Below, in pieces: positions 1-64,000 of a DNA stretch of 64,000 nt (position 1 is its first letter; each line of letters starts with the position of its first letter). This DNA comes from Membranipora membranacea (taxonomy: Eukaryota > Bryozoa > Gymnolaemata > Cheilostomatida > Membraniporidae). A program made the translations under genes and the position numbers. Location: NCBI GenBank assembly GCA_914767715.1, contig OU612069.1, forward strand, positions 2,978,001-3,042,000, read 5' to 3'. The notes below the pieces were generated by a model that was given only the letters and a program-made list of their open reading frames with translations, searched no databases and was not told the DNA's origin.

Positions 1-358
1 GTTATTTCAGTCTGATTGTGATATTAGCTTTCATGGAAGCAATAAAGATAGCTTAAAAAATTAATCTTGAGCTATACTACAAACTTCATGAATTTCCATG
101 TACACCAGCCATCTGTCCAGTTTGGAAAGTACAACAATACATAGAGATTAATAACGCTAACAGATTTACAATAGGTTATAATAGATGATCGATATAGTGG
201 CTTTCCGCCTGAATTGCCAGGATAAAAAAACAGCTAGAGAACAATTGAATGCACTCTATTGCCATTCAGGTCAACTTAAAACATAGGGGTAACAACAATG
301 GAATTCATGTGCCCATATCACTGAATACATTTCATAAAACTGTTGCTCTTATTTTCAG
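1..358. other. intron/upstream sequence, no gene seen
   Basis: AT-rich sequence with no convincing exon. Its last bases form the polypyrimidine tract and AG acceptor of the exon starting at 359, so it is probably intron of that gene. Confidence 0.5.
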
Positions 359-768
359 GTTCACCAAACGAGAATAGAATAATAGTTTACGATGCCGGGG
401 ACAAACATGTCAAATGTTACTTCACAACAACTACGTCAGGTCTGCTTCTAAACTGGAAGGTCAAGGTTAAAAACTTCATCGCCATGACAACAGACTCAAA
501 CAAACCTGTGGCACAATACGACAATGGGACATTTTACCGTGAAACGAATTCCGTTAAATATTTCACCATTCTAACTCAAAACGGACTGGAAATAATGGAC
601 TTTAACGGTGGTTCTGTACACAGCATTGAGAATAAATGGCGGGGCGTTGCAAGGGATGTCTCGATAAGTGACTGTACGATTGCTGTAAGTGAAGGGAAGG
701 AGCTACAGGTATATAGCAGTGATACTGATGGTGTAATCGGCTCCGATAATCACAATTATGTAGTGTAG
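359..768 (+). CDS. terminal exon of an unrecognised gene
   Basis: A 3' splice acceptor (TTTTCAG at 352-358) precedes an open frame entered in phase 1, which runs for about 136 residues to a TAG stop at 766-768. The peptide is rich in beta-strand-like patches and polar residues (for example WKVKVKNF, YFTILTQNGLEIMDF, CTIAVSEGKELQVY). The short hydrophobic strands ending in turns suggest a beta-propeller or another all-beta fold; that is inference and I do not recognise the family. Upstream exons lie outside the window. No signal peptide or membrane segment is present in this part. An AATAAA lies near 1161. The exon lies downstream of, and opposite in strand to, the COG6 exons, so a complete COG6 gene would have to span it. 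Confidence 0.55.
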
Positions 769-2395
769 AAAAATACAATATCGAGTTTCCTTCCCCTTTG
801 GTCAAACGCAACAAATCCCTGTTATCTTGATCATTATTTTAACAATTGATGCATTTCATTCGCATCTAACTCTTTCTTTTCTACAGGTTTACTTAGATTT
901 TAGAAATATTAATTACTGACATTACTCTTTTTGTTAATTCAGAGTTATGATGTATTATATTGTAAACCAATATATGTACTTCTTGTATTTCCCGCCAAAT
1001 AATATATTTCAAATATTTATAAGTTATTATCATTATTATTATATTTCATCAAACAACTATCATTTCAGAATGACAACATGTTGTATGTTAGACAACTGTG
1101 CTTGCTGACTCATAGTATTTCCATAGGAATAGCCTATGTGATAGAGAAACTCATGACCAAATAAACTAAAATGACAATCGACAAATTTTTTAATCCTGTG
1201 TACATGGATTTGTGTTGTGTTGGTGAGAAGGTGCAATCAGGTAGTGTTACTGATGTATATTATATTGATGAGGGGTATGCATATCTGACCCTGAGAAAGC
1301 CTATGGCTACTCATGTATGGTTGCTGGACCGCATTTATCGTCTTTGATCGGTCAACAAGTTCAGAGTCTAGAGTGGCTGAGACTTGTAAACTTTTGTCAA
1401 GCAGTTTGCCTGAGTATTGAAGGTTGTTACTGGGACGTCAATCGATGCATAATGTAAAGCTGCCAGATTTAGAGCTTTATTTAGATCCTAACACAAAGTT
1501 TTATACTGACGGCATATCTCGACATATAGCCACGCGATGTATTTTACCACCGATCCGTAAATTTGTATCAATGGATAGTGTCCTTGTAATTTATTGCCAG
1601 AGGGACTCCGCGCCGACGGAGAAGTGGCTTCCAATAATTAAGAGGGAGTTATATACTTGAACTTGGAATGTCTGTGTATTCTTCTTGCATCTATTTATGG
1701 TCTGTATTTTGTCCAAACCTTGAATTGAGAATGGCTTGAGTGGAAAGGAAACCATTTTTATACAATTTGATTCTCGACGCAGTAATAATACAGTTGCCAC
1801 ACTTTGAATGTTCAGTGTTGTTCTTACATAAATTTCCTTACCCCCTAAAACCTCAGTGACTCATGATTTCACAATTTTACCTAACACTACTCAGGCTACA
1901 GTAACATTAGGCAGATAGTCACGCCCATTAATGTACAAGTTATGCTCTCCTGTTTCACATAAAGAAGATGACTGCAAACATCTTTAGGATCCAGCAGAAA
2001 AACATCCGTTTAAACTGCACTAGTAAACTAAACGTGGATCATAATTGACACCAAGAGTTTCTGTTATTATCAAATGACATGTGATGTTTCCCGATCATAT
2101 AGACAAATTGAATATTTGTGCAATAACCTTTTTTCTGCTCTCTTCTCTCAATAATATTTGAAAATAACTCAAAACTAATCAGCAGATGCATGTCAAACTG
2201 CTCTAGTCATACAACATGTGTACTTCTTCTTTTTTATTTAAATGTTAACTATTACCCAATTTGCCTAATCCCTTTGTTGTAAAAGACGACATCAACTTGA
2301 TACTTGCATTCTTTGATCAACTGGTAAATTTGAAGGGTTAACAATCACTGGCCAGAACAACTGGTTCTCCCATTACATACCCCTTCTAAAACCTG
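769..2395. other. AT-rich stretch, two weak open frames
   Basis: No supported gene. Two consecutive + strand open frames (1171-1347 starting with ATG, and 1424-1660) have protein-like composition but no clear splice sites or recognised motif. They may be 3' UTR or a relic. The missing COG6 exons were looked for here on the - strand and not found. Confidence 0.4.
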
Positions 2396-2530
2396 CTGCA
2401 GTCTACCGACTACGGGGCTCAGTGGACGCCATAGGTGTGCTCCGACCTGCCTGCAAACTGAGAGCAACTTGGCGCCGAACACAGCGTCCTTGAAGTACTG
2501 TTATTTCTCAGCCCAAGGACAGAGACAGAC
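2396..2530 (+). repeat. partial tRNA-derived SINE (tail region)
   Basis: It shares the core GTGTGCTCCGACCTGC and the following CTGCAAACTGAGAGCA with the reverse complements of the elements at 3362-3556 and 13265-13453. It is therefore a member of the same SINE family, in + orientation and without the tRNA head. It lies just downstream of COG6 exon 4. Confidence 0.7.
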
Positions 2531-2614
2531 TTGCGATTTTAACCCCCCTCCCCCGTCCCTTCTAAATCCCAACCATTCAAAGTCACCCAGACTGGGAGTG
2601 AACGAACAACTCAC

Positions 2615-5600
2615 TTTGTTGATAGTTGAGCTGTCCCTCGTTCCTCTCAGAGCTTTAACTTCAGCCTCTGTCAGCTGGAACTTTGCCAGAAATGCATGAG
2701 CTACCTTCATCCTCAACTGCGCCTTCGAACTGAAATACAGAATCATGAATGAGTGAATATTTCACTGTGATGAAAACGATGGCAGTGTCGAGTTCTGAAC
2801 CAATTCTGAATAAATCAGAAACTATCTCCGGAGATGAGAAATAATGATAGGCTATGTTTAAATTTGAGTAGCTGCAGTGAAGGCTGAGTATGCGATGGAA
2901 AATCGAACAATGGAGCTCATAAGATCTTACTCACACTGATATCGAGGCACAACTATTATCATGTGTATCACTGATCATTAGAGTCAGTTTAGTGTGAGTA
3001 CCTAACATGTACCCGCCCCTAATTAGTAAAATTAAACCAAATTCCTTGTGACGGTACTTATGTTGAGTGAATAAGTTCACTCTCTATCGATCAGAGATAT
3101 ACATACAAATAGTATATCATGTCAATAGTATGGTTCAATCTACAAGATTTTCGAAAAAATTGGACTACTCCGGGGTCTCTTCATTTTGTAATGTGATGCG
3201 ACTTCATTACGCTTAGATTATGGTATGTGAACTTATTCAAAACAGCAGCCGGTGAATTTATTTAAGGTAGATCGGTGAGCAGATGATGTATATACTGATA
3301 AAGGTTGATTAGTGGTTGATTAAAATCGGATGACTTTTCACTCGCCACATCCCGAAGCATGGACGGCAAAATTGTAGTGCTTTAATGGCAAGGCCGCAAT
3401 ATCTGCGCCGGAGTGCTCTCTGTTTGCAGGCAGGTCGGAGCACACCTGGGGGTCAACCAAACCCCAGTAGTCGGTGGACTGCAGTGGGACTCGCACCCAC
3501 GACCTTCAACATGTGCATGCTAAAGGACGGCGCTCTAACCAACTGAGCCAGCTCCTACTCCTCACTGAAAGTTATCACTGAGGTTACCCTAGATCAACCA
3601 ATCAATGATCAATCTTGTCAATGACCTAAATGTCATCCTGGATGCTCAGATAGTGTGATCTGGGGGGGGGGGGATTTCAGCTGTTTGCTGCCATCAAATC
3701 CCATAACAACCTATGTGTCATTTAGTTTGAATGCTTACAGTGACTGTGAAGGAAACAGGTTTATGGTACCATTCTTGAGTTCTCAGTTCTTAAAACTGCT
3801 ACAAGGTTCATTAACAGCATATGACCCAGTTTCAACTCGTTTGCACTGAGTTGAGTTGTGAATGTACTAAAAAGGTACTATTTCAATGAAAGCATATACA
3901 AAATAGTACCTTTTTAGTACCTTCCAATCTCACCATTGAGTGAAAATCAGTTTAAACTGGGCCACTTACTGTTAATCAACCTTATAACAGTTAGACTGAG
4001 AACTCTAAAATTATACCAATAACCTGATTCCTTCACAATCACTTCAAAGAACCTTGCCCTAGTCGCTGATACTGGCATTCCATTACTCACCATAACTAAA
4101 TGCCACTACAAACACCCTGGCGACATTAAATCACATAAACTGGAGACCTGACGGAGAGTGGCTACAGAACTGCCAGAGCCATAGACTTAATATAACCTAG
4201 ACAGGACATTATATGGAGCATAAGCAGCGAGGCACTGAGGCATTTAATTGTTGGCTACGTAACAACATTTGAAGGTGTAGAAGCAATGATGCTATCATTG
4301 ATTTACTGTCCAAAATCCAGGTTTTTTTTCGATAACTCGATCAATTTCGATCAGATTTTGAGTTTGAAAATTACAATAGATTTAGCAGCTTGTCCTGAAC
4401 AGTTTGATACTAATTTTAGGGAAATAGCATCAAGTTGATAACAAGATGCTGCTGATCGTAAAGCAATTTCCAAATCAAAATCCGATCAAAATTGATCAAG
4501 TTATGAACAAAAAACCTGGATTATGGACAGTAAATCAATGACAGCATCATTGCTTCTACACCCTCAGCTGTATATAGTGTCCTGTCTAGGTTTATTATTA
4601 AGTCTATGGTCTGAGTTCACAGACTATATTTACAATCAAACCTCTCAGTCTGAAGCTGTGTAGTCTGGTTGATTAGATCTCTAGTCTGTGATTGAGAGGC
4701 CTTTAGTCTGTCAGTCATGTCTTGACAGCAATCATTCATAGCTTTCACATCATTATATACTGAGTCCAGCTGCTGTAAACGTAAATAATCACACGAGTGG
4801 CAAGATGCGCAGCTATGTAGTATGAGAAATTTGTTTGAGAGGATGGTCAAGCTGAACTTGGGTGTTTACACAAATGTGCAGTATTTTATTTAAAGGGGAG
4901 TGCAGCGAAGGGGATTAATCATGTGTAGTGACAGGCAAGACCATTGGCTGATCAGTCTAATTAGAGGCGGAGACTGGCCAGTCCACTTTGCATTTGGGTT
5001 TTACATGTCAAGCAATTGATATTTTTCTCAAATGGTCAAGTGTGTTATATAAGAAATTATGATTTGCACACACCTTTAAATATAGTTGAATCGCAGCGTA
5101 TGATATAGCTATTGGTATGTTGGCTCATCACACTTGGTATTATAGGATTTTATTACAATGGCCAATTTTAATATTGACAACGGTATCTAGGCAACCTCTA
5201 ACAAATCAATCATAAACGTCAAAATTGACCAATTCGAGCCCGTATCGTTTGAAGCTGATGATTTGAAATCACTGGGACTGGGCAATTTTTATGTGTTTTC
5301 CCCACTTTCCGAAGCGATGTTTGGAATAAAACTTTACTGGGCAAGTGTATCACACAATTCTGCATTAGCACATCCAATTCCCATTAAAAAAAATTCACTG
5401 CTGCTCCTCTTATTCCAAGAAAAGCAGGAAGAATTTGAATGCTGCTAACCCCATTTGAATTTGATATGGCTGAGTAATCGCTTTACATTGACTGGGCCTT
5501 ATATACCCGTCAAGCCACTTTAAGTCCAATCCTGCAGAGACTGATAATGAATGACTGCCATATTATGAGTCTTGACCTTATAAGTCACAATGAGAGATGA

Positions 5601-6594
5601 CAAACAACACTTACCTCGAGACTGCACTTTTAACATGGGAATCTCTGATCATTAGAGGCAATTTAGTATCAGTACCTAACAATTAGTAGATTAGTAAAAT
5701 TGAAGACGGGCCGTTACACTAAATTAATCCACTCTCTATCGATCAGAAATATACATGCAATAGTATATCACGTCATCAGAGAGGTGACAAACTGACATAA
5801 ACTGGCACTAACATCTTTGACATTCTTGAATGAAGCGAGAAACTCCTCATTGATGACCAGACTTCTCCTCTCGATGTCACTCCTCAGGTTACGTCGTGTC
5901 CTCAGATTGTTATCTGTGAAGAACGTGGACAAGGCCTTCAGAGCCTCCAGAGTATCCTAAAATAATTACAACAGGGCCAGTTTAGAAAAAAAATGGTAGG
6001 GGAGCCAAAAGTCTGAGGCTAGTCCGAGGCATCACCAGGAGGGGTGCTGTAAGCTCCTACCCAATCAATTCAAGGCATGTAATTAACAAATGGATATCAC
6101 AGAGGAGCTGATTCTGACATAAATGATTCAATTATAGTGTTTTAATTGCCACTCTTTTTTTGTATTTAGCTTTCTAGGGTTATGGTAGGCAGTGGCTCCT
6201 TGCTTCCGCAGTAGAACTATTAGAACCACTTAGTAGAGTAGGTAAAGATTACCTACGCCAAACAGTTAATAAGCGAAATACAGATTTGCTACTCCAGGAA
6301 CCCATGGTAGAGAAGGTAAAAATCAAAAAGTTCAGTTCGATCCTTGCCCTTGGGCCCAGAGGTTGGACTTACAAGCAAGTTGTCACTTGGTTGGTAAAGT
6401 AAAGAAAAATATATTCTTTTTAGGTATTCCGAAAAAAAAGTCTTTATAAAGCTTATCTATTTGCTTGTAACCATATCTACCTTATCATTATCTAGTCTTG
6501 TGTCCAAAACCTTCTTCAGCTTACGGGAGAGTGGATTATTTGTGCTACTTTCAGCTGAAATACCTGTTTGGGTATTTTCATTTTGCTCAGCCAT
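2615..6594 (-). CDS. COG6: COG6, conserved oligomeric Golgi complex subunit 6, N-terminal exons only
   Basis: COG6 is a subunit of the eight-protein COG tether that acts in retrograde traffic within the Golgi. Four - strand exons join in consistent phase: 6594-6481 (ATG, 38 codons, phase 0), 5956-5813 (48 codons), 4772-4642 (phase 2) and 2729-2615. The deduced protein matches COG6 from its start: [17 protein letters not shown], then [45 protein letters not shown] with CCQDMTDRL, and [15 protein letters not shown] with LRGTR. Together they give about 163 residues, against roughly 650 for the whole family. The last exon ends in a good donor (AAA|GTGAGT), so splicing should continue, but no further COG6 exon appears down to base 1. 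The identification is firm. Whether the gene is complete is unknown: the next intron may exceed 2.6 kb, or this is a partial duplicate. Confidence 0.9.
2957..3130. repeat. intronic repeat, copy 1 of a pair
   Basis: It shares blocks with 5648-5778 in the same direction: GTACCTAACA, TTAGTAAAATT and CACTCTCTATCGATCAGA followed by ATATACAT. Both copies lie in COG6 introns about 2.7 kb apart, so this is a dispersed repeat or an old internal duplication. Confidence 0.65.
3362..3556 (-). repeat. tRNA-derived SINE
   Basis: Read on the - strand it begins with a tRNA-like head, GGAGCTGGCTCAGTTGGTTA (A box), and a B box complementary to 3486-3498. After that comes a tRNA-unrelated body shared with two other copies in this window (2396-2530 and 13265-13453). 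It is not a functional tRNA, since the sequence continues straight into the SINE body. It lies in a COG6 intron. Confidence 0.8.
3735..4048. mobile_element. foldback (inverted-repeat) element
   Basis: An arm at about 3735-3850 is matched in inverted orientation by about 3930-4048; for example TTCATTAACAG on the left pairs with CTGTTAATCAACC on the right. The centre holds a tighter hairpin, 3861-3921, with arms GTACTAAAAAGGTACTATTT. No coding capacity, so it is a non-autonomous foldback or MITE-like element in a COG6 intron. Confidence 0.75.
4179..4609. mobile_element. 431-bp foldback element
   Basis: The two halves are near-perfect inverted copies. The ends are CCATAGACTTAATA at 4179 and its complement ending at 4609, the arms run about 190 bp (TAGACAGGACA, GATTTACTGTCCA and others), and the spacer is short. 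It has no open frame. No clear target duplication was seen. It lies 33 bp from the donor of COG6 exon 3, so its RNA hairpin would sit right beside a splice site. Confidence 0.85.
5648..5778. repeat. intronic repeat, copy 2 of a pair
   Basis: Direct copy of 2957-3130; both contain CACTCTCTATCGATCAGA followed by ATATACATGC or a close variant, and AGTATATCA. It lies in COG6 intron 2. Confidence 0.65.
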
Positions 6595-6949
6595 TTTTCT
6601 TCCAAGCTGTCAATACAATCAACCAATGAATTGCTGATATTTTGTGATGAACCAGATGATTGGTCATAGTAATTTAACACAGCGACAATAGCTGCTTTTA
6701 TTTCTAAAGCAGGAAGTATAGCTTGAGATCCAACAACTTTGATCTTCACACCAATATCTGTGATGAAATTCCCCAAATTACTTAACAACTTAAGCTAATA
6801 TCATTTGGATTTTCCAGAAGGTTTTTGCTGACCAATGAGAAAGGGGGACTCTGAACCTCCTGATTGGGTAATCATATAATTAAACGGAGTTGCCTACTTC
6901 CTTGTTGGGGTTGAACAACTCAAACCTTCTTTCTCAGAATGCAGACACC
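6595..6949. promoter_or_regulatory. probable shared divergent promoter region
   Basis: About 355 bp separate the COG6 start codon (- strand, 6594) from the tentative start of the + strand locus at 6950. Compact head-to-head spacing is typical of bidirectional promoters. No TATA box was picked out. The call is positional inference and depends on the + strand first exon being real. Confidence 0.35.
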
Positions 6950-7784
6950 ATGCTGTATTTCAGGGTCAGTGCAATACAAGCAGGTTAGCAGTTGTGAGCA
7001 AACTATTATATAACTTCTACTATACATGATTTTCACCCGTAAGTGATCATACTGTCTCTATGTTAACTTTTGGTGTCACGAGACTGCTAGATCCAACGTG
7101 GCCGCCACAATCAGTGAATTCCTGTAGGTTACTAGTTCTTATCATGTGATCAAGGTATTCATTCGGCTTCACAGCCCAGCAAGACCAAACTCTTTGTATC
7201 CAAACCTGAGTTAAAACGCATTCATTTTACACCAAACAGATTTGGCCAGTCAGCCACCAAACTCATATGTAAACTTTGGTGCTACTCAGGGGATAAATAT
7301 ACATCTCCATCTCATCCCAAACAACTCAATAGTTGGTTGCACTCATCAAACTCCTACGTTTTCATCAGTTTCCAACATACACGGTCATATTACTCAGAGC
7401 CCAGACCTCACTCAAGGCAACAGCATGCTTACATCCAGTGCTATTGTACCAAACCTGACATCAACAAGGCTAAATTATCGAACTACCTACACTTCATCAA
7501 CAGTTAATTCTCAGTCCGAGGTTGGAGCTCTAAAAATGGAGTTGAAGATACCCAAAGCCAAGAACAAGATCTGGTCCTATCAATATAGGCTCACCTGTCC
7601 CCCTGAAGAACTTTCACAGTTCTCTCTCAACTCCAGCGAAGTTCACTCTTCGATGATGAACCTAGTTAAACAGTCGGTAGACATCAACAGCCTACCACCT
7701 GCCAAGTCTGTCGAATTCTTAGAGGATATAATCAACTACCCCAAGGTGGCAATCAACATTCAATTTACTCATTGTAAGCTGTAA
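6950..7784 (+). CDS. unrecognised protein, 5' exons (tentative)
   Basis: The main exon starts after an acceptor (AAACAG, ending at 7239) and is open to 7784. It encodes a Ser/Thr/Asn-rich segment followed by a more ordered part (KIPKAKNKIWSYQYRL, then SLPPAKSVEFLEDIINYPK). Its phase is satisfied by a small first exon at 6950-6983 (ATG CTG TAT ...; donor CAG|GTTAGC). The exon may end at the donor AAG|GTGGCA near 7744 or at ATT|GTAAGC near 7773. Low-complexity N-terminus then conserved-looking C-terminus suggests a regulatory or scaffold protein, but I do not recognise it. Downstream exon candidates are at 8634-8822 and 8935-10096. Confidence 0.45.
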
Positions 7785-7850
7785 GCTCTTCCCTCCTCCC
7801 CTTCTCCCCATCTCCCCGTCTCCCCATCTCCCTGTCTCCCCCTCCTCCCA
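7785..7850 (+). repeat. pyrimidine microsatellite
   Basis: Imperfect tandem repeats of CTCCCCATCTCCC/GTCTCCCC directly after the end of the open frame at 7784. Strand-asymmetric C+T tract. Confidence 0.7.
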
Positions 7851-8633
7851 ATTCATGAATAGTTCCCTGATAAAATTCATTCATTCATTACTGGATCTGG
7901 TTGTCTTTTACTGGCATCATGTATTATGAGTGAGCTTGGAGATTTTCAAAATACTTTCTAGTCAAGTTTTGTTATGCCGGAGTTGCCCACTGTTCTGCTA
8001 CCCTCAAAGTATGTAGATGTTAGTTAAGTATATGGATAAATCAATCCTTGTGACCTGAAGAGTTTACTGCTGAAATTCAAATACCAGGTGCTGGCATTGG
8101 CTAAAGCGAGTGGTGATAGAATTTTTGTTCTCAGTATCAGTTGACTGACATCAGGTGCTATCTGACGGGGAAGGGTAAAGACTTGTGATCATAACATTCA
8201 GGTCTGATTCCTAGTCCTGTGAGTCTTCTCTGATTCATTCCTTGTAAGTTGCTCACACCAGGTTCGTCTTTGTGGACAATTTCTGTTTGTCACCACAACC
8301 TACAATGCTTATAAATTTCAAACGCTGCCTCTTTGAAAAAAAAAATAGGGCCATTCTCCAAAACAAGACACGCAAGCCTGTCAAAGCAAGCAGTTCAATA
8401 AGGCCGCACCCTGAGTTCAAAGATATATATCACATGTTCACGCTATACATGACTGTCATTATAAAAAAGCTTTTTTTCAAAGGTTTATTAAAAAGAAACA
8501 ACAATAAACCACAACTTGACAGCTTGACATCCATGATCACTATTACCCCTACACATAATGTTTGGAGTTTATCTCCTCCTCTCTGTTAAACTGAATAACA
8601 TTGGTCATCAGTTAGAGATCCGCATCCTAACAG

Positions 8634-8822
8634 CTGTTTGTTCTCATGAGTAGTTACAGAGTGAATACACATGACAATCTATATAGTTTCCTATCAGAGA
8701 TCAATATAGCAAGTCCGAACTTAGTTGTCACTACGATGAGGGATTTTGTTATAGTTCTCACTGTGTTTGTGTTATTAGCTGTGACGAATGCTTTGCTCTT
8801 TGTTTTTAAATTACACATATAA
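8634..8822 (+). CDS. possible 3' exon encoding a C-terminal membrane anchor
   Basis: An acceptor (CCTAACAG, ending at 8633) opens a frame in phase 0 that runs 62 residues to TAA at 8820-8822. The first part is polar (LFVLMSSYRVNTHDNLYSF). The end is a strongly hydrophobic helix (FVIVLTVFVLLAVTNALLFV) followed by only about four residues, the layout of a tail-anchored membrane protein. Phase 0 fits the alternative donor AAG|GTGGCA near 7744, so it could be the last exon of the locus at 6950. No homology recognised. Confidence 0.4.
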   Translation: MFVLMSSYRVNTHDNLYSFLSEINIASPNLVVTTMRDFVIVLTVFVLLAVTNALLFVFKLHI

Positions 8823-8934
8823 TCATTGCCAAATTTGAGTTGATCTAAGTGGAGACATGTACTAATAGATAAAGTCACAGTTAATCTGAAATCATATATC
8901 AGTCACACATGCTTTTATCACAGTTGGTGTTCAG

Positions 8935-10096
8935 GACATGTTCTGTCAATGATCGTCAAGCCAGGAAAAAGTCCTTACTCCTTGAGACAAGCTCACAATC
9001 AATCACTTAGTAAGTATCTGCACAGATGAAAGTATTTGTAATAATTCTGTGTACATCACTACCATAGAGTTAACTCTATGATCACTACTTTCAACTTACA
9101 GCCAACTCTTTGAAAGAAACAGTCTCCGGACCTGCCTCAGATGGACACCCTGCGTTTCACAGATGGATAAGAGCGTTCAAGCTAGAAAATGGCTGCGGGA
9201 GAACAGGTGTGAGATATTTCTTCTTTCTTTCCTCTAGACTCAAGAGAGACAGTTGACACTGAACTTGACAGTAACTCAAGCAATCAAGTTTGCCTTGCAC
9301 CTTTCCTAGTAGCCTGCGACTAGGTGTATTATTATTGGGACAGGCTCACAATAATGCCTAGATGTGATCGAACTTGCAACTTACCTCTCATATATATGAA
9401 TGAAGTAGTGTTAAAGGCAGCAGAATATGCAAATACTTCATTACGCTATGCTAGGAGATATTCTACAAGTTCAGACAAACATCAGCTGTGATTCATTTGT
9501 AAGGTATCCCAATGGTATGCAACCGTTAGGGGATATCTGTTAATAGCTTAGATGTCTTCCCATACTTAGAAAGCAATAGTCAGCTGGATAAGGTATCTGA
9601 CTATCATTGAGTAATCCCGGAATACAACATGTAATTTGATTCAAACCCAACCTTAGTCGAATTGTGCAGACGGCTGCAATTGGACTTAGTGGCACTTCAT
9701 TATCAAACACTCAATTTCAGTGTTTGATATTGTGCTGCCACTATCTCTCATTGCAGCTGTCTGATCACTGGGACTATCCCAATCTATATATTTTCCCTTC
9801 AGCTAGCTTCTTGTATTGATCAGGAATTATTATTAATAATCCAGTATTTCAATACGTATTGTAAGAAAGAGTTGTTCCCTTTTTTGACATGAGGGGACAA
9901 CTAACAATGAGCCCATAACGTTCATCCCTTACCACTCGAATAAGAGTATTTAACCGCAGTGATGCAATATCATTGTTTGTAGAAACTCAATGGTTAATGT
10001 TCATTTACCTTTTAATCACATTTTGTAGTACAGGAGTATAAGGGTAACCTGAGAGCTGAAAAGGATACGGTGGTGAAACAGAAGATGATGACCTAG
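8935..10096 (+). CDS. three phase-matched exons of an unrecognised protein
   Basis: Exons 8935-9009 (donor TTA|GTAAGT), 9102-9206 (donor ACAG|GTGTGAG) and 10029-10096 (TAG stop) join in a single frame, each entered with two bases of a codon. The deduced C-terminus of about 82 residues includes SMIVKPGKSPYSLRQAHNQS, SGPASDGHPAFHRWIRAF and a basic tail (NLRAEKDTVVKQKMMT). The upstream exon must end in phase 1 and has not been found, so the link to the exons at 6950-7784 is unproven. The composition is that of a soluble protein and the family is unknown. Confidence 0.5.
9667..9763. repeat. 97-bp imperfect hairpin
   Basis: CAGACGGCTGCAAT, GTGGCAC and ATCAAACACT on the left pair with AGTGTTTGAT, GTGCTGCCAC and ATTGCAGCTGTCTG on the right, around a short loop. 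It lies inside the intron between the exons at 9102 and 10029. A small foldback or MITE is likely. Confidence 0.7.
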
Positions 10097-10374
10097 AAGT
10101 CAGCCAGATACTCATCATCATGATTGAGTGGTATTGCACTCTTATAGCAATATTTCTTTAAAGTCATTTGTTTGATCGATTAAAACAATACATTCCATTA
10201 ATTATCAATCTACCACTATTCTATCTAAGCTTTAAGCTCTTAGCTAAATATGTGAAACGAAGGGGGTAGACAGGAACAACTCCGAATTCAGCCTACAGTG
10301 TCCAACATGGTCACAAAGATATTATAGGTAGGGAACACAAAGGAGTGATGTAACTTGTACACTTCATTCTGATT

Positions 10375-10497
10375 TTTAGTATTAGTATCAATATGAGTAT
10401 TACGTATTAGTATTACGTATTAGTATTAGTATACAAGTTTTAGTATTAGTATAAGTATTAGTATTAGTATTAGTATTAGTATAAGTATTAGTATTGG
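10375..10497 (+). repeat. (TATTAG)n microsatellite
   Basis: Degenerate hexamer repeats of the TATTAG/TATAAG type over about 120 bp. Confidence 0.9.
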
Positions 10498-10800
10498 CAA
10501 AAGAGTTTTATTGAATAAACAGTTACAGATTATTGAGAAGCCTGTGACTTAATACACTCGAGAGATCTATCAAAGCGATTATATCTTCGGTTTGTCATTC
10601 ATCATTTTTTGTTTTGTCTTCATTATATCTGCAGTTATTTTCTCACTGACCATTTATCGATGTTATATAACATGCTTGGTTATAACATGCTTGGTTATAC
10701 CATGCGCAAAAGCCAAAGATGCTTACATACCTGGTCTGCAATTTTTACCCTATATGAGGTTACAAAATTTTCCTGCAGTCCATTCAAACTTAATTATAAT

Positions 10801-11860
10801 TAGTGATGGCAACGAGACGGGACACTTCCCGGTCTCGCGAGACTTGTCTCCTCGAGACAGTATCTCGTCTCGTCGAGACAGACAACTCTTACTACAGGTC
10901 GAGACCACTGGCATTGTAAATGGCAGTAGCTGGTCAAAACATTGCCTTCACCCAGACTCAAACCAGTGACCTAGTGATCAGCAGTCCATGCTCTTACCCA
11001 CTACACCACGGTTATTATATGGTGTCACATGTAATTCTGACTATGATATAATGGAATGATAGTTATTAGTCATGCTTTTGCTGCAAATATTTAACGGAAA
11101 TGTTATCTGATTGGCTGTCAGATTTGATTGATTGGCTGTCTGTTTTGATTGATAAGTCAAGGCCATATCTATGTAAACAACTTCTGTTAAAAAGATTGAA
11201 TGGATGATCAATGTGGAGCTTTCTCATTGATTTGGACCTGGGGCAAGAGGGAGAAGGGATACAATGACTAGTGGGGTATCAAATTGTATAAATATGAGGA
11301 GATAGTTGAGCCTAAGCATATCCAGAAGCTGAATCACTGGACTGGTTGGTATTATAGACAAGCCTGAAGAAACAGCTTCTCCTTGGTTTAACTATTTTAT
11401 TTAGTTATCACTATAGATAGGCCTATGTTTTAGATTGGCTGAGGAGGATTACAGTAGGATTACACCCATAAATCATGAGTATAAATTTGGGCAATGACAA
11501 TCATGTGTGGCAGGCTGATACTCATACAAAATTTAATTTGCAAGAATTAGTGGAAATCTGCACGAGCGTGTGGCTTTCTATAATTCAATAAATACTTGAC
11601 AGAATTTGATGAAACTTGGTTTCAACATAGATCCTTATTGCTATAGATCATAAGTTACAACTTGAATCAATTTAATGTACTATAAGCTGATTGCACTAGT
11701 GATAGTGAATGAATATCCACCATTCTTTTAAATTGTGATATCTGAAGAATGTTTTATCGGCATCGTTATATGTCTCGGTCTCGTCCCGGTCTCGTCCCGA
11801 ATTTCCTTGCTGTCTCGGTCTCGTCCCGTCTCGCCAAAATCTGACAATTTGCCATCACTA
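10801..11860. mobile_element. non-autonomous hAT-like transposon with 8-bp target duplication
   Basis: The left end reads TAGTGATGGCAA and the right end is its near-exact complement (TTGCCATCACTA, ending at 11860). The flanks carry identical 8-bp copies, ATTATAAT, at 10793-10800 and 11861-11868. TIRs starting TAGNGATGGC with 8-bp duplications are known for hAT elements. Subterminal blocks of repeated GAGAC/GTCTC lie at both ends (10817-10882 and 11771-11836). The 1060-bp interior has no long open frame and contains a tRNA-like sequence at about 10948-11013. Confidence 0.88.
10948..11013 (-). repeat. tRNA-like sequence inside the hAT element
   Basis: On the - strand it has a GTGTAGTGGGTAAGAGC A-box region and a B-box-like GGTTTGAGTC about 35 bp later. 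There is no closed acceptor stem. It is a SINE head or tRNA relic carried within the 10801-11860 element. Confidence 0.55.
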
Positions 11861-11868
11861 ATTATAAT

Positions 11869-12805
11869 ACAACTGATCTAAAAGTAGTTGCTGTGGCACT
11901 ACATTTTTACTTATGCATGTAGCATGTATATCAATTCTAATTGCTGCATTTTATTGTAATAACCCAAATCGGTCACACACATGCACATGAAATACTTATC
12001 TAGGCACTCTCTTTGCTGGAACACATGAGTTTGACCCAGTGCACAAGACTTAAAGGGCAACCAAGGTTTCGCAGCAATGCATTAGTGGGAAGTAAATAAT
12101 GTGCTAGGCAGCATCAGCTTTGTGCATTACGCGACGCAAAACTCAAAGTAGTTGCTGACTCTAAGCTGGGTAACACTTCAGTTTAGGGGAGGTTCCAAGA
12201 CATTGCTTTAATAATGATAGAGCACAGGCTAAATAATAACAGGAACAGGAAACTGCTATGTGGTATTCAATTTTAGCTGAGTTTGAGTACCTGACGGATG
12301 AATTGTTTCACAAAAATTCTGGCTGAATAAGCATCCAAATTAGATTTTTGCTTTTTCCCTATGCAGAAGGCTATCTGCTATCAATCGATGAAAACTTGTT
12401 TGAAACCTTGGTTGCCCTTTAATCTCCATATTAAAGCTTGTTACTGGTAATAACTTGAATGAAATTGTAACTCATATAGCTTTTACATTCATACATACAA
12501 CATGCCTGCAAAACATCCTCTTACTGGATACATTCCTTTAAATCTATTCAGTACAGCAAAAAATGTTCCTTTGATAGTTTGCTAGTGCTCCTTTCTTAAA
12601 AGAAATTCTGCAAATTGAACAATTACAAATTACAGAACCGTCTGACCATCAATCAAGTTGTATGTAGGTAAGATTTCATCTCTGCTCTATGTATTAAGCC
12701 AACAATAAAATCAGTAATACCTGACAACATTAAATATTTATGCACATTAAAATTTTTTATGAGCTTGATGTGAACATTTATCACGTCGTTGAGAGCATCT
12801 GATAT
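11869..12805. other. intergenic, nothing identified
   Basis: AT-rich sequence with only short open frames and no recognised repeat. Confidence 0.4.
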
Positions 12806-12821
12806 ATGCAAATTATAAATA
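12806..12821 (+). promoter_or_regulatory. octamer motif abutting a TATA box
   Basis: ATGCAAAT (12806-12813), the POU-factor octamer, is directly followed by TATAAATA (12814-12821), 52 bp before the first ATG of the secreted cysteine-rich gene. The spacing would place the transcription start near 12845. The match is exact, but its use is inferred. Confidence 0.6.
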
Positions 12822-12872
12822 TTACTTGCCACTCAAACTGCATTGAGAAAAGAAGTGTTCCTCGGGATCCTA

Positions 12873-15800
12873 ATGAATGTCAAAATGAATTCAATCATGA
12901 CAAGATGGTTAATTCCACTGATAACAGCTATAGTATTTATCTCATCATCATCTGCAAGTGGAAGGAAAGGTAAGTGCTATGTGGTTTGTGAATTTGCGTA
13001 ATTGTCGCATTACGGTAATAATTTGCGTAAAGTGTGATGTCATATTAGATGTGGATTGGGCGCTGGCTGGGAAAGGGGAGTTGTGGTACTGTGTGAAGGC
13101 GACAATCCTCTCTCGTGACAGAACTTAGCGCACCGAAACAAAATGATATAAGCATTTCTTTCTGCTGCTGATGCCGTTCTTCCATCAATTATTAGGCATA
13201 TAGGTATATATAATTGTAGGTGATGTAATGTTGGCTTAAAATATTTCTCTGTCCAAAGACTGAGAAATAACAGTGGATTAAAGGCGCGGCTTACATATTC
13301 AGCGCCAAGTTGCTCTCAGTTTGCAAGCAGGTCGAAGCACACCTGGGGACAAGTGACCCGGTAGTTGGGGGACTGCAGTGGGATTCAAACCCAAGACCTC
13401 ATACCCTTGCGCGTCAGAGGGCAGGCACTCTAACCAAATGAGCTACCTACCATTTAATAACACTTAGTTGACTGCCATCACTTTCATTGAAAGAAAGTTT
13501 TGTGTCTATTAATTTTGGATCTTCTATTGTGATTCAATAGTGAATGTAAGGTAGAACCAGTTATGATTTAATACTCCTGACACTCAACACCTATGCATGA
13601 TAGCAGCCGCCATTATGCCATCAGACCACTCACTGCATTAAAGCAGACTTGCTCAATCCGCTTAATCTAGGTCACCTGTTCACAGGTGCTTTATTTCTGG
13701 CCTGATGGAAGGTTTTGTGATAGGCTGTGTCATTGATTGCCTATTCAGCTTTAGTGTAGGTCATTGTCCACATTAATCATCCGCTCTGACTTTACTGTGA
13801 GGTGTAAATATTTGTCTAGGTTAGATGTTGTGTAGCCTCATAAATCAATAAAACTGTTTCAAATATATAAACTGTAAATGACCAATAATCATACTAAGCA
13901 ATTTTAGCAAGGGATTATAAGCTTCTTTTTTTTTTCTATGCACTAGGTCTTATTTGACCACCCTATTTATCGGGCCCCCTTAAGCTCGGGTGGCTTGTGT
14001 GGGGTAGTACCCTATACCCTTGCCCGCCGTTGCCGGCTACTCTTTTTTCGAAGAGGCAGAGGGGGATCTTTATACTGCATGCAAGCACACAGTAGACCTC
14101 CTGTATTTATGGTCCTGATCCGAACAGACCTGGCTAGGATGAATGGCTTGCCAGTGCCAAATCAGAAATGACAGCCGGCGCTCGGGAATCGAACCTGGAT
14201 CATAAGATCACAAGTCCATACCCTTAACCGTCTGACCACTCCTGACTCCATAGCAATGGGGGGGGGGGAGGGTTTACTGTGGCTATCCTAGATTTGCGGC
14301 CCCATGTTTTCTGTTGATAAATTTAGTAAGTTTCAATGTTGCAATAAACACTGCAACATGTCACGATCAATTTGGAATGTGATTATTCATGATGTCGCAT
14401 TTGATCACTACAAGCTGCTAAATCTATGGCAAACTCCTTGCTTACTGTATTCCATTAATAAAGGACAACCCTGAATAAAGGCCGTTGCTGTAATACGATC
14501 AGATATCTTTGTACTTTGTCTTCCGTCTTGATGTATCTTTATTGTTGAGTCTGAAGTTGAAATATTTATTTTTAAGTTCATGACTGCTCTTGTCAGAGAG
14601 ACGGAAACAAATATATTCAGTTAGCGGAGCAAAAATGTGAGAAGTTCACTCAGTATGACAATGTGACCAGACTGACACACACACACAGCTGTCCTGAAGG
14701 ACACAGATTTAGTGTGGGGACATGTGTCTGTGAGCGTTCTCAAGAGGTACCCTGTGAAGGTTGTGGGCCACCAGGTAGGCATCTTATTTGTATTATGTAA
14801 ATTTTTCGGTAGGCATGGCAAGATAATCAGATTGAAGAGGATGTGGTGATAGTTGATCGATTCTATGGTTTTTGATGATCATTGTACTGTCTTGAGTTAC
14901 GTTCCCATACCTAAAAAGAAAACAACTCCCAATATTACAGGGTGAATCAAATAATGTCACTGCATACCACAATCTACCGCATCCTAATATTTATTACCAC
15001 AGAATTGTTTCAATAACATCAACTGCAAGTGAATGTTGTGTATATTATTTATGCTAGTTTTATTGTTCTGATTTTGTTTTCTGCAGTATGTGAAATAGAA
15101 GGAAATAGGCGTTTTAAAGAAATTCTAGACCTGAGGAAGGCTGGTGAATGTGACAGGTTAGATGAGTTTGTCTTATTTCCAGTGTATAGTATTCAGATTG
15201 AAGATTAACAATTGCATAGTCCATTGTGTCCTGCATTCAGTTTGTAGTTCACAGTTTACAGTTTGTAACAAAATTGCATCATCTTTTTTTGAACCAAATC
15301 ATGATATGGTGCTATCAATGGCTATAAGATTAGTATCATTGGTGTCAGTCGCATCCAGTGAAGGAACATTTCCAGTTGACGGCACCCTACAGGGTTTATT
15401 CCGGTTAGTACTTGTATATGAACCCATACAACATCTGTGGAAAATGGAAAGATGTGATTTCAAAACATGTAAGAACATGAAGTGACAAATACTGTCAACA
15501 ACCAACAATATCTAATTTTGATGAGTTTTACATTTTCTCTCATGTCAATCAAATGGCTAAAACTTTGTAATTGGTCTATAAGTTGATATACCTGATGGTG
15601 AAATAGATCTCAAGTATGAGTAACAGCTTTATTACATTGCAATAAAATAATTGGCAAGAAATAGGATGTCAATAGGTTGGTGAATGCAGATTCACCCCAG
15701 CTGTGACCGTAGTTTTGTGAGAAACAAGTTTAGGCTTGAAAACACTCTTGTAATGAAAATTGCTTCGTTATCATACTGATGACATCAGGGGTATATTTTT

Positions 15801-17725
15801 TGTCCAGGCATACCACATAATGTCTTGCTTTTTGAAATCAACACAATTGACAGATCCCCTAAACACTAACAAAGACGGCATTCAAATGGTTTTAAGCGGT
15901 GGCACTTTATTTCAAAGCATTCACCAACATTACTGCCAATAAAAAAACATGTTGCAAATTCTCCGTCTATGTGTTCATGGTTGGTCTATATGTATTTAAA
16001 GTTTTTGTCTCCGAGATTTATATCAAGATGTGGAATCCTGTGTTCTTCTTGGACACATTCAAACAGCTTGATGAGAGCAGCCGATGTGTTGGCTCTGATT
16101 GGTAGGAGGGGAGAAAAGGAGCCAATGCCAGGTCATATGGTACTTTCAGAAAAGTACCTTTAACCTTGACATTGCCTGATTTTTGGATGGCTTCAATCTT
16201 TTTACTGATTATGGTCTGACGTTCACACATCCTGATAGCACTATTGGTAGAGGATCCGACCCAACCACACATACACACAATTTTCATTCGTTTGCTAATC
16301 TTCTATTTGTTGTTGTTATCCAGTGTTTATGATCTCCAATGGTCGCAAAAAAGCATGATCCGTTTAAACTAAGCTGTATAGATCTAAGCAGTATGTATGT
16401 CGTAACAATATGAGTTTTGTCACTAAAATTGAGATTTATCAGCGTTCATGCCCCGAATGATTTGGAAACCCTGTCTCTCAATCAATAAAAATACATGTTC
16501 ATCCTATTAAAAGCGCTATTCGTGATAACCCTCTTTTCAGGTACTTTGTCCTATGCGGCGTGGGTTAGAAATACAAGACTGGAGAAAGGACAACTCCGAA
16601 TAAACCCTCAAATTAGAGCTCAGCAAACTGGGTACTACTAGCAAACCAAAACTAGAATGGCCTCTTTGGATGAAATCGACAATATTCGCATGAAATGAAA
16701 AACCATTCATGCCTCATTTAATGTTTTTCACCATAACACTGATCTAGTGATCAACTAATCGACTTTATTTATATTGCAGGGCAACGCAGGCGGTTCAGGA
16801 AATATTTGCAAACTGTATCATAAATGATCAGGTTGCATTTATAATATTTATCCAGAGATTAGTTTCTTCCCGTGAGAGAGAAAGTCAATGCCCTGCGCCC
16901 TCACTAGCAGAAGGTAAGATCATACAACGCAAATCATGTATTCGTGTACAGGCTTTTCAATGAGCATCCACATTGTATTGTCACAGATTAGGTGATGATA
17001 TTTCATATTCATATGAATAGAGTTACAGAGAGCTTCATGTTGCCTAATGATCAAGAATGACACTCATGAGATAACAGGATGGAACATTTATAATCTTGAT
17101 ACTCAATTAAGTTCAAACTACCATAGTTTTACCAAGTCTATTCACAGACTGCTGAGCATGATAATAGAATACAAAAAAGTTGGTATCTTGGATTAATATG
17201 ACATATTTGGTCTTTGTTTGTAAACACTTCAATGTTCTTCTGACCTTCTGCTTTCAGGCTGTGAAAGACTCTCTTACTGCTCAACTCTGACATTGGCTCC
17301 AAAGGATGAAAGAAATGAAGAAGATGATAAAGCGAGGTTTCTGTGGTAAGTTAGTATTCCAACATGTTGATTTTGTATTTATCCTTCATGGTTTGAGGCC
17401 TGGAATCTCACCACTCGTATTGTTTGTGTATATGAATTTGAGGCACGAATATTTTTTGACTTGCATGAGTATTTCTCTGCACAGCAAGATATTAGTTGGA
17501 TAGTCAGATAAGTAGTGAATAGTATAAGATATCAACACCCATAACGCTTAATGAATTTTGACTGTTTTCTATTGTAGCGAAAACTACAAAGAAGCCCAGC
17601 GATGCCTTAGATGTGTTGAACAGAGCGGCTGTGAGTTAGCTAGAGCATATATAGATGAACTAAAGGTTGCAGCTGCGGAACTGTGCCCCCGTATGCAAGA
17701 ATTTACTTGTTCAGCTGATGTTTAG
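12873..17725 (+). CDS. secreted cysteine-rich protein, six exons
   Basis: Six exons fit one frame: 12873-12983, 14597-14774, 15087-15156, 16780-16913, 17258-17345 and 17578-17725 (TAG stop), with phases 0, 1, 2, 1, 2 at the junctions. The product is 242 residues. The N-terminus is a signal peptide (RWLIPLITAIVFISSSSASG), with in-frame ATGs at 12873, 12885 and 12897. The mature part holds about 19 cysteines, with pairs such as GTCVCERS, PCEGCG and RCLRCVE, and no membrane segment, so it should be secreted and disulfide-bonded. The C-terminal half looks helical (KEAQRCLRCVEQ, ARAYIDELKVAAAEL). I do not recognise the family. AATAAA lies at 18079. A TATA box and octamer precede it, and a broken paralog lies 1.2 kb downstream. 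Exon 1 has a second, stronger-looking donor at 12970. Confidence 0.82.
13265..13453 (-). repeat. tRNA-derived SINE
   Basis: On the - strand it starts with GTAGGTAGCTCATTTGGTTA (A box), has a B box GGTTTGAATCCCACTG, and continues into the body shared with 3362-3556 and 2396-2530. It lies in intron 1 of the secreted cysteine-rich gene. Confidence 0.8.
13950..14250 (-). repeat. tRNA-derived SINE, second family
   Basis: The - strand head has GGTCAGACGGTTAAGGGTAT (A box) and CAGGTTCGATTCCCGAGC (B box, complement of about 14180-14197). The long body runs down to a T-rich stretch near 13930, which is the A-rich tail on the SINE strand. It differs from the SINE family at 3362 and 13265. Confidence 0.75.
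15157..16779. other. intron 3 of the secreted cysteine-rich gene
   Basis: Several short open frames on both strands, none with splice sites or recognisable protein. Treated as intron. Confidence 0.6.
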
Positions 17726-18966
17726 GCATTTCTATTACTCCTTGAGTGCAATGCTTAGATAATGACAAAACAGAAAAAACCATGAACTTAATTTCAACCA
17801 GCCAAAGCGAGGTACACAATGAGTCTCCTCCATACAACATCATGTTTTACATAAAATTTATGTGCAGAGGATGCAAAGATTTTCAACACCATTTCTACCC
17901 TGATCACCTCGTGATCAATTCTTTTTAACATATGATAACATTATTTTGATGGTAGACTAAACTAAACTAACCTACGCTGAACCCTGATATAATAATCATT
18001 GCTATAGAATACCAGCCAGAGCCCCAGAAGCAATTACATGTAATGGCCTCGCTAAGAGTGCCAGCTGGAGCATGCAAAAATAAAATCTTGTTCTCACACA
18101 GCCATTATTGACGGTGGTTAGTCAATACACCTACTTCTTCAGATGAAAGTAATGACATATACCACTGGAGGGGGTATCGATTTCAAATCTTAGCAAACTA
18201 ATATCAGCACAACAGCAACATGTCCTGGTTAACGCCAACACATTTGATAATAATGTTCATGGTGATTACCAGTGTCAGTCTCTCTGACACTGCAAGCGTT
18301 GTCATTTGTTGACAACATTAGACATAAAAGTGCAAACTGAGAGATCTACATAGTTTTACCACTCTCACATTGATTTTTATTATCAAAGCTTTATTGGGGT
18401 CTTTTTTAAAATGAAACCCTTATGGCTAAACAATCATCAGTGTGAATCATATGTGAGGAATTGAATGTTTACTGCAATTCAGTAAAACAACAACTTTCAT
18501 AAAAACGATCGCAACTCACATCTTTCTTCGTGTCAGACCTGCCATAAATCACTGTAATACAACAAAGTTTAGTATGTGTTTGGCCTGGAAACTCGGGTGA
18601 TAAGTTTACACATTGTCAACTTTTTAAAAGACAAAATAGCCAAGTTACCTTTTGGAAATGTATATATATATATATATTTATCAACCTGGACAATCACAAC
18701 TTGAATTACAGAGATAGAAATATGTATATTACATGTGGAACCCCAGCGGGTGACCCATAAAATTATGGTTTTATCATTTTAGGATACAGGGTTATAAATA
18801 TAATGGGAACATTAATCATATAAATGTCTCAAAATTCTCATTTCTCTGAGAAGGTTTTAATCTGACAATAAATCACAAGACTTAGAATTGTTAGTATGTT
18901 TATGATTTCATTCAATGCTAGAGACCCGGCAAGCATGGTAATTTTTGCTTCAGTGAGAACGCCAGT
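17726..18966. other. intergenic
   Basis: 3' flank of the secreted gene with an AATAAA at 18079 and a short (TA)n run at 18659-18675. No gene seen. Confidence 0.5.
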
Positions 18967-19555
18967 ATGACTACAGTGATAACTAGGCTGATGGTACTGC
19001 TTATACCATGCACACTGATCATAGAAGCATTGACAGCAGAGCTGAAGTACGGTGAATGCAATCTGGTATGTGGAACAAGCAACAAGCAACAACAATCCTT
19101 ACAACCTTCATCGACCGAGCTAACTTTTGTGGCCGATAATTGGTACTCATCATTGATGAAAGAGAGCTTGCCGAATTGATTCGAACCATTGCAACTATCA
19201 AAAAGTATCTTCACTTTCAGCATCATGAGCCTCTTAAACTGATTATTATACAAAATGGACCAATTTTTGGCAAAGCATATTATTGTGGAAGCACAATAAG
19301 TAAACATATGACATTTCTGATGATTTGCATCTTCATTCTGCAGTTCATAGCTGCCGTATTTGATGCAGTTGTCTTGGAAGTTCTATATCCTTTCATTGAA
19401 GTTAAAAACTGCTAATGTCAGCGAAATGGTAACAAGTACATACAGCAAGCAGAACACAAATGCGAGAAGTTCACTCAGTATGACAATACTACCAGACTCA
19501 CTCACTCACTCCCACAGCTGCCCTGATGGACTTTGATTTAGTTTCATGTATGCAC
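18967..19555 (+). pseudogene. broken paralog of the secreted cysteine-rich gene (exons 1-2)
   Basis: Exon 1 (18967-19065) encodes a signal peptide ending in KYGECNL, aligned with RKGKCYV of the upstream gene, and has a phase-0 donor CTG|GTATGT. Exon 2 starts at 19422 after an AG acceptor; its deduced start RNGNKYIQQAEHKCEKFTQY is nearly the same as RDGNKYIQLAEQKCEKFTQY of the intact gene. Within the CACT/CTCA-repeat segment the frame is lost, stops follow at once (CTGCCCTGA), and in the alternative frame the SCPDG motif is followed by TGA. Exons 3-6 were not found. This is a tandem duplicate that has decayed. Confidence 0.82.
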
Positions 19556-20730
19556 CTGAAAAATCTCAGTGCATGACCGAACGCATTGCATAAATAAATC
19601 AATGAGTTTATTTCCCATGAGTGAAAAATACATGCGCCTCAACATTAATTATTCTAAGCATGGTTAGCAATAAACATTGCTATGTCAATGTGTAATATAT
19701 ATATTGTATAGTTTATACAAATTTATGATAGGATCACCTTACATAAGCAATTACTGACTGATTGTTGTGCAATAGAGCCATATCTACATTAATTTGTTAT
19801 TACGCTTGAACACTATTATACACACCACACAACTACATAAATGGAAGAAATGGCCTCATTTTTCTTCATCAACAGACTTCTCTGTCCAAGCTGCTGCTGG
19901 AGACAACTTTCTTAGAGAGGCTGCCACAGAGCCTCAACATGTCCGAATCAAACACAACTTCGGTTCCAAGCCTCTTTTTTATTATTTCATTGAATCTCTC
20001 TGTACTCACTGTCTACCCGTACCATTTACATCAATCTATGCAAGTGATAAAAAGTGCATAGGTAAACTTTTCTGCAGACGCTATAAAGCTAGACATAGAG
20101 CACCCTGATGTTGATGCTCTGATGGCCACCCAAACCAAGGCACTTGCTCTCAGATTTATGATAACAATGACGACCACTTTATAAATTACTTCCTAAATAA
20201 ATGCCAATCCGGAGCTTACCGCACCATGAAGTACATAGGTGCTTAGGGCAGAGACTGTTTTTTACAACATCTGATTATGACACTAAACAACATACTTTTT
20301 TAACTTTGCCACAAATTCCTGATTTGTATATGTTTTTCATTTTATCATTGGCAGTGTCTAAACTGAATTTTATGGATTTCCATTCTCAGTGACTATAATA
20401 AATCCATCAATCCAGCACAATATATCACACATAACAAGATATGCCAGACATGCCATGTTTTAAGACAATAACCCCCTTGGCCAGGAGAGCAACAGTTGTG
20501 TTTGGTGATAAATCATAAATCCATTTAGAGTTGAAAAGTTACAGACAAACATATAAATACAACAAATGAGCACAAAACTGTGAAGTTTAAACAATAATGG
20601 AGCATGTAAACCACAACGGAAATAATTTAAGAAATTGATCAATAAAATGGCAACAGCAGGAGAAAAATTATTTCTCACTCAAGCGATATTTAATGAGGTG
20701 ATGTATTTATGATCATATGTTAGCTTTTAG
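19556..20730. other. intergenic
   Basis: No supported gene. The open frame at 19794-20108 lacks splice sites and recognisable motifs. Confidence 0.45.
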
Positions 20731-22863
20731 TTAGTTATATATCAATTGAGGAGGTTTCTCGCAAACGTATTGTCTTGTGTCTGTACAATATATATCATCC
20801 AGCAACATCGGAGAAAACCAGAGTTGTGTACACTCATTACCATGAGGCTCACCAGGTGCCCACATATCAGTAGTGACATTAGTACCATCAGACCATCGGA
20901 AGGACATAATAGTACCAGAGTCAAGCACTGCATCTGTCCATATTCCACCAGAAGCGCCAGTCCAGTCTGAAATTATATCAACAGGGTATTAGCCAGATTT
21001 GTAACTCATTGATATATTATTATTAGATTTTATTGATTGTTTGGCTTGACTAATGGATACAACCAATTGATTGATTTGTTGATCAAGCCATTGTCATTTT
21101 CAATATAGTTAATGGCTTTGCTTTTTCATTGTGTTGCTTTATAACGTTTGAGCTTGATGAAGGAGTTTTCATCCTTGGTGAAAAATCATGCTAAGATATG
21201 GGTTACTCCGCTTACACAAAAGTGAAGCTATTTCATCAAAATTCCGTCAAAATTAAAACCGATGTCCGTTTGAGGTAAAATTCCTCACAAGATCTTATAA
21301 AATAATATCTTTTAAAATCTGTCTAACCGGCTTGCAGTATAATGCAAGTGAAGGTTTTTTAAATTATAAGCTCACCTTGGTTGTCGCCATTAATCAGAGC
21401 AGCATAGACATCTCTGGTCTCCAAGGTGGAGATAATTGCTAATTTCGCTCCTCTTGTCTGACAGTCATCTAAAGCTTCCTGGTGAGTCTTTGCAGTGAGG
21501 AACATTTTGATACATTTATCCCTATCTGGGTTATGATACCATCCATCAGTGAGGTTGCATGAACTTGAATGTATCGCATCTCGAAAATCATGATAGGAAA
21601 CATCAGTAAATACATAACGCTGTGCGCCATGAAGGATACAAAGTTTCTCAGTTTAGTCATCATCATGATTTACGACAATATTGAAATTACAGACAAATGA
21701 CAGGTTAATACCAAAAATCAACCATCATGCCTGCCTGATATTATTTGGATCCATACTCACATTAGGCAATCTGAACTAAAGGTGAATACATTGTTTTAGC
21801 ATAGTTGATGATTGAATCACAAACAAGCTGCAAAAATCAATCATATGCGATTCCATCAAGAGGACTACATTGAAAATCGGTACAATGTTATGATTAATTT
21901 CTGGCAATATGTTTTAATGCACCACATCTCAGTCTCATTAGAACCATCCTCAGGGATTTGGCTTACGTATATCCATTAATAATTAAGTAATTAAAATTTC
22001 TCATTTTAAACATGGCAAAAACTGGTCCCAATTCTTGGCAAAAGCCAGTTTACTCTAATATCACATAGCATCGCATCAAACCACATAATATGCAGATCTA
22101 TGAAAACCAAAATCTCAATTAGATAAAACCTGTATCCAGTAATAATGGTGGTGTGGCATTCACATTTACATTTTTCCAATAATTGCAATGTCTTTGGAAT
22201 AAAAGGTGCATGTAAACAGTGATTCTGTGATGAATGACAATGTTAAGAGCTTCTATTTGGAGGAAATAACGGGTGTATATGAATTAGGCCTCTAGATTTA
22301 TATCCAAATTACTGAGATTGGAAAGTATTGTAGATATACCTGAAAGGAAAACTGAACTGATTCTTCAGTGATCCAGTTTGAGTCAGTCATCTCAGAGCCC
22401 GCTGTCACAGCTGCCAAACGACATGAGGATGAATCTTTATTGTAGCTGAAACCTTCATATCTGTCTGTCGAAGCACATCTCGCTGCACATCTTACAGGAA
22501 ACAGCTCATACACAGTTGCTATGACATTGCCGCTTCGTATGCAGTATGTGGTGAGTCTAAACATCTCAGATCGTGGCTCCAAGCTCCCAGTAGGACACTT
22601 AATCAAAGAAACAAGGATGTTTTGACCAAAATATTTAAACAAAATAAATGTCTCTTAAAATAAGAAATGCACATAGAGCAGAGCCCCTATTTCCCTTTAA
22701 TTCTCAGAGGCAGGAGAGTCACTCATTATTCCTACATATTTGACTGCTTCCTAGCCTAAAAAGCTAAATATGATCATTAAGCACAATAATGAGTTATACC
22801 TACAGCGACCAAAAGCAGGATAAAGGGGACCAAATATCTTCTGTTTTTAGAACCTTCATCCAT
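20731..22863 (-). CDS. secreted PAN/Apple plus C-type lectin protein, copy A
   Basis: Four exons on the - strand: 22863-22804 (signal peptide, 20 codons), 22597-22340 (PAN/Apple), 21579-21376 (first half of the CTLD) and 20966-20731 (second half, TAA stop). The PAN exon shows YCIRSG and the spaced cysteines RCAARC and SSSC. The CTLD begins SSCNLTDGWY, the long form with an extra N-terminal disulfide, and ends WSDGTNVTTDMWAPGEPHG, then LLDDIYC and YVCEK. In the sugar-binding loop EPH stands where EPN or QPD is usual, and LDD where WND is usual, so classical calcium-dependent sugar binding is uncertain. A 5-bp tandem duplication (AACTG twice, 22350-22359) just before the PAN donor changes its phase from 1 to 0, so the predicted frame is lost at that junction. 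All other exons are intact. Confidence 0.82.
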
Positions 22864-24902
22864 GATGCCCTTCCTATCAATGTGTGTATTATGTCAGTGC
22901 CTGAATAACGACATAACATATATAAACTCATTGAATTAAAAAAACAATCAATCGCATAAATGTTTAATGAAGACTGAAGAAAAATGAAATTCCCCCTGGC
23001 AAAAGAACGCATAAAGGTTATGAAGCCATCGTTGATATCATGCTATTACTCCCATCCTCACTAACTCAATTCTGCTAATTATTTTGCCATAATATTATTG
23101 AAGAGTTGAGTTTGAGGGTTGACTAGGTTGACCGCCCAATCCATTGTGAAGGATAACTAACAGAAAAAAACAGGCCAGTAAATACTACAATTTAGGCAGC
23201 TAACAGCAAATAGACACAGTGGAGTGCTGCAATGCGCAACTAAATATTCCAAAATCAGTTTGTGCCAAATCACTGATTGTCAGGCGTGCCCACATATTAT
23301 TACTCAGATGAAGATAAAAGCTGTCATGTGATGGGCAATCAGAGTAGTCAAAGTATGAAAGTCTTAAAGCGGACTACAGTATTCTCTTGTAGGGAATGAA
23401 AACAAATTATGAGGGTTAAATTTCTCCGCCTTTTCCATCTCTCAGTTGGAGGTTTAGATCAGGCAATCACTACACTGAGCTGTTTTGAAGCATCAGTTGC
23501 CATCGCTGTCTAAACACTTTTTGTCCAAACTTCCATTACAACGATGCTTCCTGTGGTAGCCTGGTCTGAAAATATCTCACATTAGCAGACTCCAAAGATT
23601 ATTGATTTTTCTTATAGAGAGTGATGACCCTCTTTCATGTTGTGTATCTTACAGACCAGTTGCAAAAGTATCAAGCAGTATCAATTGTTGGACTTTGTTA
23701 TGTGTGTGTATTGTACTTAATATGATCAGCTTTATAAATAATGAAGTTTCTTCATGAGTTGATTCAATTTTTGACACCCATTCACTCATTCAACAATAAT
23801 ACATGAATTGTGCATCCTCATTTTATCAATAACTATTATTTAGTTCCTGCCAACTACATGACATATGGTTTGTTGACTTACAATGGTAATCCACTACTTG
23901 GACCTTGCAAAATAAAATTGTGGTAACATAACTCCAGATTATACCCATGTTTCCAAAAAACATTAATATATGGCTTTGTTTTCAATATTTGTTCTATTGC
24001 GGATACTTGTTCTTGAAAAGTGAGTGCTTAAACTCGTCTTGTTAATTTCGCCAGGTGGTTGTCAGAGAAATTTCTATCTTGTTTAATAGAGATTGATCAC
24101 CAAAAGCTTTATCGATTGCGGAGTAATTTAATTTCCTAAACCTAAACATTAACCTAACCCTAAATCTGCAAATCAAACCCGCAAGGTTAATATTGCTCTA
24201 CCTTCAACAGCCTATAGTGATCTTGATATAAATAAGGTAAATTATTATGAGATGATTGAACAGTACACCAACAGGACGTTATTGAACCAACGATTGATTA
24301 CAGATTGTGGACTTAAATTATCCAATTTCAACAAAATACAATGTGTGTCACGCTGTAAACGCTAAAAAGCTATCCTGTGGGGATACTCAAAGTATAGTTG
24401 TAGTGCCAGCAATATCCATGTACTTAAATAGAGTCATGCCCGGGTGGATGCAATAATGTAAGATGTTGATGTTTGCAATTATCAGCCATCTTCAGCTGCA
24501 ATTGCTTTGCAGAACACTATTATCTTTGTCATCTCAATTGAGTGACTTTTGACCCAAAAAAACAAACAAATGCAAAGAAGTTAAAGAAATTGATTTCATT
24601 ATCTATTTTTATTTCACTGTTGTTATGATCAAAGGCATTTGAAAGTTATGAGTAAGATCAGCGGATAATGTCTAACATCAGCGGATAGTGTGCAACAGTT
24701 TTGCTCCGCACTGAGTCTTGGTGGCTATTTCCCGATGAAAGGGTCAATTAGGCATACCTCATGAAAGCAATATTCTGTTAGACCACAGTCGCTGTAACAA
24801 AAAATAATATAACCTTGAAGGTTTCCTAGCAGGATACCAAACAAAACAAATCATTAACACCATGTCGAGAGCACAAAGTGTTTTGCATACCTGTTCAAAT
24901 TT
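22864..24902. other. intergenic
   Basis: Upstream of lectin copy A. No open frame with coding features and no recognised repeat. Confidence 0.45.
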
Positions 24903-25388
24903 CTACTTCATTTGAACAAATAGGGGCCACTTGGCAGCTTCTCGTCTAGCCGCAGCCTCAAAAACATGCCTCAATTGATGAAGGCTATTGATGATGTGTG
25001 TTCTTTCCTCATGATTATATGAACCATTCAGGCTGAGTTCCTATTGGATAATAACTAAGTATAAGTCACGTGACTATTTAGATATTTATCATTGTGATGT
25101 CTTTACTGTAATTGCAGAAGGTGGCCTAGCAACAATTGCAGCTAGTTAGCCTCAAGCATCTTTTTTTTTAATGATGATAATTGGGGCTTTCAAATTGTAT
25201 TAATATCGGGATTGATCACATTTACGTCTCAGAAGAGGAGAATGCTGACAGTTCACAATCTTTCATCCCCTGCACACTGTTATTAGAAGTCTGAGTTACC
25301 TTGAGCGGGAGCATTTCTTTGCACCCAACCATCCAGATGTCAATCCGATGACAGCCATAAAAGCAACCACAAGAGCAGTAATATTCAT
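24903..25388 (-). CDS. possible short secreted peptide (51 residues)
   Basis: Exon 1 (25388-25300) begins ATG AAT ATT and encodes a hydrophobic leader (MNITALVVAFMAVIGLTSG) followed by WLGAKKCSRS. Its donor TCAAG|GTAAC leaves two bases, which fit exon 2 (24969-24903), encoding HVFEAAARREAAKWPLFVQM plus a last Lys before TAG. The mature peptide would be about 32 residues, cationic, with an amphipathic helical centre and one cysteine. This is the layout of an antimicrobial or signalling peptide precursor, but no family is recognised. A strong acceptor-like sequence (TTTTCTGTAG) directly precedes the ATG, so a noncoding 5' exon is likely. The exon 2 acceptor has a weak pyrimidine tract, which is the main doubt. 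Confidence 0.5.
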
Positions 25389-25854
25389 CTACAGAAAATT
25401 TAGATAGTGAAACATACAGGATATAACATTTTATGTTATTATAACACTGTGACAATCATATATCAGTTAGAGATATATTGCATTATGTATGTCAAACTTT
25501 GAGGTAATATAGACACTCCTATTTAGCCACCATATAAATACTATAGATAGGTAAGTGTTGATAATTTAACGCCAAATGACAAAATTCAAACCTTGATACA
25601 GAGAGTTGATAGCTTTGGTCCTTCTAGATGAGTATGTTGTAGCTGTGTGTGGATTGATCTGCTCGTATCCTTACTTTTTATACCTATCTGATTGATTATG
25701 ACACATACTGGGCTTACTGGAAAATTCCATGATGTTGGAGCCTGTTACTAACAGCCCTTGATAGTGAAGAAATCCTCAGATGATATGCATACTAGTGATA
25801 TATTATTGTAAAAAAAAATGTATCAGTCTGTGCCAGTTCAGGTTGCTGTTGTTG

Positions 25855-28800
25855 TTTATTTTGCATGACGATTTTTGATTTTTTTTGTATTTCATACAGT
25901 TTTGAGTTTTTATATCTATATTGCACAGTCATGGTTGCCATGGTCCTAATCTGATTGATTGTCTCACTCCTCTAGCCCTATCATTGTTTGCCAATTTGAT
26001 TACCATCTTAGCTAAATTAATTAATCTTGCGATCAAGCGTCAATGACCCATAATCTTATCATATTATCAAGTTGAATCCGCTAATATTTAACAGCAGTAA
26101 AATTGGCAAAAGAATATGCGGCACCATCTCTAGCACTAATTATCTCAAAATATGGTTTTATGCAGTTAACCAGCAACGGCAACTAATCTGCATACAGCAG
26201 AGTATTAGTGCAACGAACATCACTCATTATTCTCACTTTATTAGTTAGGGTAAAATGAACTTATTGATCTTCATCGTGCAACTTATATATCTTACCTTAA
26301 GGTTTCCTGTGATACGCATTGATAAACGAAAGCTTAGTTGTCAAATCGCATTATTAATATTTTTGTGAATTTATATGCATTGGCCTTTTCATCAAATATA
26401 AGCAAAGCTTGGGTTCTTAACATTAGATTTTTAAGAGGAGGGTGATAGTTTTTAAATAAAACCGAAGCTGATGTTAAGGATCTTCTGTTTGAGAAATAAA
26501 TGTCAAGACTTAACTATGACTGCTTTTTTTGCATGACAGTTCTGACTTTTTTGTATTTCATAAAGTTTCGAGTTTTTGTCTTCATATTGCACAGTGACGG
26601 TTGCCATGGTCCTAATATGATGATTTATTTTCTCCTTTAGCCCTAACATTTTTTGCCAATTTGATTACTATCATAACTTAATGGAAGAATGCCTCAAAAC
26701 ATTAATTGATCTGGCGATCAAGCGTCAAATGATGCACCATGTTATTACATTATCAAGTTGGGATCTGCTAGGAGTACTAATTCTTATCAAAAGATAATGT
26801 TATGCAGTTAACCACCGACGGCAACTGATCCGCATACAGGAGAGTATTAGTGCAACGATCAGCAATCATTAAGGTCACTTTGTTAGTTAGGGTAAAATGA
26901 ACTGATTGATCATCATCGAACTTATATATCTAAATGCTAAGGTTTCCTGTGATGCAATTTTTTTAATAATAGTTTTGTTGCAATTTCGCATCAGTAATAT
27001 TTTTTATGAATTATATACTTTTGCCTTTCCACCGTATAAAAGCAAAGCTTGGGTTCATATTAGAGTGGTTGACAAGAAGTTGATAATTATGCTTGTTCAT
27101 TGACCTGAAGCAGAAGTTAAGGCTCTTCGGTTTTAGAAGGAAAGGTCATGAGTTTAACAAGACTGCTTTTTTTGCATGACATGTTCGAGTTTTTGTATTT
27201 CATAATGTTTTGAGTTTTTACATTTATATTCACAGTGAATTAAAACGCTATCATTGCCAATGGTTAACATATATGCATACAAGCCAAGTAATCTAAATTC
27301 AAAAGTGGGAGATTTTAATCTACAGCAATACTGCACTGCATCGCGGTGCTTTGAGCGTAAGAAGCGCGCGAGAAATCCACCTGAGGGTTTGGGGTGGTGT
27401 GAGCCCCCAATGGGGACGGGATAGAGCCCCGGCCGCTGATTAGCTCTGAGAGCGTTTCTAGCCACTAGGAAGGGCTAAAAGCACATATTCAACCCTAAAT
27501 TATGACATATTTGTACTTTGTACTACTAGTTAAATATCAAACTGAGGTGAAACATTTACTTGGCCCCTGGGACTTGTGCTTGGATAGTTACTAAAAAATT
27601 GTGATAGGGCTGTTTTTTCTCAAATCTGGAGGAAATAGTGAGAATTACAAAAAGTGGGAAGTGGGCAGAATCTGATGTGGAAATCTGGAGGGTCCCACCT
27701 ACATAGGGAGACTTGGCAAGTATGCATATTTGATTTTTTTTCTCTCCAATATTACCAGTCCTGCTTCAGCTAGGCACACCAACTTTTGACCAAATCTTCC
27801 CAGCTACTTACTCTTGAAGGGGACTTTTTTGAGTTATGGACAAACTATGGAAAACATCTCTTAAATTAAATTTTGATTTTTCCTCATGTTAGGGCTGCGC
27901 CAATACCAAAATCTTATTCTGCTCGGACCGTGCAAGTCACTCAAAATCCATTAAACAATGCTTATATACTTTTGGACGCAAACTTCAATAACCACCAATT
28001 GGGAATAAGTCTCAATTCCATTTCGCTTCTAAATGTAATGCCAAAGGGAAAAATATCTATTGCAATGCTCAGCCCTAATCTGGGGAAAAAAAATCGCATT
28101 TAATTCACCGAGTTGCACAGTGATGGTCGCTATGGTCCTAATCTGATTAACTGTTTTACTCCTCTAGCCCTAACATTTTTTGCCAATTTAATCACCATCT
28201 TAACTAAAAATGGGGGATTGCCTTAAAACATTAATTGATCTGGCTATCAAGCGTCAAATGACGCATCATCTTATCATCTTATCAAATTGAGATTCGCTAG
28301 GAGTATTTTACAGCAGTATGTGTGGCCGAAGAAAACGCATCACCATCTCTAGCACTAATTCTCACCGAAAGATTGTGTTATGAAGCAACTGATCTGCATA
28401 CAACAGAGTATATTCATGACTATTCTATGACTGCCTTTTTTGCATGACGTTTTTATTTTTTTATATTTCAGAAAGTTTGGCATTTTTAATTCCTATTGCC
28501 CAGTCATGGTTGCCATGGTCCTAATCTGATTACTTGTTACACTCCTTTGCTTTAACTTCCAATTTTGCCAATTTTATTAATAACCATCTTTACTAAATAG
28601 AAGATTGCCACAAAACATTAATTGATCTGGCGACCAAGCATCAAACGACGCATCATCTTATCAAGTTGGGATGTGCTAGGAGTATTTTACAGCAGTGAAA
28701 GCGGCAGAAGAATACTCATCACCATCTCTATCACTAAATCTCATCAAAAGATTGTGTTATGCAGCTAAGCACTCTCGGCGACTGATCCGGTTTCAGCAGA

Positions 28801-28900
28801 GTATCAGTGCAACGATCACCACTCATTATGGTCATTTTAATATAGTTAGGGTGAAATGAACTAATTGATCTCTGTCGTGCGATTTATGTATGTATATTGT
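25855..28900. repeat. array of about 650-bp repeats
   Basis: Landmarks recur in fixed order: a T-rich GCATGAC block (about 25864, 26533, 27174, 28441), then GGTTGCCATGGTCCTAAT, CATTAATTGATCTGGCGA with AAGCGTCAAATGA, CAGAGTATTAGTGCAACGA and GTTAGGGTAAAATGAAC. The first units are about 670 and 640 bp apart. The third unit is split by an insertion at 27271-27729. No protein is encoded. A lone fifth copy lies at 38695-39420. Confidence 0.85.
27271..27729. mobile_element. 459-bp MITE nested in the repeat array
   Basis: The ends are ATATGCATAC (27271) and GTATGCATAT (ending 27729), followed inward by AAGCCAAGTA on the left and CTTGGCAAG on the right, an inverted pair with a small mismatch. The interior is locally GC-rich (27340-27470), unlike its surroundings, and has no confident coding capacity. 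It interrupts one unit of the array, so it is younger than the array. Confidence 0.75.
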
Positions 28901-30878
28901 ATTGTATCATTGGTGAAAAAATCATTTGTTGGTTGAGCACTCTGTTGTAAAATAAAAATACAAAAAATAAAAATGTCTGCTTAAATAATCCGTTTAAAAA
29001 AGATACAGCTTGGTGTCTAAAACAGAACTTCCTCAGGTTTGTTCAGTGCTTGGGTAATCTAAAGTGTCCTGATTGCTATTTGTCTAAAATCATAGATGGT
29101 TTGTTTCTCCAGGGTAATAAGGTAACTGGTTCGGAATTGCCCTCTCACGTTAAAACCTTCAAAAATGAAGAGTTGCCCTCTCTCTTCGAATTTTCACAGG
29201 CTTTGACATGATTGGCCCATTACATCTTACTTTTTTCTTATTGGCCTGTTCAATAACTTCATACTGATTACAATATCTGTGTTGGGGAACACTGAGTTAG
29301 TTATCGATATTGCTAGTAGTCAACTTTCTGAACAGCAGTCAGACTCAGTGGCACCAATCAGTTACTTCACAGACACATAAGACCACGATGAAGAGATGAT
29401 GAGCCAACTCAGCTTCACAAGAAGAAGAAGAATGAAATTAGAACAGCTGTGAATGGACTTGATTGAATCAATTTGTTGTAGCTCTCAGGTAAATAAATGT
29501 TATTTAGTATTTATTTGGTACACTACTATAACTATTCTACTACTCAGTTGTGAGTGAAAAATGAGTAGACTAACTAAGAAGTCTAGCTAGTAACTGTTAG
29601 TTACTATCACTACTAGTAGCTTTCTGTAGTTTGCCAATGGTACCAGTCCAATGTACAGTGCAGTGTAATATCAAGCAAGGAGAAGGACTCATAAGAGTTG
29701 TAAGAGGGGGGGGGAGGCTCATACAAGTCCAAGGAGTTAACTCCTTACTCCTCGCTTTGTTGTTTGTTGGTGGTGGCATGTTTAGGTGGGCAACTCTCGT
29801 GCAACTAATTGTCTAGAACTGTTATTGCTAATCTACTATGGCTACATGTAGGCCTACATACTTTACATTGTAAGGAAATGCCCCCTCTCTTTACTACAAC
29901 TACAGCCTATGTAGGCTGGGTCTTGTATTTGTATAAAGTGTGTGCATAGGCTTTGCATCGGCGCAAGTGACGGATCATTATTGCTTTATGTCAACCATTC
30001 CCAACTGTCTGAGACTGGTGGGGTCACCCTTAAATACAAACAGCAAAACTATATACATATTAGTATACACTTTATTTACTGATCAAGCATGCGCATATAA
30101 GACCAAGTGGTACATCATCATCTAGCTTAGTAGGCGAGACCTGCTTTTAGCTTCGTTCGAGAATTGGCCACTTATCAATTGAACTATGCTCACTCTTGTG
30201 TGAACTATTTGCGAACAAATTTATCTAAGGAGCAAGGATATTGAGCATTTAAGTTGTAATGATCTTTTGGTTTACAAAGCACAGCTCATGCTAATTGAAA
30301 TATTCCCTGGTCTATAATGTAATAAAGAATATACCAACCCCGATCACCAGAGGAAGGAAACCAGTGCAGACCTTGCCTTTTGCCAATGGTATTGAATTCA
30401 AATGATTTGTTGGCTGTACAGAGTCTCAACTGCGTCACAGTGGTCATTTCATTATAATAAGCAGTGATCGGGGAGGGGGGCGGATTGCATATAATATTAC
30501 ATGTGTGGGCTCTTTGAGTTGCAAGCATGTACTTCGCCTTAATTCAGGGTCAACCACTGACAACCATTGGTTATAGTGGTCTGTAGTTGGAGAGTAGAGA
30601 AATTGGTTACTGAGAGAAACTAGACCATTGCCAGCTTGCACACAATTGCAAAAGTTTCCCAAATGTAAATCTTCATCAATAGAATGGTGTATTCAAGTGT
30701 TGTAGAGGTACTAGCTCTCTAGAGTATAACGCTGGTTTCATTATTCGTCTTGTTAATTTGGGAAAAAAGTAGATAGGCCTAGATACAAGAAATGACTCCT
30801 TTTGATTGCAGATTTTTTTGTATTTTAGTCTACATTGTAAAGCAACACAGACCGCAGAATAGTACTGAGAACAGTACA
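28901..30878. other. intergenic, with one copy of a direct repeat
   Basis: No gene seen. It contains the repeat at 29532-29637 and a short G-run (29706-29713). Confidence 0.45.
29532..29637 (+). repeat. direct repeat, left copy
   Basis: ATGAGTAGACTAACTAAGAA, then GTCTAGCTAGTAACTGTTAG and ACTAGTAGC...TTCTGTAGTTTGCCAAT. This is nearly identical to 32751-32849, 3.2 kb away in the same orientation. Confidence 0.85.
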
Positions 30879-31860
30879 ATGAAGAAGAGAGTGTTTGGGT
30901 GGTTTATAGCAGATGTGATACAACTCGTAGTATCAATAGTCGTTCAGCTTACTCAATTCAAACAGGTAAGCAGAGAATCAAATTTTCAATTTCGATTGTA
31001 AAATTTGATTAAGTTGCAGCAGGGAACTGACCCAGAAAGGCTTGAGATGGCTGGGGTTATAAGCATTGATATCTCCACTGTTACACTTGCATCGAGCATT
31101 GTTAGTAATATAATGATATAAATGTCAGGTGATATGTGTAGGCTAACTGATGATAATTGCGTCGGTGTAATCGTTGAAGTATCATGGCATAAATTTGGTA
31201 AAACTGCTTGAACACTGGCAGGCCTCAGCAAGAATTTTTCATTGAAACCGGCCAGTTAGTGTAATTAGGAGTTCAGTGACTATCGGAGTTGTGCTCTTTT
31301 TTTCATGGAGGGAACAACTCATTCCATCTCGCAACATCAAGTCACCTCTTCCCTATATTCCACCCTCCTTGCCACAGCTCATTATCTTGAATGATCATTT
31401 TGGTTACAAATTTGCTGGCGTCATGTGCTGATCAAACCTGTAGATCGAGTGTTTCCATTCCAAGACACCAGATATAAAACTTCACAAACTTCTTCACCAA
31501 CGGCTGGCAAATCTGTTTCCATCATAGGGATTGTAGATTTAACCAGGTCTTTAAGTGTTGTGTTATTTGTTATTTGGCAACATGCTAGAATCAGGCTCTC
31601 AATGCAGAGAAAATTGAAGGGTCCAGGGATGAACCTTGTAGCAGCAAAGCCTTGTTATAAGACTGCAAATAATTTGAATGCAAATAATGTACTTAGGAGA
31701 TTGGAATGTATTATATTCATACTTTATCACATCATCAACTAAATATTTGTTGCAGAGAATACAGGAGAAAGACTGATTCAGTATGGCATGATAATGGCAG
31801 AGTTACGCATCAGAACCTTTGGTGGTTTGAATTCTGTCCTGAGAAATCTTGATGTACCGA
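30879..31860 (+). CDS. unrecognised gene, first two exons (tentative)
   Basis: Exon 1 (30879-30965) starts with ATG, encodes MKKRVFGWFIADVIQLVVSI followed by VVQLTQFKQ, a likely membrane helix or signal anchor, and ends in a strong donor (CAG|GTAAGC, phase 0). Exon 2 joins in phase if the second AG of TTGCAGAG is used (31758-31860). It encodes NTGERLIQYGMIMAEL, then RIRTFGGLNSVLRNLDVP, and has donor CGA|GTGAGT. The next exon must start with two bases and was not found. Candidate 3' exons are at 35093-35306 and 35601-35756. No homology recognised; membrane association is inferred from exon 1 only. Confidence 0.45.
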
Positions 31861-32022
31861 GTGAGTGTCTGAGTGTCAAATAGTTACATTGTTATGATTC
31901 ATGATGGGTCATGATATACTCTTCGCTACCCTGACGCAGTGATCATTTGTATTTGATTGTCCAAATCAAGGATACCATCGGTAGCCTAATTGGTAACAAT
32001 ATCTCATACTCATTGAAAGACC

Positions 32023-32130
32023 CCCCTCCCTCCCTCCCTTCACCTGCTATCTACCTTATCAACCTAATTAGTGGTTAACTAATTAGATTGATAAGGTAAA
32101 TTGCAGGTGAAGGAAGGGGGGGGGGGGTGA
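32023..32130. repeat. 108-bp palindrome with C-run/G-run ends
   Basis: TTCACCTGC...TACCTTATCAACCTAATTAG on the left pairs with CTAATTAGATTGATAAGGTA...GCAGGTGAA on the right. The outer ends are CCCCCCTCCC and a run of 12 G. This is a small foldback element. Confidence 0.85.
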
Positions 32131-32711
32131 ATGAAATGATAATGAAATCTGTCTCTTAAAGTATCGTCAATTGTTCGATTGTGGTTATCATGGGGCATTT
32201 AACTTCCCAACTTATGTTGGTGTGTGGGTAATTCTAGGTCACAGGCCCTAAAAAAATTAAACAGCATAAAACTTGTTTCTAATCTATAGTCAACTAAACG
32301 TATAGCCTTGGGAGTAAGTATTAGCTAAAGTTTAGTTTAGCTAGTCTTGAGATGACTTAATGTAAGCTAGCATTAAATTTTGGCTAGTGAAGGTTGAAGT
32401 CCATAAAAAGAAAAAAAGAGTGGGTGTATGTTTGCTACTCTTGAAGTTAGCTTTTTCAAGCCTGCGCAAAATGAAGAAAATTTCCTCCTTATGAATACTT
32501 TACTCCTCTATGGGACTTTTTATGAACATTATATCTGCTTGATTTTGATTACTGTACCTTACATTTTAGAACGTACCTGAGGCATTGGATTAGCAGGATG
32601 TTGGCATCTATTGACATTTGACTACCGCGTCAAACAACTTGAAGGCAGTTAGTGTAGGAAGAACAAGTATTCATCAGATAAAGTGGTAAGCTACTCTCAC
32701 ACTACTCTGTA

Positions 32712-32849
32712 AGTCTATTCATTCTTCACGACTGAGTAGTAGAATAGTACTCTACTACTCAGTCGTGAAGAATGAGTAGACTAACTAAGAAGTCTAGCTA
32801 GTAACTGTTAGTTATTATCACTACTAGTAGCCTTCTGTAGTTTGCCAAT
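32712..32849. repeat. 70-bp near-perfect palindrome joined to the right copy of the direct repeat
   Basis: ATTCTTCACGACTGAGTAGT at 32721 is mirrored by its complement ending at 32773, with extended arms from 32712 to 32781. The right arm runs straight into the repeat copy matching 29532-29637. Confidence 0.85.
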
Positions 32850-33063
32850 CAGGGGTGTCTTTCAATTAGAAAGAGCGATACTTTACTAAAGCAAATTATC
32901 ACTATCGCATCACTTGAAATTATTGCCCACTTGGTCTTTCAATTAGACAACATCACTCCCAAATCGCTCGCTCAGAATATATATAGTTGACTGAACGATT
33001 TGAAAGTGAGACCCCTAGCAGGTATTGCTCACTCACCTGGTGAGCGATCAGATTGTGATTTTG

Positions 33064-33130
33064 GTTTTTAAGTGTTGTGTTATTTGTAATTTGTTAAAAT
33101 GTTAGAATCCGGCTCCAAATGCAATGATCT
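33064..33130 (+). repeat. duplicate of 31548-31612
   Basis: TTAAGTGTTGTGTTATTTGT, then TGTTAGAATC and GGCTC...AATGCA in the same order as at 31548-31612. This is an internal duplication about 1.5 kb apart in the putative intron. Confidence 0.65.
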
Positions 33131-35092
33131 CAGTGCCCTAACTTCATATCTAGATAGGGTGAAATAAAGAGGGCTTACACGGTTTTCATCAGTAATAATA
33201 CATCTGGTAAAAAAATCCAAAACTAAGAATTGCGAAAAAAATTCATCCTCAGCCATTCATATTTGTTGAGCCGACCTCAGCTGTTTCAGGGGAAACAAAT
33301 TTGGTCCATAGTCAATATATTATATAATATGTGCCGAAATGTGAGTTGCTGGCAGTCAATGTAACATTGTGTATACCCTAAGAGAGTTAAGTATTTGCAG
33401 CAGGGAAAATTCACAAATAGCTACATTTAAAGCAAGCTAACATTTGCTCTCATTTCTTCATATAGACTAGAGTAATTTACTGCAAATCATCTTTAGACAA
33501 CTATCCTGAATATTATGTAATATCAAGTTTATCGTCCTATTGTATTTAGAGTGATATATGAATATCTCAAAAAACTCAATATTCACACCCGTATATATAT
33601 ATATATATAATATGTGGTTTTAGATCAGAAGATGATTTGATGGTATTCAGTAGTTAATAAACCATGGCTTCCCGCCAGAAATTGCCAGAAGATTAAACCG
33701 TGAGTTACTTCAATACCATTGGACCCCACTCACATGATGGGGCTACTCTAGTGGAGTAATGTTAGTTCAATAGGAAAAGTTTGCATTTCGAGAAAATGGC
33801 GTGAAGTAATAAAATTATGGCTAGCCAACATTTTCTCAACTCCGTCACTTGACATTAACTTCCAGTGGATGACCTCACGTTCAAAGTTTTAAGATACTTG
33901 GGTTTTAATGAGCTCATTGGATGGTTGTGACAGGGTTGTCACATCCAATTCTTGAGAAAGGCACCCAAGTGCCTTCGGAGTTCTCCTCTATTACAAAAAA
34001 CTAAGTGCAGACAACCATTGTAGTACTAACAGTCTGCTGAATAACAATAAAAAAAGCATGGCTATAAATGCTGTTGGCAAATTCTCACATGATTATAATA
34101 TAAGTTGTATGTCAATTAAAATATTTTCACCCCTGCATTTCCGGTTGCTCCAATCCTAGTAAAATCCAAGTAAAACGATTTTGTTTTGTGTTGATTGCTG
34201 GAGGGGGAGCAGCTCCAAATATATGCAAATTAGATTAAAATTTTTCTTGAGGTAGAGAATGTTTTACTTTTTGTCACCATGCTCAGTAAATAACCTAACA
34301 AAGGGTCAAGTAGATGTCGAGCACATAGTGCTTGCTTTCCAATTTAGTCAATGCAATGTCACAGTGTATGTTATGTCATTATCCCTATCATTTTATCCAA
34401 TTTTTCTGCATTTGGATTCGCTTCTGGTGTCACCAGTAAAATGGGAGGAACTTGAAATGTAGGCATTTATCACAGAACTTGTAATGGTTCTGGATCAAAG
34501 AAAGAAGAAATATGTCTTCATCCAACCAACTAAACATTATTGATGGCCAACCACCCAACCAACGCTGCTCCATATTGAAAAGTTTCCCCACTCCTGATTG
34601 CGAAAATGAATTATTCTGAGCAATGATTTTTGCGTCATATTGTGTACTCTGATCTAAACTTCAACAGTGCCTCTGTTAGAAGGGAATTAGGGGGGGGGGT
34701 TATTGTATGACACCTGAAGCTTTTGAACAAACCATCGGAGTGAGTATTTGCTAGTGTTGTTTCACCTTGGGCCTGACACTGAGCTTATATATATTATATC
34801 TGCTTTCGCTTTGCATACTTTTGTCTTTTGTGATAGTATGGTACTTCAAAAAGTGCTGTTTTGATGTGGCCGCGTGGGCCTACATACATCTCAATTCGGA
34901 GTTTAGTGGACAGTCATAGCTTCATCATATTCTATAGACGGCATACAATAGATAGCTGTCAGGAGGTCATTTCTCACAGATATACTCATATATGGTGTCC
35001 CAAACTCCGCACATAATTTTTTTCTACAACAATCTTACCGTTGTTTTGACTTCACATCACGAAATTTCTACATACAAGATTATTTTTTACAG
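33131..35092. other. non-coding or intronic stretch
   Basis: No convincing exon. Holds a (TA)n run near 33592-33608 and a G-run at 34691-34699. The open frame at 34259-34462 lacks supporting features. Confidence 0.4.
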
Positions 35093-35756
35093 TTTTACTA
35101 TTTGGAGGAGTGAACGTAGAATGGGGACAGTGACTCAGAAGATATACGACAGAGCATCATACTCAGCAGATTTCTCACACCTTGTCACCCACCACCAATA
35201 ACTCCAGCTTCAAAGAAGCACACTCTGCTGATGCTTTCTTTGTTACACTTGGAACTGAAGTTGTGGAGACACCAGGGACAAATACCCCCCCCCCCCCCCA
35301 CCCAAGGTATGTATGGGCTTGAATGATCACCAATGCTTATCTATCAATATTTTGGGAGCCACCAGCAAAATTATTATGTCAAACAATGTAATCCTCTGAT
35401 TCATGATTGTTGCTACATCACTTAGACGCGTATTATATATAGTTTTTTTTGGTGATGGGTTGCGGTAAATATCGAATATACCAAGTATATCAAATTGAGG
35501 ATACTTTAGCCTGCGACACGTTGACACCCTCCCCCTAATTTAGCCACAATCGCTCTGAAAGTATGACACGGTGATTGATATACATTTTTCTTCTTTTCAG
35601 ACTATAATTGAGACTCATGGTGGTATAGAGCGGACACCAGTCATGACACATCAAATATGCACCATGAGCACCTCCTCCGATAGTGAACTGTCACAAAAGT
35701 CACACCCTTATATCTGCGCAGCACTATGTTGTCACTGCACACTGTTGAATCGATAG
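35093..35756 (+). CDS. unrecognised gene, last two exons, frame break in one (tentative)
   Basis: A strong acceptor (TTTTTTACAG) opens an exon whose first frame reads FTIWRSERRMGTVTQKIYDR and SYSADFSHLVTHHQ before TAA. One base over, the frame continues at once with NNSSFKEAHSADAFFVTLGT and EVVETPGTNT plus a proline run, to a good donor (AAG|GTATGT at 35307). The two halves look like one protein separated by a single-base shift. The proline run is a 16-base C tract. The last exon, 35601-35756, follows a strong pyrimidine tract in matching phase 0 and encodes TIIETHGGIERTPVM through SHPYICAALCCHCTLLNR to TAG. The product is unknown, and the link to the exons at 30879 is positional. Confidence 0.42.
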
Positions 35757-37384
35757 ATCAAAAAGTAGTGCCACATAAACTTTCCCCATATGATAATTGA
35801 AAGGGATGGGCACATGCTCTCATTTTATTAAAGTTTCAAGCTGTTCAGTGTTCACATTTGTATTGATATATCAATTGACTTTAGGGCATTTCTTGCGCCT
35901 ACTGGTATTTTATTATCCTGTTGACAATCGCAGGAGGCCTTCTAGGGTTGTTGATTGTGAATGCCAATGTTTTGTGGGTTAACATATGCAAGAATAACAT
36001 CTAAACTTTTTAGTATTTTCTACTGATTCAATTTTTTTTTTGGACAGTTGATTGTTCTCACCTCGTCGATTATTCATAATTTTTCATTCCAATGCTTTGC
36101 ATCCTATTCAGGTATCAGTGAACTTAAGTTCAATGCAGGTATTCCTACTGTGGATTAACATGTATATCAGTTATATTTAAGAGTACAATGAGTACGACTT
36201 GTTTTTTTAAAATAAACAGCTTTCAATTCATTTCCAAAACATTATCAAAAGGTTCATCACTCGACAAATAGGCTGAGCACTAGGTTCATGTTGATGCACT
36301 GATCTTACATCTTGTCATATATCATTAGATGATACATTTGGTTGTCGTTGTCACTGAACTGTGTGGGTGAGTCCGGTTGAGGTTGGTGAGAGGGTCGGTC
36401 TACCTCTGTATGTCCGAAACAAGAAGTGTCATTTGTATAGCGCACACATACATATTGAGGTTTGATCACAACAATGAACTCCCTCTTCATTGATCACAGA
36501 ATGGTTTCTCAGGCATTGTGTTTAGCAATGGCAGGCAAATTTACAAGTCGGTTTATCCCTGTGTTAAGCTTCTTATGGCTCATAGAGGTTTGCAGTTAGG
36601 TGGGAATCGGTGCTGCTAGTACACATTTTTTGGTTAGTGAGGTCCAAGACTACAATCCTGGTTAGTAGTTAGTACAAGGCAGTTTAATAATTTTTAGAAA
36701 TTAGTACAAAGCAGCTTACCAATTGATAGAGGTTTATAGTACGATGGCACTGCTTGCATGAACTTTGCTAATATTGAACCCTCCTTGCTATAATCATCAC
36801 CATGGTAGTATCATTGCTCGTAAAGAGTTAGTTATTTTTTTATTTCTCATCTAAACAAAATTCCCTGTCCATTGGTACAAAGTATGACTCTATAAGACCG
36901 GTGTGAGAGTATTTGTGTTCAGATATATACAAAATAAGTCTAGTTGTACACTTTTTTGTGTGTTTCAATACCTCATCAATCATTTCTGTTATTGCTGGGT
37001 GGTTAAAAGTTATATAGATAGATCAGGAATCTTGTTTAGAAGAAGTTTATTTAAACTTCCCTTCTACACCCTCTAGATTTTAAGATATATCAATTTTTAC
37101 AACCCCTTATCATTTTTAGGAATTTCAACAAGAATAGCTAACCAGAGGTATTATATAGATGACACACTAAGGGTTAATCTACGCTCCTAGGGATTTTTTA
37201 GCGTGGATGGCTTTCATTAGCTGTTTGTTGGCTGAAGATGTTCTGGGCATGGAGCGCAAGCTCTGAATCTTATGGAATGTGGGTAGAGAGAAGCAAGGGT
37301 AAATCAAACCAAGGAGTAACAGCTTCCCCTGTTACTTCTTGATCAAACAGACCTATATTCAATGACACAATAGAACTCGTTTGT
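35757..37384. other. intergenic
   Basis: No gene or classified repeat seen. Confidence 0.45.
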
Positions 37385-38230
37385 ACGGAATGTCTGATGG
37401 TCACTGTAAATTCTAAAGGTCTGACAGCACAAATTTTTATACCATTGGATTCCTCATCTCCCGAGGAACATAGTGTTAATTTTTTTAGTAAAACAGGAAA
37501 ACATCTTCCAACATTTCGAGAGCTTTAGTGAAAACAGTTTGGAAATGATAAAATTACTGCCCTGCTGCTGGCATATGTATGCAACTACTCCATTTTCATG
37601 GCGGGCATTTTTTGAGTATGATCTGAAAATCTGAGGTCTGTAGCTCGATAACTTATTTTCTTTGCAACAATAAAGGATTCCTCTTTACAATCATTATGAT
37701 TTATAGCCATATTGAGAGTTTAAAAAATTTGGCACCAACTCGAACCCAGAGCTCTGCGTTGACGAAATAGAGAATTATCCACTGAGCTACACAGATGTGT
37801 TGTATCAAAATAAGAGTGTCTGCCTTAAATTCAGTGGAGCATGAATTCTGTATTACAATAATTACATTACACACACAATCAGCATATTTGTGCACAGCTA
37901 AATCATCGCAAATCAATAAAATAATGTAGAAGCGCATTTTCTTTTGAGCAGCAGCATGGCTTCAAATGGTCTGACACCACTAATTTTTATATCATTGGAT
38001 TGCTCATCTTCTGAGGAACATAGTTGTTATTTTCTTTAGTAAACAAGGAAAATATCTACCAACATATCGAAAGCTTTACGGAAAACGGTTAAAAAATGAT
38101 GTAAATTGCTGCCCTGCTGCCGGCTTATGTATGCAAATATTCCACTTTCATGGGGGGCAAAGAAATACACAGTTTGTGAGTGTGTCCTGAAAATTTGAGG
38201 TCTGTAGCTTGATAAGTTTTTATGCCAGCC
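37385..38230 (+). repeat. tandem pair of about 265-bp repeats, 565 bp apart
   Basis: Copy 1 (37385-37650) and copy 2 (37955-38225) share GGTCTGACA, TTTTTATA.CATTGGATT, GAGGAACATAGT, CTGCCCTGCTGC.GGC and GAGGTCTGTAGCT.GATAA in order. The segment between them contains a tRNA-like sequence. Confidence 0.8.
37734..37797 (-). repeat. tRNA-like sequence
   Basis: On the - strand it reads TGTAGCTCAGTGGATAATTC (A box) and, 30 bp later, GGGTTCGAGTTGG (B box). Stem pairing is poor and the anticodon arm is unclear, so it is a tRNA pseudogene or SINE head rather than a working tRNA gene. Confidence 0.55.
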
Positions 38231-38694
38231 ACAAAAGAAGTTTTTCGCTTTATAATTTATATGAATTTTGGCCTTTTCGAGATGTAGAGATAACTCGGGT
38301 TCACAAAATTACCTTATATGCCCTGAGTTAGATGACTCATCTGTAGGCATTTTGTTTTGAGTCAGGATTGGTAAAGTTCATTTATTGATTTGGATGATAG
38401 CTTTTCGCCACTCAGTTTGCAGGCTATTCGGACCTGACAATTTAGTTCTTTAATATCATCGGCCGACAGGTGTTTGAAGGTAATTGCCAAATGAAAGGAT
38501 ATGACACTTTCAATGAACGCCTCGTAGGCTAACTTGATGGTCGTAGGGCTGACACCTAATTTTGCTAGTCTCTTAATAATATAAAAGCGTTTGCTGAGTT
38601 TATCTGATACTAGATGAGTACTATCTGAGAATTTCAGTTTCGGAGTGAATATGGTGCCCAGGTACTTATATCTAAACGTTTATGTTTCATGTGA

Positions 38695-39420
38695 TGCAAA
38701 TATTTAAATAAAAGTTTTTTTGTGAAGTCGAATCAGTAATATTGTGATTGATAAGCCTTCGCCTTTCCATAAGCTTGGTTTCTTAGAATTAGAGATTTTG
38801 AGTGAATAGTGATATTTTTTTAATGGACCTGAAGCAGAAGTTAAGGTTCTCCAGTTTTAGAAATAAATGTCATGAGGTTACTATGACTGCTTTTTTTTGC
38901 ATGATATTTTTGATGTTTACGATTTCATAAAGTTTCGAGTTTTTATATTCATACTGCACAGTCATGGTTGCCATGGTCCTAATCTGATTAATTGTTAAAC
39001 TCCTCTTCTCGAATTTTCATAGTTTGCCAATTTAATTACCATCTTAACTAAATAGAAGGTTGCCTCATAACATTAAATGGTCAGGCGATCAAGCGTCAAA
39101 TGACGCATCATCTTATCATCTTTTCAAATTGGGATGTGCTAGGAGTATTTCACAGCATTGAAAGCGGCAGAAGAATACTCGTCACTATCTCTAGCACTAA
39201 TTCTCATCAAAAGATTGTGTTATGCAGCTAAGCACTCTTGGCAACTGATCTGGTTACATCAGAGTATTAGTGCAACAATCATCACTCATTATGGTCACTT
39301 TATTAGTTAGCCTAAAATGAACTAATTGATCTTCGTTATGCAACTTATATATCTAAATGCTAAGGTTTCCTATGATACAATTTTTTTCATATAGTTTGGT
39401 TGCAAAGTTGATTCAGTAAT
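38695..39420. repeat. isolated copy of the 25.9-28.9 kb repeat
   Basis: Same landmark order as the array: GCATGAT block near 38898, GGTTGCCATGGTCCTAAT, AAGCGTCAAATGACGCATCA, GTGCTAGGAGTATTTCACAG, CAGAGTATTAGTGCAACAA. It lies 0.8 kb left of the large transposon. Confidence 0.85.
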
Positions 39421-40657
39421 ATTTTGTGGGCTTAGTTCATTGAAAAACAATATTATGTTCTGCTTTCTTAACATTTCCTGTTTTGCAAAGTAAAATGTCC
39501 TCTCTCTGTTAATTTAGTGTGACCGACATTTCACTGGTGAAAATCAAAACATTCAAATATTATCTTGTGTAAATCACAGCAACTGAATCAATTTTAATCA
39601 GAGTTGTATTTTTTAAATTGCTTGTAGAAGGCTTTCATGGTGTGTTATTTATTTTCACCAGACCACTTTTGAAGAATCAAACAACACCGAATTGATCACC
39701 AGGATCCGCTGAAGTAGGGCAAATTTTTGGCACCAAATACAATCAATAATGATTGAGATTCAACGATGACCTGGATTGTGCAGAACATGTCAATTGTGTG
39801 ATTAGTACTATGCTGCTAGTACTATAGAATTCTATATCGTTATTTCACTCATGATTAAGTGCCACACTGAGCTGTGGTGTCCCGCCTAGGTTTGTCAATA
39901 TATCTTTTTATAAAGTCACATGCTTCTTAGAAATTCTGGTTACAATATCGGTGTGAACTTGCTTCCATAAACACACATTGTGATTCATATTTTAGCTCAA
40001 AGTAGTCTCAAATTGCTTTCAGAGTGATTCTTCAAATTGTCATCAACAGAGGAGTGATACAACTAACAATCAAAGTGATCTTTAAGAATATTCTGTTATA
40101 ATTTAGTCAATCTATTTGTCTTTTGGTTGTTCTTTCAAATGATATATTGTCAAAACGAATAATATAATTGCTACAACCAAGATTATTCTAAAAGTAAAGT
40201 CACACAACCAGTTTTTCTGCTCGGCGCCCCCAGGGGGGGACTCACCAGAAAAAACCCAACCATGCTAGGCCCACCCACAAAGCCACTACCCCCTAACACT
40301 GCTTTGCTTGATTTGACTACATTACCCTTTCCACTGTGTCCGTTGGACTCATATTCACCCGTATTTTTGCTAATCCTGGCCCCTTACTTCAGCACCCCTT
40401 AACACCACCACATGCTGGATGTTTCATTTCTTCAGAGCTAAAGAGCATGCCTGTGAAGATATGGATGCATCACAGTATAATTGTTTGAACCAGTGTAAAA
40501 CCATGCATATATTTTTGAGATTTTTATCCTCAGGTTTATGGCTATATGTACAAGTACAAAAAAGAGAAACAAGCTAGGTACAAAAATACTGAAAGAGAAA
40601 GTAAGAAAACCTAGCTAAAACAGAGGATTGTCAATCTAATTAATCAATGTAATCTAA

Positions 40658-43600
40658 TCAATCATATACAATAGCTCGTCTCCTCCTCTGAGACCGAGCA
40701 CCTGGCTGTGGTTCAGTGTCCACTACTGCCCTGCCATCGGCATCCTCCTGTTCGTCAGGCACAGGGGTTGAAGCTCTAGCACATGCTGCCCTGGGCCTAA
40801 ATGGTTGAGCCAGAGTGTTTTTAAATTCGTCAAGAATGTTGACTAGTTCATTGCTTGCCTCACAACACTGTGAGGTGCCATTGTATTGTAGCAAGCAGGG
40901 AGTTAGAAGCTGGCGCACAGTTAGATTGAGTTCCTGGCCACTAGCCTTAAATTTATCACTGTCTACTTCTTCGTACACATCCACAACAGTTGTCAGGTTA
41001 GGATAGAGTTCTGCAATGTTATCAAACTTTACGGGCTGAACATAATTCAGTCTAGTGCGGCCCACTGTGTTTAAGATCTTTTGGACACGACCTATCCTAA
41101 CCCTCCGACCTGACTTAAAAGCAACATCACCGTAAAGCCGAAGACTAAACTCCTCTGCGGGGTCACTTTCAGCACTGCATCCTCTTTCAGTTCTAGCTCT
41201 TACACGCTTCAGTCTGTCAGTAGACACATTCTCCCCGCTGTTCAGCATACTGACTAACGTGCTTTTATGGACTCGCCCTGTAAAATATTATTTAAAACAA
41301 TATCCTCTCAATGTCTTTTCCAAATTTTTAAGACAATTTATGGTATTATAACATTATCGCCTTACATCTTGGCAACCTTTGTAAGCCAGTGCATGACTCT
41401 TCTGAGGTATTTGCCATACATCCACATAAATTTATCACTGAAACATCTATGGCACCTTCTTTTGATAACGCGATTGAAATTAAATCTCCCTGATGTAAAG
41501 GAGCGTCAATATGGTTTAAATGAAACAAAATCGGAGTTGTCCTCTCTATGTCAAGGAGCAGATAACTGAACTACTTGATTAAAATTTACCAGGTTTTCAT
41601 CTCATGAGTGCAAATACCTAGCAGACCTATATTAATGCTGCACATAGAACATTGTCATTGAATCATGAGCCAAAATCAAACTTAATTGAAAGTGCTATTT
41701 ACTTATTAGAATAATTCTATAACACTAGGTTCAGGTTTTTGGAATTCACCCAAAGAGTAAATGTGCAATAAAAATGATTGAAATAAGTGTAAGTTTAGAG
41801 AGCAACATGATGATAACAAGTATGAATAAAAGATCTAAACTAACCAATATTTGGCACAAGCACAGTAGTCGAGACATTTGGATCGGGTGTATTATCATCT
41901 GGATCTGGCTGGATTTCCATTTGGCTAATCTGACCAAGATGTGCACGCAGTTCATTTTCACATACATTCCCTAGATGAAGTGCAAATGTAAATCAATGGG
42001 TTGTTGCCAAAAACTGATAATAATATAGCTATTAATGATTGGCATTGGAAGGGAATGCATCGGCAGCAAAACTTAACAAAACAGCTATATTCCAGAAAGT
42101 GACATGATCGATTTCAACTATCACATCCTCGAGTTGAAAATCCTGACCAGAAAGTTGCAAAGCAAACAGTGACTTACCCTGGGCATCGACTGTATCATCG
42201 TCTTGAGCTATCTGGACAGACGCAGTATCTTCCTCAACAATATCAGTAGATTCTTCATCATTCTCCCGAGCCAACTCAGACACATCTGCATTTCTGATGC
42301 CATCAGCATTTTCGGGATTAGCCAACCATGCTGGGGGAGGGCCTGAGATATCTGAAAGATAAATAACGCAGCACGATTATAATTTATAATAGAATGAAGA
42401 TCAAGACCATAAAACGCCTGGCCCTGCCATGAATGAACCTGAGATAGTTTGTCATAGATATCCCTTCATATTCACTTTATACATGTCAATGGATTTTTGT
42501 TCTGGCTTTTAGTTCAAATCAGGAATCAAAGGCTACGCTACTATAGTTTTATGTTCATGAGTTGCGATAGAAAAATTCTACATACTATATAAGCATTGCA
42601 TACTCATTGTCAAGGTGATGAAATGTACTAAATCAAAATTATGCATCAAAAAAGGGAATACAAGATAGTTGTATTGCCTTTACCTAGTAAATGTGTCATT
42701 TTTGCTTGAGCTTGAGTGAGACCTTCCCGCCAAGCACAGGCTAGCTCTTCGTCAGATGACAGAGCAGCTGGGTTTCCCATCGGCTGTGGAGGAGATTCCA
42801 TAGACCTGAACTGCTGCTCCCAGATGTTGTCCTGTTTCTTATGCCGTTTGCTCAGATTGATGCCATCTTTCTCTGTAGTAATCTCTGTTAGGCCGTTCAT
42901 TTTAGCAACATTCCTGAGCATATCATTAAATGAGTAGGTGTGCTTGTTCATGACGAAGGACCCATTGGCTGAGAAGAAGTCCTCACAGCAATCACTGCCG
43001 CTGCATTGGAGGCTCACGGGTTGATCAGGTGTGAACACTCGGTACATCTTGATGAGTAGTACAGCAAAGTGACAAGAGATGATCACGCCTATGTATGTCT
43101 CATGTGATATAAATGAAACTGTCCTCATACGCCTGATTGATGAATCGTGAAACCACATCCTCAAGAAGTTAGTGACATATCCTGCGTGCTCAACACGCTT
43201 GAGTAGGGCAGTGGATTGTGAGAGAAATATGTCCACATATCTCCAGCACAACTGTAAGAAGCTCTGAGTGCCAGACACATCTGATGGTGCCGCTCCTGTA
43301 ATTGTGATTTCTTGGTCAGATATCAACAACAATGTAGGAAAGGGAAAATATTCATACATACACCGTGTACATGCAATTGGTGTAGAGCAGGATTCCGACC
43401 ATGAATTGACTTTTTGCCATCAATTACTGAACTAAGATGTTCTAATATATTATTATTAACGCTTTGGCATGGTGTTTGTTTATTCATTCTTTTATAATTA
43501 ATTCCACCAAGAGTTGCCCTATCTTTTGCTGAGAGGACCGTTCTCCTATTACAATAAACAATTCATATAAGTGGATGCAAGATCTACATGAGCGGCATTC

Positions 43601-46600
43601 AAATATCACATAGTTGTCCTTGCAATATTAAAATCAGTTATTGATTAAACTAACCATCATGACCTTCCTGTAGTTTTGCAAGGCAATCTCGGACTGATGG
43701 GAACATTAGGCGCTGTGCTGACGCCCAGTTCTGCCGATCCTTTCTGATGACATCTTCATTTCTCATGCCATGGGTAACCATAGAAAAATAATTCTGCACA
43801 AGATGTAGATGGTTAATGGAAATTCTATGTGAACCTGAAACAAAAAAAATGCAGGACGGTAATGATACAGTTGAAGTGAGCTAAGATTATTTCACATGAG
43901 CCATCAAAATATGCAACGATCATCAATAGAATGAAATCTAGTGTTACAAGAGTGATACAGCTCTATATTTTATTTGACCATGATCCGATCCAAACACCTC
44001 AGACAAACCTGATCTTCAATTATATATATCTATCTAACACTCAACAGTTCAGGCATCTATACCTATAGTAAGATCTCTGTTCGATTGATCCATGCCATTA
44101 ATCAGTTTTTTGCCATTGTGAATGAAATCTTGGTCCGGCAATCCAAAGCCAGTGATGTCCCCATCAGAGTTGGCGCTACAAGCCATTGTAAAGTTGTCAT
44201 CAGGAATGCTGAAGTTACCATCTCCGAATGCTCTGACCATCAGTTTACGTCTCCGAGAGTCTCCATCGGAAGCGTGTCCTATGTACAATTTGAGCATAGA
44301 ATCAAATTAACATCTGGTATAGATGACCCTAATTAACATAGCGGACAACCAGGGAGGTACTCAAACAAACTGCCAGTGTGCCATTATGCTAAAAAATTGA
44401 GTTATAGGGATTGTGGCTGAATTTATTTTTTGATTCAGCCACAATCCATATAACTAAATATCTTAGCATTATTTTAATGTTTAGTCCAACCCAACCAAAA
44501 TAGTGAAGCGAACAAGAATGCAGGACCAAAGAGTCTAGTTGTGACCCACTGCTGTCTCCCTTCCGCATAAAACCCATAGAACCGTTAGAATACCGTTAGA
44601 ATTGGCTAAATTTCATGCCACAATTTTTTTCCCATTGTAGCAAATTAAAATAGTATCGGTTTCAACAAGGATCCTTGATTTCAAGTCTGTAGATTTAAGA
44701 GCTATCTTCTCTTTTTTATTTGTTGATTTTGATCTTATCTAACCAGAGGCACATACAATAACGTCAAGCGACCTTAGCTAAAATAAAAATATAACAAAGA
44801 TGAGGGGAAAGCTTAAACTATTCTCGTAACTGCTCTATCAGATGATGTAAGCTACTTGCCTATCAAAGGGCCGAGAATGGGCTTTATATGGATGTCATAG
44901 AGTCTGGAGAGTTCCTCCCATTCCTGACTGACATGGTCGGCAGTGAACTTATTGCATGTTGGCATCATGTAAATAGGCAGTGAATGTAGATTAGGATGAA
45001 GTGGGTTGATCATAATCACTCTAGCATGGGACCCAATGACGTTGTTCTGAAACGCTGTAACAAGTTGTTCATAAGAATCGCCGACAGTCACCGAGCAATC
45101 TGGTTGACAGGCATGTGTATCCGACTTAGCACCGCAGAACCCGATCAAGCTATCAGTATTCTGGTCCCACACTACAGAGGCTTGTATAGCCGTCTCATCT
45201 TCAGATGCTTCACATAGGACTGGACCTGCAACGAAAAGCAATCATCTTACTCCAGTAATCATGGTGGGGAGAGCGGTCAAACAAATCTATTGTCATACTT
45301 AGGGAAACTTGAGTTAAATTAATTGTAGTAACTATCTGAGTTTATCTCATAACAACACTACACACACTACACTATTAGAATTCATATTTACATCAATTAA
45401 TTGGTGATCTAGCCCATGTGGATTACCAGGTGACGATTGAGTGACACTTATGAACCACTCTGATGTACATACAGGATTCAACTTCTTGATTCAACAATAA
45501 CAAAATTCTTAGTATTGAACATTATTATGAAGTGTCCATTCAGTGCAAATACATGTGACTGCTATCTATACCTATCCTATCATGTCAGTCAAGAGTCAAG
45601 TAGTATATTATTCCCAGATGAAGACGAAAACTGTGATCACACCTCAAATTTGTAAAAATATGAACCAGTAATGAATTCATGAATGAATACATCTTCACCA
45701 TGCCCCATTATCAAAGGAATCGGCATGCAAACCCACCAGTTATGTTGAGAGACTGTTTCACACTTCTGTAAATCCCAGCCACCTTGGTGAAGAAGCTCTC
45801 TTGAAAGCCTGCCTGTCTAACACTGAATTGGCTGTTGCTTACCCACTGGTACACACTAGAAATCTCTAAAAAAAAACCGAACTCGAGTATTATGCAACAG
45901 TAAGATAGACAGCATGAAATTTGGACTGGTAGGTTTGACATGATGGATTTCTGTAAATGCAGAAGATTTTTATGGGATTTTAAATTTGGTTATATGTGAC
46001 CTGGGCTGTCAGAAAGTGCATTCGTGCTGTCTTTATAGTAACACTGGGTCTGGATCGTTAGCTCGCGTTAGCTACACATCCAATTAGATAATAATCAGAA
46101 TGGGGAAATCTCAGCTACTAGTAGCTAGTTACATGTGCTATTTCACATGGAATGGAATGACTGGCTGAATCAGGGTTCTCAACCTATCAGGGTTTGAAAT
46201 TCGAGCGACTCGACAGCAGCATGGATTCAGCCAAGGAACATCCTTGATTCAGCATCGAGGCTGGTTGGTGATACAAAATCTATGCTCTATTTTCTTCATA
46301 ACTAGAGCAGTGAGCATCCCCATTCAATATAGCAACTCATTAAAGTCACATTATTTCAATGAAACATACATATTGTGTCCCTAAATGTGGGTAAATATTG
46401 CACCTGTGCATTAAATAAACATAAAATTCTTAGATTTGCTAAATAGTGATGAAAATCCAGCTATTTCAATGACTTTCATAAATCCTCCAGACATGCTTAC
46501 AATGGCCTAATATCGGAGCTAACTCAGATTAAATCCGAGTAGTTGAGAACCCTGCTGAATATACTGGGCTGGGTCTGAATTTCACGTTTCAGTTTGCATA

Positions 46601-46619
46601 ACCTACCTGGTCCACCCAT
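40658..46619 (-). CDS. transposase-like protein, RNase H-like and C-terminal part
   Basis: Nine exons in perfect phase: 46619-46607 (MGGP), 45865-45737, 45225-44860, 44278-44063, 43834-43655, 43295-42684, 42351-42178, 41970-41845 and 41277-40658 (stop). Together they give 811 residues, and every junction is phase 1. Features in order: a helical region (VYQWVSNSQFSVRQAGF), EDETAIQASVVWDQNTDSLI resembling the first acidic strand of an RNase H fold, GHASDGDSRRRKLM, DQDFIHNGKKLINGMD resembling the D..H..K..N stretch of P-element-type transposases, NWASAQRLMFPSVRD, an acidic linker (about residues 565-605), and HKSTLVSMLNSGE near the C-terminus. A P-element/THAP9-like fold is my best guess, from motif resemblance only. 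The frame is directly continuous upstream across a TGA into the zinc-finger part. Confidence 0.75.
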
Positions 46620-46628
46620 GATGACAAG

Positions 46629-48766
46629 TCACTCATAGAACTTCTTTGTTGAGTCTTCATACCGCTTGCCGTGTGATCTCCTGCTAAGATTGCGGGTTAT
46701 GTCCCTGACCATCGATAGGAGAGTAGTCTTGTTGCTCAGTAGCCCTTTCTTGTAAGCCTGCCCCAGGTTGTAAACAATAGCTTTCGTGTCATTCCGTGCT
46801 GTGCATTCTGCTATAACTGAAGACAGCCTTAGTTTACTTTTCTTCAGCTCCACGACATTGGTTTTCAGAATCAGTGTTTTATGTTTGTAGTATTGCAGGT
46901 TTCGGCGGAGTTGTTTAGTTCGGTTCAGTAGCATGGCATGTGTCACATAACTGTCATTTGTTTTCTTCTGGTCTCTTTTCTCTGCTGCTCGCCTCAACAC
47001 TTTTCTAAACCGTTTATTGTTCAGCAGGCCCCTACATGTTTGACATATGAAGTTCTTTTTATCCACTGCTGATGCTTCTCGAGGGCATTGAGTACTGCGT
47101 ATACACGGACCTTTTGGGGAAAATGCATCATAGTGATATAGGTTGGCATTCTGCTTGCCATATACAGAAGTTAAATCAAATATCTGGTACTTGGTGGTAT
47201 GAGCACCTTTCAGCCAGTGACTTGGTCTTGCAGACCAGCACAATGTTTCAAACCCCAAACCCCAAACCCCAAACCCGATGGTTCAGTGACAGTGGTGGCA
47301 GGCTTTTTAGTGAAGAAAGTGTCTAGTGTAGGTTGTGCGGATTTCTTGTTGCACTGCTGAGCTTTGTCCTTATGTTCAGTTAAGTTGAAAGTTAGTGAGC
47401 CACGCTGAGGCCGCATAGTGAATCTTCTCAGACAATGTGTACATTGTACATTGTCACCGACCCTCTCGTATTGGCTACCGAACTTTTCCACAACATCCTT
47501 GTATATTACTTTCAGTGTGTTTTCAATATGTAAAGCATCAGCTTTCCCCGATTTTGATTGAGCTAAAGCGAGGGCATTCGCGTGTCTCGGCCTAGCAAAA
47601 TGGTCTCTTACGTTGGCTAGATACCTGTGACCACCTGCACTGTCTATCAATATCTCCTGGTTGCAGGGTGAACAGAACACTGTCATACGTTTCTCTTTGT
47701 TGAGAGATAAGGTGACATGCTTTTGGTCCATCTTTGATTCTTGGCAAAGGGTTTCCAGTCGTCTTCGATAATCGTAACCAGCTTTTGCTGCGCAAAATAA
47801 AAAAAAAATATTGCATAATTTCAAAGAACAACAAACCCACCAGTGCCCACACAGTGATTCACAGTCCGACCAAAAAATAAGCTTAAACATGTCAGCTGGT
47901 ACAGAGAATAATCATACGCAAATACAAAATAATCATAAATAGCAGCATAATGACAGCCTAAGGGCATTTTCCCCCCATTTTCCAAAGCAGTCTTTCATAA
48001 AAATTGAGTTAAATTTCACATTAACACAATTTATGCATCAATTGACCCGTTTATGAAAAGCATGTAAATTGAATATAAGATAAAGTGCTAAAGAAATAAA
48101 GGTACCTATATAATCATCTATTTCTACTTCTGTTCTCGGCTTTTTTTTAGGTACAGATTTGTCTTGCCCGTCAATGACCGACTCCACAACTATCCCATCT
48201 TCATCACTTTTCTGAGCAGCGGCAATGTCTGTGGCTACAGTAATCTCCTGATAGTAAAAATGTGAAGTTTGAGTTTGAGATTACAGTCAGTCAGTGTTTT
48301 ACTTAAAATATCATATTTGAAACAATATAATATTAGCTTTCCCACCACCGATGGCGAAACAGGTTTTAAGACTTAGTAAAGACAGAACTGTAAGCACAGA
48401 GTGGTATGTAACCGACCGTAAATAGACCAGATGCAACATGCATAAAAATGGTAGAAAATTAGACAGAGCATGCTAACCGCCTCCCCACTGACATCCTATA
48501 CTCCGCATGCTCTCGCAGAACATTCCTTAAAGTGATGATCAATTTCCTTGTCATATATGTCCACTCAAGAGCAATACAGAACACAGGAATACAGAACACA
48601 GACACAACTGTGTGCTTGAATCATGCCCGAATCATGTTTCAGTCAGCGCACATGGTTTGAACATCTACCTTCACTTCAGCCCGCAGATCTTTGAGTTTTG
48701 TTCTCACTAGAGCTCTAGCTCCTCTGACTCTTATCATGGCCAGTACCTCCTCAACCTCCATCCGTC
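46629..48766 (-). CDS. transposase-like protein, N-terminal BED-type zinc-finger part (frame broken)
   Basis: Exons 48766-48669, 48247-48106 and 47787 downward join in phase 0 then 1. They encode a basic helix (VRGARALVRTKLKDLRAEVK), a nuclear localisation-like PKKKPR, a first finger (CSPC, then HFARPRH), a second finger (CTHC, then EHKDKAQQC) and QPTLDTFF, an exact QxxLxxFF PIP-box pattern. At 47251-47278 four copies of GGGTTTG shift the frame. The reading resumes in another frame (FETLCWSARPSHWLKGAH) with a long basic coiled-coil-like stretch and stops at TGA 46629-46631, after KRYEDSTKKFYE. Without that stop the frame runs on into MGGP. The start is either ATG 48761 or the exon at 49399-49270. 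Confidence 0.72.
47251..47278 (-). repeat. (GGGTTTG)4 heptanucleotide repeat inside coding exon
   Basis: Four exact tandem copies, 28 bp. Because 7 is not a multiple of 3, each gain or loss of a copy moves the downstream frame; two or five copies would keep the flanking frames joined, four do not. Confidence 0.95.
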
Positions 48767-49269
48767 CTATCCGTCATCATTTTCAACGACTGTGATGTTA
48801 TCATTTCATCTACAACAGAGGTTATTGATACATAGGGGATACATAGGCCTATAGAGTGATCAGAAATTCTACTGCCAGACTGACCGGTTGACTAAACTTA
48901 CAACAGAAGGTTTCTATACTACTTTTAACTTTACCACAGGGCACCACATGCACAGTGACAGCAGTATAAATAAAATAAAATGAAATAAATGTGGTAGAAA
49001 ACTACCCCTAGTAGCTAACTTGACTGCAAGGTTAAGCTAATAAAATTCCTCCTGTGGCTGAGAAGGGACTGATATAATATAGGCCTAGTATAGGCAATGA
49101 AAAAATTTAAAGATGGTGTGACTTTTTGATTGTTGTGTGTGACTGTGAAGTGACTGGGTGATGGAGGAGTTACTAAAACTTTTAGCTTCTACCAAATAAA
49201 TATCATTCATTTCTAAATCTTATTGATGTTTCTGTGACCTCTTTCACCACTTTTTACACTTTCACTTAC

Positions 49270-49399
49270 CTTTGAACAGAGTAACAACTTCTTCTGCACA
49301 TGTAGAATCACCTAAAATTGATCTCAAAATGACCTCTATTTCTTCCAATTTCCAACACGCCAATTGCAGATGACAATTTGAAGGTTGTATTAAGGTCAT
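49270..49399 (-). CDS. probable first coding exon of the transposase-like gene
   Basis: ATG at 49399 opens 43 codons (MTLIQPSNCHLQLACWKLEE and on to EEVVTLFK), ending in a canonical donor AAAG|GTAAGTG (phase 1). It can be joined in phase to 48766 (acceptor GGATAG, weak pyrimidine tract). The better-looking acceptor GTTGTAG at 48810 leads to a stop in that frame. It is therefore either coding or a 5' leader exon. Confidence 0.5.
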
Positions 49400-50198
49400 A
49401 GTCTGAAATCATACTGCAAGCAGTATGATAACATACTGACTCTCGTGATCTGACTGGGCATGTAGATCACTGATAAACTAGGCTATCATTACCACAAAGA
49501 GAATGTCGTAAGGCTAAGTATGTATCATGCGTGACTTGAATTTGCGCATGTGCAAGAACAATGAGTTTAGCTTGGGTTCTGATTGCAACTTTGGAAAGGA
49601 GAAATGGGATATCCCCTGCATAAACTGTCTATCAAAGTCAGCTAATAATGACAAGAGATGATAACTATCAATAACAAATCCGCACGCTTTTGGGAGTATG
49701 TCACCAGAGCAGGTAGCCAATCAGATGGCTTCGGAATTCCGAGACTCAATTTTGCAGAGATCAGCTCATGCCCAGAGCTGAGCATGCGCAGAATGGTATG
49801 ATAATGTTAATACTTTTGAGTTATATTTACCTGTAGATGTTTATGGTCCTATATCCTGTTTCTGAAGTCAAGGGGAAGAAAAGATTGTTCCCTAGTTATG
49901 TGTAAACATCTCAGCTCATAAACTTGTCATCAATCAGATTGGTTAGGTTCCCATCCAGCAACTTGTCATGAGAGGGGGCCTTATCACTCTGAATAGCACA
50001 GGCTCTACCCCCTTTTCACTAGCACTATAAGCATACATTGATCCTAGCCCTTTGCACTTGGTGTGTTGTGCACAACTACCCCTTATTTATAGATTTCACT
50101 GTGCAGCTCCAACTCTCCAAAACACCCCCTTAAACGTGTTTTAAGGCCGAGCATGGTGGGTAAATTTTGGTGAGTTCCCCCCCCCCCGGGTCGGCGCC

Positions 50199-50730
50199 AA
50201 AGAGGTAAATAGCATACACAAAAAGGTTAAACATTTTGACTGGAATAATCAATACATAAGTACCCACAACGTTTATTGAAAAATCAATGAAGTGTTACAA
50301 ATTCCATCATGAATGATAGGGAAATGTATTCTTGAATAGAAAAAATATGTTGTTGTTCTGACATTTTTTTCTATTCAGTAATAAGTTATCATCAACAATA
50401 ATTTTTCTATTCAGCTTTGGGCCAAGCTGTACTGTAAAGGTGATATTTCTTAGACGAATTGAGTAGTGATTAAGATTTTGAGTAGTTGCCTACTCATGTA
50501 CCATTTTCTGGCCCTTTTTAGATGTATCTATTCAACCTAAGTCTTAAGTTGTCTTATCATTTCAAAATTCTCATTGGTCAACAAAATCAAACAGCTCTGT
50601 ATATAAAGTTAGAAAACAGAACACAAGAAAACGCCTCTCTTAAAAACATCCAGCAATTGTGAACATTGCTACAAAGGATCTACAAAGTCGTTCTGGACTA
50701 AACTCAACCTCTCTCGTCACATCCATAAGC
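50199..50730. other. gap between transposon and lectin copy B
   Basis: No gene seen; 3' flank of lectin copy B. Confidence 0.5.
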
Positions 50731-51029
50731 TTATAACAATTGACTAGGTTTCTCCCAAATATATTCATTTGTGTTATTACTCCGCTCATCATCCAGTAAC
50801 ATGAGGTCATATATGAATTCTGTACACTCTCCGTTTCCAGATGGCTCACCAGGTGCCCTCATATCGGTTGTAATATTAGTACCATCAGTACATGTACATT
50901 GGAATGTCACAGTTTCAAGACATATAGAGCATCTGTCCACATGCCGGTAGACAAGCCAAACCCACCAGTTGACAGAGAAGGGTATATTTAAGCGACAGTG
51001 TGTATTTGCATTGCGTTTCACGCACCGCT

Positions 51030-52512
51030 ATTACGGAGGATATTGCCTGACAGCTCAAATCAGGAGACCATTCTATTTCACAGGCTTCAATCTGTCAGAA
51101 TCTGCCATCAAACATAAAGTTGTGCGCTCAATTGGTATGACTTTATGAGGAATTTTTAGCCTTTTGTTTTGGAATTGTTACTTTATGCGGAATTACCCTC
51201 TCTTTCCCTGTTTGCTTGTTACTTCACAACACAATCGATGTCTCGGTGTCAGTTCTATTAGATGTATAGTTGTTACATCCTCCCCCACTCAAATCTCATT
51301 GCACAAGTGCTAACCAATTATTGATTATTTATTGACTGTTTCATGTTAACACAATATTACTCAGTCGGTAATCATCAAAATATTATCCATCAAAATTAAT
51401 TGGAGTTCTACGCCATCACTAACTATTGAACCTACCTAATACTCATTTGCACCAGTCATTGATTGTGTTTCAAGAAAGAGGCAAATAGGGAAAGAGAGGG
51501 TAATTCCACAAATAGTGAAAATTCCAACAAACAAAAGGTTAATATACCCAGGGAGCTTGGGACTGCTGGAGATTGCACTTCAGCTATCACGTGAGATTAC
51601 TAGCATGCATGCTGTATACTTATTGTCTTCTCATGAATGAATTAGTGAATTTGCGACACTATCATATATAAGTCTGAATTGTTAGTTGATAATGACTCTG
51701 ATTGTATATGAGGGATCAAAAGGAGCCACTGAAATATCCTAAGATTATCCTTCTGTTTTATTGGCACAAGAGATACATCAAACTTTTCTTGACATGCTAT
51801 TTCATCCAAAAGATATTTATTTACAGTGAATAATCATTATAATGTTTGACAAGTGCCTAGTTTGGCCAAACACCTCAAAATAAGGACTGAGCATTTACCC
51901 GAATTTAGGCATATCAAGACTATGCCTCTCAAACATAGTTTCCTACTATAGCCTACAAATCTGAGCTGAAACATGATAGAAATAGCCCCAGTTTTTGGGG
52001 GACCCTAGGACAATTCCATCTAGCACAAGATTGACTGGTTTGGTCCATTGATGGCTTTAAACACTTCAGTGAAGTATGCCAATGTACATATTGGTAACAT
52101 CTCTTATGCTAATCTCAGCTATGGTTCATTGATAGTGGCTTAGGTATGTAACTGCATATTAAATTTTGTGTAGTTAAGTTATAGAAATGTTATATCATGA
52201 TTTATGGTATCTAGAACTGCATAAGTGACTCCGACCAGACATGTGTCATTCAGCTAAAATTTATCATCTTTTTGTAGCCGCACACGCCACATAGGTTAAG
52301 GAATACTGAATTCTGATTGGTCAATTTTTGCTAGTGCAATCTCCATATATCCCGAACTCCCTGATATACTTCAAAAAGTCATACTTTGCAGTTGCCCTTT
52401 CTGACCAATTGAGCACACAACTTTCTGTTTGATGGCATATTCTGACAGATGGAAGCCTGTGTAATAGAATGGTCACCTGATTTGAGCTGTCAGGCAATAT
52501 CCTCTTTAATAA
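51030..52512. mobile_element. nested foldback element in lectin B intron
   Basis: Outer arms 51030-51147 and 52405-52512 are inverted copies (GGATATTGCCTGACAGCTCA on the left, its complement on the right; also TGTCAGAAT, AAGTTGTG.GCTCAATTGG). An inner inverted pair lies at 51155-51235 and 51468-51560 (GGAATTACCCTCTCTTTCCC). No coding capacity. The left arm begins 60 bp upstream of the broken CTLD acceptor. Confidence 0.78.
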
Positions 52513-53387
52513 TGGTCGCTCTAAGTAATGGATCGGATGTATTTAACTTGTGCTTGAAAAGTTGATTCTTTGATTGCCTTATGTGTGGATGATTGATCAA
52601 TACAATTGTGTCTACTGTGGTATCTATCACTTTGCTTGTTGACATGCAGATAAGGTTGAAGCACCTCAACCCTCAAGATAAGTACTCAGTGGCATACCTT
52701 GGCATCAAATAGTCTTCAGGGTAGTGTTGTCTTCTGGTTTGCCTTTAATGTTGTGCCTTGCCAACAGTTTTTTTTAGGATTCTCAATCTACATGATCGAA
52801 CATGTCTTCACACAAAATTTCTCTAAACAACACAACATTAAATATTGACATCAAGCCAAAGCCCTTTGCTACTATTGTCCATATAACATGGCAAGTTCTT
52901 TGTGCAATCAATGTAGTCAGTAACCTTGTATCATGCATCAATAACCGCATAATAATTCCATATGTTCTCATGGCAACCTTCAAAATCAGAGACTGATAGC
53001 TGAACCATCAGTGTTGATAGTGCTATAGAGAATGTGAGCTGTGTAGATTGTTGGCCAAGGTGGTCAAATTGGATAACCTTATTGCACTCACAAGCCCAGT
53101 GCTCATCAGTAAAGCAATGCAGTTAGCAGTTACGAGTTATGCGACTTACAAACTAAAGGGTGATATACTAACATGAGTAAAATACTTTAAATATTCTCTG
53201 CCAGGTTAGCAGTTAAACAGCTGTTTGGAAGGAATGGAATGTATAAGTTCTCAGCGTTTTATAGTCATTATTTATGTTACTTTAGTACTATCGGTGATTT
53301 TTGCAATGCCCATTTTCTGATGGCCATTATTAAATAGTGATCACTCAACGCACACTTATATACAGGACTTTTATGTTTCTCAAGTTA

Positions 53388-53792
53388 TTAGCATAGAGCA
53401 TAGATGTGATTGATAAGAGTGGATGAACGTTCTTCTACTCTTGTGGGTTCACTTATGATCTGTGATAAACCTAAAGGCGTGATGACATTATTGAACCATC
53501 TGGTCTTTGTGATCGCACTCTTTAAATCTACATTGAAATCACCTAAAATGATGATTTCCTGGCACAATGTTGGGCATTGCTGAACATGTTGTGAAAATAC
53601 CTGATCCCAATCAATAAGGGTGCTAGGAGCACGGTATAGAAAGCAAATAATGAATGGTTGAGTGTTAGTTTGTGTTAATTTAAGGGTAATTGACTCTGGT
53701 ATGATCGGATTTGACGGGCTGATTTCCTGAAACGGTGTATCATTCCGGATATAGCATAATACACCCCCTCCTTGACCAGTTACTGTCTTTTC
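53388..53792 (-). pseudogene. LINE (non-LTR retrotransposon) endonuclease fragment
   Basis: A - strand frame of about 134 codons without a start codon reads EKTVTGQGGGVLCYIRND, FIICFLYRAPS, IIILGDFNVDL and ISEPTRVEERSSTLINHIYA. These are the hallmark strands of the apurinic-type endonuclease domain of LINE elements: GGGV..Y, YR.P, GDFN, PTR....S.TLI.HIY. The frame ends in TAA at 53388, just after HIYALC. Reverse transcriptase is absent, so this is a truncated relic. It lies in the CTLD intron of lectin copy B. Confidence 0.85.
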
Positions 53793-54727
53793 TGATTAAA
53801 TTATAATTGTTGATGTGAAAAAAATATGATGGCTTTGAAGCATATTACTCTACGTTATCAGCAAATATTCATGTCGGAAAGTTGTCTTGCAGACCCAATT
53901 AATGGGGTCTAGCCAGTCTATCTACCAATATGTGATGAATTTTCATATATTATCAATTAAATGGATAATATCTTTTACCTATAAACACTGACATAAATAT
54001 TCATTGACTAGGGGAACATATCTGTCCCTGAACAATCATGTGCGAACTTATGTATGTTTGCTGTAAATCATTTCTCATATTTGATTGGTCTGCAAGTTCT
54101 GTAATGCTACACCTGACCCATCAATAATTTTTGGTCAAGTCAGAGTTTGAACTGGGACATCAGTCAATGCCATTCGCTAAAGCTGACACAAATATATAAT
54201 ATACTGATGTCACTTCTCCATAAATAGTCAAATTGTGTATTTTATCATTAATCAATGAATTCAAATCAATGCATGTAACAGTATGGCACAACCTAACTTT
54301 TTAATGCTATCACACAATTTAAAGCAACAATCCCTTGTAATAATTATTGCAAAACCAATTTTTTCTAATAAGAGACTCTGAATCAGAAAATGTGTAATCT
54401 GTGTTTACTGTTAATTTTTTACTGTTGAATTTGGTATGAATAGTTAACTCAGTAATGATGCTGAAAGAAAAAAGCCTGATTTCATTATGTGGGATAAATT
54501 AGACAGCTACATGCATGACTAACCTGGGTTATTTCCGTCCATCAAACTAACATAGATATCTCTGGTCTGTAGATTCGAGATGCTTGGTAACTTTGCTGCT
54601 CTTGTCTGACAATCCTCTACAGCCTCCTGGTGATTCTGTAGACTAGAGAGCATCTTGATTCAAGAATCTCTCTCAGAGTTATCATACCATCCATCGCTGA
54701 GGTCACATGAACTCACACTTGAATGTC

Positions 54728-56425
54728 CTACAAAGCAGTAAAAATCAACAGCATGAAACGGCATGTCCATTCCAGCAAAAAATAAAAAAAGTAAAACGCA
54801 CATAAGCAGAATCAGACAGAAGTGAAGAATGTGAAGAATAAACAAACTGGAGAGTGTAAAAAAACTCAAAATGCAAAGATGACAAATGAGGATAAAACGG
54901 AGCTTTGACTGAGGGCTGTTGCAATGAAATATACTCTGGGATCTACTTTCATCATTTTGACTATTGCTTCTATGTTATAACTACTCATTTTATTAGCTGT
55001 GTAGTTTGCAGCTGAATGACATGTCCTGATAATTCAAATTTCTGCATCGGGATAGTATTGATTTGTGGTGGAATTTTTTTGATGCTGATGCTTTTGTGTA
55101 ACCGTATCAGATAAGATATATCACTGGAGAGAATACAACTAAGCAGTAGGCTACATTCAAAGATTTCATTTCATGTTTCTGAAATCGAGATGTGATGCGA
55201 TTCCATCTCTTTTCTGAATATTGCTCTTCACAGTTTTACAATGTGGAAAAGTTTTGTACCTATGCATTTGTCATATTCGTCTCCAAATTACATTAATTGT
55301 CATCAGCACTCAGCCTTTACTGCATATATGCACCTGTAAACACTGTGAACCTTGTAGGCACTCCAGCTTCTTTTTTAGCTATATATAGTTCAAAGCAGAA
55401 TGTAATACGCCTTTTCCTGTTGCTTGCTTAGCATTGAATTAAAGTGTCAAGATTGATGTAATTATGCCAAGTTTAAACGTGAATGTAGCTCAGTGAAGGA
55501 TGTGTAACACAAACAAAAACTGCCTGTTTGTTATTCCAGTAACTAAGCATGACTTTGAAATGGCACAGATCAGATTTTACATCTGGTTACCTGTAATTCA
55601 ATTTCCTTAACGGAAAGTGAGATGTTCAATTCTCTTGATTAAATTAGATTTCAACTTTCACAAGCCATCATTTGCAGAAATAATGTTATTTACAACGAAA
55701 TAAAAAATCGTGTGTGATGAGAGCAAGCAATTTCATTTGATTTGCTGAGCATATGAAACAAATGTTCTTGGTGTCGATATTTGTATTTTGAATGGTAACA
55801 TGATGGTTTCAAACTCCATGTAATCACCTAGTGTATTTATTGTATATCAGGCATATGGATATTCAGAACATGCATTGATTTTAGTTGTCAATAATTTTGA
55901 TTACAATTAGGAGCTGACACATTATCTATAAAATCGAAAATAAATTATCATTAGCAGTCTTGTCTGAACATAAGCGGAACTTTAGATATCATCAATATTT
56001 GACTTGTACACATTGTATCAACAATGTTGTTTGTTGTGTCGTATCAAGTGTCAGAGCTTTGAAAAAGGTTAAATGTTGATGAGTCCATTTTGAAAATAAA
56101 ATCACATTTGGCATAAGAGAAAGAATTTAGGCAGAGTAAGATTTATTGGAAAATTCAGAGGTTCATTGTCAGCAATCATTAACTCAGTGTTGTGCACTTT
56201 TGCAGAAGTTTTACTGCAGTTAGGTTGACAGGCTGTTTTATTTCATATGCCTTAATGACTTTTCAGCTTGAGATCTTTAAAATCATACAGAACATAGCCT
56301 AGTAGGACTGTTACTTTAAAGCACAGTGGTTCAAAACAAATAGTTAACATAAATGGCAAAAGGTGAGGACCAAATTTTAGGCTCAACAAGGTTCAGTTCT
56401 TCCTACAAGCCCTTGCACTTGTTAC
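54728..56425. other. lectin B intron 2
   Basis: AT-rich intron sequence between the PAN and first CTLD exons of copy B. Nothing else identified. Confidence 0.55.
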
Positions 56426-57054
56426 CTGACAGGAAAACTGATTCACCAGGTACACAGTCTGAGCCATTCATTCCTGAATCCACTATCATTGATCCAAGTC
56501 GACATGATGATGAATATCTGTCATAGCCAAAACATCTGCATCCTCTGGTTGAAGCACATAGAGCTGAGCATTTTTATTAGAGTCAACATATCCCCACTCT
56601 TTATGAAACCACTCCCTAGGATGCAGTATGAGGTGGTCCTAAATTGCTCAGATTGCTGCACAAGGCTGCTTGAAGGAAGCTGAAGCAAATCAAAATCTGA
56701 AATTTCCCTATCATTCCAACATTGGTGGTAACCTTTTGTATCTATGAATCGATACTCTGGGAATTATATCTTCAGAAACCCTTGGAATTTGAGTTTTGAT
56801 TGCCATAAGTTTTTTGTTATAACTTAGTTTATGTTATTTTCAAAAAGAAACAATTAGCATGATTTTAATGTATTCATATAATTGCACTTACATTTAATAG
56901 AAGCAGGAGAAGGCGAAAAAAATGCTTTCGGTGAGTAGAGCTTTGATCCATCTTCTCTTCATGCTCTGCTTGTGCACAAGAGAATAACTTCATTGTATAT
57001 ATACTTTCACTGCCTATAAACTGTCACTACATAAATAATGTCACTGCTGAATAA

Positions 57055-57199
57055 ATTCACTGCATGAATAATGTCACTGCACTAAACACTGCACTGCACT
57101 AAACATGCCACTGCATTAATCATGCCATGCACTAAACATGCCATGTACTAAACATGCCACTGCACTAAAGACAAGGTCACTGCACTAAACATGCCACTG
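57055..57199 (+). repeat. minisatellite, unit about 16-17 bp
   Basis: Degenerate tandem copies of CACTGCACTAAACATGC. It lies in the region between the divergent lectin copies B and C. Confidence 0.85.
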
Positions 57200-57488
57200 T
57201 AGGAATGAAATTAACTTGATTTCATGATTGTTTAGTAGAGTATTATATGTTTGTAGTGTTTATCGGGTTTCGTAAGCATTTCACCAGATACTCGTCAAAC
57301 AAATTACCACTGGCCTGCTGTTCTTGACAATATCTGAAATGCAATCTCATACTGATAGATAAAATTACTATATTTAATTATATTTAAGTTTCATTTTACT
57401 AGGAGAAGGATGGAGAAGACTAAGAGAATCCTTTAAAAAATTTGTTTCTAGTTGACTTAATATGATGTGAACCCCCTACTACGATTGA

Positions 57489-57685
57489 CCAAAACCGCCA
57501 TATTTTCATAATATCCCTGGTGTCTGTAATTAGGGGGTTTTGGTCTGGCCAAAACAGCCACTGTAGCTGCAAATCATACTTGTTTTCTTTTTTTAGTGGC
57601 GGTTTTGGTCGACAAAAAACTACCACTGTAGCTGCAAATCATACTTGTTTTCTTTTGAGTGGCGGTTTCGACCAAAACCGCCAAT
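57489..57685. repeat. tandem and inverted repeat block
   Basis: Two copies of CCACTGTAGCTGCAAATCAT followed by ACTTGTTTTCTTTT lie about 70 bp apart. They are bordered by GGCGGTTTTGG and its complement CCAAAACCGCC at the outer ends, so the block is both tandem and palindromic. Confidence 0.8.
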
Positions 57686-57767
57686 CTAGAACTCTTATTC
57701 CAGACGGGTGAGCACAACTCCCACCATAAATAGTCTGATCATGTGACATATGCTATTCTTAGTTTCC

Positions 57768-57922
57768 TCAAGACCGGAAATCTTGCCAGTGCTAGGTACT
57801 AGTGACTACCAAGGATGACCTGTTACATTCATAATAACATACTTACTAGTTTAGTACTACTATAATTATATTGTGAAACCTGTCCTGCAGTTGACTAGCA
57901 CTGGCAAGGTTTCCGGTCTTGA
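57768..57922. repeat. inverted repeat pair, 155 bp
   Basis: TCAAGACCGGAAATCTTGCC followed by AGTGCTAG (57768-57794) is mirrored at 57895-57922. Small foldback element in the divergent B/C interval. Confidence 0.85.
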
Positions 57923-58638
57923 AAATTCTGACTTTGTGACTCTGACATTGTTGCCTCTTATGGCGACGCCCACTTTCATCTATTGAAATTGAGTTTAGGT
58001 GTTAGCTGTGAGGGAGGTAAGAATCATTTACTAACACAAATACAATTTCATCACTTTCATACTTGCACAGAGAAACCTCAAATAAACAAACTGCAGCATT
58101 GGAGATCTTTTTTATTTGAAAATTTTATATAATTCTGACCCTTTTATTTTAATATTTCACCTTTATTTTTGAACTTGTATATTTGTAGGAATGAGATAAC
58201 CAAAACACTTTATGCCAAACACTTTAAGAAACAAATCGTAGAGGTAACGTGGCACCGCCCTCTTGCAAATGAAAACGGCCAGGAGATGGACGAAATAGAT
58301 ATATCTGATAGTCTATTGTTGTATGGCATTTTATATTTATTAAAGCATGAAAAAAATAACATTACCTATTTGATTTGTGTCCTCAATTTTTCAATCGATC
58401 AAGTCTGTGATCAAATTATGATATTCAATGAAGCAATACTGATATCTGTGTTTGACTGTTCATGTTCAGTTGTTTGGCTGCTAGCAAATGATAATGACTG
58501 GCATGGGTCGTCACCATATTCAACTGAACATTTGTAAAAACCCATAAATATCTTTTGATCCACTTTTGTCATTTATTCAGTGACATTATTGTTACGGTGA
58601 CTTTATTTGCCAATTGGTAAGCAAAGCGAAAGGTTAGC

Positions 58639-61600
58639 ATGGATAAAGTCTCAACATGCAGAGAACATATATCTCATCTATGTTTGCTCCTACTTCATGT
58701 AAGTATATTCTGTTGCAACTATATCTAAATAAAAAGTCTAATTGCGGCTTTTGCATATCAAGCTCGAGTCAAACAGAATATCTAACCACAGTTCCCAATA
58801 TGTTTTCTGTTACAAAATCTTGAAAAACTTTCTAAAATTCAAGGTTGCAGGCACTGACAGGGTCCTAATAATTTGTAAATCAAACATGCCAAAGTGAGTG
58901 CGAAATTTTAAACATTAAGTTCAGCCAGTGTCAGATTCTCTTTTACTGGTTATAGATATTGTTGCAGTTGGTATTTTGTTCATTTTAATAGATTCCTACC
59001 CATTCTTTTGTTACAGCTTCCTACAGTCAGCCTTTTTCCTCAATCTGAGAGATTTAGGGTCACCCCCTACTGCATTAGAAGTGGCAGGATCATAGAAACT
59101 CTGCATGATCTGCCTCTCATCAAATGTGCAGTTAGTTGTGTTTCAACTGAAGGATGCAGAGGGTTCGCCTATGATAGAGATTCATCATCATGTCAACTCG
59201 GATCAGTGATAGTGGAATCTGGAACAACAGACTCAGACTGACTGCCTGGAGAATCGGTTTATCTTTCAGGTAAAATATCACCCTTTCAGAAACTTTCGTA
59301 TGCAGTAGTCGCGTAACATGAAACATGACCCCAGCGCAAAAGAACTGGTTCACACAAGATTTTAGCTGATTATAGAAACGAGGATATTTCAATAAATTGC
59401 TGAGTATCATTGAAAGGGATTCCTTAGATAAATAATTCAAAACTATCTATCTAGCTTTAACCACATTTTGCAACGAATTGCCAATGTGATACATCAGAGT
59501 TGATGACTTTTGAAATCATTCCCATTCAGATTGAGACGTGCTGAGTACAGTAACTGTTGTAACAGTCCATGTCCACAATGCCCCAAATAAGGTACCTTAT
59601 GCAGAATTAGCTGATTGTAATATGTATTTTTGCAGCCAGATGCAGATCCTTTGATTGCACAGTGTTGTCCTGCAAAAATAATTTCTACTTAGATCATTTG
59701 AATTTGAAAGTCCAATTTAAACAAGGCAATTTAATATCTCAAATCCAATACGGGAAATTGAATTTCGACTTCCTAAGGAAAGAGATGCCATAATTTGATA
59801 TGCGCATTGACAAAGTCAAGTATGCTTTGAGATTACCGAGGTAGATAAAATTTCTACACTAAATCACATCTGCATTAATGGTCATTCTATGTTTTCTCAT
59901 TGCTAAATGCTGAATTCCGGTTAAATCATAGCCAATATCATAGTTGGGTGGATATATTCACCAAAACAAAAAAATATTGCTGTCATTACTTTGGATGTTT
60001 TATTTTATTGAAAAGTGGTGCCCCCGTTATTTTTGTATACCCATTTGGGATATTGTCCACAAGGATATGAACTTTTTAGACATGAATTGTTTTCGAAAGT
60101 TTTGCTTGGAAAGAGTGAGTCTAAATGAAAAAAAAAAAAATTTTAAATTCAAATTGTGAGTTATTTGCCAGGAATTCCAGCCCAGAGGAGATGAACTTTG
60201 ATAACACATGTCGTTTGATATTCTAACATCATTCCAGGGAGAAATTTATCGCGTGCAGCTGATGTTTCATGTGTTTTGATCTTTGCTTTGAACATCTTGC
60301 TCACTGTGTTCATTGAACTCAAATCTATACTAAATGTGCAAAATGTTGTGAATGTTGATTATGATTTTGAGAATATCGAATATCAATTTGGCTTCCATGT
60401 TTATAACAAGTGAAGGCTTAAAGTAGCAGACAACCATAAAAGTTATATTTTGATATTTGATGCGTAATGATTTACTCTTTCTAAACTTGCATGTTAGAAA
60501 CAAATATTAAATTAGAAAATTTTAATTATTTTAATAGCAAACTCTCTTCCACCATTTTGTTTCATTATCAGGCATACCCAATATGATTGGCCAAGTGTTA
60601 ATACACTCAAAATAAATGTATTGCTGGAAAATTTTGATGTAGAAAATTATTTGTTTCTGGAATTAAAGCAGCTATCTTTCGTTTGTTTTAATCTAATACA
60701 TAAACAGGCATGTCAATTGAAAAATCATCTACAAAAACAATGTTTTTGCCTTCAATAAAAAGAAATTACGCTTTTCTATGAGATTATAAACAAAACATAG
60801 CTTCCCAATTTAATCCAGTTTTTTTGAAGCCATAGGGGTTTAGGGGCTGCTGACTGCCCTGCGGTGCAGAACCAGAGCTTATACCTAGGATTTTCATTGT
60901 TGAGTATGCTGCCTATCTGTGAAAGTAAATTGCAAGTGGATTCATAACTAGTGGTGCCAGGGTTGTATGCCACTTTAATGATATTGAATTTTGCTTTTTT
61001 CAGACTCTGCATGGGTCAGTTCATGTGAACTCAGTGATGGATGGTATTATAACTCAGAAAGGGATACATGTATAAAGATGTTCGCCATTGTGAAGACATA
61101 TCTGGATGCTGTAGCGGATTGTCAGACAAAAGGAGCAAAGTTGCCAATTGTATCCAGCTTACAGACTAAAGACTTGTTTGTTACTTTATTGAACAGCAAC
61201 GACCCAAGTAAGCTCTCAAAACAGAAATATTCTGTGCTAGATATAGATGTAGAGGGACAGAAAGGCACAATGTTCATGAAACTCTTTGACCTTTCACTGA
61301 TTACTCCAAGACTGTCAGCCAACCATTGAAACAATATGTAAGAGGTGTAATCAGAATATTGATGTGCAATGATGCAAAAATAGTACCTTACCAGAATTGC
61401 GGACTTAAATGGTTCTATATATAATCATGCATATTTACATCTTTGTTTTTCTCCTCCAATCCTTCTCTCTTCAGTCTCTTCATTAGTTTGAGCATTGATA
61501 AGAATCTCAAAGAATACCTATGTCCTTTTACTACAGTTGACTTATCTCTAACATAGTAGGAGGCTGGTCTAGTTGCGATTGGTTTATATTTTTCATATCT

Positions 61601-62052
61601 CGTCGCATATCTACCCATGGCATTTCTTTGCAGAGTTCACCTGTGTGCAGAAGAAACATCTAACAATGCTTGGAGAAAAATAAGAATAATTTTACATATC
61701 GACTAAGCAGGGAAAAACTAACTCAAATTTTTAATTCCGTCACATACGCCCAAAAAAGCAAAACAAAATTGAGGCCGCAGAGATACCACTGATTTGTTTG
61801 TTGATATTTTGTTCAGGATGGAATAAAATCGCCGTTGGAATGTGGACGGATGCTGTTATCATCCCTGGTACTATAAAATCCTTTCAATGGTCTGATGGCT
61901 CTAATGTTACTACAGATATGTGGGCACCGGGTGAGCCAAAAGGAACTGGGTGTACTCAACTGTGGTATCATTACATGTTACTGGATGATCTGCTTTGTAC
62001 TGGCACAAACGAATATGTTTGCGAGAAATCTACCCAGCAGCCGTTAGATTGA
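58639..62052 (+). CDS. secreted PAN/Apple plus C-type lectin protein, copy C
   Basis: Exons: 58639-58698 (signal peptide, donor CAT|GTAAGT, phase 0), 59017-59269 (PAN; PTVSLFPQSERFRVTPYCIR, then IKCAVSCVSTEGCRGFAYDR), 61004-61207 (CTLD first half; SSCELSDGWYYNSERDTC) and 61817-62052 (CTLD second half; WSDGSNVTTDMWAPGEPKG, then YVCEK, TGA stop). Exon lengths 60/253/204/236 and phases 0/1/1 agree, for 250 residues if read through. The domain order implies a secreted recognition protein. In the binding loop EPK replaces EPN. One lesion: TGA at 59239-59241 near the end of the PAN exon, a column that is Trp in copy A and Cys in copies B and D. Otherwise all domains and splice sites are intact. AATAAA at 62371 and 62513. 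Confidence 0.85.
59270..61003. other. lectin C intron 2
   Basis: AT-rich intron with only chance open frames. Confidence 0.55.
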
Positions 62053-62988
62053 AGGATAGCATTAGAGTGCAACTTTATTCAGTTTATCCTTCACAAAAAT
62101 CCTCTATTTAGTTGGAGCAATATTTATCCAGCAATTGTTGGTTAACTGAACAATTTGAGTGAGTGTGTTGAATGCAGTTATTATCTGCCATATTCCAAAG
62201 GTGAATCCTTTTCTTGTGTTGATTTATTTCGTTTCACCGCGCGTCAGAATTTTTCATGTACTGATAATTATCACATCAGCTGGGGTATTTCATATTGTGT
62301 GGGCGAATAGTTATTCCGTATTTGTTTGCAACATTCTTTTGAAAACCTGTTTAGCATTCATGGTTATGCCAATAAAGGTTTGAAAGCAAATCGGAAATTT
62401 TTTTTTTCTTTTTCATTTATAGCACCACATCGAATAATTGGTATATTGGCATATTGGTTTTATACTAACTATATATATAAACATGTTTCAACGACTCCTG
62501 ACATGTGTTATCCAATAAAATAAATATTACACGTATTGTACGCCATCATAATATCAATAACTATTCTTTAATTTCTGCCACATAATTGACAATGGATAGT
62601 CGATTTTGAATGTCCTTACAATCGTATTCAACTCCCTAGCACTTACAAAATAGAAATAGAAATGATATACCTATTTTTGCAAACTGCATATAATCATGAC
62701 TTTGTTTTTGTTGTGTATGCTGTTGGGGTAAGTCTTGACCTAACGTGATTAGTTTTTCTTCAATAATAGTGTCCCGATTTGGCAAATCTGATTGGACATC
62801 ATAGAACCAATGATCGGTCACAGCTTGTTGACTTGAATCAATATCAACAAATCAGCTTCCCAATGTTGATATTTGCATTTGTCATCGCCATACTCATCTA
62901 TGAGTTTGTGAAAGCCAGTAAATGAATTATTCAAAAGTGGACTTCACGCAGTGACTTTATTCACTATTGAACAGAGTTTTGCGAAAAC
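62053..62988. other. interval between lectin copies C and D
   Basis: 3' flank of copy C with two AATAAA signals, then AT-rich sequence up to the copy D start. No gene seen. Confidence 0.5.
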
Positions 62989-64000
62989 ATGGATAAAAGC
63001 TCTACACACAGAAAACATTTAGCTTATCTTCTCCTACTCCTTACCAATGTAGGTATAAACTGATGCAAACTATTTCTAAATAAAAATAATCTGATCGTTG
63101 CAGAATAATGAGCACATTCTAAACCTAAAATAAATCATATGGGCGTTCAGCAGTTCTTGTGAAGATGTAAAGATATGTTGAAACAGGCATGTCAATTGAT
63201 GTTTAAAAGTTTCCAACACTCAACTGAGATAGTGGAAGGCTGGTATCCATGATGCAATGATGTGATTTTGGTGCTATACTGGAAGGGCAAGGATTGCAAA
63301 AAATATCCAAACATACATACACAATGACATTTTGAATATCTACAACCCGCGGCGCAGCAAGGATAAAATACATATCTTGCAGCTATTAGGGTTTTTCTTA
63401 CAATTGAAATTTTGCCCAGTTCTATGTATTATCTTCTATTTGAAACAGATTCCTCCAGTCTGTCTGTTAACACAGTCTGAAATGTTTAGGAGAGCGGCAC
63501 ACTGCATCATACGTGGAAGCGTCATAGAATCTTTGCATGACCTTACTCATATCAGGTGTGCCGTAAGATGGGCTTCAACTGATGGATGTAGAGGGTTTGG
63601 CTATGATAGATATTTATAATCATGTCGACTTGGATCAGTGATAGTAAACTCTCGAATGAGGGACTGTGTAGCTGGTGAATAAGTTTACCTTTCAGGTAAT
63701 CCTTCTCTACTCTAGAAGTCTTTATTGTGCTCTAACTTTAGAGTACTGTCCCCTGCATCCGCATAATCAAACTTGTTCTAGCAGTATTTAATCTTAATCA
63801 AGGTGTTGAAGTTTGTTTTAGATAAATAACTCTTTTCAGATGATGTAAACTTTAAAGGCGAGATATGAATTAATGATTTCAGCATCCTTTAACAGTCTTT
63901 GGATAGAGGAAAAAAATGTTATGCTAGTATTCAGCAATGTAAGAGGTAACCCTTTGCCAGCGCTGTGACTCATCATCAACAACACTAACATCAAAGTTGT
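62989..64000 (+). pseudogene. PAN/Apple plus C-type lectin gene, copy D, 5' part, broken
   Basis: Exon 1 (62989-63048) encodes MDKSSTHRKHLAYLLLLLTN, donor AAT|GTAGGT, closely matching copy B's leader. The PAN exon (63449-63695) begins IPPVCLLTQSEMFRRAAHCI and includes IRCAVRWASTDGCRGFGYDR. It then has TAA at 63617-63619 where B has Ser (TCA), and a second TAA about 20 codons later (at GGTGAATAAG). A conserved PAN cysteine is Trp (VRWAS against VSCVS). The CTLD exons, if present, lie beyond the window. Length 247 keeps the phase, so decay here is by substitution plus a 6-base deletion. Confidence 0.82.

Follow-up and report, generated by a model that had tools for sequence, protein, structure and literature searches.

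A Membranipora membranacea locus carrying the most complete copy found of a DNA transposon family that very probably moves by cut and paste

P elements are cut-and-paste DNA transposons with CATGATG termini, which make target-site duplications (TSDs) of 8 bp and give rise to internally deleted derivatives of the KP type; residues D230, D303 and E531 of their transposase are presumably the catalytic ones. The TSD of Kolobok elements is TTAA. According to the excerpts of the literature available, the TSD of Galileo, a member of the P superfamily, is 7 bp, Kolobok and KolobokP DNA transposons are known from bryozoans among other phyla, and KolobokP carries long terminal direct repeats and a second nuclease gene. 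In the accessible portions of their descriptions, hAT elements usually have 8-bp TSDs (PMC3942097, PMC12730594), measure 2.5-5 kb with terminal inverted repeats (TIRs) of 10-25 bp, and include BuT2, which has five exons and internal deletion derivatives (PMC3942097). Within the Kyakuja-Dileera-Zisupton (KDZ) group, similarly excerpted sources give 8-bp TSDs for Zisupton and Dileera (PMC12730594), and describe Zisupton genes with 18 and 31 exons and PF18758 as the KDZ transposase domain (PMC9297572).

The window analysed here is a stretch of 64,000 nucleotides from the bryozoan Membranipora membranacea, in whose numbering all coordinates are given. It contains a transposon of 9962 bp (40229..50190, minus strand, which is that of its gene), very probably a member of a cut-and-paste (class II, TIR) DNA transposon family, since its TIRs are shared by dispersed copies and its TSD has a fixed length of 8 bp; of the copies found in this species it is the most complete, and it is a coding one. 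The left TIR, CCCAGGGGGGGACTCACCAG...GGCC (40229..40271, plus strand), and the right TIR (50145..50190, minus strand), delimited by alignment to the left end, are both found in other copies; they lie about 10 kb apart and are imperfect, with 36 of 47 alignment columns identical. The local score of the pair is 41, against 23 for the next-best match that the query has within the window, where no second copy of the end pattern was found. As a control, 2818 random 62-mer/2-kb pairs were drawn from the window, which is rich in repeats; 5 of them scored as high. The imperfect inverted repeats of about 50 bp, nearly 10 kb apart, that an earlier note on this DNA had reported were thus recovered, with their extent corrected to 40229-50190. 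The GGCGCC that it placed at their tips was rejected, because this motif lies outside the transposon and is part of TCGGCGCC, an exact 8-bp direct repeat flanking both ends (40221..40228 and 50191..50198, no strand assigned), the left copy of which is outside the repeated unit in the genome search, and because genome matches begin or end at or close to 40229 and 50190 without extending into the outer half of this direct repeat. The usual tips of the family are CCCAGG..CCTGGG, with inverted ends of about 45 bp; on the plus strand the right end of the coding copy reads CCCGGG, and most others seen read CCTGGG.

A search of the M. membranacea genome (339.3 Mb) led to the recovery of 30 other matches to the left end and 35 to the right end, scattered over the chromosomes. 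Left-end matches start at query base 7 (= 40229) in 11 cases, at bases 4-6 in 6, at bases 11-13 in 8 and deeper inside in 5, and none of the 30 covers query bases 1-3. At the right end, 29 of 35 stop at query bases 341-351 (350 = 50190) and 6 deeper inside, none of the 35 extending past base 351. The transposon edges were set at 40229 and 50190 since genome matches begin or stop at or around these positions and TSDs adjoin them. Both ends were seen at 20 independent insertions: the 8-bp TSD is exact in 14 of them, which have 14 different sequences, matches at 7 of 8 positions in 5, and fails in one (L027). A palindromic target preference was rejected, as 9 of 56 pairs were palindromic in the 14 exact TSDs and 1909 of 2000 shuffles reached 9; so was a preference for GC-rich targets (GC 47% across the same TSDs). 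The earlier note had proposed a same-genome search for the paired ends and would have given up the transposon had no second copy turned up; the end matches recovered, with TSDs of their own, are such copies.

The transposon carries one minus-strand gene, to which all exons below belong, with 11 exons, to which the break in exon 3 would add a twelfth should it be an intron; the splice sites were picked by hand. Exon 1, from the first ATG (48669..48761), shows 92.9-100% amino-acid identity to other copies where these align in one piece, and exon 2 (48106..48247) has a 24-bp addition in L014. The first part of exon 3 (47276..47787) encodes two Cys/His-rich zinc-finger-like motifs, recognised by eye and with no Pfam match above cut-off. 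The reading frame breaks at a (CAAACCC)4 array (47249..47276, no strand assigned), 14 bp shorter in L040, and the second part of the exon (46607..47252) has an in-frame TGA near its end. Downstream are exon 4 (45737..45865), exon 5 (44860..45225, GC-AG donor), exon 6 (44063..44278), exon 7 (43655..43834), exon 8 (42684..43295), exon 9 (42178..42351), exon 10 (41845..41970) and exon 11 with the stop codon (40658..41277). Candidate catalytic acids are found in EDET of exon 5 (first) and, by motif only, in SDGD of exon 6 (second) and CCEDFF of exon 8 (third). Nine of the ten introns are GT-AG and one is GC-AG, and GC content is 45.5% in exons versus 35.3% in introns. The single gene of at least 12 exons in consistent phase described earlier is therefore supported, by splice sites and GC contrast, as an 11-12-exon gene, but the TGA and the frame break had gone unmentioned, and judging from these the coding copy has probably lost the capacity to produce the full protein.

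A search by eye found no GT-AG intron joining the two frames across the heptamer array. The main matches of L040 to the two halves of exon 3 are also in different frames, and a weak 27-residue match (54% identity) is in the frame of the first half; these frames are compatible with either mutation or an unrecognised intron as the cause of the break. Codon-position counts across copies were set aside, since the differences seem for the most part to be shared and no third-position excess is seen in exon 2. A 364-bp element foreign to the transposon, with a 9-bp TSD (GTATGATAA), is nested in it at 49432..49795 (no strand assigned); this site is empty in five of the six loci viewed (L016, L017, L021, L026 and L027), L014 having no match to the search string.

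The element at 40229-50190 is the sole copy found that keeps the bulk of the transposase gene, its approximately 30 relatives being mostly gutted. In most other copies about 7 kb of the interior is gone, via many separate deletions. At 7 of 20 loci, a shared 21-bp filler stands in place of element bases 495-7887; the filler is identical in five and has one different base in L017 and L018, and the TSDs, readable in 6 of the 7, all differ. Separate deletions occurred in L011, L012, L016, L022, L025, L026, L027, L028 and L029, and at the junctions of these nine the alignments either overlap by 0-8 bp, in some cases imperfectly, or are separated by fillers of 4 and 26 bp. Searching the genome with the 526-aa core returned the coding copy and one small remnant only, and the catalytic core is absent from all other copies looked at. 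At 17 of 20 loci some of exon 1 and/or exon 2 is retained, and at 12 of 20 the tail of exon 11, which indicates that the ancestral element already carried the gene; L040 and L052 retain exons 1 and 2 along with most of exon 3.

Pfam was scanned with the core, allowing E up to 10, and, with a limit of E 1, with the two parts of exon 3, exons 4-8 and exon 11. No match above threshold to Pfam, NCBIfam or PDB was obtained with the pieces searched, although a very divergent domain could escape such scans. PF21787, the N-terminal part of the P-type RNase H, matched the exon 4-5 region at E 0.026-0.12 (best 15.2 bits, cut-off 24.6); an implausible zinc-finger model, PF20173, scored as well on the same piece (E 0.02), and the core scan reported no companion domains of PF21787. 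The assignment as an RNase H transposase therefore rests on the layout and on this sub-threshold match. The "RNase H-like region" and the "zinc fingers" of the earlier note are both weakly supported, the latter by Cys/His spacing read by eye, all Pfam zinc-finger matches being under cut-off. AlphaFold models of single exons had mean pLDDT of 38.6 (exon 5) and 42.7 (exon 8) and were not used. No core relatives were found by tblastn in a viral contig collection; of four DNA patterns for the core, two found nothing and two gave one match each (L001, L002), in neither of which any frame was similar to this protein. There was no exact TIR match in a genome contig collection, no match among phage records and no Rfam hit in the window.

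That chance inverted repeats flank an ordinary gene would agree with the control pairs that reach the same local score, but is practically impossible in view of the end matches across the genome and their recurring TSDs. The same paired ends uphold the DNA transposon that the earlier note had set beside this alternative. Capture of a host gene between ends mobilised by a transposase from another genomic locus would be consistent with the many, host-like introns and with the core missing from the other copies, yet it is highly improbable, as the copies hold remnants of exons 1, 2 and 11, L040 and L052 hold most of exon 3 as well, and the core was found nowhere else in the assembly. Both readings were rejected on the genome-wide end matches, the exon remnants and the single location of the core.

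The filing of this DNA transposon is a separate matter. Like P, it belongs to the cut-and-paste elements and has internal deletion derivatives, a TSD within the 7-8 bp of the P superfamily and candidate acids in the same order as D230, D303 and E531 (6p5a); its match to the P-type PF21787 is sub-threshold. It differs in its CCCAGG tips, its 9.96 kb and its 11-12 exons, and in showing no significant sequence similarity to P and no Pfam domain of P or THAP type above cut-off: in alignment to P transposase (PDB 6p5a), 241 of 500 shuffles scored at least as high as the core, and 13 of 500 at least as high as its middle, GTP-binding-like segment, the latter figure being uncorrected for four tests. 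As far as the excerpted sources describe hAT, the 8-bp TSD usual there (PMC3942097, PMC12730594) and the many BuT2-like deletion derivatives are shared, whereas the length, the TIRs of about 45 bp and the exon number exceed those given for hAT elements and BuT2. The element could well be a divergent, long member of hAT or P, a reading that concerns filing and not mechanism; PF21787 is among its few Pfam matches, but neither superfamily has a Pfam model at cut-off. Membership in KDZ, to which the 8-bp TSD and many exons of Zisupton would point in the parts of PMC12730594 and PMC9297572 available, is quite unlikely: PF18758 was not reported for the pieces scanned against Pfam. A hAT dimerisation or transposase domain was not reported for these pieces either. 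Many exons had been taken as the mark of a new system, a view that the many-exon Zisupton already published (PMC9297572, in the part available) does not support. Kolobok and KolobokP are likewise DNA transposons with bryozoans among their hosts in the excerpts; the TSD here is 8 bp and varied, unlike TTAA, and KolobokP differs further in its direct repeats and additional nuclease gene. It is doubtful, though less so than KDZ membership, that we are dealing with an undescribed superfamily distantly related to P/hAT, with CCCAGG..CCTGGG tips, TSDs of 8 bp that show no evident target preference, a transposase encoded in 11-12 exons and Cys/His-rich at its N-terminus, and one decayed core-coding copy beside about 30 gutted ones.

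Taken together, the family appears to be new, and is mostly non-autonomous and of a known kind, hAT and KDZ having been compared by description and Pfam models. By layout, namely the 8-bp TSD and acids split by a large insert, the nearest mechanism would be that of the P / hAT group, of which the element is a candidate member. The multi-exon gene would encode a DDE/D RNase H-fold transposase whose Cys/His-rich N-terminal part may bind the element ends, and which would cut the element out and reinsert it with an 8-bp stagger. Broken-off gap repair after excision may have produced the internal deletions, whose junctions resemble aborted gap repair, and the deleted forms could then have been mobilised in trans.

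If the superfamily proves undescribed, the P/hAT group would be extended; on present evidence the element behaves as many known transposons do. The locus adds a probable transposase without a Pfam model above threshold, and for this reason annotation pipelines may label such genes as host genes. With one damaged core-coding copy and about 30 others, mostly deletion derivatives, the family appears to be near the end of its life.

The limits of the element were read from the genome assembly (339,339,785 bases in 18 contigs, the window being C5:2978001-3042000). A left-end query of 378 bases with 40223 as its first base was matched 31 times; apart from the window itself 30 matches remain, of which 11 start exactly at base 7 (40229), six at bases 4-6, eight at bases 11-13 and five further inside. 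A right-end query ending at 50198, with its base 350 at 50190, gave 36 matches including the window, and the other 35 end at bases 341-351 (29) or further inside (6), none beyond 351. The few matches extending one to three bases past the element are put down to chance identity. These limits therefore place the element at 40229-50190 (9962 bp). The GGCGCC which an earlier note had taken for the tip of the inverted repeats lies outside, within TCGGCGCC, 8 bp that are directly repeated without mismatch at 40221-40228 and 50191-50198. Without it, the inverted repeat aligns from its first base, CCCAGGGGGGG.ACTCACCAG.. against CCCGGGGGGGGGGGAACTCACCAAAA.., with 36 of 47 columns identical. Elsewhere in the window GGCGCC occurs once, at 2471, within a SINE-like repeat with copies at 2433-2532, 3402-3447 and 13239-13344; by eye, the DNA beside 3402 and 13298 has a tRNA-derived look.

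Target-site duplications (TSDs) were read in 34 retrieved stretches carrying copies (designated L), in sets of 20 and 14. L011/L048 and L024/L049 are each one insertion, leaving 33 places including the window, from which 11 without two clean visible ends were set aside (L012, L015, L020, L028, L038, L039, L040, L041, L045, L050 and L051). Two of the other 22 are not independent: L042 is a repeat of L016, and L047 is similar to L046 and shares its flanks. Counting these pairs as local duplications gives 20 independent insertions. An exact 8-bp TSD was found in 14 (window, L011, L013, L014, L016, L018, L019, L021, L022, L023, L025, L026, L044 and L049), and five agree at 7/8 bases (L017, L029, L030, L043 and L046, the last by allowing one additional terminal G); at L027 no TSD was seen. 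The 14 exact sequences are all distinct, with no clear base preference or palindrome among them. L016 and L042, one insertion with shared flanks seen twice on contig C5, at about 19.02 and 18.94 Mb and some 90 kb apart, are a segmental duplication that took the transposon copy along. L046 (C7:95440-96140) and L047 (C7:1442360-1443060), a miniature derivative of about 300 bp found at two places, are probably part of a local duplication because their flanks are similar.

Between the ends, the single multi-exon gene proposed in the earlier note held up. With splice sites picked by hand to keep the frame running, 11 exons fit on the minus strand, or 12 should an interruption within exon 3 prove to be an intron. 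Joined from the second part of exon 3 through to exon 11, the sequence encodes 1022 residues with a single stop (TGA). Leaving aside the exon 3 break, every donor is in phase 1 but that of the first intron, which is in phase 0; the intron at the exon 5 donor (44860) is GC-AG and the nine others are GT-AG, and GC content is 45.5% in exons and 35.3% in introns. The frame of exon 3 is interrupted at a (CAAACCC)4 array, and the in-frame TGA lies close to the end of this exon, in a region not retained in L052. L040 has an array shorter by 14 bp, and there too the two exon 3 halves find their main matches in different frames, so that the break may reflect either decay or an unrecognised splice.

Matched pieces in the first set (20 loci) show 82.8-97.6% identity to the window element. 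In most copies ~330-750 bases at the start and ~2 kb at the end survive, the ~7 kb between them being gone. Element bases 495-7887 are deleted in seven loci (L013, L014, L017, L018, L019, L020 and L021), with a 21-bp filler that is identical in five and has a single-base difference in each of L017 and L018; the filler is also present in L023, where the left side is altered. TSDs are readable in six of the seven and every one is different, hence the deleted form was inserted repeatedly in its own right. The breakpoints of L011 (8-bp overlap of both matches), L012 (2-bp overlap), L016 (3-bp overlap), L022 (no overlap), L025 (4-bp filler), L026 (5-bp overlap), L027 (4-bp overlap), L028 (26-bp filler) and L029 (two deletions, overlaps 8 and 1) look like separate events, some overlaps being imperfect. 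L011, L013, L022 and L030 owe their length to other DNA inside them that does not resemble the window element. In L040 and the stretch upstream of it, L052, exons 1 and 2 and the greater part of exon 3 are present, the match stopping at element base 6433. Parts of exon 1 and/or 2 are kept in 17 of the 20 loci of the first set and the exon 11 tail in 12 of them, which makes the gene an ancestral component of the element. Searched against the whole genome, the 526-aa presumed catalytic core was matched at least seven times: six of the matches lie in the window copy and another is a small remnant at the place of L029. The check for further copies with the same ends suggested in the earlier note came out in favour of a transposon, with 30 other left and 35 other right ends. 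Elsewhere the core turned up only as that remnant; the window holds the one copy found to carry it, match counts being lower bounds.

Inside the transposon, a 364-bp element (49432-49795; ends CATACTG/CATTCTG) is nested between 9-bp direct repeats GTATGATAA at 49423-49431 and 49796-49804. It is absent from many other copies; matches run through it in the window's orientation in L038 and L018, and in the opposite orientation it is found close to this position in L018, L019, L023 and L045. Repeat units of 60-190 bp, in several copies (25870-28908 and 38667-39424; several of families D1-D15), include one group that stops shortly before the transposon. A minus-strand open frame at 53388-53795 resembles, by eye only, the endonuclease part of a LINE.

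The RNase H-like region announced in the earlier note drew only sub-threshold matches. Pfam reported no model at its cut-off, and no KDZ domain (PF18758), for the pieces scanned, which came from exons 3-8, a small part of exon 9 and exon 11; an NCBIfam scan of the core found nothing, a PDB sequence search nothing relevant, and structure predictions for individual exons were of too low quality to be used. The best lead, PF21787 (N-terminal RNase H part of P-type transposases), reached E 0.026 to 0.12 and at most 15.2 bits against a cut-off of 24.6, but PF20173, a zinc-finger model without obvious relevance, scored equally well on the same piece (E 0.02), which counts against this lead. The catalytic residues of P transposase are D230, D303 and E531 (6p5a numbering), and by eye the order of the candidate acids in the window's gene, EDET (exon 5), SDGD (exon 6) and, after a long insert, CCEDFF (exon 8), is reminiscent of theirs. 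As a sign of P relationship this order had no statistical support, since 241 of 500 shuffles scored as high against P transposase as the whole core, and 80, 13 and 117 of 500 as high as the N-terminal, middle and C-terminal segments. Given the weak domain matches and the shuffles, membership of P, hAT or KDZ is not claimed on these sequence comparisons.

Nor do many exons make a new system, as had been supposed: genes of 18 and 31 exons have been published for Zisupton (PMC9297572), and BuT2, a hAT element, is described with five. No paper on this family was found in the open-licence literature by superfamily and host names rather than by sequence, which is weak evidence. Many unnamed animal proteins carry similar motifs, which would argue against a novelty private to bryozoans. 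We rate the element as a new family within a known kind of DNA transposon, and consider it unlikely to represent an undescribed superfamily.

In the mechanism we propose, the transposase, with its expression starting from the element's right-hand side, would bind the ~45-bp ends and excise the element, which would insert at a staggered cut with an 8-bp stagger. Donor-site repair would at times halt early and leave deleted copies, and broken-off gap repair after excision yields deletions of this type in P elements and others. Because they retain both ends, such copies would be movable in trans. With identities mostly near or above 90%, we would say that this activity was not very ancient. A single damaged core-coding copy remains, and the family is therefore probably extinct, or nearly so, in the genome examined.
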